Shown: in pieces, positions 1 through 41,695 of the stretch
How the letters are laid out: every line of letters begins with the position of its first letter
How positions within the stretch are numbered: the first letter of the stretch is position 1
Source of the DNA: Pseudomonadota bacterium
GTDB lineage: Bacteria > SAR324 > NAC60-12
Direction: 5' to 3'
Length of the DNA stretch: 41,695 nucleotides
Assembly (NCBI GenBank): GCA_004213175.1
Contig: SHAT01000013.1
Span: 1 to 41,695 of the forward strand
Made by a program: the position numbers and the translations under genes
The notes under the pieces: model-generated
What the model saw: the letters and a program-made list of their open reading frames with translations, nothing else
What the model was told of the DNA's origin: nothing
Database searches by the model: none

Positions 1-120
1 TCAACTGCTCTCAACGCAAACCTATTTCTGCATGATGAAGAAGGTTTGATGTATGCCCAGATGATTGGTGCGGAAGTAACACTGAGTAAATCATTAAACA
101 ATTTGTTTGGTAAAAAATAA
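1..120 (+). CDS. C-terminal end of an unidentified protein (partial)
   Basis: An open frame enters from the left edge and stops at TAA 118-120, leaving 39 residues that end in SLNNLFGKK. There is too little sequence to name a family. It lies 264 bases upstream of the PUFA synthase gene in the same direction. An upstream PUFA synthase subunit (a PfaA/Pfa2- or PfaD-like protein) would therefore be the contextual guess, but nothing in the 39 residues proves it. Confidence 0.5.
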   Translation, partial: STALNANLFLHDEEGLMYAQMIGAEVTLSKSLNNLFGKK

Positions 121-384
121 AATGAGGCACTGAGTAAAAAGATTGTCAGAGTTGGGAGACTCCTATTATGCTTTGAGGGTTGGTTTCTGTCTTAGAATTT
201 ATCAATTAGAGAGTAGTTATAAATCTTAATGGATTTTGTATTTCTGTTTAAAAAATATTTTCTGCATCTTTCGAAATATATCGGTATCAGAACTTTTTAC
301 GTGACCATTAGGCATGAAAAGAAAAAATAATTTTGAATGGTTGAAAAAAACAACAAACAAAAAAAATCCAGAATAAAATAATAA
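121..384. other. AT-rich intergenic region before the PUFA synthase gene
   Basis: 264 bases without a convincing gene. The only repeat noticed is an 11-base direct repeat, CACTGAGTAAA, at 80-90 (inside the upstream gene) and 128-138. No clear promoter or terminator was identified, and the ribosome binding site in front of ATG 385 is weak. Confidence 0.4.
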
Positions 385-3300
385 ATGCAATCAATCGCCG
401 TTATTGGCCTTTCCTGTCTGTTTCCTGAGGCAAATACACCTGCAGAATATTGGCAAAATTTATTGCAGGGAAAAAACTCTTGCACTTCTGCGACTGAACC
501 CATCCTGGAAGCAGAACCTTCGCGTTTTTACGCCAACAAAAAAGGGGTGGCTGACAAATATTACTGCGCGCGAGGTGGTTACATCCATGATTTTAGATTG
601 GATGCGGATGGTTTCCTACTGCCAGCAGAAAGAATCGAAAAACTTGGTGAATCTTTTCAATGGACTATTCATGTTGCCCGAGAAGCATTGCGTGACAGCG
701 GTTATTATGAAAATTCTAAAATTCTGAAACAATGCGGTGTTGTACTGGGAAATCTTTCATTTCCTACAAAGGCATCAAACCACTTGCTCTTGTCTTTATA
801 TCAGGAAGCTCTAAACCCACTTTTTAAAAACTTGTTGGATCGTACAGATTTCTGCCTTGATTCATTTGCTGACCAAAAAGATTATGCACCAGAAAATGCA
901 AACATTTCAGGACTTCCTGCATCTATTGTCGCTCAGGCTCTTGGTCTGTCTGCTCACTTTTTAGCATTGGATGCAGCCTGCGCTTCTTCCTTATACGCGT
1001 TAGCGCTAGCGTGCCATTATTTGCAAAGCGGAAAAACAGATTTAATGCTCTCTGGGGCTGTGAGTGCGGCCGATCCATTTTTTGTAAACATGGGATTTTC
1101 GATTTTTCACGCATATCCGAAACATCCTGAGACATCCAATCCCCTAGATAACAACTCCGGCGGATTATTTGCCAGTCAGGGTGCAGGAATGTTTGTTCTC
1201 AAGCGATTGGACGATGCCAACCGTGACGGGGACAAGATTCACGCGGTAATTTCAGGTATTGGCTTGTCGAATGACGGTAGAGGACAATTTGTGCTGAGTC
1301 CAAATTCTAAAGGACAAGTTTTAGCTTATGAACGAGCTTATGATTCTTCCAATATTTCTTCAGATGAAATTGACTATATCGAATGCCATGCCACAGGGAC
1401 CCCTCTTGGAGACAAGGTTGAACTGGATTCAATGGAACTATTTTTTGCTGATCCCGATACTCAGGTGGGAAAGAAAACAAAACCGTTAATAGGTTCATCT
1501 AAATCTAATTTAGGTCACATGCTGACTGCTGCCGGAATGGGCGGAATGACAAAAGTCATCCTAGCGCTACAAAATGGAATAATCCCAGCAACGGTTGGCG
1601 TTGAAGACGTGATGACCTCAAAAAACAATGGTGTGTCCGCAGATCAAATAGTACGTAAGAATACTGACTGGCCACATAAAGGCCTGAAAAAAAGCGCAGC
1701 AGTAAGTGCTTTTGGTTTCGGAGGTACAAATGCACACGTTGTGTTTGAAGCAGCAAACACTGGAAAAAATTCACGAAAATCAAAAAAGCAAAAAAAAGCC
1801 ATACAAAAACGACAGACCTTAGTTGCAATAGTAGGAATGGATGCAATTTTCGGTGGATGCAACGGGCTTCATGATTTTTATCAAACGATTTACGACAACA
1901 AACAGCATTTTCGTAAACTTCCACCGGAACGTTGGAAAGGACTGGAAAAGCACCCTGAATTGAGCAAAGTCGGTGAAGGGGCTTGGCTGGAATCTTTTGA
2001 AATGGACTTTCTACGTTTTAAACTGCAGCCCAATCCAAAAGAGCATCTGATTCCTCAGCAGTTACTAGCCCTAGAAATCACAGACAGGACAATTAAAAAA
2101 ACAACTCTACGTGAAGGACAAAATGTGGCTGTATTGGTGGCCATGGAAACAGAACTTGAAATTCACAGGTTCAGAGGACGTGTTAATCTAGCTACACAAA
2201 TTGAAGACAGTCTAAAAAAATCTGGAATTTCTCTTAGTAATGAAGAACAAAAACAATTGATTGCCTTGTCCAGAGACAGCCTTTTAGAAGAAGTTCCAAT
2301 CAACCGTTTTACAAGTTTTATAGGAAACATCATGGCGACCAGAATTTCTTCACTTTGGGATTTTTCTGGGCCGGCAATGACAATTTCTTCAGGAGAAAAT
2401 TCAGTTTTCAGGGCGCTTGAAATCGCGCAGATGTTGCTTACGGAAGACAACGTTGACGCTGTAGTAATCAACGCTGTTGATCTCGCCGGCAGTCCCGAGA
2501 AGGTTTTACTGCACCAAAGAAATTCGCCTCTCAATTCCGCAAAAGCGACTCTCAGTTTTGAACGTGACGTCAACGGTTGGATGATCGGCGAAGGTGCCGG
2601 AACAGTAGTTCTCAAAAGCATGAAGAATGCAAAAAAAGACGGGGAACAGATTTTTGCGACTCTTGAAGCAGTAGCTTTTGCAAACGGAATTTCGGCTGAT
2701 TCTGTCGAAGATGCAGGGAGGGAAGCTTTAAAATTAGCAAAGATAAAGCCTCAGGAAGTCGGCCTCTTGGAAGTTTTCGCTAGTGGAAACGAGCTTGAGG
2801 ATAAAGCAGAGATGAGCGGATTAAGAAGTCTATATTCCGGAAAAAACACAAGTTGTGCAATTGGTGGAATCAAGGCTAATTTGGGACACACATTTGCGGC
2901 CTCTGGAATGGCAAGTTTAATCAAAGCTGCTCTTTGTCTGCACCACCGTTTTATTCCGGGGGTTCCGCAATGGACATCTCCCAAAACTGAATTGCTCTCA
3001 ACAAATGAATTTTATGTTCCAGTGGAGTCACGGCCCTGGCTAATTCAACCGGGAATTTTGAAAAGGCATGCTGCTGTCAGCGGAATTGGTCAGGACAACG
3101 TGTGTTCGCATCTGATTTTATCGGAATCCCAAGCTGAATTGCGACAAAAAATAGAAATCGCTGAGTCAGGTGATTTGTCTTTGTTTAAGCTTATTGGACG
3201 AGATATGAGTAACATCCAGAAGAACATGGTAGAGCTTGAAAATGATCTGCAGACAGGTAAAGACCCGAAGGCTTTAGCCTACAGATGTTATGAGGACGCA

Positions 3301-6300
3301 AAAAATAATAACGCAGAATTCACGGCAGTCCTTATAGGGGCGACAAGAGAGGAAATTGTAAAAGAAATTAATGCTGCAAAATCCGGAATTGAAAATTCTT
3401 TTTCAGGAAAAGGTGACTGGTCTTCTCCTAAAGGGAGTTATTTTACTGCTTTTCCACTATCCCCAGAGGGTAAAGTAGCTTTCACTTATCCGGGAGGATT
3501 CAGTGCATATGTTGATTGCGGACGTTCCTTATTTCAAATGTTTCCAGGACTGCATGACTTGGATGAAAAATTCCTTGTAGAAACTGGTCCCGCAGATAAA
3601 CGACAAGGAAGCAATTATTTATGCGATCTTTTGCAGGAACGACGGCTTTATCCCCGAACAATGGAACGCTTGAGCAATGAGGAACTTGATGCTCTGCAGG
3701 AAAATTTTATCCAAAGCCCAATCTCTATGTTTGAAAGCGGGGTAAGTTCAGCAGTGTTGAACACACATGTGATGCGCAAAGGTTTTGGCCTAGAACCGCA
3801 GATTGCCTTTGGTTACAGCATGGGTGAGATATCAATGCTTTACGGACTTGGTGTGTGGGAAAGCATGTCAAACATGAGCGACATTTTAAATACGTCGAAG
3901 CTTTTCTCAGAGCGTTTGGCAGGGCCAATGAATGCTGTCCGTGAAGCGTGGGAATTGGACGAAAATGAATTCCGGAATGAAACTCTTTGGGGTTGTTATT
4001 CCATCCGCATGTCTGCAGAAGAAGTTAAGAAATTGGTAGACAAAGAGGCGCACGTTTATTTAATCCTGATCAATACACCGGAAGAAGTGGTAATTGCAGG
4101 TGAGCCGTCCGCATGTGAAAGAGTGATAAAAAAATTAAAAAGCCCAATACATCCGATCCCGGTCACAGATGTAGTACATTGCGAACCTGTTAAAACAGAA
4201 TATCAAGAAATACGAAGAGTCCACACGGATCGTGTAGTAGAACGACCAGAAATTGATTTCTATTCCGCAATTGACTACGGAATTACAAAACTAGACAGTA
4301 AAACGCTAAGCCACAATATTGCCACGATTTATAGCAAAACGGTTGATTACAGTCGTCTGGTAGAAACTGTTTATAAAGACGGAGCCCGTATTTTTGTAGA
4401 TTTAGGGCCAAGAGCAACTTGCTCAAAGTGGATCAACAAAATTCTTGACAAACGAGCCCACCTTGCGATCAGTGTCAACCGTAAGGGTACCGACAACCGA
4501 GCCATGATTCTACAGGCTCTATCCAGCTTGATCAGCCACCGTGTACCGTTAAAGTTGGAATCACTTTTTCCGAAAAATCCTGTCCAAGCCCAGAAGCAGC
4601 TTCCGCAAAGCATTAAACTGGGTGGGGCACCGATCCAGCAGTTTTTTGAAAAAGGTTCTGAATCTTTTTCAACAGGGAGTACGGCACTATGGCAACAAGG
4701 CACATATTTACAAAGCAGGAACAATTCATGGCAAGGCCCTTTAGAGGTTCAAAATATAGATACAAAGCATCATGCCTCTACAAATATGGTATCCTCGAAA
4801 TCAGTTCCAGAGAAATTTACAGAGATTGATCAAACCTCATTTCTATCTCAAAAAGAAATGAACATAATTCCAGAAGCTAACATCTATACGACTGAAACAG
4901 TTCCATCTTTTTCACCTTTTCCTGGTGAATTCGGTTCACGTAGAAATGCAGCACATGCGGCGTTTTTAACAGTTAGACAACAGGGGTTGCGGCAATTTTC
5001 GGGAATAATCAGCAGCATGTTAAAACAGGAATTACCTATTGAAAACGAAAAACCAGACTTAAGAATTTTAAATTCTGATCCGGTTTCACCTATCCCACAA
5101 AAGGAAGATACACAAATCCCTGCCCTTTTTGATTATCAGGATTTGCTTGAACTAGCCGGTGGAAATATTTCAAATGTTTTTGGTCCCGAATACGCCGAAA
5201 TAGATTCGTACCGGCGATACGTACGTTTACCGATGGAACCTTATCTGTTGGTCAGCCGAGTCACAAAAATTGACGGGAAACTCGGTGAATTTAAACCTTC
5301 AACTATTACCACAGAATATGATATCCCTAAAAATGCATGGTACACAACCGATGGTCAAATTCCATGGGCAGTTGCGGTAGAATCCGGACAATGCGATTTG
5401 ATGCTAATTAGTTATCTTGGAATTGATTTTCAGTGCAAGGGAGAGCAGGTTTATCGTCTGCTGGACTGCACGCTGACGTATCTCGATGACATGCCTCTTG
5501 AAGGGCAGACATTGCGCTACGAAATTTCTATAAATTCATTTGCAAAGCACGATCAGAACCTATTGTTCTTTTTTAATTATGAATGTTTTGTTGGCAGTAA
5601 AATGGTGCTAAGAATGGATAGTGGATGTGCAGGATTTTTCTCTGATGAAGATTTAGCTCAAGGACGCGGAGTTCTACATACTGCTCAAGAACTGGAATTA
5701 AAGCAGAACGCTGAAAAGATTTTTTTCCCAGCCTTACTAAATTGTCAGAAAACCTCGTTCAGCCGCCAGGAGCTACTCGAAATCTCCAATGGAAATCCAG
5801 CCGGATGTTTTGGGCCAGAATATAATCAGCACGGTAAAAATCTTTCCTTAAAAAACGCACCTGACCAATTTTTGATGTCTGACCGTGTTGTTTCAGTAGA
5901 ACCCCATGGTGGTGCCTATGGTCTAGGATATATAGTCGCAGAAAAAGATTTGGCTCCTGATGACTGGTATTTCCCCTGTCATTTTAAGGATGATCCAGTT
6001 ATGGCTGGATCACTGATGGCAGAAGGGTGTGTACAGTTACTTCAGTTTTTTCTGCTCCATCTTGGTCTACAAACCCTAGTAGAAGATGCAACATTTCAAC
6101 CGATTCATGATCTGCCACAAATTGTACGCTGCAGAGGGCAGGTGATCCCGGGCGACCCGAAAATAACTTACAACGTTGAAGTTAAAGAAATTGGCCTTGA
6201 GCCTAATCCATACGCGATTGCGGATATTGACATTTTAGTGGGAGAAAGAATTGTTGTAGATTTTAGGGACTTAGGTGTTCAACTAGCAGAAAAAACTTTA

Positions 6301-7548
6301 AGAGACGGAGGTAAAAGTCCGCTACGTGTTACAAAAAATCAGCGTAGTGCATTTTCAGCAGTTGATACTTTTAAAGTGCAAAACAAGATTCAGGATATCA
6401 ATACAAAACGCGTATTATTTGCAGACGAACAAATGATTTGGGAATTTGCTCTGGGAGACGTGAGTAAATGTTTTGGTTCGGATTTCAATGTCTTCAAAAA
6501 TCGACCGATGCAGCGTAATCCAAATGGAGATTTACAGCTTGTTTCTCGAGTCTATGACCTGAACGGAAAACGAATGGAGTTTGAAAAACCAATGACGATT
6601 GTGAGCGAGTATGATGTCCCTGAAGACGCCTGGTTTTTCCGCGAGAATTCTCACCCAACTCTGATGCCATATTCCGTAATGATGGAAATTGCACTGCAGC
6701 CTTGTGGATTTATTTCTACTCAGTCAGGAGCGATTCTAAACTATCCGGATATTGACCTGCATTATCGAAATCTCGATGGCAATGGGAATTTGCTACATTG
6801 CCCTGATCTGCGTGGTAAAACAATTGTGAATGAGGTAGAGTTGCTTAGTACAGTTGCATCCGGAGATACAATCATTCAAACTCACAGATTTTCTTTGATT
6901 TGTGATGGACAAAAATTCTATGAGGGTGATACTGTATTTGGCTATTTCACTCATGATTCTCTCGCCAATCAGGTTGGATTAGACAGTGGTAAGAAGGTTT
7001 TACCGTGGATCAATGAAAATCCGACCGAAAAATCTATCCTAATTGATCTTAATTCCTCAGAGTTACATCAATTACTGAACGAAAATTCTGAAAAACCTTA
7101 TTTTTATTTATGTGACGGACAACTAAGTTTTTCTGATGTTATCAGACTTGTTCCAGAAGGTGGGAAATACGGAAATGGCTATGCCTATGCCAGAAAAGAA
7201 GTGAATCCTCAAGATTGGTTTTTTCCATGCCATTTTCATGAAGATCCGGTAATGCCTGGCTCACTTGGGCTAGAGGCGATCATACAAACTTTACAAGCTT
7301 TTGCACTTCAGAAAGGACTTGGTGATTCATTCAATAATCCACGATTTTCTCCTGTAAAGAGTAAGGTAGTGTGGAAATACAGAGGACAAATTGTACCACA
7401 AAATAAGTACATGCAATTGGACTTACATGTTAAAAATATTACAAAAAAAGATGGAGAAATTATTATCAGTGCAGATGCAAATTTATGGCGCGAGGATTTG
7501 AGAATTTATGAAATTTCCGACATCGTATTAGGAATTTCTGAAGCTTAA
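385..7548 (+). CDS. PUFA synthase subunit, PfaC/Pfa3-like (KS-CLF-AT-DH)
   Basis: A 2387-residue iterative polyketide/fatty-acid synthase subunit of the omega-3 PUFA (secondary lipid) type. Domains in order: an active ketosynthase at about 1-460 with Cys199 (DAACASS), His335 (CHATGT) and His378 (KSNLGH). A chain-length-factor-like KS follows at about 490-930, where the catalytic Cys is replaced by Glu671 (ISSGENS) and the HATGT His by a FASGN motif, while the third motif (KANLGH) is kept. An acyltransferase-like domain at about 1040-1400 has Ser1145 in GYSMGE. An uncharacterised linker at about 1400-1570 precedes four FabA-like hot-dog units from about 1580 to the end. Units two and four carry catalytic His1866 and His2283 in PCHF-DPVM-GSL contexts. 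Units one and three lack the His but keep the acidic-residue helix (for example E2101). No ACP was seen. Classic marine PfaC (KS-CLF-DH-DH) lacks the AT, so the order resembles myxobacterial Pfa3 without its terminal AGPAT domain. Confidence 0.9.
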   Translation: MQSIAVIGLSCLFPEANTPAEYWQNLLQGKNSCTSATEPILEAEPSRFYANKKGVADKYYCARGGYIHDFRLDADGFLLPAERIEKLGESFQWTIHVAREALRDSGYYENSKILKQCGVVLGNLSFPTKASNHLLLSLYQEALNPLFKNLLDRTDFCLDSFADQKDYAPENANISGLPASIVAQALGLSAHFLALDAACASSLYALALACHYLQSGKTDLMLSGAVSAADPFFVNMGFSIFHAYPKHPETSNPLDNNSGGLFASQGAGMFVLKRLDDANRDGDKIHAVISGIGLSNDGRGQFVLSPNSKGQVLAYERAYDSSNISSDEIDYIECHATGTPLGDKVELDSMELFFADPDTQVGKKTKPLIGSSKSNLGHMLTAAGMGGMTKVILALQNGIIPATVGVEDVMTSKNNGVSADQIVRKNTDWPHKGLKKSAAVSAFGFGGTNAHVVFEAANTGKNSRKSKKQKKAIQKRQTLVAIVGMDAIFGGCNGLHDFYQTIYDNKQHFRKLPPERWKGLEKHPELSKVGEGAWLESFEMDFLRFKLQPNPKEHLIPQQLLALEITDRTIKKTTLREGQNVAVLVAMETELEIHRFRGRVNLATQIEDSLKKSGISLSNEEQKQLIALSRDSLLEEVPINRFTSFIGNIMATRISSLWDFSGPAMTISSGENSVFRALEIAQMLLTEDNVDAVVINAVDLAGSPEKVLLHQRNSPLNSAKATLSFERDVNGWMIGEGAGTVVLKSMKNAKKDGEQIFATLEAVAFANGISADSVEDAGREALKLAKIKPQEVGLLEVFASGNELEDKAEMSGLRSLYSGKNTSCAIGGIKANLGHTFAASGMASLIKAALCLHHRFIPGVPQWTSPKTELLSTNEFYVPVESRPWLIQPGILKRHAAVSGIGQDNVCSHLILSESQAELRQKIEIAESGDLSLFKLIGRDMSNIQKNMVELENDLQTGKDPKALAYRCYEDAKNNNAEFTAVLIGATREEIVKEINAAKSGIENSFSGKGDWSSPKGSYFTAFPLSPEGKVAFTYPGGFSAYVDCGRSLFQMFPGLHDLDEKFLVETGPADKRQGSNYLCDLLQERRLYPRTMERLSNEELDALQENFIQSPISMFESGVSSAVLNTHVMRKGFGLEPQIAFGYSMGEISMLYGLGVWESMSNMSDILNTSKLFSERLAGPMNAVREAWELDENEFRNETLWGCYSIRMSAEEVKKLVDKEAHVYLILINTPEEVVIAGEPSACERVIKKLKSPIHPIPVTDVVHCEPVKTEYQEIRRVHTDRVVERPEIDFYSAIDYGITKLDSKTLSHNIATIYSKTVDYSRLVETVYKDGARIFVDLGPRATCSKWINKILDKRAHLAISVNRKGTDNRAMILQALSSLISHRVPLKLESLFPKNPVQAQKQLPQSIKLGGAPIQQFFEKGSESFSTGSTALWQQGTYLQSRNNSWQGPLEVQNIDTKHHASTNMVSSKSVPEKFTEIDQTSFLSQKEMNIIPEANIYTTETVPSFSPFPGEFGSRRNAAHAAFLTVRQQGLRQFSGIISSMLKQELPIENEKPDLRILNSDPVSPIPQKEDTQIPALFDYQDLLELAGGNISNVFGPEYAEIDSYRRYVRLPMEPYLLVSRVTKIDGKLGEFKPSTITTEYDIPKNAWYTTDGQIPWAVAVESGQCDLMLISYLGIDFQCKGEQVYRLLDCTLTYLDDMPLEGQTLRYEISINSFAKHDQNLLFFFNYECFVGSKMVLRMDSGCAGFFSDEDLAQGRGVLHTAQELELKQNAEKIFFPALLNCQKTSFSRQELLEISNGNPAGCFGPEYNQHGKNLSLKNAPDQFLMSDRVVSVEPHGGAYGLGYIVAEKDLAPDDWYFPCHFKDDPVMAGSLMAEGCVQLLQFFLLHLGLQTLVEDATFQPIHDLPQIVRCRGQVIPGDPKITYNVEVKEIGLEPNPYAIADIDILVGERIVVDFRDLGVQLAEKTLRDGGKSPLRVTKNQRSAFSAVDTFKVQNKIQDINTKRVLFADEQMIWEFALGDVSKCFGSDFNVFKNRPMQRNPNGDLQLVSRVYDLNGKRMEFEKPMTIVSEYDVPEDAWFFRENSHPTLMPYSVMMEIALQPCGFISTQSGAILNYPDIDLHYRNLDGNGNLLHCPDLRGKTIVNEVELLSTVASGDTIIQTHRFSLICDGQKFYEGDTVFGYFTHDSLANQVGLDSGKKVLPWINENPTEKSILIDLNSSELHQLLNENSEKPYFYLCDGQLSFSDVIRLVPEGGKYGNGYAYARKEVNPQDWFFPCHFHEDPVMPGSLGLEAIIQTLQAFALQKGLGDSFNNPRFSPVKSKVVWKYRGQIVPQNKYMQLDLHVKNITKKDGEIIISADANLWREDLRIYEISDIVLGISEA

Positions 7549-7607
7549 TTTAGAGAATATAGTAAAATTAAGTAATTAAAGTTAACACTTTTGCAAATTC
7601 TTATAGC

Positions 7608-8069
7608 TTATAGCCCATTTAATGTAAGTGGAGTTTTTAAAAGAGGATAGCAAATTCCCCCCTCCCAACATCCCTGGTAGGAGATATTAAGGACCCCATT
7701 TTTCTGGTTCTTTGTAATCGAAGTAAGACGCAAGTTGACTTCAACTACATCATAGTAAACTTCACTTTCTCCAAAATAAGGATCCTCCTTTATCTGAGCA
7801 GTTGGAAGTTGAACGTCCTCGATACTAAAATCCTTGCTGCTGAAATGAAATTTCTCTTTGTACAAATAATAAAACTGCGGAATCAGCCAACGAATAACAG
7901 CCTCTGAAGGACCTGTAACAATGTAGTCAATTTTAAAAGCTTCTTCTGCATCGAGGGGAACCGCATCTACAGATATCTTTTGCGAATTAGCTGTAGAAGT
8001 ATTAAAACTCAGGAAAAAAAGTATCAGAATGATGAGTGCGAGAGTGTTAACTGACTTTGTTTTTTCCAT
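7608..8069 (-). CDS. Periplasmic DsbD-alpha-like domain protein
   Basis: 153 residues counted from ATG 8069, which begins a good signal peptide (MEKTKSVNTLALIILILFF). An upstream in-frame start at 8138 would put 23 unsuitable residues before it. The C-terminal half holds SYQGCWEGGICYPL, matching the CX5C site of the N-terminal domain of DsbD (known family motif YQGCADAGFCYPP). The Cys residues are at 134 and 140. In DsbD this domain passes electrons from the membrane domain to periplasmic substrates. Here it stands alone, with no transmembrane or thioredoxin domain. It ends 59 bases from the convergent PUFA synthase gene. As the last gene of the minus-strand run behind SCO1- and DUF255-type thioredoxin-fold proteins, a role in periplasmic thiol or cytochrome maintenance is inferred. 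Confidence 0.75.
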   Translation of the reverse strand: MEKTKSVNTLALIILILFFLSFNTSTANSQKISVDAVPLDAEEAFKIDYIVTGPSEAVIRWLIPQFYYLYKEKFHFSSKDFSIEDVQLPTAQIKEDPYFGESEVYYDVVEVNLRLTSITKNQKNGVLNISYQGCWEGGICYPLLKTPLTLNGL

Positions 8070-8288
8070 ATAAACTAAATTAAAATTATCAACAAACCTA
8101 CAAAAAGTCCTAAAAACAAGTCGTAAAAAGTAACGCAAGAGATCTTTATTAACTTTTAAAATAAAAAATCCTCCTCTAGGAATAACAAATGGTGGTTTTT
8201 AGATTTTTGCAGCACAAGCATAATAAAAATTCCTGACTGCTGCTCGAAAAAGTATGGAGTATGTTAAATATCAGACGACGTATCAAAA

Positions 8289-8651
8289 TTATTCACTATG
8301 TTCGGTCGTACTGTAAGTATATGTTGTAACTACTCCCTTGTCATCAAATTGAACCACCATATCCTTGGCTTTACGTTCTCCAAAAAGAGAATAATCGTAA
8401 TTTCCATAAGTCCAGGTGAGCTCACCATCCTTGTTTCCAGAAAGCCAAGGTGGTCCAAACAATTTGCGGACCTCACTCTTCGTCGTCTGTCCAATCTTTA
8501 TCGAAGATACATTTACTGCTGGGAAGTCTTTACCTAAAGTAATACATCCTGAAAAAATAAAAAGAAACCCTGTAGAAAGGATCAACATTTTTATAATGTT
8601 AGGAACACTCAAAATAATTTCATCCAAGACTTTAAAACCCTTTATTCTCAT
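8289..8651 (-). CDS. BamE/SmpA-like small lipoprotein
   Basis: 120 residues from ATG 8651, chosen because AGGAG sits just upstream on the minus strand. An in-frame ATG at 8675 has no such site. A hydrophobic segment ends in a lipobox (IFSGC, Cys36). The mature part contains IKIGQTTKSEVRKLFGPPW and a repeated aromatic beta pattern (WTYGNYDYSLFG, VVQFDDKGVV). This resembles SmpA/OmlA (BamE-fold) lipoproteins, whose best known member belongs to the outer-membrane assembly machine. The n-region before the hydrophobic stretch is long. Its role beside the redox genes is unknown. Confidence 0.65.
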   Translation of the reverse strand: MRIKGFKVLDEIILSVPNIIKMLILSTGFLFIFSGCITLGKDFPAVNVSSIKIGQTTKSEVRKLFGPPWLSGNKDGELTWTYGNYDYSLFGERKAKDMVVQFDDKGVVTTYTYSTTEHSE

Positions 8652-8830
8652 CTTACTCCTTTTTTTAAAAATCATTAATTATTTAAAAAACTCATTTTAG
8701 TTAATACAAGATTTTATCATGAACTAAAGGAACTCATTTATTATATGCTAACAATTTATATAAATTTCACACATGTTCAGATTCAACTGATAAAACGTGT
8801 TCCTGTTGCATTAATTTTCTAAAAATAGAT

Positions 8831-10420
8831 CTAATTTTGCGGGTTCATTTTGAAATCCAGATATGTTTCGGCTGCAGAAAGGAATAAGGCATATCGTTCC
8901 AGCAAATCCCAATCTTTCCCGTCCCATATTCTTTCTTCTAGAAGTTCCTCTAATCCTGAAAAATAGCCGATCAAAGGTTCAACCATCTTGTTTCTCTTTC
9001 CAAGATTATTTTTACTCTCTGCCATTATTGCCAAAGCAAAATCAGCATTTATTCCCATCAGGTATTCATAATCCTTTGCATCGAGCTGAGGGTCAATAAA
9101 AATATTCTTTTCTGAATCGTAATACTGTTTCAGGGAAATGCGTAAGACTTTTGAAGCTGCCTTTTGGTAACGTTCAAATCTGTATTTTGTAAAAGCTTGT
9201 TGAAAGAGTTTTGCCAGCAAAGCATAATCCGAAAGTCCGCTTTCACCGTACCAATCCTTTTTTTGAATTGAGTAATAGCGAAATAGGCTTTCATTATTGA
9301 GGATCATGTCTGCGAGAAAATCCGTTGAACTCAAAACTTTCTTTTCAAGAGACCTGTTTTTAATAATATCCAATACCTCCAACAAATAAATAAGCGTTGC
9401 CGCTAAGTTATCTGTAAATATTTTATCTATTACTAAAGGCTGTTCAACATTCTCACGTCTATGTTTTTTTAAATAATAGTAGGAAGTATCTGCCTGTTGA
9501 AAACTTAGGAAGGAACCAATTTTAGAGTCATACAAAGTTTTGCTTAAATATTTTAGTGTATGATCAGCTGCTTTTTTCAAAATGGGGTCAGGTTTTACCT
9601 GATTAACTTTATACAAAAGCAAAACATTACCGGCATTTAAATTAGCTATTTTTTCAAAATGGGGAACTTCCCAATCTGCTGTTTCAGCATAACGGAAAAA
9701 CCCGCCTTCAATAGGATCATAGATTTTATCAATTGCTTTCTTAAGTGTTGCTGAAATGAAATAAATCGAATCTGACCTGTCTTTGGCTTTTGTGGTCTTG
9801 AATAGGTAGTTGAAAGTTTCTGGAAGAATGGTTTTTTCCCTTTTACCTATCCCGTATTCTTTTTGATCAAAATTATCGATAACACCTTCTATGAATGCTT
9901 CCCGAAAATTAACTATTGTTTTATTACTAAATTTGATTGGTGCATCATATTCAAAGACCTCTTTTTCTTCTTGATTGAGTGAAATCCCTCTTTTTATACT
10001 TTGATTAACATCACGAATTACTTCTAAGAATTGTTCTGCGTAAAGAGTTCCTGAGTATTTAAAATAAATAGAGGAGTCCGGATTTAAGAAAACAGTATAG
10101 GGAACTCCTTGAGCTTTATATTGCTTATAGGCAACGTTGTTAATATCTGCGTCAATGAAAACACTGACAAAATTATCATTAAGGTAAGTATAAACTTCCT
10201 CATCAGTAAGGGTTTTCTCATTGAAAATATGACACCAATGACACCATTCTGCCGAAAATAGCAAGAAAAAGGGTTTTTTCTTGTGAAGGTTGTTTTGGAT
10301 AACCTTAGGTTCGTATTCCACAAAGTTAACCTTCGATTCTATGTGCTCAAAAGCAAAGGATGTTGCCGTCAACAAAAAGAATACTATAGGATATGAAAAT
10401 AACTTTTTGAATTTATTCAT
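8831..10420 (-). CDS. DUF255 (YyaL-like) thioredoxin-fold protein, exported
   Basis: 529 residues from ATG 10420, which starts a signal peptide (MNKFKKLFSYPIVFFLL). A GTG at 10477 would overlap the upstream stop codon as GTGA and add 19 residues, so coupled initiation there cannot be excluded. An N-terminal thioredoxin-like domain carries FSAEWCHWCHIF with Cys60 and Cys63 and the cis-Pro region GVPYTVFLNPD. The rest is an alpha-helical, (alpha/alpha)-barrel-like region as in DUF255/YyaL proteins (related to SPATA20). It directly follows the SCO1-like gene, so a thiol-redox role for exported or cytochrome proteins is likely but unproven. Confidence 0.75.
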   Translation of the reverse strand: MNKFKKLFSYPIVFFLLTATSFAFEHIESKVNFVEYEPKVIQNNLHKKKPFFLLFSAEWCHWCHIFNEKTLTDEEVYTYLNDNFVSVFIDADINNVAYKQYKAQGVPYTVFLNPDSSIYFKYSGTLYAEQFLEVIRDVNQSIKRGISLNQEEKEVFEYDAPIKFSNKTIVNFREAFIEGVIDNFDQKEYGIGKREKTILPETFNYLFKTTKAKDRSDSIYFISATLKKAIDKIYDPIEGGFFRYAETADWEVPHFEKIANLNAGNVLLLYKVNQVKPDPILKKAADHTLKYLSKTLYDSKIGSFLSFQQADTSYYYLKKHRRENVEQPLVIDKIFTDNLAATLIYLLEVLDIIKNRSLEKKVLSSTDFLADMILNNESLFRYYSIQKKDWYGESGLSDYALLAKLFQQAFTKYRFERYQKAASKVLRISLKQYYDSEKNIFIDPQLDAKDYEYLMGINADFALAIMAESKNNLGKRNKMVEPLIGYFSGLEELLEERIWDGKDWDLLERYALFLSAAETYLDFKMNPQN

Positions 10421-10473
10421 TCTAAATATAAGGGAACTAGAAGATACTCTTCTTAAAACCAAAGGATTCTTAA

Positions 10474-11091
10474 TCACAATAATGAATTAAGCTGCTTCAG
10501 AAGATGATCAGTATCAATATCATGAGGGACTGTCATACGTAATACCCCGTCGCGGTCAACTAAAATAATATCAGATGAGTGAGAAATCACGTAACCTAGA
10601 GTGGAATCCGGAACAAGTGTTTTTTTGTATTTAACTCCAAATTTTTCTGCCACCTTTTTAAGGACAGAAATTTCGTCTGTAAGTCCTATAATGTTAGGAT
10701 GGAAATATTTTGTATATCGATCAAGCAATTCTAGATTATCTCTCTCAGGATCAAGGCTGATGAAAAGTGCCCGTGTCTCCTGCAACCCAGCTCGAGACAT
10801 CTTTTTGTAGACATTTGCGATAGTTGCTAACGAAATAGGACATACTGTTGGACAGCCTGTGTAACCAAAAAAAATTAATACCACCGAACCACGGAGATCC
10901 TGTAGTGATAAAGGACCTGCAGCTGATTTTAAAGTAAAATCACCTCCTGAGAAGTCTTTTTTCAATGGCTCAGAATTATAATGGGCTGCAGACTTAGAAA
11001 CTAATACAGATGTTAAAAATAAAACTGCAAAAACCAGATAAGACTTTCCAAGTTTAAAAATCAATTTCTTCAAGTACATCATACATGTCAT
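10474..11091 (-). CDS. SCO1/SenC family copper/thiol-redox protein
   Basis: 205 residues with an N-terminal signal or anchor (residues 10-33) followed by a peroxiredoxin/thioredoxin fold. The CX3C copper site is YTGCPTVCP (Cys80, Cys84) and the distal ligand is His171 in YVISHSSD, so all three SCO1 ligands are present. SCO proteins deliver copper to, or reduce, the CuA site of cytochrome oxidase, and some serve as thiol-redox factors. The gene overlaps the preceding DUF302 gene by 38 bases. Met codons 4 and 5 are alternative starts. Confidence 0.88.
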   Translation of the reverse strand: MTCMMYLKKLIFKLGKSYLVFAVLFLTSVLVSKSAAHYNSEPLKKDFSGGDFTLKSAAGPLSLQDLRGSVVLIFFGYTGCPTVCPISLATIANVYKKMSRAGLQETRALFISLDPERDNLELLDRYTKYFHPNIIGLTDEISVLKKVAEKFGVKYKKTLVPDSTLGYVISHSSDIILVDRDGVLRMTVPHDIDTDHLLKQLNSLL

Positions 11092-11476
11092 TTTCGATTA
11101 TTTTGGCTATAGACATCATTTCTTTAGAATTAAATAGGCGAGCAAATGAGATAGGGCTTAAAAAAGATATAAAAATTTGTTTTTTTCCTAGAGGTTGGTA
11201 AACAATAAACTTTACCGGCATAAAAACGCCAGCTAGTAAATCAGAAGAAATTAGCCGACTGCAACTTTCTAGATTACAAAATTCGACTATTTTGTAATAT
11301 TTAAATTTAATACTACTGGGTGATTTTAAAACATCGCGATCATGAATATTGTCTATATTACTAACTCGAGTAATTAGGTAGTTCTTAGCCTTTATCTCCT
11401 GAATTAAATAATCAAGAATTTCTTCAAAATCTATCTCTGAAAAAACTTTAGTGACTATGTCTTCAGAAATATTCAT
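11054..11476 (-). CDS. DUF302 domain protein
   Basis: 140 residues without a signal peptide. The C-terminal two thirds show the DUF302 pattern: YKIVEFCNLESC, then FMPVKFIVYQ, then a PISFARLF-type helix. DUF302 proteins often occur in or near sulfur-oxidation and heavy-metal loci, but their biochemical function is not settled. Cysteines at about 67 and 72 lie in the conserved stretch. The gene sits between the cytochrome c and SCO1-like genes and overlaps the latter. Confidence 0.65.
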   Translation of the reverse strand: MNISEDIVTKVFSEIDFEEILDYLIQEIKAKNYLITRVSNIDNIHDRDVLKSPSSIKFKYYKIVEFCNLESCSRLISSDLLAGVFMPVKFIVYQPLGKKQIFISFLSPISFARLFNSKEMMSIAKIIENDMYDVLEEIDF

Positions 11477-11528
11477 TATTTCATATTCTGATCTTATTCT
11501 GATTAAAATTTATGTATGTATTTTCTAA

Positions 11529-12233
11529 TTAAATCCCCTCAGGTTTTTTAATTGTTTTTATATAATTTATTAAGTCCCAACGCTCTTCTTCCGACATTAC
11601 CAAGCCCCATGGAGGCATATCTGATTTCCCATTTTCTAATATCCAGAATAAATAACCATCAGCCCCACTATCTGCACCATTCCATACCCACAATTGTTTT
11701 GGCCACGTAGTAAACCCATGAGCAACCACACCGTACCCATTCCCGTTTAATCCATGACATTTTGCACAATTCTTTTTGAACGATTCTTCACCACGCTTTA
11801 CCGATGTTTCGAAATCAATCGTGGGATTCTTAACTTCACTAAAACCTACTACGTCTCCCATAACTGACATTACCTGGATCTCTTCTTCTGATAGTTCAGC
11901 ATTCGCAACAAGAGGTCCGTTGTGAACCTTATAAAAGTGCCCAGCGGGATCTTCAATTTCACCAATTACGGCTTCAATCTTATCTTTTGTAATCAGATCT
12001 GAATTATATTGAACTCGGAGAACTGGCCATCCAGAATTTGTTTTTTTTAAATCTAAATCTATTATTTTTAAATCTAATTTTTTTGGAAGCTCAGACTGTA
12101 ATGCCTTTATACTCGCTAAGGAAATTATCCCCTCGATTTTAAACTCTTCCTCTAATGTTTCAGCCATAATTGAAGACGAAACAAAAACAGCAAAGAAAAA
12201 GCAACTCACACATGTTCGTATAAAAAATTTCAT
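11529..12233 (-). CDS. Exported c-type monohaem cytochrome with unusual N-terminal domain
   Basis: 234 residues from ATG 12233, the start of a signal peptide (MKFFIRTCVSCFFFAVFV). A longer frame from 12281 overlaps soxZ by 4 bases (ATGA), so coupling is possible. The C-terminal domain is a class I cytochrome c: CAKCH at 156-160 and a likely Met ligand in KSDMPPWG (Met206). The first roughly 110 mature residues form a separate domain (QYNSDLITKDKIEAVIGEIE, then AGHFYKVHNGP) that I do not recognise beyond a loose ferredoxin-like feel. It follows soxZ directly. With no SoxA or SoxX visible here, it is the obvious local candidate electron acceptor for the Sox proteins (inference). Confidence 0.8.
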   Translation of the reverse strand: MKFFIRTCVSCFFFAVFVSSSIMAETLEEEFKIEGIISLASIKALQSELPKKLDLKIIDLDLKKTNSGWPVLRVQYNSDLITKDKIEAVIGEIEDPAGHFYKVHNGPLVANAELSEEEIQVMSVMGDVVGFSEVKNPTIDFETSVKRGEESFKKNCAKCHGLNGNGYGVVAHGFTTWPKQLWVWNGADSGADGYLFWILENGKSDMPPWGLVMSEEERWDLINYIKTIKKPEGI

Positions 12234-12277
12234 ATCAAATAGCCTTTTATTAATTAATAAATTGTTTGATAGGGAAC

Positions 12278-12631
12278 TCATCCCTTAAATTTTACTTTCT
12301 TAGAAGCTTCCCACTTTTTTCCAAAATTATCTATGAAAACAACTTTGATATCAGCCTCTTTAGTCGCCTTTAATTTAAATACAAATAATGGATTGTCGGC
12401 AATACCTGATGCTATCCGCAATCTGCTCACAAGATCTTCACCATAGTAGACCAGCATATTCCTGATAAATGTTACTGGCCTTACCCTATTAAATACAGGT
12501 TCTGAAGTATCATCAGCCATTGCCAGTCCCGTGAATGAAGGATGGTTAAACTTAACCTTAACTTTGATTACTTTATCCTTTTTTATCCTTCTAGAAATCC
12601 TTATGCGCGGAGGTTTTATTTCTTTGGCCAT
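12278..12631 (-). CDS. soxZ: SoxZ, sulfur-compound-chelating partner of SoxY
   Basis: 117 residues, no signal peptide and no cysteine, as usual for SoxZ, which is co-exported with SoxY. Family features: PRIRISRRIKKDKVIKVKV, then FNHPSFTGLAM, the central VTFIRNMLVYYGED strand region and a C-terminal Ig-like strand (FIDNFGKKWEASKKV). SoxYZ carries sulfur intermediates on the SoxY arm in the periplasm. It lies 35 bases downstream of soxB and overlaps the cytochrome's longest frame by 4 bases. soxY and soxZ are usually adjacent, but here soxB separates them. Confidence 0.88.
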   Translation of the reverse strand: MAKEIKPPRIRISRRIKKDKVIKVKVKFNHPSFTGLAMADDTSEPVFNRVRPVTFIRNMLVYYGEDLVSRLRIASGIADNPLFVFKLKATKEADIKVVFIDNFGKKWEASKKVKFKG

Positions 12632-12666
12632 TTTTTTTACAAATAAGATTTTTTAGATTTATATTT

Positions 12667-14283
12667 TTATTCAAAAGCTAATACTTTAATTCTATCGTCT
12701 AACGATGAAGTAATATTTGCTTCCCTCTCAATATAGTTAATTAATTCTTCTACAATCTTCTTCCCTGTATCTTTTACATGAGTCGCCCCAAACAAAGGAT
12801 TATTCTGAAATCTTGAGTGGGCAGAGGAAATTCTGTAAACAGTATCCTCAGAGAATTCTTTACCGCCAACGCTCATTTTAATTATTCTCTTTCCTGTAGG
12901 TTTAGTTATATCACATATAAGTTTCATTCCGGAGAATCTAATCATATCTCCACCAACCCTAGTATAAGGATCTTTATTGACTACAGAACTTATAATATTC
13001 TCAAGTAGATTTCGGAGTTCCTTTCCTCTCATGGAGAAGGTAAATACATGGCCTTGAGTTGGGATTATATTGTAGATATCCTCTTTCGTTATTTCCCCAG
13101 GTAGTAAAGAAGCCCCGAATCTCCACGCAGGGAAAAAAGCTATATCGGTTCTATGGGTTTCCCTCATTACATCAGTTATTAAGTTGCCAAGTGTACTTTG
13201 CCAAAAGTCACGGCGATGCAACAGACTACCAGATTTGCCTATTTTTTTGGAAAGTTCAGATTTATGAGGCCTATATGCTTGTTCTATTAATTTAGAAACT
13301 TTAGGATCAGGCTTAATCCTTTTCTGCATAACCTTATTGAGTCGGTACTCAAAATCAACTACTTTTTTATTTTTTACGTCCAAATCTAAACTAACAACAT
13401 ATTTACCATGAGCTCCCCCCTGAAAAACTATTGTATTATTCCATACTACAGGATCTGCTACCTCATCATGTGTATGTCCACTTAGAAGGACATCAATGCC
13501 ATTAACTCTTTTTGCAAACTTTTGATCAAGACCGAATCCACCATGAGATATTAGAATGACTAAGTCTGGATCTTCTTTTTTTCTGATTTCGGATAATAAC
13601 TCTCTGGCTGCGTCCTCCTTGATTCCAAAATTGTACATTTTGGCAGCACCGGTGGCTGCTGAAGTAAGTGCTGTCCAAGGATATGTAAAGCCGATAACAG
13701 CAATTTTTAATTTCCCAATCTTTCTAATTATATACTGATCAAGAACAGGTTCCTCCCAATCCTTATCAGTAAGATTAAACGCAATTACGGGAAATTTTGC
13801 CGATTCAATCAGATCTAGGAAATGATCATTATTGTAGAAAAACTCCCAATTCCCAGGGACCATTGCATCATAACCAATAGCATTCATAACCTTGACCATG
13901 GAAACTCCTTTATCTAAAAAAGAAATACCACCTCCATGCCAAGTATCACCAGCATCTAGTAACAGATTTTTCCCTGGTTTTTCAGCTCTTAGTTTTTTTA
14001 TCATGGTGGCAACGTACGCCATGCCACCGATTTTACCTTCTATCTTAGCTTTATTAATATAATCACCTTCTCGTGATACCGTCCCCCAAGGTTTAATATC
14101 GTCTAAGTATCTATAATACAAAGGTTTAAGGTACGTGTGTATATCATTAGTAGTTATTATCCTTACACTTTCAGTATCCGCAGCAAATGTAATTTTATCA
14201 AATGTCGAAATACTAATAATTAAGACATATAAAAAAAAAGCACTTAAAAATAGAAAACTTAACCTTTTAAGGCTGCTAAACAC
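12667..14283 (-). CDS. soxB: SoxB, S-sulfosulfanyl-L-cysteine sulfohydrolase
   Basis: 538 residues from GTG 14283. This start follows the soxY stop by one base and is preceded at 8 bases by GGAGG, which itself lies in the last codons of soxY. A TTG at 14304 is a less likely start. SoxB releases sulfate from the SoxY-bound thiosulfate adduct using two metals. Motifs of the 5'-nucleotidase-like metallophosphatase fold: NDIHTY (Asp47, His49), DAGDTWHGG, VPGNWEF, ISHGGFGLDQ and SGHTHD, then the C-terminal nucleotidase-like domain with LGNLITDVMRETH. The leader is an ordinary hydrophobic signal or anchor (residues 8-25) without a twin arginine. Confidence 0.92.
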   Translation of the reverse strand: MFSSLKRLSFLFLSAFFLYVLIISISTFDKITFAADTESVRIITTNDIHTYLKPLYYRYLDDIKPWGTVSREGDYINKAKIEGKIGGMAYVATMIKKLRAEKPGKNLLLDAGDTWHGGGISFLDKGVSMVKVMNAIGYDAMVPGNWEFFYNNDHFLDLIESAKFPVIAFNLTDKDWEEPVLDQYIIRKIGKLKIAVIGFTYPWTALTSAATGAAKMYNFGIKEDAARELLSEIRKKEDPDLVILISHGGFGLDQKFAKRVNGIDVLLSGHTHDEVADPVVWNNTIVFQGGAHGKYVVSLDLDVKNKKVVDFEYRLNKVMQKRIKPDPKVSKLIEQAYRPHKSELSKKIGKSGSLLHRRDFWQSTLGNLITDVMRETHRTDIAFFPAWRFGASLLPGEITKEDIYNIIPTQGHVFTFSMRGKELRNLLENIISSVVNKDPYTRVGGDMIRFSGMKLICDITKPTGKRIIKMSVGGKEFSEDTVYRISSAHSRFQNNPLFGATHVKDTGKKIVEELINYIEREANITSSLDDRIKVLAFE

Positions 14284-14284
14284 T

Positions 14285-14752
14285 TTAGCAACCTCCAGCT
14301 GCAACGCTCACATTTTTAAATGCTGCCCATTTCCCGTGCTGATTACACTCTGTCACTACCCAAACAGTACCATCTCCTCCAGATAATCGGATTTGAGTAC
14401 TTATATAAGCTTCTCCATTATCTGGTGTTAGGTAAAATTTACCCTTTATTACCACTGGATCAGCAAAATTCATAATTTGTATACTTTTTATATAGTGGTC
14501 TTCATCCATTGGGTGGTCAACGCTACAAACTATGGATGCTTGACTCCCATCTTCTACAACTGGGGGTAAAGAAATTTTTGGCACATGCATTTGTTCTAGA
14601 TCTGTCATATTTTCTAAATCTTTTGCAGTTTGAAAAACACCACCATGTGCTACATTTTGACAATTCATTAAAGATAATAAAGGTAATGCGACTCCCCCTA
14701 CCATTGAGTAGTTAAGAAATTTTCTTCTTGTAAAATCTTCTATATTTTTCAT
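14285..14752 (-). CDS. soxY: SoxY-like sulfur carrier with superoxide-reductase-type iron ligands
   Basis: 155 residues with a Tat-type leader (TRRKFLNYSMVGG, residues 8-20) and an Ig-like domain. The C-terminal arm ends exactly in GGC (Cys155), where canonical SoxY ends GGCGG. The body aligns by eye with SoxY (SVDHPMDEDHYIKSIQI against a known SVESPM-DDHVKSIHL pattern). Unlike canonical SoxY it also has every ligand of the desulfoferrodoxin/superoxide reductase centre: His56 in MHVP, His80 and His86 in HPMDEDHYI, and Cys136 and His139 in CNQHGKW. The neighbours soxB and soxZ support a SoxY role; the ligands suggest it may bind iron. AAGGAG precedes the ATG. A desulfoferrodoxin with an appended arm is the alternative reading. 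Confidence 0.82.
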   Translation of the reverse strand: MKNIEDFTRRKFLNYSMVGGVALPLLSLMNCQNVAHGGVFQTAKDLENMTDLEQMHVPKISLPPVVEDGSQASIVCSVDHPMDEDHYIKSIQIMNFADPVVIKGKFYLTPDNGEAYISTQIRLSGGDGTVWVVTECNQHGKWAAFKNVSVAAGGC

Positions 14753-14903
14753 TCAATTCTCCTTATTTGTTATTATGACTATGCCTACTTTCTAAACTAA
14801 ATCAGAGTCCCTAGAATTATTAAAAAAATAACAGAGTTCTAATATGGTCAAAAAAAAGGTGACCTAAAACTTTTTTACAAGAATTAGACCACCCTTTTTA
14901 AAT

Positions 14904-16286
14904 TTAATTTGATGATGCAATCTCAATAAAAAGGCTATCTTTACTATTAGGATTTTCTTTCATAGCAGTTTTAATTGCACTCGGACTTGGTACCCATCGC
15001 ACGCCATTATTTTCTATACCAGAGGCAATGTCTGTAGTAATTACATCCCATTGTGCTGGATTTGCTGAAGATGTATCAATTAATGTTGCAACATCCTCAC
15101 CTTTTGTCGAAACAATTGCTCGCGTACCTTCTGGATTAAAAGCGATATTATGAGGCCCCAAACCTGTCTCTATATCACTAATTTTTATATCTTTTTGGGT
15201 GTCAATAATAGATACAGTTTCAGACTTATTAGATTCATTTGCAAAAAGTCCGTATCTAGAATTTGCCGGATTTAAATAAAGTCGGTTCCCATTTTTACCA
15301 GTTTTTATTGTTTTTATAAGTTCAAGGCTAGCCATGTCAATTACTCCAACTGAATTATCTTTTCTCAAACCAACATAGCATTTAGAACCATCTGGAAGAC
15401 AGGTGAAATTGCCTCCACCAACAGGAACTTTAATTGTTTTATGTATTTCATTTGTAGAGGTATCAATTACGACAACTGCATTTTTGGCGCTAGCTAAAAA
15501 ATATTTGCCATCTACAGTCATTCCTCCGGCTCTTCCTCCCTTTATGGGGATAAATTTGATTTCTTTCCTTCCACTAACGTCCACAATTGAAACCCCCTTT
15601 GGTTCCTGCTGACATGTAGTAAACACTTTTGAATCATCAAATGTGAACATCGCATCTCTTGCGCCGGGGCAGCTTAGTTTAACTATATGTGATGGACGAC
15701 GGGTGTCGGTTCTTAGAAAAGTAAGATATCCATTCTTTTTGTCAAGAATGTTTCCACCTACAGCTAATGGTGTTTTATAAGCAAATCCAAAATGTAATGG
15801 AGCAATAATTTTTTTCCCACCCATACTCAGTTGAAAAGTATCAACTACTTCATGAGTAGCTAAATCAATGGTCCACATTACATCTTTCGCATAACGTTGG
15901 GAAGACCAAGCATATCTTCCTCCTGGAATAACGAAAATATGATGATTGCCATGGGGTTTAAAAGATGTACCTGAGGGGTCACTTAACTTAATTTTTTTGA
16001 TTGTCTCACCTACATTATAGTCAACAACTGAAACAGTACCTTCACCTTGATTATCAATAAGGAAATAACCATCCATGCCCTTTACTGCCGAAAAATCTGC
16101 CTTCATTGTATTCTGAGGATCCAGTCTAACTAGTGATTGATATTCACTAGAACTCATCCCTGTTGTTGGTGCTCCAATTTGTCCGCCTTCATGATGTTTG
16201 TGAGCATGATGTCCTTTACCTGTGCATCCAGCAATAATTAGAGATATCACCGCTGATGCCATCAATATAACTGAATTGTTTTTCAT
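14904..16286 (-). CDS. Beta-propeller (YVTN-type) lipoprotein with His-rich N-terminus
   Basis: 460 residues from ATG 16286, with GGAG 6 bases upstream (an in-frame ATG at 16298 is less likely). A signal peptide ends in a lipobox (LIIAGC, Cys21). A histidine-rich stretch, GHHAHKHHEGG, follows at once and could bind metal. The remainder consists of repeating propeller blades (VSVVDYNVGETIKKIKL, VVVIDTSTNEIHKTIKV, VGVIDMASLELIKTIKT and so on) typical of YVTN/NirF/cytochrome cd1-like propellers, without a CXXCH motif. It lies between soxY and the thiosulfate-transporter-like gene. The function is not known; an outer-face role in binding a sulfur compound or metal is only a guess. Confidence 0.75.
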   Translation of the reverse strand: MKNNSVILMASAVISLIIAGCTGKGHHAHKHHEGGQIGAPTTGMSSSEYQSLVRLDPQNTMKADFSAVKGMDGYFLIDNQGEGTVSVVDYNVGETIKKIKLSDPSGTSFKPHGNHHIFVIPGGRYAWSSQRYAKDVMWTIDLATHEVVDTFQLSMGGKKIIAPLHFGFAYKTPLAVGGNILDKKNGYLTFLRTDTRRPSHIVKLSCPGARDAMFTFDDSKVFTTCQQEPKGVSIVDVSGRKEIKFIPIKGGRAGGMTVDGKYFLASAKNAVVVIDTSTNEIHKTIKVPVGGGNFTCLPDGSKCYVGLRKDNSVGVIDMASLELIKTIKTGKNGNRLYLNPANSRYGLFANESNKSETVSIIDTQKDIKISDIETGLGPHNIAFNPEGTRAIVSTKGEDVATLIDTSSANPAQWDVITTDIASGIENNGVRWVPSPSAIKTAMKENPNSKDSLFIEIASSN

Positions 16287-16318
16287 AAATTTCTCCATTT
16301 TATTGATTAGCTTAATTA

Positions 16319-16332
16319 CTGATATATATCAG
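16319..16332. promoter_or_regulatory. 14-bp perfect palindrome upstream of the propeller gene
   Basis: CTGATATATATCAG is self-complementary over 14 bases and lies 33 bases upstream of the propeller gene start on the minus strand. It could be an operator, or a chance AT-rich palindrome. Confidence 0.3.
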
Positions 16333-16443
16333 AAAAGGTTCCTATAAAAACTATTTTTTACCTTCCTACCTATCTAAAGTTAATTACTCAGATCTCCAAT
16401 AGCACATGAAATATAACTTTGAAGAATTATTAACAACCGATGA

Positions 16444-17634
16444 TTAAACGATCACCAGCTTCCTAGTTGCTTCGTTCCATGAGACAATTATATACCAAAT
16501 TATCATGAGCAAGCAAATAGAAAAAATACCCATCTTCCATCCTATGAAGTCTGGAATGAAGAGGGTATCTCCTAACTGAGTTGACCAGCCACTTGTACTT
16601 AGCCATTCCCTGAAATAAGATCCAGAGAGAGTAAATGCAATCAATGCCACCCAAAGTTTTATATGACCCTCACCTGCTCGCCACAAAGTACCAGAAGCAC
16701 ATCCTCCTGTTAGAGACATTCCTATGCCAAAAATAGTACCGCCAACCAGACTGCCAAGCCAAAATCCTGCTGATACTTGTGACTCCCAATCCTTCATGTC
16801 TGACCATTTAAGGATTGAAAAACCAACTGTGCTAATTATAACTGCCAAAGCAACTGCTTTAGTTGCGCTCCCATCTCCTGTCATAAATGGTTCACGAAAA
16901 GCTCTAACAAAACAAAATCTTGTTCTTTGCATTATAATTCCTAGAACTAAACCGAAGAAGAGAAAGCCGCCCCTAATAGAGTAATCTAGATTGTCATATA
17001 CTAAAGCTAGCAATATTCCAAGAATTATAATTGATATACCTATTATTGGTTGATTTGTTTTATTTTTGCTGCCAGAAACATTCTTGGATGCTGTAGGTGC
17101 TGGGCTCCAGTATGTTATTTCCCATACTAATATTTTTAACCCTATAAAAGAACCTATAAGTAGCCCCCCCATCATAGCTACACCAGCCATAGACAAAGCA
17201 CTAATAGAACTAAAGAATCCTCCAATATTACAGCCAAAGGACATAGAAGATCCAATTCCCATTAGAACTCCTCCAACTACTGCTTTGTAGAGTTCTCTAC
17301 TAGGTGCATTTCTGATTTGGAATTGTTTGGCTAGAAGTGCTGAAGCTAAAGCGCCTGCAATTATGCCAAAATTTAGTATTGAAGTTGAATAAAGGTGAGG
17401 ATTTATAATTGTGATTTCAGTAATTTCTAGACTGTTAAAAAACCAGTTCCCCCAGTTCCTTACACCATCTGCAACACTCCATGCTTTTTCAAAAGCAAAC
17501 ATAAAGACATTTATAAAACCAAACAAAAGCCCACCTACCCACATCGGCCATTGTTTTTCAAAAAACTTTGCATATCCCGCAGCAAAAACTTCTTTTATAT
17601 TTTCTGGCTCTTTCGTTACTAATGCATCTGCCAT
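16444..17634 (-). CDS. YeeE/YedE (TsuA-like) thiosulfate/sulfur transporter
   Basis: 396 residues with about nine or more hydrophobic segments and the duplicated DUF395 (sulfur transport) pattern. The conserved cysteines of the family are visible: Cys135 in SFGCNIGG, Cys241 in RTRFCF, and Cys312 in TGGCASGTLWRAGEG. TsuA/YeeE members import thiosulfate across the inner membrane through a relay of cysteines, and other members accept different sulfur compounds. It ends 157 bases before the propeller gene. It is preceded on the same strand by the TGA-containing tusA-like gene, and YeeE-TusA pairing is a known arrangement. Uptake of thiosulfate or sulfane sulfur for the Dsr route is the likely role. 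Confidence 0.88.
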   Translation of the reverse strand: MADALVTKEPENIKEVFAAGYAKFFEKQWPMWVGGLLFGFINVFMFAFEKAWSVADGVRNWGNWFFNSLEITEITIINPHLYSTSILNFGIIAGALASALLAKQFQIRNAPSRELYKAVVGGVLMGIGSSMSFGCNIGGFFSSISALSMAGVAMMGGLLIGSFIGLKILVWEITYWSPAPTASKNVSGSKNKTNQPIIGISIIILGILLALVYDNLDYSIRGGFLFFGLVLGIIMQRTRFCFVRAFREPFMTGDGSATKAVALAVIISTVGFSILKWSDMKDWESQVSAGFWLGSLVGGTIFGIGMSLTGGCASGTLWRAGEGHIKLWVALIAFTLSGSYFREWLSTSGWSTQLGDTLFIPDFIGWKMGIFSICLLMIIWYIIVSWNEATRKLVIV

Positions 17635-17718
17635 ATAACTTTCATATTAATTAAATTATTGCAAAACAAAATTAACCAGAATCCTTTTTAATAAGACCCC
17701 AATTACTCTAAAATCTTC

Positions 17719-17955
17719 TTATTTTGTACACATAACATAGAAATTCAATTCCCCATTTTGAATCACTATTTGTAGTAATTTATGTCCGGAAGTCCTGCAC
17801 CAGGCCTTTATATCAGACTCCGCTCATGGGTGAGAACTGCTCACTTGTAAAATATCTCCGACAACCAATTTTTTCATAGCCTGCCATGTGCGGATAACTG
17901 GCATACCCATCCCGCAGTCACCAAGTTGGATATTTAATTTGATTTTCATTGACAT
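17719..17955 (-). CDS. TusA-like sulfur carrier with in-frame TGA (candidate selenoprotein)
   Basis: A 79-codon frame (ATG 17955 to TAA 17719) holds one in-frame TGA at 17826-17824 (codon 44). An in-frame TAG two codons before the ATG fixes the start. Before the TGA: KIKLNIQLGDCGMGMPVIRT, then a WQAMKKLVVGDILQV helix-strand. After it: AESDIKAWCRTSGHKLLQ and a last strand. This is the whole TusA fold (beta1, CPxP helix, beta2, GH motif) at normal length. The catalytic site is Cys14 in CGMGMP, a CPxP variant two residues longer. The TGA falls in SSHP-TGA-AESDI; from memory of TusA relatives, Cys can occur at this spot (HPC/HSC-type), which suits Sec insertion. A hairpin follows. Neighbours are dsrE2 upstream and yeeE downstream. 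A nonsense-mutated pseudogene is the alternative, but both sides look fully conserved. Confidence 0.7.
17785..17826 (-). promoter_or_regulatory. Candidate bacterial SECIS hairpin after the in-frame TGA
   Basis: On the minus strand, downstream of the TGA, AAG-G-CCTG, loop GTG, CAGG-A-CTT can form a 7-bp stem with one G-A mismatch (17808-17790). The first loop base is G, 24 bases after the TGA. Published bacterial SECIS rules (loop 3-14 nt, a G among its first two bases, about 16-37 nt from UGA) are met. A competing fold pairs CGGAGTCTG (from 17822) with CAGGACTTCCG (to 17787), with two single-base bulges. Confidence 0.5.
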
Positions 17956-18171
17956 AAGCTAACTCGGATTTTTCTGATTTAGTTCATAGTCCTTCAAATT
18001 ATCTGACTAGAAAAATCAATATTCTATATCTTTTTAAAAATTTTTAAAGTTTTTTTGTAATAATTACTTTATTAGGAGAAACAATTTATGCCAAAAACTA
18101 TACTAGTATGAAATGTAATATTATTTTGGATAGTTAAAAAACATTAATTATGCTTCATAACAAACTAAATA
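17956..18171. other. AT-rich spacer between dsrE2 and the tusA-like gene
   Basis: 216 very AT-rich bases. The minus-strand promoter of the tusA-like gene may lie here, but no clear -35/-10 pair was defined. On the plus strand, AGGAG and an ATG at 18088 open a frame reading MPKTILV that hits a stop at once. This looks like the start of a response regulator but is only seven codons long. Confidence 0.4.
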
Positions 18172-18687
18172 TTAAACAAATAACTGGATATCAGAATCAG
18201 AAGCAAATTCCAAAAATGTGGCTGCTCCTCCAAGTTCGACACCTTCGATGAAATCTTCCTTGGTAAAACCAAAAACATCCATCGTCATTTGGCAGCCTAT
18301 CATTCTAACCCCGGATTCTACACAAATTTCGCGCAGTTCTTCAATAGATGCAACACCTTTGTTTTTGAATGTGTCTTTCATCATCGATGTTGCCATAGTT
18401 TCAAATCCAGGAACATTCCCCATTAGAACGTTCGGCATTGGCCACTCAATATTCTGAAAACTTTTTGGTCCAAAAGGCATTTTCATCGGCATAGCAGGAT
18501 TTGCCTGCGGTGCGACTTTTGCCTCGATTTTCTTTTTAAGCAGAGTTAGTCCATAGAAAGTGAAAAATACTCCTACCTCCATTTCCATCGCCACTGCAGT
18601 TGATGCCAAAATAAAAGGTGGATAAGCCCAGTCCAAAGTTCCCTGTGAGGCAATCAGCGCCATTCGTTTAGGTCGCTCTTCACTCAT
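18172..18687 (-). CDS. DsrE2-like (DsrE/DsrF family) sulfurtransferase
   Basis: 171 residues of the DsrE/F/H fold in its longer DsrE2 form. The N-terminal strand and helix read RMALIASQGTLDWAYPP, and a hydrophobic segment covers residues 25-50. The C-terminal signature is GVRMIGCQMTMDVFGF with Cys132, followed by ELGGAATFLEFA. DsrE2 proteins are membrane-associated persulfide carriers commonly encoded with tusA and rhodanese genes in sulfur oxidisers. Here the TGA-containing tusA-like gene follows 216 bases later. AAAGGAG precedes the ATG. A strong hairpin separates the gene from dsrP. Confidence 0.85.
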   Translation of the reverse strand: MSEERPKRMALIASQGTLDWAYPPFILASTAVAMEMEVGVFFTFYGLTLLKKKIEAKVAPQANPAMPMKMPFGPKSFQNIEWPMPNVLMGNVPGFETMATSMMKDTFKNKGVASIEELREICVESGVRMIGCQMTMDVFGFTKEDFIEGVELGGAATFLEFASDSDIQLFV

Positions 18688-18718
18688 TTTGTCTCCTTTA
18701 AATAAGATAGTTTTTGAC

Positions 18719-18755
18719 TTTCAATGTGCTAAAGACTATTTTTAGCACATTGAAA
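18719..18755. terminator. 15-bp perfect inverted repeat between dsrP and dsrE2
   Basis: TTTCAATGTGCTAAA (18719-18733) and TTTAGCACATTGAAA (18741-18755) are exact reverse complements around a 7-base loop. The hairpin lies just after the dsrP stop (18778) and about 30 bases before the dsrE2 start on the minus strand. No clean U-run follows, so it may be a weak terminator, an RNA-stabilising or processing element, or an operator. Confidence 0.6.
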
Positions 18756-18777
18756 TCAACTTATTGGAGATTCCCTT

Positions 18778-19929
18778 CTAAGTAGCCTTCTTAACTGCAA
18801 CAGCCACTTTCAGGAGAGCCGTTAAAATTAATAAGCCAATGGCCCATATTCCAAGGGTGACTGTTATTTCAATGAAAGTTGGAAAATATTCTACAACCTC
18901 TTCCATTGGCGAAGGAACAAAACCTCCAATGATTAATCCGATACCTTTATCAATCCAGAGAGAAACAACAATACCGGTGCACGCAGCAATAAGCAATTTT
19001 TTTGAAGGTCTCCTCTGTTGATACAATAGAATCATAACTGACACAATTCCAACTATCATAGAGAACCACATCCATGGTACAAGCTGGTATTTTCCATCAA
19101 GTCCGAAAAACAAATATTCTAGACTGTGTTTGTGTCCCGGAATATTACTATAAAACGCGGTAAAAAACTCAGCTCCCACAAAGAAAAAATTAGCGATACC
19201 TGCGTAGGTCGCTATCGTAGTGAGTTTATGGATTGCTTTTTCGCCCACATCAAAATCCGCAAATTTGCGCAAAATAAAGGATATCAGAATTAGTAAAGCC
19301 GGTCCAACCGCAAATGCTGAAGCTAAAAATCTCGGAGCCAGCACCGCCGTCAGCCAAAGATGTCTCCCAGGAGTCCCAGCATATAGAAATGCTGTGACCG
19401 TGTGTATACTTACTGCCCAGACGATAGAAAGATAAATAATTGGCTTCACCCAGGTTGGAGGAGATACTCCTTTGCGTTCTGCTTCTAAAACAGTCCAGCC
19501 ACTGACAATATTAATTAGTAAATAACCATTCAAAACCTGTACATCCCAAAAAACCATGGATTTCGGATGAGGATACAGTAATACATAAAAAACCCTGGAC
19601 GGGTGTCCCATGTCAGCAATAACAAACAAAAGACAAATAGTAGCCGCAGAAACAGCTAAAAATTCACCGATAATTACAATCTTTCCAAACTCTTTATAAT
19701 CATGAAGATAATATGGCAAAACAACCATCAACGCAGATGCTGCTACTCCTACCAAAAAAGTAAACTGCGCTATGTAAACACCCCAGCTAATATCGCGGCC
19801 CATCCCAGTAACTGTCAACCCATAAGTCAACTGCTGAGAATAGGAATAGACACCCAACGATACTAAAGCCAGTAATATAGTAATCCAGCTCCAATAAAAT
19901 CTATTCCCTGCTAATGCCTTTTCAATCAT
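18778..19929 (-). CDS. dsrP: DsrP, NrfD-family quinone-interacting membrane subunit
   Basis: 383 residues with about ten transmembrane segments, of the NrfD/PsrC family. DsrP is the integral membrane subunit of DsrMKJOP and exchanges electrons with the quinone pool, working with DsrJ and DsrO. Recognisable family stretches: [59 protein letters not shown] and [17 protein letters not shown]. It starts 7 bases after the dsrO stop, in the order J-O-P expected for the complex, so it is clearly in the same operon. Confidence 0.92.
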
Positions 19930-19936
19930 CTGAGCC

Positions 19937-20707
19937 TCAGGTTATATAGAAAACTGAAGGATTTGTCCCCAATTCCGGTTTTCTTGTAATAGTTGGATTC
20001 TCTTTTAAAATTTTTCTGATTTCAGTATTCTTGTCATACAAATTACCAAATGTTAAAACATTTTCTGGGCATTCTTCAACGCAAGCAGGCTGTTGTCCTT
20101 TTGCCAATCGCTCTGAGCAGAAATTACATTTCTCTACTACACCTTTTTCACGTGTTGGATATTCTGGAGTTATGTTTTCAATTGCTGGGCGTGGATCTCT
20201 CCAATTGAAACTCCTGGAACCATAAGGGCAAGCTGACATACAAAAACGACAACCAATGCAGCGGTGAAAGTCCATTTCAACAATTCCATCTTTTCGTTTA
20301 AATGTTGCACCTGTTGGACAAACAATCACGCATGGTGGATCAGCACAATGGTTACACAAAGATAAAAATGGCTTTTGCCGGGTTTCTTCAGACACAAACT
20401 GTTGATCTTTACTGGGGAATACTTTTGCGTAATCACTTTTCCAGATCCATTTTATTTCGTCTTTTGGATTATCGAATTCTGGGACGTTATGCGTAACGTG
20501 ACATACTTCAATACATTTAACGCATCCATCTATACATTTCCGCATGTCAATAACCATCCCCCAGCGGATACTCTTTCCTGAGGCAGCCTTTTCGGTTGAA
20601 GCCTTAGCAAATCCGGTCGCATATTTACTAATAAATCCGGAAACAACTCCCGCTCCAGCTATCAAGCCAGCAGATTTTTTAAGAAATTTTCGCCGGTTCT
20701 GAATCAT
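19937..20707 (-). CDS. dsrO: DsrO, periplasmic ferredoxin-type iron-sulfur subunit
   Basis: 256 residues with a Tat leader ([17 protein letters not shown]). Four cysteine clusters follow: Cys58/62/65/69, Cys118/121/126/130 ([14 protein letters not shown]), Cys150/153/156/160 ([12 protein letters not shown]) and Cys194/197/209/213. The protein can hold several [4Fe-4S] clusters and links haem subunit DsrJ to membrane subunit DsrP. The ATG overlaps the dsrJ stop by 4 bases, indicating translational coupling. Export by Tat of the folded cluster protein is inferred from the leader. Confidence 0.93.
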
Positions 20708-21201
20708 TGTCCCCCTTTATTCAAACTTTGTTTGCTTTCAGCCAAAGGTTTATTCCTCGCCAGTAAATTTTTCAGAAGATTTTGTTTGTTCTCTTCAACA
20801 TCATCAATTCCGGACAATTCGGTATGGCTCCCAATTTTAGGAACTACGTGACACTCCCAGCAATATGGTTTTACGCTGGCAAAGGAGTGACATTCTTCAC
20901 AAAATTTTTCCTTACTAATATGACAATCTAGACAGGTCTTTGTCAGACTTTTTTCAACCTTGCTCCCGTCAGGCATAATATGAAAACGATCTCCATCTCT
21001 TACCACTGAATCACGCCATATATCGAGCAATTTCATATGATTCTTCCTCATGTATTCGACCGGCGCGACACATTCTTCTCCTTTGGTCTGCATAGCAATT
21101 TGTGGTATATCTTCATCTTCAGTGCTTTGCCAGAAAGGATATGAGAATGCCAGCAAAAAAACCGCTAGCCCTGCAAAAATAAGGGGTTTTTCATTCATCA
21201 T
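20704..21201 (-). CDS. dsrJ: DsrJ, triheme cytochrome c subunit
   Basis: 165 residues counted from ATG 21201 (tandem ATGs at 21201 and 21198, and a TTG at 21228 extends upstream). An uncleaved signal anchor is followed by three haem motifs: CLDCH (90-94), CEECH (101-105) and CWECH (114-118). Cys44 in [16 protein letters not shown] matches the conserved Cys proposed as an unusual axial haem ligand in DsrJ, and the following [13 protein letters not shown] block is also typical. The 5' end overlaps the dsrK stop and the 3' end overlaps the dsrO ATG by 4 bases. Confidence 0.93.
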
Positions 21202-22849
21202 ACTCCCGCGAGGTACTTTCCGAATCAAGATCCTCCATTTCGTCCTCTCTCAAGTCCTCTGTACGTTCATCTTCACCTTCCATAACTAGAGCATTCCCGA
21301 CCAATTCATGAAGTCCATAAACAGAAACTCCAGGATTCCAGTAATTCATTAAAGGCGGAAGACTTGCACGATCAATAGCGCAGATCGCTACGAGAGCATT
21401 GACATCATATTTTTCTTTCACATGCTTAACTGCACTTGCTCGTGGGAATCCTCCTCGCATTCTGACATCCATGTATTCATCTGTATTAAGACCACTTCCT
21501 GAACCGCAGCAAAAAGTTTCTTCACGAATAGTATGATCTGGCATTTCATTAAAATTGTTGCAGACATTTCTCAAGACATAACGAGGTTCTTCCATCATCC
21601 CCATACCTCGGGCGATATTGCATGAGTCGTGGAATGTTGTTTTCAAATGATCATTCCGTCTCGGATCAAGTTTGAGTTTCCCTTGATGAATCAAGTCTGC
21701 TGTAAACTCTGCGATATGAACCATTTTAGTTGACGTTGCATTACGGAATTTTGTTCCGGTAATTGGGGAAACTGGCTCTTCAAGGAAATCTGCCGGACCG
21801 TTCATAGTGTCCATATACTGATGAACAACTCGCCACATGTGACCACACTCTCCACCTAATATCCATTTTACCCCTAAACGTTCCGCTTCGTGAAACATTT
21901 TTGCATTTATTTTTTTCATCGACTGATTTGACGAGAACAATCCAAAATTTCCACCTTCAGAAGCATAGGTACTAAGTGTGTAATCCAATCCTATATGCTC
22001 AAACAGCATCATATAACCCATCATTGTGTAAATCCCTGGGTCTCCAAAAACATCACCAGACGGAGTGATAAAGAGAATTTCAGCACCCTTACGGTTAAAG
22101 GAGGGATTGACAGTTACACCAGTTTGATCTTCAATATCTTCTGCCAAAGATTCAACTACGTTTTTATAGGTATGCGGTTCAATACCTAAATGGTTGCCTG
22201 TACGATTACAGTTTGAGGCTGGTTCTGAAATCCAGTTGATATTAGTTCCTGCCAAATTGAGCAGTTCACGACCCATCAATGTGACTTCAGCTGTATCAAT
22301 ACCAAATGGACAATAGACAGAGCAGCGGCGACACTCGGTACACTGATGAAAATACATGAACCATTCCTTTAGCACCTCCTCTGAAAGAGGTCTTGCTCCT
22401 ACAAGCCCTTTAAAAATTTTACCTGACCAGGTAAATTCGTGTCGATAGACTGAGCGCATCAACTCCTGTCTTACAACTGGCATATTTTTTGGGTCACCAC
22501 TGCCTAAAAAAAAATGGCATTTATCAGCACAAGCCCCACATCTAACACAAATGTCCATAAATAGTTTGAAAGAACGAAATTTGTCTAAACGTTCCTTCAT
22601 TCCGTTTTTGACTTTTTTTTGCCAACCTTCCTCCAGTTGCCAGTCTTCATCTTCAGGGCTCCATTTCCTTGGATTGTTGAAACCTAGATCTTCAATCACA
22701 TTCGGCTTTGCGGCATGACACCAATTCCCGTCACGGAATTCTACTGGAATATCCAGCCACTCTTTGCCCGGGCTGTCGCCTTTTAGAAGACTAGGCTCCT
22801 GCTCATACTCCAACTGGAGTTCAGCTAATTTAGGTGGGTTTGTTGTCAT
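21191..22849 (-). CDS. dsrK: DsrK, HdrD-like catalytic iron-sulfur subunit
   Basis: 552 residues. Two ferredoxin motifs: Cys101/104/107/111 (CVRCGACADKC) and Cys170/173/176/180 (CTECRRCSVYCP). The heterodisulfide-reductase-like CCG part contains HDSCNIARGMG and ETFCCGSGSG, where a noncubane or special [4Fe-4S] centre is bound. DsrK is the cytoplasmic subunit thought to act on the DsrC trisulfide or disulfide and to pass electrons to DsrM. The ATG overlaps the dsrM stop by 4 bases and the 3' end overlaps the dsrJ start. The acidic, hydrophilic C-terminal tail (residues 530-552) looks lineage-specific. Confidence 0.94.
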   Translation of the reverse strand: MTTNPPKLAELQLEYEQEPSLLKGDSPGKEWLDIPVEFRDGNWCHAAKPNVIEDLGFNNPRKWSPEDEDWQLEEGWQKKVKNGMKERLDKFRSFKLFMDICVRCGACADKCHFFLGSGDPKNMPVVRQELMRSVYRHEFTWSGKIFKGLVGARPLSEEVLKEWFMYFHQCTECRRCSVYCPFGIDTAEVTLMGRELLNLAGTNINWISEPASNCNRTGNHLGIEPHTYKNVVESLAEDIEDQTGVTVNPSFNRKGAEILFITPSGDVFGDPGIYTMMGYMMLFEHIGLDYTLSTYASEGGNFGLFSSNQSMKKINAKMFHEAERLGVKWILGGECGHMWRVVHQYMDTMNGPADFLEEPVSPITGTKFRNATSTKMVHIAEFTADLIHQGKLKLDPRRNDHLKTTFHDSCNIARGMGMMEEPRYVLRNVCNNFNEMPDHTIREETFCCGSGSGLNTDEYMDVRMRGGFPRASAVKHVKEKYDVNALVAICAIDRASLPPLMNYWNPGVSVYGLHELVGNALVMEGEDERTEDLREDEMEDLDSESTSREYDE

Positions 22850-23859
22850 ATTTTTTCCTTTTCTGAGGGTAGAGAAAATTCAGTAGGTATATCTGCTTTG
22901 ACCATTTTTTCACGGAATTCATCTTCATATTCTGCATATGTCCGATATTGTACTTCCGGATTCCAGGGATTGATGTGACGCTTTTCTCGGCTGTTATTGG
23001 CTAAGTTACGTGTAGGGCTAAGAAATATTCCACCCATATGCATCAGTTTGCTAAACGGGAAATAACTTATGAGTACGCAAACGAGGAATAGATGCACATA
23101 AAACATTCCTCCTATTCCTCCCGGGGCATCAAATTGAAAACTGACAAGACCCTGAACTAAGACCTTGATTGCCACGACATCAACTTTGTCCAGATAACGC
23201 ATACTGATTCCGCTCAGAGCAATTGCTAAAATCAAAAAAAGCGGAAAATAATCTGTGGACAGGGAAATAATCCTCATTTGTGCGCTGGCTAATCTCCGTA
23301 ACACTAAAAAAGTGACCGAGATAACCAAAAGCAAATCCGTGATATAAAGTGTCGGCAGTGTAATTTGCAAGAAACCGTCAACACTTTCAAGGAATTCAAC
23401 AAAACCCGGAACACCTGCTAAAAAAAAACGGTAATGCCTGAGCACAATCACCAAAAGAGACCAGTGGAATATAAGCCCTGCCATCCAAAGCCACTTACTG
23501 GATGAATAAGCGAGGCTGGGACCCGGAACTAGTTCTGCTTTTGTATTACGGAACAATGAGCGAAAAAACAAAACTTCCAGTGACATCCTGCCGAAAACAC
23601 CCCAAAATCCTGATGGACTTTCCAGTTCATCACGCTTGATCCATTCTAAAGACTTCGCCTGTCCACAAGTAGTAGGGATACGAAAAGGTACTGGTGATTT
23701 TACCCAATCATAAATCTTCCAGATGAAACCTCCTAGGAATAAAATCACTGACACATATGGGATGATAACCCCAAACAAATATTCCAAACCTATGGCGACA
23801 CCGAGATAAGCTACTAAGGCCAAAAGCAAGACCGCAACAAGAGGATAGATAACCTTCAT
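22846..23859 (-). CDS. dsrM: DsrM, NarI-like cytochrome b membrane subunit
   Basis: 337 residues with about six hydrophobic segments (roughly 4-24, 30-45, 123-143, 170-190, 205-225, 255-275) and histidines in them suitable as haem b ligands (HWSLLVIVLRHYRFF; GGMFYVHLF). DsrM is the quinone-reactive haem b subunit paired with DsrK. The loop at 60-110 (VPFRIPTTCGQAKSLEWIK) and the MHMGGIFLSPTRN motif near the end are typical. The ATG overlaps the preceding RsbRD-N gene by 4 bases and its stop overlaps the dsrK ATG. Confidence 0.92.
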   Translation of the reverse strand: MKVIYPLVAVLLLALVAYLGVAIGLEYLFGVIIPYVSVILFLGGFIWKIYDWVKSPVPFRIPTTCGQAKSLEWIKRDELESPSGFWGVFGRMSLEVLFFRSLFRNTKAELVPGPSLAYSSSKWLWMAGLIFHWSLLVIVLRHYRFFLAGVPGFVEFLESVDGFLQITLPTLYITDLLLVISVTFLVLRRLASAQMRIISLSTDYFPLFLILAIALSGISMRYLDKVDVVAIKVLVQGLVSFQFDAPGGIGGMFYVHLFLVCVLISYFPFSKLMHMGGIFLSPTRNLANNSREKRHINPWNPEVQYRTYAEYEDEFREKMVKADIPTEFSLPSEKEKI

Positions 23860-24347
23860 ATCCCTGCCTTCTTCAACAACATAAACGCTTTGTTTTTACT
23901 TTCATCAACTTTAAGTTGATAGATTTTTTCTCGGTGAGCACTGTAACAATCAAATGCCTCAAGTGTCATAGTCTCAATAGCTGAATTAAACTCCACCCAG
24001 TCTTTTGCATTAAAACCAACCCCCGTTTTTTTTGTAAATTCCCGAACAATTTCCTTTAACTCATAAAAAAGTGCCATCGCTTTTGATGGTGGGAAATCCT
24101 GAATCGCGAGTATCCTGCATATCTGCTCCAGCGCCTCTTTAAATTTTTCACCTTTTTTTTCAAAATTTTCCAAAATATCTTTCAATCCTTCTTGTAACTG
24201 GTGACGTATTGGGTTTTGGAATTGGTCCTTTTGCGTCATGATTAAAGACTGTTTTTGCTTTGAAAAAAACGATAACCTGAGGCTCAGCCACTTTTCAAGA
24301 ATCTGATCCTGATTTTTTGTTATCAGTATATTTAGGGTATTACTCAT
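23856..24347 (-). CDS. RsbRD N-terminal domain protein (dsrM-linked)
   Basis: 163 residues from ATG 24347. A longer frame to 24428 would overlap the upstream gene and adds 27 unrelated residues. The helical sequence, with FQNPIRHQLQEGLKDILENF and ICRILAIQDFPPSKAMALF, matches the RsbRD N-terminal domain pattern (I-RI-A-QDF-PS-A). In known genomes a protein of this family precedes dsrMKJOP in many sulfate reducers; its function is unknown. It may be a sensor or assembly factor. It overlaps dsrM by 4 bases, so it is made with the complex. Confidence 0.75.
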   Translation of the reverse strand: MSNTLNILITKNQDQILEKWLSLRLSFFSKQKQSLIMTQKDQFQNPIRHQLQEGLKDILENFEKKGEKFKEALEQICRILAIQDFPPSKAMALFYELKEIVREFTKKTGVGFNAKDWVEFNSAIETMTLEAFDCYSAHREKIYQLKVDESKNKAFMLLKKAGI

Positions 24348-24390
24348 TACTCGTATTCTAAGCAACAATAGGGTAAGCGACAGTTCAACA

Positions 24391-25518
24391 TCATGCCGCC
24401 CTCTTAAAACGTTCTGCTGCCTTTCCACTGGACAGTATTTTACGGACAGAAACTGCTGCCGATTCGACTGAACTAAAACGTTCCAAATGCCATAGTGTCA
24501 AAGAAGCGCTAAAAAGCAATGCGTCACTAGTAGCACTGCTCGAACCCTGTAGTGCCGCGAGCCCTTCTTTTGCGGATAGTTTTGCAATTTCACGGTTGTT
24601 TTTATCAGGTCCAAAATCCCCATCTTTTTCAGGGAGGAGAGCTGGTGGAATTTTTACCAGTCGATTTTCAGATTCAATACCAATTTCATTTGGATCTGCT
24701 TCTACAATCATGTCTTGGCTATCTTCCCAATAACGCACAAATTCTCCTCTTTTACGTAAAGAAGGAGTAACACCACCTTCTGTACCGCGCAGTAAAAGTG
24801 TAGAACTGAATCCTGAATGACGTGCTAACATTGTGTAAATTGGTGGATATTCATTATGTACATAACCACTCAGAAGATGTGTTTTTTTACGGCCTCTTAT
24901 TGGACCAGTTAAAACCTCTGCCGTGGAAATAGCCGCGCGTTTTACAATCCTTTTTCTAAAATTCGTCAGCCCATAAAGACTTGGACAAAATGAACTTTGA
25001 TCCGCATAAGCCCATCCGATGTCTGGATTACTAATTTGTTTTCCAATTTCCTCTACAGTAAGATTTACAGACACTCCTGCAGCAGCTAAGATCTGACTAT
25101 GAGTCACCCCAAATTTAGGAGCCACTGTTTCAATTCCGTGAGAAACTGCAGGAACTCCAGACTCGGCGAGCAAAGCTGCTAAAAATGGAGATGATGGAAG
25201 GCTGCGAGCATAACCGTTGTACGGGTCGGCAATGTCCACTAATTCATCCACATCGGCTTCAATGATTTTCGTTCTATCCAGTATGGCCTGTAGTACGCCT
25301 TTATTTTCATCATCCGTTTCACGTTTCACTCGCAAACCAATCAAAAACACTGCAGCCTGAATCGGGTCAGCCAGTTCATCCAAAACAAGCAACATTCCGG
25401 CACGTGCTTCATCGTAAGAAATACTCTTGCTGAGTTCTGGCCCAGTGGCAACGCGCTTTATGATAGACGTCATCGTCTTTTCAGGATTAACGAGTAAGTC
25501 TTCTAAAGTATCTGTCAT
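24391..25518 (-). CDS. TrpD-like (anthranilate phosphoribosyltransferase fold) protein in the dsr run
   Basis: 375 residues with the glycosyltransferase-family-3 layout: a helical N-terminal domain (ISYDEARAGMLLVLDELADPIQ-type) then the alpha/beta domain. Compared with TrpD, the PRPP-binding GTGGD loop is replaced by DPYNGYARSLPSS (residues 98-110), and the KHGNR-type motif by SHGIETVAPKFGV (126-138). The usual PRPP/anthranilate chemistry is therefore doubtful. It resembles TrpD2/YbiB-type paralogues more than biosynthetic TrpD. No trp genes are nearby. It lies 210 bases after dsrH, behind a perfect inverted repeat, and leads into rsbRD-dsrMKJOP. The function is unknown. Confidence 0.7.
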   Translation of the reverse strand: MTDTLEDLLVNPEKTMTSIIKRVATGPELSKSISYDEARAGMLLVLDELADPIQAAVFLIGLRVKRETDDENKGVLQAILDRTKIIEADVDELVDIADPYNGYARSLPSSPFLAALLAESGVPAVSHGIETVAPKFGVTHSQILAAAGVSVNLTVEEIGKQISNPDIGWAYADQSSFCPSLYGLTNFRKRIVKRAAISTAEVLTGPIRGRKKTHLLSGYVHNEYPPIYTMLARHSGFSSTLLLRGTEGGVTPSLRKRGEFVRYWEDSQDMIVEADPNEIGIESENRLVKIPPALLPEKDGDFGPDKNNREIAKLSAKEGLAALQGSSSATSDALLFSASLTLWHLERFSSVESAAVSVRKILSSGKAAERFKRAA

Positions 25519-25528
25519 AAATATTTTA

Positions 25529-25556
25529 TGTGATCAAAAAGTTGATTTTGATCACA
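25529..25556. promoter_or_regulatory. 28-bp perfect inverted repeat just upstream of the TrpD-like gene
   Basis: TGTGATCAAAA (25529-25539) and TTTTGATCACA (25546-25556) are exact reverse complements around AGTTGA. The repeat lies 11-38 bases before the ATG of the gene that heads the trpD-like/rsbRD/dsrMKJOP unit, so it is a good operator candidate, or a leader hairpin. Its right half contains TTGAT-TTTG-ATCAC, one base from the FNR consensus TTGAT-N4-ATCAA, so control by a CRP/FNR-type redox regulator is possible. Confidence 0.55.
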
Positions 25557-25728
25557 CAAATCGTCATTAGCCTTGTCTGATAAAATCGATTCAATTTTTT
25601 AAACAGTTATATGTCCGAATACTACATCCATAAAATACTCTTGTTGTAAGTTTAGGAATTAAGGCAGAAAAAGCATACAATTTAAAGACTACTGAAAATA
25701 CTTAAGGTTTCTTCAGCTAACTTTAAAA
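25557..25728. other. Spacer between dsrH and the inverted repeat
   Basis: 172 AT-rich bases between the dsrH stop and the inverted repeat. No frame worth calling was found on either strand. This is the longest gap within dsrH-dsrP apart from the one before dsrE2, so it probably holds an internal promoter for the downstream unit. Confidence 0.4.
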
Positions 25729-26022
25729 TCAAAGCCAACTGTTAACCTGGTGATCCTCCACCAGTTCCACAAAACCTTCATACCCAATAGACTTTACACC
25801 AGCCGTTATTTCTGAAATACCCCTCGCATTGAGATCCGGACCAAGAGCATACACCGGATTATTTTTAAGAATATCTCTTAAGGTGTTAGAAAATTTATTA
25901 TTAGCCTGTACTGCGTATACGCCGTCTTCGATAAAAAGAATTGGATCTCCAGGTTGAAAGAACCGTGAAGATGTTTCAAAACTATTGTTTGCAAATGGGG
26001 ATTTATTAATTGTATTTAACAT
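25729..26022 (-). CDS. dsrH: DsrH (TusB-like) subunit, lacking the usual Cys
   Basis: 97 residues matching DsrH: NTINKSPFANNSFETSSRFF, ILFIEDGVYA, VYALGPDLNARGIS, and a C-terminal NSWL. DsrH forms the DsrE2F2H2 hexamer that receives persulfide sulfur and passes it towards DsrC. The usual SLESC-type Cys (Cys20 in Allochromatium) is replaced by Ser here, and the protein has no Cys at all. Sulfur transfer in this complex would therefore rest on DsrE Cys78. It follows dsrF by 31 bases. Confidence 0.9.
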   Translation of the reverse strand: MLNTINKSPFANNSFETSSRFFQPGDPILFIEDGVYAVQANNKFSNTLRDILKNNPVYALGPDLNARGISEITAGVKSIGYEGFVELVEDHQVNSWL

Positions 26023-26053
26023 TTTAAAACATTATATGAATTACAAAATATAT

Positions 26054-26437
26054 TTAATGATGAACCACAAGATCTTGTTCGGCCATCAATTTTCCTATTT
26101 CAGCAGAATTTAAAACTTCCACATCTACTACCAAATCATCCTCGTTAAGACCTCGTTCTTCCAAAGATATTTGATCAACGTATAATTTTTCTACATCATA
26201 ACCATCTAGTGCTCCAAAAGTTTTAGCGAATCCTTTAATTTCAATGTCTTCAGTATTTTGACCTTTTTTGAGAGCATAAACTCCGTCATCAATAAACGCG
26301 ACGGAAATATCCTGATCGTAAGCAGCCATAATCAAAATCATTTCCAAACCTTCATATGTGTAAATAGTCCCATGAGGAGCTTCGCGCATGACGTGCATTA
26401 TTTTTTTAACTATTTCATCATCTTCAAATTCTTCCAT
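26054..26437 (-). CDS. dsrF: DsrF (TusC-like) subunit of the DsrEFH sulfur relay
   Basis: 127 residues from ATG 26437, with GGAG nine bases upstream. The longer frame begins at a TTG (26452) and would overlap dsrE. Features: YEGLEMILIMAAYDQDISVAF, FIDDGVYAL and the acidic C-terminus common in DsrF. There is no Cys. Its role is structural, in the cytoplasmic hexamer with DsrE and DsrH. The immediate neighbours are dsrE upstream and dsrH downstream, the conserved E-F-H order. Confidence 0.9.
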   Translation of the reverse strand: MEEFEDDEIVKKIMHVMREAPHGTIYTYEGLEMILIMAAYDQDISVAFIDDGVYALKKGQNTEDIEIKGFAKTFGALDGYDVEKLYVDQISLEERGLNEDDLVVDVEVLNSAEIGKLMAEQDLVVHH

Positions 26438-26441
26438 TTTA

Positions 26442-26801
26442 TTAATCTCCAAAGGTTATCAGTCTGTCATTCCTAATGGCAATATCAGTCAGGTTGCCTA
26501 GTCCAGTAATCGTTCCGCAATCAATTAGTACATCATCATTGATTCCACGGCGTTTTGCTGCTGCAACACATGCTAAAATCTGCACACCATGCTTTTGACA
26601 TAAATTTTTCCAACGGTCAGCAATATGCCGGTCATCCTGAGGCGGGTCCATTAGTTTAGTAGCATTTATTACTCCGTCATTGTAAAAAAACACAGCGTCA
26701 ATCGTATGCCCTTTTTTGATCGCGGCCTCAGCGAATTTGAAGGCAGTATCGGCCGCCTGATGATTATATGGACCTTCTTTGAGTAGTATTCCAATATTCA
26801 T
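26442..26801 (-). CDS. dsrE: DsrE (TusD-like) persulfide carrier
   Basis: 119 residues: GILLKEGPYNHQAADTAFKFA, AVFFYNDGVINATKL, and the active-site strand ILACVAAAKRRG. Cys78 is at the same residue number as the sulfur-binding Cys known from Allochromatium DsrE. In sulfur oxidisers DsrE passes sulfur from TusA to DsrC. DsrE with this Cys is a marker for the oxidative Dsr pathway. It is followed by dsrF with 4 bases between. Confidence 0.93.
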   Translation of the reverse strand: MNIGILLKEGPYNHQAADTAFKFAEAAIKKGHTIDAVFFYNDGVINATKLMDPPQDDRHIADRWKNLCQKHGVQILACVAAAKRRGINDDVLIDCGTITGLGNLTDIAIRNDRLITFGD

Positions 26802-27052
26802 ATAGATATAGTTTTTTAGGGTTATTTTGTCATTCTATGAAAACTCTCTAATGGAGAAATTATACATATCTTTAACATTCTTAATCCGCAAGATGATCTG
26901 ATTATAAACCAGAAACAAGTCTGAAAATGCCTTCAATTCCATTGAGGTCTCCGTCTTTGACATAATTCTAGTGCTACCCATATAATTATATAAAAATGAA
27001 ACCAACTAAGATTGTCTATGCATGACCTAAATAATTAATCTGTTAAATCTAA
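26802..27052. other. Spacer between the TauD-like gene and dsrE, with a possible small ORF
   Basis: 251 bases. On the minus strand a 48-codon frame runs from ATG 26981 to TAG 26835. An internal ATG at 26942, preceded by GGAG, would give a 35-residue helical peptide starting MELKAFSDLFLVYNQ. No relative is recognised, and it may be noise. Otherwise the spacer may hold a promoter for dsrEFH. Confidence 0.3.
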
Positions 27053-27934
27053 TCATGTCCCTTTTATTCGTTCAAAATATCGGGAACGGTAAAGATGTCT
27101 TACGTTATCAGAATCATTACCAAACGCGCTACGATTATGCAAAACATTATTGCTTAGCAGTCCCATACCGGACTCCAATTGAAGCTTAAAGATATATGGT
27201 GAATCACTAGTCAGGATTTTTCTAAGTGCACAAAGAGCCGCCTTCGTTTGGGAATTGTCCGTCCAAATTACATTTTTTTTCCGTATAGTGAAACGCATGT
27301 GTAATTTGCCGGTTGCTGTAATGCTGAAAACCGGTCCGGTCTCAGTTCTTCGAGCAACGATTCCTTGCTCTCCTATTCTTGGAGGAATACTTAAAACTTC
27401 TGGATTCATGAATGTGTGGATGTACTCTGGATTTTCGTCCCGCAATTTGATGTAAGCAACTTCATGGTCCAGTAAACTATTTACACCACCACTTGCTGCT
27501 TCCTGAACAGAATGTAACATCATAGAGTAAATTTGTTCATTCGGAGGATTATAATAACCGTCCGTATGCCAGTTGATATTTTTTGTTGTGTATGGGATAT
27601 AATGCTGCTTAATTCCGTCTTCGTGAAGCTTTAGTGATGTTAGGGAGTTCTCATCTGCCAGCAAGTTTTTGTTTAGTCCAAAGACTCCGAAACGTCGTCC
27701 AATCGAAAAAGGAATTTCCGGATCCTGGTCTGTCCCCGTACTACCAGCGTAAAACGCCATGTTCGTTTTACGGCAACGCTTCAACAAGGCTTCAAACTCG
27801 TTTTTTTTTAACCTACGAGGATCATTGATTTCCACCAGAAGCTCTTCAATCTTTTGAGGATAATTTCTGAGTTTTCTATCCCTCCAGCGTAAATAAGTTT
27901 CGTCATCCTTAAGGTTGAATGGACTCGCTCCCAT
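27053..27934 (-). CDS. TauD/TfdA-like Fe(II)/2-oxoglutarate dioxygenase
   Basis: 293 residues of the TauD fold with all metal ligands: His123 and Asp125 in NWHTDGYY and His266 in NNVLHNRSAF. Arg283/Arg285 in HLYRSRYFERI are placed to bind 2-oxoglutarate. Known members hydroxylate substrates such as taurine (releasing sulfite) or other small acids; the substrate here cannot be told. It lies 25 bases after the unknown 123-residue gene and before dsrE, inside the dsr run. A link to organosulfur input or to modification of a Dsr component is inference only. Confidence 0.82.
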   Translation of the reverse strand: MGASPFNLKDDETYLRWRDRKLRNYPQKIEELLVEINDPRRLKKNEFEALLKRCRKTNMAFYAGSTGTDQDPEIPFSIGRRFGVFGLNKNLLADENSLTSLKLHEDGIKQHYIPYTTKNINWHTDGYYNPPNEQIYSMMLHSVQEAASGGVNSLLDHEVAYIKLRDENPEYIHTFMNPEVLSIPPRIGEQGIVARRTETGPVFSITATGKLHMRFTIRKKNVIWTDNSQTKAALCALRKILTSDSPYIFKLQLESGMGLLSNNVLHNRSAFGNDSDNVRHLYRSRYFERIKGT

Positions 27935-27959
27935 AACTTGTTTTTTTGAACATGGGAAA

Positions 27960-28331
27960 TTATTGATCTTCTAGAATTTGAGCTTTTGCGGCCTCATATA
28001 CCTTAACCCACGTTTTAGAAAACTCCGCAAACGGTTTCTCTACATATTGAGAAAAATATAGGTGATCTTCTGCATCTCTAAGATCGCCTTTTTTGAGAGA
28101 TTCTAAAGCTTTTTGTCCGGAAATTCCTGCATCGTGACCTGTCAGACGCACTTGCTTCCAATAATTGATAGCTTCCATACGGTATACATATGTTTCTGGA
28201 AGTTCTTCTGCAGCCTGAAGTGAATTGATTTCTGTCTGTCTCGGGCCAAAAGTAGCGATCCATCCTCTTTCAGCCCAATGTAAGGAACTGTCAATCGCAG
28301 TTTCTGTTTTTTTGATCAAATCATCATACAT
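27960..28331 (-). CDS. Unknown 123-residue soluble protein downstream of dsrL
   Basis: I do not recognise this family. The sequence is hydrophilic and mostly helical. It has no signal peptide, membrane segment or cysteine. It is rich in aromatic residues and charge (LHWAERGWIATFGP near the N-terminus; YVYRMEAINYWKQVRL in the middle; HLYFSQYVEKPFAEF near the end), a pattern compatible with a small helical bundle. It starts 19 bases after the dsrL stop and ends 25 bases before the TauD-like gene, so it is almost certainly co-transcribed with dsrAB-dsrL. A partner or chaperone of DsrL or of the dioxygenase is possible. Confidence 0.75.
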   Translation of the reverse strand: MYDDLIKKTETAIDSSLHWAERGWIATFGPRQTEINSLQAAEELPETYVYRMEAINYWKQVRLTGHDAGISGQKALESLKKGDLRDAEDHLYFSQYVEKPFAEFSKTWVKVYEAAKAQILEDQ

Positions 28332-28350
28332 AACAGTCCTCTAAATAATT

Positions 28351-30090
28351 TTAAAGTCCGTCTCCCATTCCCATTTGAATATAACCGGTGGGACAAACCT
28401 GCGCACAAAGATGACATCCAACGCATTTTGTATAATGAGTGTACATTACTTCGCCAACTGGATTACTTCGATAACGTGAAATCGCCTCCTGTGGACAAAA
28501 AGCCGCACACTGGTTGCAGTCAAAACATAATCCACAACTCATGCAACGTTTTGACTCTTCTTCTGCCTGTTCTTTGGTCAAGGGTTCTAAAACTTGATCA
28601 TGATTTCCAACTATTTCTTTTGGGACGTGGTGGTTCCTTTTAGCTTGTTGGGAGTGGAAAAAATAATTTATATCCTGCTCTTTAACCTTAATAATACTTT
28701 TATACTGTTCTTCTGGAAGTTCCTTTCCACTAAGAAAGTTATGAATAGATTCTGCTGCTTTTCGACCATGACCCACTGCTGTCGTGATTAAATCTACCTT
28801 AAGAGCATCTCCTCCGCCAAAAACTTTTTCTTTACCAACTACTCTCATATGTTTGTCAAGTTTTAAAAGAGAAGTGTTTTCATGTATACTATCTTCAAAA
28901 CCTTTCATATCAGTTATTTGCCCTATGGAAGCAACTACCATATCTGCTTCGATATCAAATATCTCATCGGTCGTCTTGTAACGCAGAAAAGGTATTTTTG
29001 CATCCCAGCCTTCTTCACCTTTTTCCTTTTTTATCATTTTGGCACATTTTACACCTCTTATTCCATTTTTGTTTCCTAAAATTTCGAGGGTACCAGTTAA
29101 ATATTCAACCTTAGCACCCTCTTCAATTGCGTCATCAAATTCATCAGGATAGCAATTCATTTCCTCTCTAGGAACCGCTGAAATGATAGTTGATTCCGAT
29201 CCCATACGTCGAGCTAACCTTGCTACATCCATGGCAACATTACCATCACCAATTACAATAACCTTTTTACCTATCTTAAAAGAATCTCCTTGAATTTCAT
29301 AAGATCTTAGGAACTCAATTGCATTTGTAGTTCCACTGGTTTCTGAGAATCCTTTAATTGGAAGATTTCGACCTGATTGAGCCCCTACTCCAATAAAAAC
29401 TGCATCAAAATCTTCCTCTAGTTTCTCTAGAGAAATATCCTTGCCAATTCTAACACCCATCTTAAGCTCAATGCCAAGGTCTAAAATTTTTCCAACCTCT
29501 GCCTCTAAAACACTTCTTTCTACACGATATGCCATGACTCCATATAGCATCATTCCGCCGGGTTTTTCATTGAAATCGTAAATTGTTACAGCATGACCTT
29601 TGCGCCTCAACTGGTAGGCAACTGAAAGTCCTGCCGGTCCTGCCCCAATTACTGCAACATTCTTTCCGGTATCTTCACCAGGAGGATGGAGTTTTAAACC
29701 CGCTTTAATACCGTGTTCTCCTATTGAATGCTCAACTGCGTTAATCCCTATACTTTCTTCTCTGTGCTGGCGGTTACAGGTGCTTTCACAAGGATGTGGA
29801 CAAATTCTACCCATTATAGCTGGAAAAGGATTTGTTTCAACAATTCTATACCAGGCGTCATCCCACTTATTGTCTGATTTTTCAACACCTGTCAACAGAT
29901 TGTGATAGCCCCTTATATCTTCGCCAGCTGGACAACCTGCAGTACATGGCGGGACCTGTTTTACATAAATTGGGCATTTGTGACTTTCATCACCAAAAGC
30001 AACAACTTTATGAAAACCATCTTGATCAGAATATTCAGGGAACTCGTAGTTATTGGCAAAGTCAAGAATTGGATTTGATTCGTAAGTCAT
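28351..30090 (-). CDS. dsrL: DsrL, NAD(P)H:acceptor oxidoreductase partner of DsrAB
   Basis: 579 residues with the GltD-like flavoprotein plan. N-terminal cysteine-rich cluster region (PPCTAGCPAGEDIRGYH and GRICPHPCESTCNR), FAD-binding VAVIGAGPAGLSVAYQL near residue 145, nucleotide-binding VIVIGDGNVAMDVARLAR, a second FAD contact (FGGGDAL), and a C-terminal extension with two ferredoxin motifs (CMSCGLCFDCNQCAAFCP and CVGCHLCAQVCP). DsrL takes electrons from DsrAB and reduces NAD(P)+ in sulfur oxidisers. Related forms exist in some reducers. It starts 15 bases after the dsrB stop. Confidence 0.92.
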   Translation of the reverse strand: MTYESNPILDFANNYEFPEYSDQDGFHKVVAFGDESHKCPIYVKQVPPCTAGCPAGEDIRGYHNLLTGVEKSDNKWDDAWYRIVETNPFPAIMGRICPHPCESTCNRQHREESIGINAVEHSIGEHGIKAGLKLHPPGEDTGKNVAVIGAGPAGLSVAYQLRRKGHAVTIYDFNEKPGGMMLYGVMAYRVERSVLEAEVGKILDLGIELKMGVRIGKDISLEKLEEDFDAVFIGVGAQSGRNLPIKGFSETSGTTNAIEFLRSYEIQGDSFKIGKKVIVIGDGNVAMDVARLARRMGSESTIISAVPREEMNCYPDEFDDAIEEGAKVEYLTGTLEILGNKNGIRGVKCAKMIKKEKGEEGWDAKIPFLRYKTTDEIFDIEADMVVASIGQITDMKGFEDSIHENTSLLKLDKHMRVVGKEKVFGGGDALKVDLITTAVGHGRKAAESIHNFLSGKELPEEQYKSIIKVKEQDINYFFHSQQAKRNHHVPKEIVGNHDQVLEPLTKEQAEEESKRCMSCGLCFDCNQCAAFCPQEAISRYRSNPVGEVMYTHYTKCVGCHLCAQVCPTGYIQMGMGDGL

Positions 30091-30105
30091 AATCTATTTT
30101 TAAAA

Positions 30106-31188
30106 TTAAAATCTAACGTGGGCCGATTGGTTAAAAGTAGTTCTGGCATGGCGATAACTGTCAATCATGTCCACCTCAAAGGTCAATTCTGACTCCTCAA
30201 AAAAGCGTTTCCAACCTATACGTTCAATCCATTCGTTCATACGTTCCCATGGTTTTCCTCCTCCTTTGTATGCTTTTAAGATTCTTCCGACCACATCATT
30301 TACTTCCGGCCAGTGTGGAGGATTGTTAGGGATCCCCTCTGCAACAAGACTCATGGATTGAGGTTTTGAGCGTGCATTACTGTTTTTGCCTCCAACCCAA
30401 ATCGCAAATTGTGAATGTTCAGGATGATTTATTTCCATGGATGGGCATGCTCCAAAGCAGGCCCCGCAAACAATGCACTTTTCTTCATCAACCATCAATG
30501 AACGTTTGTTATTTACAATAGTTGGACGGATTGCAGCAACAGGACATCGTGCCACTGCTTTAGGAAGTTCACAAAGTGTTGACAGTTTCGCGTGGTCAAT
30601 ACGTGGCGGTCGGGTATGTTTTACTATAATCGCGACATCCGCCTGTCCACCGCAGTTGATGGAACAACAGGAAGTTGAAAGCCTGACCTTGTTCGGCATC
30701 TGCAATGTTTTGAATTCATCGTAAAGATTATCCATGACTCCTTTCGCTACTCCTGAAGCATCGGTTGCAGGAATATCACAGTGCAGCCAACCTTGAGTGT
30801 GAGCAATTGGAGCAACACAGTTTGCTATTCCGCCGACTGGCAGGCCAATTTCCTCTAAATCCTTGATCAACGGTTCTATTCTGGATTCTTCAGAAAACAT
30901 GAATTCCACACTGTTCCGAATTGTGAATCGCATAAATCCATCGGCATACTGATCTGCCAAGTCACAAATTTGCCTGACAAGATCAACCGTGTTCTGACGC
31001 GGGGTCCCAGCCCGGACTGTATAAAGCGCATCACCACTGAGTCCATAATGAACCATCACTCCAGGTTTTATCATTTTATGATATTTCCATTTTCCGTAAT
31101 TTTTTACAACCACTGGATGCAGTGTGCCTTCTAGCGTATGTGGGCCGGATTCAACGGTTTTCCAGGTTCTTTCTATAGGGGCATTCAT
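30106..31188 (-). CDS. dsrB: DsrB, dissimilatory sulfite reductase beta subunit
   Basis: 360 residues. The sulfite reductase fold carries the cluster-associated cysteines Cys137 (GWLHC) and Cys174/175/179 (STSCCSINCG), and a ferredoxin insert with Cys238/241/244/248 (CIVCGACFGACP). DsrB binds sirohaem-[4Fe-4S] in the alpha2beta2 enzyme. In this gene setting (no dsrD; dsrL, dsrEFH present) it should run in the oxidative direction, from DsrC-bound sulfur to sulfite. AGAGGAG precedes the ATG. It follows dsrA by 97 bases. Confidence 0.95.
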   Translation of the reverse strand: MNAPIERTWKTVESGPHTLEGTLHPVVVKNYGKWKYHKMIKPGVMVHYGLSGDALYTVRAGTPRQNTVDLVRQICDLADQYADGFMRFTIRNSVEFMFSEESRIEPLIKDLEEIGLPVGGIANCVAPIAHTQGWLHCDIPATDASGVAKGVMDNLYDEFKTLQMPNKVRLSTSCCSINCGGQADVAIIVKHTRPPRIDHAKLSTLCELPKAVARCPVAAIRPTIVNNKRSLMVDEEKCIVCGACFGACPSMEINHPEHSQFAIWVGGKNSNARSKPQSMSLVAEGIPNNPPHWPEVNDVVGRILKAYKGGGKPWERMNEWIERIGWKRFFEESELTFEVDMIDSYRHARTTFNQSAHVRF

Positions 31189-31285
31189 ACTAAACTCCTC
31201 TAAAAATTTGTTTAGATTAAAACAGACTGTGTATAATTTTGTTGTTTTATAACTACTTAACCACTTCTAAGAACAACTTAATTTG

Positions 31286-32548
31286 CTAGGTGGCGCTTTC
31301 GTATTCTTTTTTATAATATGGATTATCTCTAGGTCGTACGATCATATCAATGTTCGCCTCAATACCAACTGCCTCAAGGAATTGCTTCATGCCGACACGC
31401 TCAATGGTTTCTCCAACACGCTCATGATCTAAACCGGTTTCATCCCACCAGTCAATGATTTCATCCATCATTTCAATGAATTCTTCAACCTCTTCATCGG
31501 TGTCAAGTTTCAAAAATGGGATCATCATCGAACCTAGATTGACGCCTACCTTCAGTGTATTTTTCCCTCCTATCAACAATGAGGCTCCTCTTTCTTTTCC
31601 AGGAGAAAGAGCCTTAGGAATCACGTTTATGCAGTGCATACAGCGTACACAATTCTTGTTGTCAATCTCGATTGTGGACGTTCCTATCTTGTGCGAAATA
31701 GCTTTCGTTGGGCACATATTGACGACCTGATCAAACAGAGCGTCTTCCCCGTATTCGTCAATCCACTCTTTGACGTATTCCTGTTCGATTTGAATCGAAT
31801 CCCGCCAGGTACCAATCAAGGCCACATCTGCCCGCATTATTGCATTGGCACAATCATTCGGACAAGCGGAGAACTTAAACTTTAATTTATAGTTGAATTC
31901 CGGGCGGTGAGTCATACCTGCATAATTTTTGAGAACTTTTTCGTGGACTTTCAGGTTATCAAAACAGGCTTGTTCGCAGCGGGCGGGACCTACACATGAA
32001 GCAGCTGTTCTGACTGTTGCACCTGCACCACCCAGATCCCAACCTGCTTGATTGAGTTCATCAAAACACTCCTGCGTTTTATCCTGTTCAATACCTATCA
32101 ATTGCAGATTACCGGATTGACCATGCATGTTGATAAACCCAGAACCGTGTTTTTCCCAGATATCACAAACCTCTCTTAGCATTTTTGTATTGTAATGAAG
32201 TCCCGGAGCTGGTTGTACTCTAAAAGTATGAAATTCCGTTGCTTCAGGAAATTTATCTTTAATCATGGAAAACCGGGTAATAATCCCTGCCCCATAACCT
32301 TTTACAGTAACCAACCCACCTTTCCAATATCCCATTTTCGTTTTATAGGAATATTCCAGTTGATCCATAACTCCACGAATCATAGGTTTTTCTGTACGTT
32401 CTGCCAACTCCTTAAAACCCGAGATAAAGCTTGGCCACTTTCCTCCCTCCAACTCATCCAATATGGGGGTGTGATTTAAAAATTTACCCTCATTATCTAA
32501 ATTCTCTTTATCATCACCGGATGAGCCGGCTCCTTTTAAATCTTCCAT
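31286..32548 (-). CDS. dsrA: DsrA, dissimilatory sulfite reductase alpha subunit
   Basis: 420 residues. Sirohaem/[4Fe-4S] cysteines are Cys185 and Cys191 (ASCVGPARCEQAC) and Cys229/Cys233 (SACPNDC). The ferredoxin domain has Cys279 (MCP) and Cys300/303/306 (CVRCMHC). FKFSACPNDC, GGAGATVRTAASC and the terminal NPYYKKEYESAT are typical. It is the catalytic partner of DsrB. A short acidic N-terminal extension (DDKENLDNEGKF) precedes TPILDELE. AGGAG lies five bases before the ATG. dsrC lies upstream. Confidence 0.95.
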   Translation of the reverse strand: MEDLKGAGSSGDDKENLDNEGKFLNHTPILDELEGGKWPSFISGFKELAERTEKPMIRGVMDQLEYSYKTKMGYWKGGLVTVKGYGAGIITRFSMIKDKFPEATEFHTFRVQPAPGLHYNTKMLREVCDIWEKHGSGFINMHGQSGNLQLIGIEQDKTQECFDELNQAGWDLGGAGATVRTAASCVGPARCEQACFDNLKVHEKVLKNYAGMTHRPEFNYKLKFKFSACPNDCANAIMRADVALIGTWRDSIQIEQEYVKEWIDEYGEDALFDQVVNMCPTKAISHKIGTSTIEIDNKNCVRCMHCINVIPKALSPGKERGASLLIGGKNTLKVGVNLGSMMIPFLKLDTDEEVEEFIEMMDEIIDWWDETGLDHERVGETIERVGMKQFLEAVGIEANIDMIVRPRDNPYYKKEYESAT

Positions 32549-32692
32549 ATCAACTCCTTTTCAATAACTTCATTAATGCTCATGATGAAAATATGCAACC
32601 TGATCTTTTGACGTAATTGCATTTTTGCAATCATAATAGTACCGATTTTATATGTTTCTTTTTTCTACGATTACCCCTAACTAAACCTTTAA
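32549..32692. other. Leader region before dsrAB
   Basis: 144 bases between dsrC and dsrA on the minus strand, with no frame and only short AT-rich repeats. It is a likely site of a dsrAB promoter or RNA-processing site, but no clear -35/-10 pair or hairpin could be defined. Confidence 0.35.
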
Positions 32693-33028
32693 TCAAACAC
32701 AACCAGTAGGCTTGGGCAATCCTGCTATCTTACAGGCCTGCAACCCAGGTCCATTTGGAAAAAGATCATATAAAAAAACTGACGCTTCCTTCTTATGAAT
32801 GTCGTTTTTCTTGGCAATTGCCTTGGTTAATACTTTAACTGCAGGCGCAATTTGAAATTCCTGATAATAATCCCTTAGAAAATTTATTATTTCCCAATGT
32901 TGATCGTTCATAGTAATTTCTTCATCTTCAGCAAGTTTACCTGCCACTCCTTCAGACCAATCTTCAAGTGAAACTAAATAGCCATTTTCATCAGTTTCAA
33001 TGTTACTACCTTCATATTCAAAACTCAT
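32693..33028 (-). CDS. dsrC: DsrC, sulfur-carrier protein with both C-terminal cysteines
   Basis: 111 residues. The flexible C-terminal arm, GLQACKIAGLPKPTGCV, carries Cys99 and the penultimate Cys110, separated by ten residues. This is a true DsrC, not a single-Cys TusE. In sulfur oxidation DsrC receives sulfur from DsrEFH and presents it to DsrAB, and the resulting trisulfide/disulfide is handled by DsrMK. The N-terminal ENGYLVSLEDW and HWEIINFLRDYYQEF motifs fit the family. GAGGAG precedes the ATG. It lies between dsrN and dsrA. Confidence 0.95.
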   Translation of the reverse strand: MSFEYEGSNIETDENGYLVSLEDWSEGVAGKLAEDEEITMNDQHWEIINFLRDYYQEFQIAPAVKVLTKAIAKKNDIHKKEASVFLYDLFPNGPGLQACKIAGLPKPTGCV

Positions 33029-33055
33029 AAAATACTCCTCGTCAGGGGGTTTATA

Positions 33056-34465
33056 TTAGTACTGGTATTCAGTTGCCAGATCTACAAATCCTTTCGCCCA
33101 ATGCGGATTCACCGCTGAATGCAAATGAGCAAAAGAGGCAAAAATATTTTTATGCAGGATTCCGTCCTTTTTCCCATCAATTCCATATCCTCTGATTACG
33201 TTGAATTGATAACGTTCTGCAGAAGTCATAGAAGAAAGTCTCGGCTCTTTCCCGTTAGCAGAAAGGGGTTTTGAGTAGTGGAATTCATGCGCTTTTACCA
33301 AAGCTCCTTCGTCAAACCATCTGCTCTGGCAACGGCTTTTGAGAGATAAATAGCCATAACCTACAGGGTTTTTCTGGTAACCAATTTCAAAAGGTAGAGC
33401 TCCAGCTAATCGATACTTTTTATTTTCGAAATGGGCTGTTTCGCAGAGATATATTAAACCTCCGCATTCCGCATAAACAGGAATCCCGCTTTGGATACGT
33501 TCCTTTAACTCTAAAAGAAATTTATGATTTGCGCTTAGTTCTTCAAAAAATGATTCAGGGAAACCACCACCAATGTAAATTCCGTCTAAATCTGGCAGGG
33601 AATTATCATGCAGCGAATCAATGAAAACTAGCTCTGCGCCATTTTCTCTTAGTGCCTCCAAATTTTCTGGATAATAAAAACAAAATGAAGGATCATTGAT
33701 AATACCAATTTTTACTGAAGGATCTTTTGGCAGGATAGGCTTTCTTTTTTTGGAATCTGTATTGAGTGGTATATCCTTAAACATTGATTTGATCTCACCC
33801 ATATCACAATACCTAGAAACTAACTCTCCTGCGCGACTGATAATTCCTTTTGCAGTTTCCATTTCATCAACTGTAGTCAAGCCCAGATGTCTCTCAGGAA
33901 TTGATACATCCTCATCTATGGGTATGGATCCCACAACCGGAATTCCACAATAACTTTCAATTGTGGATTTTTGTTTTTCTTCCTGACGATTGCTCCTGAC
34001 TTTATTCAACACGACTCCTGTAATATTTGTCTCAGGCTGCATTTTTTGCATCCCAGTGACAAAAGCAGCAGCTCCACGTCCCATACCCCTGCTGTTTACA
34101 ACAAGAAGAACCGGCGACTTTAGAATGTTTGCAAGTCCTGCGCTGCTGTCAAAACCATCAAGGCTCATTCCATCATGTAATCCATGATTGCCCTCAATCA
34201 AAGACATTTCGTTCTCAGATCCATAACGGGCAAACGAATCCAGACAACCTTCGGCTCCCATCAGATAAGGATCTAAATTATAACATTCACTACCGCTCGC
34301 TAGCTTAAGCCACATTGGGTCAATGTAGTCAGAACCCTTTTTAAAGCTCTTCACATTCACTCCCTCTTTAAGCAGATTATTTAGAATGCCTAGGCTGACC
34401 GTGGTCTTTCCTGCACTTTTTTGAGGTGCAGAAATCAGCAATCTAGATGATTTTTTTTCTTTCAA
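33056..34465 (-). CDS. dsrN: DsrN, sirohaem amidase (CobB/CbiA-like)
   Basis: 469 residues, similar to cobyrinic acid a,c-diamide synthase. P-loop ISAPQKSAGKTTVSLGIL (11-28), KKGSDYIDPMW, a central dethiobiotin-synthetase-like ATPase, and a C-terminal class I glutamine amidotransferase with Cys334 (YAECGGLIYL) and a late His (FASFAHLHSAVNP). DsrN amidates sirohaem to the sirohaem-amide cofactor used by DsrAB. Cobalamin synthesis is the alternative for a lone gene, but its position next to dsrC and dsrAB argues for DsrN. Confidence 0.9.
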   Translation of the reverse strand: MKEKKSSRLLISAPQKSAGKTTVSLGILNNLLKEGVNVKSFKKGSDYIDPMWLKLASGSECYNLDPYLMGAEGCLDSFARYGSENEMSLIEGNHGLHDGMSLDGFDSSAGLANILKSPVLLVVNSRGMGRGAAAFVTGMQKMQPETNITGVVLNKVRSNRQEEKQKSTIESYCGIPVVGSIPIDEDVSIPERHLGLTTVDEMETAKGIISRAGELVSRYCDMGEIKSMFKDIPLNTDSKKRKPILPKDPSVKIGIINDPSFCFYYPENLEALRENGAELVFIDSLHDNSLPDLDGIYIGGGFPESFFEELSANHKFLLELKERIQSGIPVYAECGGLIYLCETAHFENKKYRLAGALPFEIGYQKNPVGYGYLSLKSRCQSRWFDEGALVKAHEFHYSKPLSANGKEPRLSSMTSAERYQFNVIRGYGIDGKKDGILHKNIFASFAHLHSAVNPHWAKGFVDLATEYQY

Positions 34466-34610
34466 ATCAGATCCTTTTGGCTCAAATTAAAGAACATAAC
34501 TTTCAGTTATTTCTGCTTTGTTTAGTATATATCTAATTAATTAACTCAAATATTCAAATATTAGCATATAACAATTACAAATTTAACACATGACATAAAT
34601 TCGAAAAAAA
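34466..34610. other. Spacer between tusA and dsrN
   Basis: 145 AT-rich bases with no frame. It may hold a dsrN promoter; nothing firm was seen. Confidence 0.35.
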
Positions 34611-34841
34611 TTACTTTTTCTTAATAATAAATGTATGAACTCCGCCGTCTTCAGCGTGTGAAACTAACTCATTCCCGGTACGCTTTGACCAGGAATCCAT
34701 GTCATTTACTGAGCCAGGGTCAGTTGCACTCATTTTCAGTAGTTGACCAGTGCTCATACCATCAATAGCTTTTTTGGTTTTTAAAATAGGTAGGGGGCAA
34801 TTTAGGCCTTCACAATTTAACTCAGTATCAAAATCACTCAT
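34611..34841 (-). CDS. tusA: TusA, canonical sulfur-transfer protein
   Basis: 76 residues with the normal CPxP motif: LNCEGLNCPLPILKTKKAI with catalytic Cys15. The ATDPGSVNDMDSWSKRTGNEL stretch and a C-terminal basic tail follow. In sulfur oxidisers TusA passes sulfane sulfur to DsrE. It differs clearly from the second, TGA-containing tusA-like gene at 17719-17955, which has CGMGMP instead. AGAGGAAAG precedes the ATG. dsrN follows 145 bases downstream on the same strand. Confidence 0.92.
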   Translation of the reverse strand: MSDFDTELNCEGLNCPLPILKTKKAIDGMSTGQLLKMSATDPGSVNDMDSWSKRTGNELVSHAEDGGVHTFIIKKK

Positions 34842-35252
34842 TAAACTTTCCTCTAAGAAATTATTTTGTTGGGTGGTATGATCCTATGTTTTTAGTTATA
34901 TGTCAAAGTATTTTTTCATTACTCTTCTTTTTAGAAGAAATAGAGATTTCTTCTCCAAGATGAAAAATTAATACAAATAAATAACTCCAAATTAAATACC
35001 TCATTCAGCAATAACGAGGAATATCTCAATTTGTAAAATAATTCTGCACACATTTTTGAAAAAACAATTTAGAATATTTGATTTAAAATATGGTATCACA
35101 AAATTAACTTAGTCATTCATCTCCCTAGGTCTTATCTTTCCCTAACCAAAAAGACTATACTCTAACCATTCCATAACGAATTTCAACAATTATTATTCAG
35201 TTGATTTGATTTTTACCAAGATTTCTCTGAGTAAAACTTAATTCTTATAGAT
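34842..35252. other. AT-rich intergenic region between soeA and tusA, with a small hairpin
   Basis: 411 bases with no supportable gene on either strand. A 9-bp perfect stem, AGAAGAAAT and ATTTCTTCT (34933-34941 and 34946-34954), has the loop AGAG. On the minus strand it could terminate or stabilise the soeA transcript, but no strong U-run is present. A promoter for tusA-dsrNCABL probably lies here. Confidence 0.4.
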
Positions 35253-38114
35253 TCAATCCTCTTTTAAATAAAATTGATCTTGGTCGGGTTTTAGAGGCCT
35301 TTTTAACCATAATGGTCTCCTAAGACCTTCAGGACCAGGTGCAGGTCGAGTCTTTTTCAACCATCTATGGTATATTTCAGTCGATTTTTTCGTGTCAACA
35401 AAAACGTCCCCATAGTTATCATCTGGTTTTGCTTTTTCTATTCGTACTTTCTGATGCCAGCAATGCATCCCGCTTATAGGGTCTGGATGTACTGCGTGAG
35501 TGATATTTTGGTGAACCCCTCCATCTCGCCAGAAAATTCTTTTTAGATCTTTATCTTTTCCTTTTCTGGGTTTAATCCCTGAAAGAACATTCATCTTCCA
35601 TTTACCATCGCCTTGCTCTTGAATATCAACCAAATTTGTAGACCACAAATTAGCTTCGGGGTCCTGAGAACGTCTCCATCTACCTATGTGGTGGGAGCAT
35701 GCAACGACCCCAGGACGCATACCTTCAGTTGCCCAGACACGAACGACAAAATATCCAATTTCAGTATTTACTCGTGCCAAATCTTCTGTTTCGAAACCCA
35801 GTCTTTTTGCATCCGAAGTATGCATCCATAATGGATTTTTGTTTGCAATTTCTACTAGCCATTTCGCATTAGCAGACCTAGAATGAATGAGTGTAGGGAG
35901 GCGATATGTTGGTACTAAAGGGAATTCTCCTTTGTCACGTTCCATTTCTTCCTCATGTACATGACTTTTGATGTATCCCGGCAAAGTATATTCAGGCCAT
36001 TTCCATTCAGAAAGAGTTTTCGAATAAAGTTCTTGTTTCCGAGATGGAGAATTAAATCCGATACAAGCTTTACCATTGGCCATAACTCCAACAGGCTTCC
36101 CTTCTTTCAATACCACACCATTAACTTTATCAACTCTTGTCCCTTTAAGTTCTTCTTCACTAAGATTTTTTCTAAAAAGTTCATATACTTCTTTTTTGAC
36201 TTCGTAAGCTCCATAACGACGCATGAAATCCAAAGGAGTCATATCTTCTTCCGCAGCCTTTTCGGGGAGTCCAGGAACATTTTCAAAAATGTATCTGTAA
36301 TATTCATCTATACGCAGTTTTTCTCCCTGACGATAAGGCGACTGAAAATGTTCTTTGATTCCTAGCTTTCCCTCTGGGTCGATACGCCAGGATAATTCAA
36401 TCCAAAACTCATCCTCCTCCCAAACTTCTCCAGGATTGCTTTGGTAGGTAAATTCTGGCTCTTTACCTTTCCGCCTTGCATATTCACGTAGTACCGGTTG
36501 ACGATAACCTATCCATAAACCTGAATGGGTTTCATAGCTTATTAAATCATGACGTTCCGATGAGTGTCCCATTGGAAGAACATAATCTGCAAAATAAGCT
36601 GTTTCATTCCAAGTTGGAGTAAGAGCGATGTGAAGTCCCATCTTATCCTCATCACGAAGGGCTTCTATCCAACTGAAACCATCAGGATAAGTCCAAACTG
36701 GATTGAAAACCCGGGTAAAGTATACTGACATTTTACCACGATTTTCTTTTAAAAAATGGGGGAGAAGAAAGCTTAATTCATAATGTGAAAGAGGATATTC
36801 TTTTGGAAAATGAAGTTCATTCCAAAATTTTTGTGCGGGAGGTTTACTACAGAGAGTGGGGTGAAACTTGTTCCAGGTATTTGGTAGAGTGCCTCCTCTA
36901 GTTCCTATACTTCCTGTCAAAACATTTAAGAATTGGAGGCAACGTGCTACCTGCCATCCTCCAAAATTTCCACTACTTGCGCTCCTCCAATTCATATTTG
37001 CAAAACGACTTCCAGCTCTTCCGATCCTCCTTGCAACATCTACAATCGTTTCAGCAGATACTCCACTTTCTTTTTCTGCGAAGTCTGGAGTAAATTCATC
37101 ATAGTGTTCAATTAATTTTTCAATTGCAGTTTCGAGGCTTATTTCTGCCCCAGGATGTTCTTCTTGCAACCATTGCTGCCAGTTAACCCAATTAGATAGG
37201 AATTCTTCATTATAGAGTTTTTCCATCAGGATGATTCTCGCCATCGCGAGTAGAACTGCAGCTTCAGTCCCAGGGTATGTAGCCATCCAATAATCTGCAC
37301 GACTAGCAGTATTTGAAAGACGAATATCCATGACTGCGATCTTAGTACCATTATTCTTGCTTTCAATGATTCGCTGAGCATGTGGATTGAAATAATGCCC
37401 CGATTCAAGATGAGCACTGATCAACAAAATAAAATCTGCATTAGCAAAATCGGGAGAGGTACGATCTACGCCATCCCAAATTGCATATCCGAATCTTGCT
37501 CCTGCAGAACAAATATTAGTGTGACTATTATGTCCATCAACTCCCCATGACTGAAGTATCCGATCCATATATCCTTCTGCACCAGGACGCCCAACATGAT
37601 AGGCTATTTCGTTGTTTCTTCCTTCTTCAATTGCAGAACGAATTCGGCTTGAAATGTCTTCCAGTACAGATTCCCAAGAGACTCTTTCCCATTTACCATC
37701 TCCACGTTTTCCTACTCTTTTTTGTGGATAAAGAATCCTTTCTGGATCCTCAATCTGATTAATGGTTGCAGGACCTTTTGCACAATTACGCCCCCGGCTT
37801 CCAGGATGATATGGATTACCTTCAAATTTACGGACTTTTCCTGTTTCGTGATCTACATAACTCAAAAGTCCACATCCTGATTCACAATTGAAGCATGAGG
37901 TAGGAATAATTGAATAACTCTTTTTTTCTTTCTTTGACCACCCTTTCGCTTCATATTCTTCCCAATTATCCCATTTCTCAGGTGGGGGGTAATCACTCAA
38001 TGGCCGTGGTTCTATCATTTCAGAAAAATGAGTCTTTTTTTCACTTAAATCTGGTATCAGGCCAATTCCCTGAGCCATTTTTTCAATCCATGTTGGATCA
38101 GGCTGCATTTTCAT
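35253..38114 (-). CDS. soeA: SoeA-like molybdopterin oxidoreductase catalytic subunit
   Basis: 953 residues of the DMSO-reductase/CISM family. N-terminal [4Fe-4S] motif Cys74-x2-Cys77-x3-Cys81 with Cys111 (SCFNCESGCG; GRNCAKGP). Cys202 in HTNICSAGARFG is at the usual Mo-ligand position. The molybdopterin-binding blocks follow, with a C-terminal domain near 720-900. There is no Tat leader, so it is cytoplasmic, as known for SoeA and unlike PsrA/PhsA/TtrA. Beside a complete dsr locus, which produces sulfite, the likely reaction is sulfite to sulfate. Other CISM substrates cannot be excluded by sequence alone. It follows the soeBC gene by 25 bases. Confidence 0.8.
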   Translation of the reverse strand: MKMQPDPTWIEKMAQGIGLIPDLSEKKTHFSEMIEPRPLSDYPPPEKWDNWEEYEAKGWSKKEKKSYSIIPTSCFNCESGCGLLSYVDHETGKVRKFEGNPYHPGSRGRNCAKGPATINQIEDPERILYPQKRVGKRGDGKWERVSWESVLEDISSRIRSAIEEGRNNEIAYHVGRPGAEGYMDRILQSWGVDGHNSHTNICSAGARFGYAIWDGVDRTSPDFANADFILLISAHLESGHYFNPHAQRIIESKNNGTKIAVMDIRLSNTASRADYWMATYPGTEAAVLLAMARIILMEKLYNEEFLSNWVNWQQWLQEEHPGAEISLETAIEKLIEHYDEFTPDFAEKESGVSAETIVDVARRIGRAGSRFANMNWRSASSGNFGGWQVARCLQFLNVLTGSIGTRGGTLPNTWNKFHPTLCSKPPAQKFWNELHFPKEYPLSHYELSFLLPHFLKENRGKMSVYFTRVFNPVWTYPDGFSWIEALRDEDKMGLHIALTPTWNETAYFADYVLPMGHSSERHDLISYETHSGLWIGYRQPVLREYARRKGKEPEFTYQSNPGEVWEEDEFWIELSWRIDPEGKLGIKEHFQSPYRQGEKLRIDEYYRYIFENVPGLPEKAAEEDMTPLDFMRRYGAYEVKKEVYELFRKNLSEEELKGTRVDKVNGVVLKEGKPVGVMANGKACIGFNSPSRKQELYSKTLSEWKWPEYTLPGYIKSHVHEEEMERDKGEFPLVPTYRLPTLIHSRSANAKWLVEIANKNPLWMHTSDAKRLGFETEDLARVNTEIGYFVVRVWATEGMRPGVVACSHHIGRWRRSQDPEANLWSTNLVDIQEQGDGKWKMNVLSGIKPRKGKDKDLKRIFWRDGGVHQNITHAVHPDPISGMHCWHQKVRIEKAKPDDNYGDVFVDTKKSTEIYHRWLKKTRPAPGPEGLRRPLWLKRPLKPDQDQFYLKED

Positions 38115-38139
38115 AGTATTTCTCTACTTTATTATAAAT

Positions 38140-39762
38140 TTAGCTCAAATGAATCATTTGAGGTGCAATGACCCAAATTCGAACTGAGTACCATAATCCA
38201 ATCAACACCAATAAGCCTGCAAAAGCAAGATTCATTGGAGCAATACTCGAAACCAGCATCAATAAAGGCAAAAAACTTCCAATTAATACTACTCCTCCCC
38301 AAAATTCAGATTTAAAAAAACCACTTGTTATGATTTTCACAGTACGGTGAGAGTCGACAGTGGGATGAGGAGTTATTAATTCAGCTGCAAGGGATAAAAT
38401 CTGTATCACCAATCCGCCAATCAGAATATTTTGCAAGTGAGGTATCATAGGAAAGATTGGTTTCCAGAAAAAACCTACAATCAAGAGAAGAGCCGATCCC
38501 CCCACAACTGAATGGAGCAGCATATGTAAAATCAAAAGTGGACTTTGCCAGAAGTCCCTTCCCTTTGCCTGTGAAAAAAGGAAAGCCGTGTAGATTGCAA
38601 GCAAAATTGCAAATAAAAGAATAGGCCACGTAAGCCAATTAGCCCATTCACCATAACCAAATAAATGTGCTCCTCCCAATAATGTTACCAATCCACCGAA
38701 GACTGAAATTATATAGCCCCCTTTGACTAACCACGACTTCCAGTGGGGTCTCAAAAGTACATACAAAAAGCGAGTTGGTTTATCCAAATCGATTATCAAA
38801 AGAATTCCCGTTGCTCCTAGAAAAAACAATGATACCAATGAAGTTACCCAAATAGCCTGACTTGATAGATTTATCAAGCCGAATTGGTTAAGTGTTAATG
38901 ATAACCCTAGAACTCCTGCTGATAGAGCTTTTGTAAGGATGTACCCTGCTACTTCCCAGCCCCAAAGAATTCCTTTAGAAGGAGAATCATAAACCCTCTT
39001 GGCTGGCTGTGCACCTCCACTCAATCGACTTTTACCAGAGAGAACTTTTTCGATATTTTCCACACCTGATGATTTTTTTTTGTTTTCATAGATTTTTTGA
39101 ATTGAATCAAAACCAAGACTAAAAAAATTTTCTTTTCCAGAATGGTGTCCTACTCCTAAAGATTGAGAGCCCCATAAACTTTTGCCAGATTGCTCTGTCT
39201 CAAGAGGCTTTAAAGAAACATCGTCACCCTCCACGTAAAAAAGCTTTGGGCGTGTTCCTTTTTCAGGCTTTCTTACAGTTACTTGTTGTCTTGAAATTAG
39301 ATTGGAAATTTTTGAACCTTTTTGCTCCAAATCTCCGCACACAATCGCTGATGTTGGGCATACATTAACACAAGCCGGTTCAAGTCCTACATCTATTCGA
39401 TGCGCACAGAAGTTACACTTAGCTGCCGTATGGGATTCAGGATCTATGTAGATTGCATCATAGGGGCATGCCTGAGTACATGATTTACAACCTATACAAC
39501 GGTCATTATTAAAATCTACTATTCCGTCAGGACGAGTGTAGAGAGCCCGCGTTGGGCAAATTTCGACACATGGAGCATGTTCACAATGGTTGCACCTCAT
39601 CACGGAAAAAATACGGCGGGTATCCGGGAATTGGCCTTTTTCAACGTACTTGACCCAAGTACGATTAACCCCTATCGGGACATCATGTTCTGCTTTACAA
39701 GCAACCGTACAAGCATGACAACCAATACAATTTCGATTGTCGATTACAAAACCAAAATTCAA
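38140..39762 (-). CDS. SoeB-SoeC fusion: ferredoxin-type subunit joined to NrfD-type membrane subunit
   Basis: 540 residues starting at TTG 39762, with AGGG four bases upstream; no in-frame ATG is available nearby. Residues 1-180 form a four-cluster ferredoxin subunit (CIGCHACTVAC, CNHCEHAPCVEICP, CIGCKSCTQACP, CNFCAHRIDVGLEPACVNVCP). Residues 190-265 are a low-complexity linker. From about 265 to the end lie eight or so membrane segments of the NrfD/PsrC type (IDLDKPTRFLYVLLRPHWKS, AELITPHPTVDSHRTV). SoeB and SoeC are normally separate proteins. The fused form would receive electrons from SoeA and reduce quinone. Confidence 0.85.
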   Translation of the reverse strand: MNFGFVIDNRNCIGCHACTVACKAEHDVPIGVNRTWVKYVEKGQFPDTRRIFSVMRCNHCEHAPCVEICPTRALYTRPDGIVDFNNDRCIGCKSCTQACPYDAIYIDPESHTAAKCNFCAHRIDVGLEPACVNVCPTSAIVCGDLEQKGSKISNLISRQQVTVRKPEKGTRPKLFYVEGDDVSLKPLETEQSGKSLWGSQSLGVGHHSGKENFFSLGFDSIQKIYENKKKSSGVENIEKVLSGKSRLSGGAQPAKRVYDSPSKGILWGWEVAGYILTKALSAGVLGLSLTLNQFGLINLSSQAIWVTSLVSLFFLGATGILLIIDLDKPTRFLYVLLRPHWKSWLVKGGYIISVFGGLVTLLGGAHLFGYGEWANWLTWPILLFAILLAIYTAFLFSQAKGRDFWQSPLLILHMLLHSVVGGSALLLIVGFFWKPIFPMIPHLQNILIGGLVIQILSLAAELITPHPTVDSHRTVKIITSGFFKSEFWGGVVLIGSFLPLLMLVSSIAPMNLAFAGLLVLIGLWYSVRIWVIAPQMIHLS

Positions 39763-40063
39763 AAAACCCTCTTTTTCATATAAGACAATAGGATGAAATC
39801 AGGATTTACATTCAAATTCTGATTTCATAAATTTAAAATATTTGTTTAATTTTTATCCTAAAATAATCGTTCCTTTTAGCAATGATTAAATGTCTGAAAT
39901 TTTGATTAATAGTTCAAGACATAAATCGTATTTTTTGAATTTAATAGTTAGATCTAAACCAGCTTGTGGAATAAGGGTGTAAATTTTACACTTGTCTGTT
40001 TGTAGGCCTGCGAATAGAGTCATGTGACATTTTTTTAAAACAATCGTGAAATGGACTAATTTG
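39763..40063. other. Divergent intergenic region between soeBC and the dehydrogenase gene
   Basis: 301 bases separating two divergent genes, so it should contain promoters for both. It holds the inverted repeat listed at 39793-39828. Elsewhere it is AT-rich, without a convincing gene. The 63-codon frame at 39886-40077 has no family pattern and overlaps the start of the dehydrogenase gene. Confidence 0.4.
39793..39828. promoter_or_regulatory. Inverted repeat upstream of soeBC
   Basis: ATGAAATCAG (39793-39802) and CTGATTTCAT (39819-39828) are exact reverse complements. Inside them, after one mismatch, ATTT pairs with AAAT, giving a long imperfect hairpin with a 6-base loop. It lies about 31-66 bases upstream of the soeBC TTG, in the divergent promoter region. 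An operator is the likeliest reading. Confidence 0.45.
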
Positions 40064-41695
40064 ATGAAATCACACACACAGGTTGCAGTTATTGGAGGCG
40101 GAGTAGTAGGCTGTAGCGTCCTCTATCATCTCACAAAACTAGGTTGTAAAGACGTTATATTGCTTGAACGTGCTGAACTTACATCCGGTTCGACATGGCA
40201 TGCCGCTGGGGGAATCCACACCATCAACGGAGATCCGAATGTTGCAAAATTGCAACAGTACACGATTGAGCTTTACCAGGAAATTGAGAAAATTTCAGGA
40301 CAAGAAATCGGCCTGCACATGACAGGAGGAATAATGTTAGCGGCTACTCAGGAACGTTTTGACTGGCTTAAAAGTATGCATGCCAAAGGAGCATACCTCG
40401 GAATGGAAACCGAAATAATCAGTGCCAGAGAAGCAGCTGAAATTATGCCTCTCATCAATCCGGATCATTTTGTGGGCGCACTATATGACCCAATAGAAGG
40501 CCACCTTGATCCCACAGGAACAACCTGGGCTTACGCCAAGTCTGCCAAAAAACAAGGAGCGGAAATATATCATGGTGTACGAGTAAACGATTTACTTCTC
40601 CAACCCGATGGTGGATGGCGAGTACTTTTAGAAAACAGAGACAATCAAGAAAAACATGAAATTCATGCGGAACATGTAGTCAACGCTGGGGGTCTCTGGG
40701 CAAGGGAGGTTGGACGAATGGTTGGCTTGGAGTTACCTGTGCTTGCAATGGAACACATGTATTTGATGACAGAAGATATGCCTGAAGTAGCGGAGTTTAA
40801 CCAACAGAAAGGCCATGAAATTCCAGGCGCAGTTGATTTCGACGGTGAAATCTATTTGCGCCAGGAACAAATGGGGATGCTGATGGGGACTTATGAAAAA
40901 TACTGTAAACCGTGGTCACCTAAAGAAACACCATGGGATTTTGGACAGGATTTATTGCCCCCTGATTTGGATCGCATTGCTCCGTCACTTGAAATAGGCT
41001 TTAAGCATTTTCCGGCGTTCGAAAATACTGGAATTAAAAAAGTCATCAACGGACCCTTCACCTTCGCACCGGACGGGAACCCATTAGTCGGTCCAATTCG
41101 TGGACTCCCTGGATTTTGGTGCGCATGTGCGGTAATGGCTGGATTCAGTCAAGGAGGTGGTGTCGGACTGGCTCTGGCAAATTGGATGATCGAAGGAGAT
41201 CCAGGATTTGATGTGTGGGGCATGGACGTAAGCCGTTTTGGCGACTGGGCTACGCGGCTATATACTAACGCCAAGGTACAAGAAAATTATTCTCGCCGCT
41301 TTTCAATTCGTTTTCCAAATGAAGAACTTCCAGCAGGACGACCGCTGCGAACTACGCCGATTTACGATAAATTGATTGCCCAAGGTGCAATAATGGGTGA
41401 ATCTTTCGGTTTAGAAGTACCACTCTGGTTTGCACCAAAAGGTGTTGAGGATCATTTTTCATGGAGACGTTCTACCGATTTTGAACATATTGCAACAGAA
41501 GTTAAGGCCGTACGTCAAGGAGTGGGCTTGCTTGAAATTTCTGGATTTGCAAAATATTCCATAGTTGGTTCAGGAGCTGCTGATTGGCTGGATAAAATTT
41601 TGGCTTGCCGGATTCCAAAACCCGGACGTATGACACTTGCGCCGATGCTCAACCAGAAGGGAAAACTGATTGGAGATTTTACTCTCTCAAATATC
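40064..41695 (+). CDS. Dimethylglycine/sarcosine dehydrogenase-like flavoprotein (partial, 3' end cut)
   Basis: 544 residues from ATG 40064, open to the window end. FAD-binding VAVIGGGVVGCSVLYHL (7-23). The SGSTWHAAGG motif has His46, the residue that holds FAD covalently in mammalian dimethylglycine dehydrogenase. A DAO-type domain continues to about 390 (FTFAPDGNPLVGP). The beginning of the GcvT/aminomethyltransferase-like domain follows (LPAGRPLRTTPIYDKL; GVGLLEISGFAKYSI). These enzymes demethylate N-methylated glycines and pass the methyl group to folate. It is transcribed away from the sulfur cluster, so it is probably unrelated to it. Exact substrate uncertain. Confidence 0.85.
   Translation, partial: MKSHTQVAVIGGGVVGCSVLYHLTKLGCKDVILLERAELTSGSTWHAAGGIHTINGDPNVAKLQQYTIELYQEIEKISGQEIGLHMTGGIMLAATQERFDWLKSMHAKGAYLGMETEIISAREAAEIMPLINPDHFVGALYDPIEGHLDPTGTTWAYAKSAKKQGAEIYHGVRVNDLLLQPDGGWRVLLENRDNQEKHEIHAEHVVNAGGLWAREVGRMVGLELPVLAMEHMYLMTEDMPEVAEFNQQKGHEIPGAVDFDGEIYLRQEQMGMLMGTYEKYCKPWSPKETPWDFGQDLLPPDLDRIAPSLEIGFKHFPAFENTGIKKVINGPFTFAPDGNPLVGPIRGLPGFWCACAVMAGFSQGGGVGLALANWMIEGDPGFDVWGMDVSRFGDWATRLYTNAKVQENYSRRFSIRFPNEELPAGRPLRTTPIYDKLIAQGAIMGESFGLEVPLWFAPKGVEDHFSWRRSTDFEHIATEVKAVRQGVGLLEISGFAKYSIVGSGAADWLDKILACRIPKPGRMTLAPMLNQKGKLIGDFTLSNI

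Follow-up and report, generated by a model that had tools for sequence, protein, structure and literature searches.

A small gene in the sulfur-oxidation locus of a SAR324 bacterium is best explained, in a reading that we hold with moderate confidence, as encoding a sulfur carrier of the TusA family in which an in-frame UGA at codon 44 would be translated as selenocysteine (Sec) and would act as a relocated reactive centre. Judged from the sequences, the UGA is almost certainly decoded as Sec by SelA, SelB, SelD and tRNA-Sec under the direction of a hairpin, and deep-sea bacteria of SAR324 as well as the Neomarinimicrobiota very probably use Sec, at a new place and instead of the usual catalytic cysteine, as the reactive residue of a small sulfur-carrying protein. 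Family membership, conservation of the Sec codon, the hairpin and gene context are established by sequence comparison. The preliminary description of this DNA had proposed a Sec-containing TusA-like protein within a dsr/sox locus, a proposal now strongly supported by the conserved TGA, by selection, by the hairpin and by the presence of selA, selB and selD.

The gene and its sulfur locus

On the minus strand of the window (the whole stretch of 41,695 nucleotides that was analysed; Table 1), the frame of this gene, running from 17955 to 17719, reads MSMKIKLNIQLGDCGMGMPVIRTWQAMKKLVVGDILQVSSSHP-TGA-AESDIKAWCRTSGHKLLQIVIQNGELNFYVMCTK-TAA; the plus strand of the same interval holds no open frame. 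Read through the TGA, the protein matches the Pfam TusA family (PF01206) at 52.8 bits (cut-off 28.6). The full-length frame of 78 residues, interrupted once by TGA at codon 44, its coordinates and its placement between dsrE2 and a YeeE transporter were all given correctly in the preliminary description, which did not name the strand; its designation of Cys14 as the catalytic CPxP cysteine did not survive alignment, as set out below.

Around the gene, DsrO, DsrJ, DsrK and DsrM exceed their NCBIfam cut-offs, DsrP is of the NrfD type, and the YeeE/YedE-type protein scores below the cut-offs of the NCBIfam YeeE/YedE models. The presence of dsrH, dsrF and dsrE identifies the window's dsr set as the oxidative type, for which DsrEFH is the customary marker. 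Among the downstream Sox-like genes, Pfam SoxY was matched over cut-off; the SoxY-like protein (14285-14752, minus strand) also matches desulfoferrodoxin (PF01880, 44 bits). A canonical tusA paralogue, too short for the list of open reading frames of 80 aa, was found at G000:C5:34629-34805 (G000 being the genome of the window). The sulfur locus is adjoined by an open reading frame of 2387 aa (385-7548, plus strand) that looks to be of the polyketide synthase type.

Table 1 Features of the window and of its genome (positions are those of the window unless a contig is named).
Feature	Position	Strand	Details
Sec tusA-like gene	17719..17955	-	78 codons; TAA stop 17719-17721; readthrough of one TGA
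Codon 44, TGA taken as Sec	17824..17826	-	Sole in-frame stop
Cys14 codon (TGC), CGMGMP motif	17914..17916	-	Invariant in 21-row alignment
SECIS-like hairpin, intragenic (putative)	17790..17808	-	Apical loop GUG 17798-17800; loop start 24 nt past TGA
dsrE2, sulfur carrier gene directly upstream	18172..18687	-	NF047629, 221.9 bits (cut-off 210)
YeeE/YedE-type sulfur transporter, directly downstream	16444..17634	-	PF04143, 198.4 bits
dsrP, dsrO, dsrJ, dsrK, dsrM and neighbours, upstream of dsrE2	18778..25518	-	
dsrH, dsrF, dsrE	25729..26801	-	TIGR03010, TIGR03011, TIGR03012 over cut-off
SoxZ-, SoxB-, SoxY-like genes, downstream	12278..14752	-	Best matches are Sox models, below equivalog cut-offs
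Canonical tusA paralogue	34611..34841	-	CPLP; Gly at Sec position; 76 aa
selA	G000:C33:981-2285		Profile match
selB	G000:C34:49335-51218		Profile match
selD	G000:C23:27184-28107		Profile match

Conservation of the TGA and selection across it

When 245 Neomarinimicrobiota genomes were searched with a profile, the intact copies in that phylum rose to 17, which, with those of five SAR324-type genomes, make 22 intact orthologous copies (47-95% identical). The TGA stands at exactly codon 44 in all 22, across two phyla and independent assemblies, as alignment of homologues at this codon had been expected to show if Sec were encoded; on this alignment, its conservation is far beyond chance. The orthologues in three genomes of the same genus (G003, G004 and G014) are 74-87% identical and have the TGA at codon 44, and scanning a genome collection added one SAR324-like metagenome-assembled genome and three Candidatus Neomarinimicrobiota genomes, each with the TGA at the same codon. 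That scan was limited to two patterns, LG[DA]CG[MI]GM and TWQAMKK, and we therefore do not claim that the family is absent from other phyla; a search of viral contigs with the family alignments returned no relatives. Seventeen columns of a 21-row alignment are invariant, including those of Cys14, His42, the Sec codon, Asp48 and Trp52.

Glycine in homologues, listed in the preliminary description as evidence against Sec, does occur at position 44, in paralogues only; in none of the intact orthologues is codon 44 a sense codon. Cysteine-containing homologues are a usual supporting sign for selenoproteins but are not required; 52 SAR324-phylum and 245 Neomarinimicrobiota genomes yielded no orthologue with Cys at the Sec site.

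Between pairs of SAR324 sequences, the mean proportion of nonsynonymous differences was 0.048 before the TGA and 0.132 after it, far below the synonymous values of 0.571 and 0.653 (twelve hairpin codons left out), with synonymous change down to 0.156 in those twelve codons; the Neomarinimicrobiota groups showed the same pattern. By this measure, the stretch after the TGA is translated and under purifying selection. TGA terminates 11 of the 32 window genes checked, which indicates a standard genetic code, and an altered code was rejected since TGA still serves there as a stop.

Decayed copies, recognised by frameshifts, TAA codons or a lost Cys14, occur in G001, G005, G016, G240, G248 and G290; the TGA is in register in most of them, with Ser at this position in G248. 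Because copies have decayed in some relatives, the gene is dispensable. In the decayed copies of G001 (L044), G005 (L043) and G016 (L039, approximately 10430-10665), the C-terminal half and the TGA outlast the N-terminal half, and yeeE still adjoins the decayed gene in G001 and G005.

A SECIS-like hairpin and the selenocysteine machinery

A hairpin was found just 3′ of the UGA, where a bacterial SECIS element is expected, in each of the 26 genes that carry the TGA (mean z −2.4 relative to synonymous recodings made with local codon usage), and in 2 of 43 canonical TusA control genes at that place (mean z +0.21; Fisher P = 5e-17 for 26/26 versus 2/43, with genes treated as independent); its role as a SECIS element is predicted computationally. 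The core is CUG-GUG/GGU/GGC-CAG, and the first loop base is G in 26/26 genes. Codon use within the hairpin is constrained: in intact genes of the kind found in the window (type 1), Ala51 is GCC throughout (GCC makes up 13% of Ala codons in SAR324 and 28% in the Neomarinimicrobiota), Arg54 is AGR throughout, and the wobble positions of codons 50 and 55 form one pair that occurs in five complementary types (CG, GC, GU, UA and AU). Covariation in the hairpin lay above all 500 shuffles, although related sequences can yield the same result without structure; because kinship alone can mimic covariation, we place the main weight on the paralogue control.

The helix is short (7-8 bp), with most single sequences only modestly better than their synonymous recodings. 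A first fold of the 57 nt past the TGA gave inconsistent global structures with z near 0, and the hairpin that is conserved is short and local, becoming visible only when orthologues are compared. Rfam SECIS_1 (RF00031) had no match in the window's genome, where controls were also unmatched, and at E values up to 10 no SECIS family was returned for either the gene or the SelD control. A comparable hairpin, with a GGUC loop, is present in the selD gene of the same genome.

All four genes of the Sec pathway had been suggested as a search target in the same genome, and selA, selB and selD were recovered (SelA 508 bits, SelB 380 bits and SelD 363 bits, each over cut-off); for selC, no tRNA-Sec over cut-off was found in this genome, which is 83% complete. 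The selD gene contains one TGA of its own, and its product (L124) is itself a selenoprotein, with a stem carrying the GGUC loop. In eight genomes of the same genus, including the carriers G003, G004 and G014, tRNA-Sec was detected over cut-off. SelB was present in all three Neomarinimicrobiota carriers tested, and SelA in 16 of the 17 Neomarinimicrobiota carriers versus 159 of 228 non-carriers (P = 0.02, uncorrected for kinship), with no SelA match listed for the carrier G325.

Sec44 and the loss of the CPxP cysteine

To place Sec44 within the TusA fold, the protein was aligned without gaps to canonical TusA, E. coli TusA and E. coli YeeD (the stretch of E. coli TusA matches its PDB sequence). 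A functional TusA sulfurtransferase is recognised by a CPxP motif with its catalytic Cys; here Met16 occupies that Cys position (MGMP), and Cys14 lies two residues N-terminal to it. Sec44 aligns with Ala47 of E. coli TusA and with a Gly of canonical TusA (Gly in 41 of 43 canonical CPxP sequences), so Sec would not have replaced a Cys. His42 aligns with Asp45 of E. coli TusA and Asp48 with Asp51; in E. coli YeeD the counterpart of His42 is Cys39, which places that Cys two residues ahead of Sec44. An AlphaFold model (pLDDT 84.5) has the beta-alpha-beta-alpha-beta-beta fold of TusA, with helix 2 running from residue 44, and its nearest structures are the YeeE-YeeD and IscS-TusA complexes (TM 0.84-0.85 to the TusA of 3lvj).

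In E. coli TusA, Asp45 hydrogen-bonds the NH of Cys19 and Asp51 lies 4.2 Å from the Cys19 sulfur (PMC2854127); since these residues surround Cys19, Sec44 is expected next to the normal active site. Near helix 2 of E. coli YeeD there is a second cysteine, Cys39, that is functional (PMC11073785). With the CPxP cysteine replaced by Met16, Sec44 would be the relocated main reactive centre rather than a second centre added to the first: located at the start of helix 2, it probably stands in for the catalytic cysteine, perhaps with Cys14 as its partner. The preliminary description had interpreted these residues differently. It expected Cys at codon 44 in some TusA relatives, an expectation that fails, the nearest precedent being Cys39 of YeeD; it regarded Cys14 as the retained catalytic residue, which the alignment contradicts; and it saw in Sec a second redox centre, where a moved main centre now seems the better reading.

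Gene context and a second, divergent type

Across genomes, the gene occurs in three recurring arrangements, co-directional throughout. In SAR324 the order is dsrP-dsrE2-gene-yeeE, with yeeE beside the gene in the rDsr loci wherever the contig reaches. Seven Neomarinimicrobiota have arsR-tusA-dsrE2-gene followed by a rhodanese/metallo-beta-lactamase fusion (and, in L050 and L051, then by Fe-S/NrfD and molybdopterin subunits), and about ten have Hdr-like-gene-etfB-etfA (joined in L049 by a GcvH-like, lipoate-binding protein and a lipoate ligase); the decayed copy of SAR324 G016 is also found in an Hdr-like/etfBA setting. No yeeE stands directly beside the gene in the Neomarinimicrobiota loci. 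As far as gene content indicates, all of these contexts look like modules for sulfane-sulfur relay or oxidation.

Five genomes of another SAR324 family (G031, G032, G034, G037 and G040; L082-L086) encode a second candidate selenoprotein, with divergent TusA-like domains (type 2) that have a TGA at the same site (DPU, mostly then AVKDIPIW) and no Cys in the TusA domain; the TGA is followed, as far away as in type 1, by a 7-bp hairpin that is perfect or nearly so. These proteins have an N-terminal lead and a basic C-terminal tail. In a profile comparison, types 1 and 2 were aligned with a probability of 97; no Pfam match was obtained for the one type 2 stretch scanned, the coordinates of which differ from those of the final domain frame, so that this result carries little weight. 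A tree groups types 1 and 2 apart from canonical TusA (96/87), a grouping on which we do not rely because it rests on few columns, a very long type 2 branch and a midpoint root.

Proposed mechanism and alternative explanations

In the mechanism that we consider reasonably probable, the Sec44 selenolate would be loaded with sulfane or thiosulfate-derived sulfur by DsrE2, by the YeeE transporter or by a rhodanese, and would hold this sulfur as a selenium-bound persulfide. Cys14 would then resolve the persulfide, via a Cys14-Sec44 selenenylsulfide, or the sulfur would pass straight to the oxidising machinery, which would be DsrEFH/DsrC in rDsr cells and a lipoate-binding protein/sHdr in others. 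Sec insertion, the selenium–sulfur intermediate, Cys14 as the resolving residue and the direction of transfer are steps that we infer. For the family as a whole, we incline to the view that the TusA active site has moved, with the Cys at the start of helix 1 lost and Sec placed at the start of helix 2, yielding a selenium-bound persulfide carrier in at least three kinds of operon and two phyla, along with a second, Cys-free type in other SAR324.

A decaying pseudogene, a nonsense mutation or a sequencing or assembly error at 17824-17826 would equally present a single in-frame stop, the Gly of canonical homologues is one substitution away (GGA to TGA), and genuinely decayed copies do exist in the genomes named above. 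However, those copies look different (frameshifts, TAA, Cys14 gone), and with the TGA common to 22 intact copies from independent assemblies in two phyla, and purifying selection 3′ of it, we regard this explanation as extremely improbable. Also very improbable, if slightly less so, is recoding of the UGA as something other than Sec, or a leaky stop that yields a 43-residue product and some readthrough: the tRNA-Sec not found in the 83%-complete genome would fit such a reading, but SelA, SelB and SelD are present, a hairpin with G as its first loop base in 26/26 genes sits at SECIS distance, the residues past the TGA complete the TusA fold, and SelA is found in 16/17 carriers against 159/228 others (P = 0.02 before any correction for kinship).

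If Sec is inserted, the protein may still be a real selenoprotein with a redox function (reduction of peroxides, thiols or persulfides) or a part in selenium handling, rather than a sulfur carrier. We consider this possible, though on the whole unlikely. Most known selenoproteins are oxidoreductases (PMC13188914), YedF-type TusA proteins are tied to selenium metabolism (PMC5322559), and Cys14 could serve as the redox partner of Sec44; yet every context seen is a dissimilatory sulfur-oxidation module (dsrE2, yeeE, rhodanese, sHdr-like or EtfBA), and type 2 has no Cys in its TusA domain with which Sec could pair, both of which speak against this alternative.

Relation to known systems and implications

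The closest described proteins share much with this one and differ at the reactive residues. E. coli TusA/YhhP (PF01206) has the same fold and length, aligns without gaps, has the equivalent of Asp48 in Asp51 and works beside DsrE proteins, whereas here Met16 stands for the CPxP Cys, His42 for Asp45, and Sec at the Ala47/Gly site. YeeD/TsuB (PMC11073785) likewise has the TusA fold, provides the top structure match as YeeE-YeeD, corresponds to the yeeE neighbourhood in SAR324 and, in E. coli, has a second Cys (Cys39) near helix 2; unlike the present protein, with its Met16, YeeD relies on the CPxP Cys, its second Cys aligns with His42, and the Neomarinimicrobiota genes are without an adjoining yeeE. 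The TusA-DsrE2/DsrE3 clusters of sulfur oxidisers resemble the loci described here in placing dsrE-tusA beside Hdr-like or Dsr genes; their TusA acts through Cys18, with no Sec reported (PMC4175335). DsrE-like, rhodanese-like and YeeE/YedE-type proteins have been predicted as selenoproteins of sulfur metabolism (PMC13188914, Table 1), and thus also place Sec in sulfur relay or transport, but belong to other protein families.

No TusA/SirA entry is found among the 119 prokaryotic selenoprotein families inventoried in May 2026 (PMC13188914), the GOS selenoproteome and a 2022 review, within the open literature and published annotation, contain no TusA-type selenoprotein, and NCBIfam (June 2026) has no model over cut-off for the Sec TusA-like protein. 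Where 'SirA-like' proteins were linked to selenium before, the subject was YedF in its capacity as a selenium-trait gene rather than as a protein containing Sec (PMC5322559). What we describe looks like an undescribed selenoprotein family within bacterial sulfur-oxidation operons, and an unusual case in that Sec is found where relatives have Gly, not Cys. Because annotation pipelines stop at TGA, Sec TusA proteins have likely been missed in sulfur oxidisers of the dark ocean. If our reading is true, a selenium-based sulfur carrier would move sulfane sulfur by a new kind of chemistry, and selenium supply would be tied to sulfur oxidation in SAR324 and the Neomarinimicrobiota.
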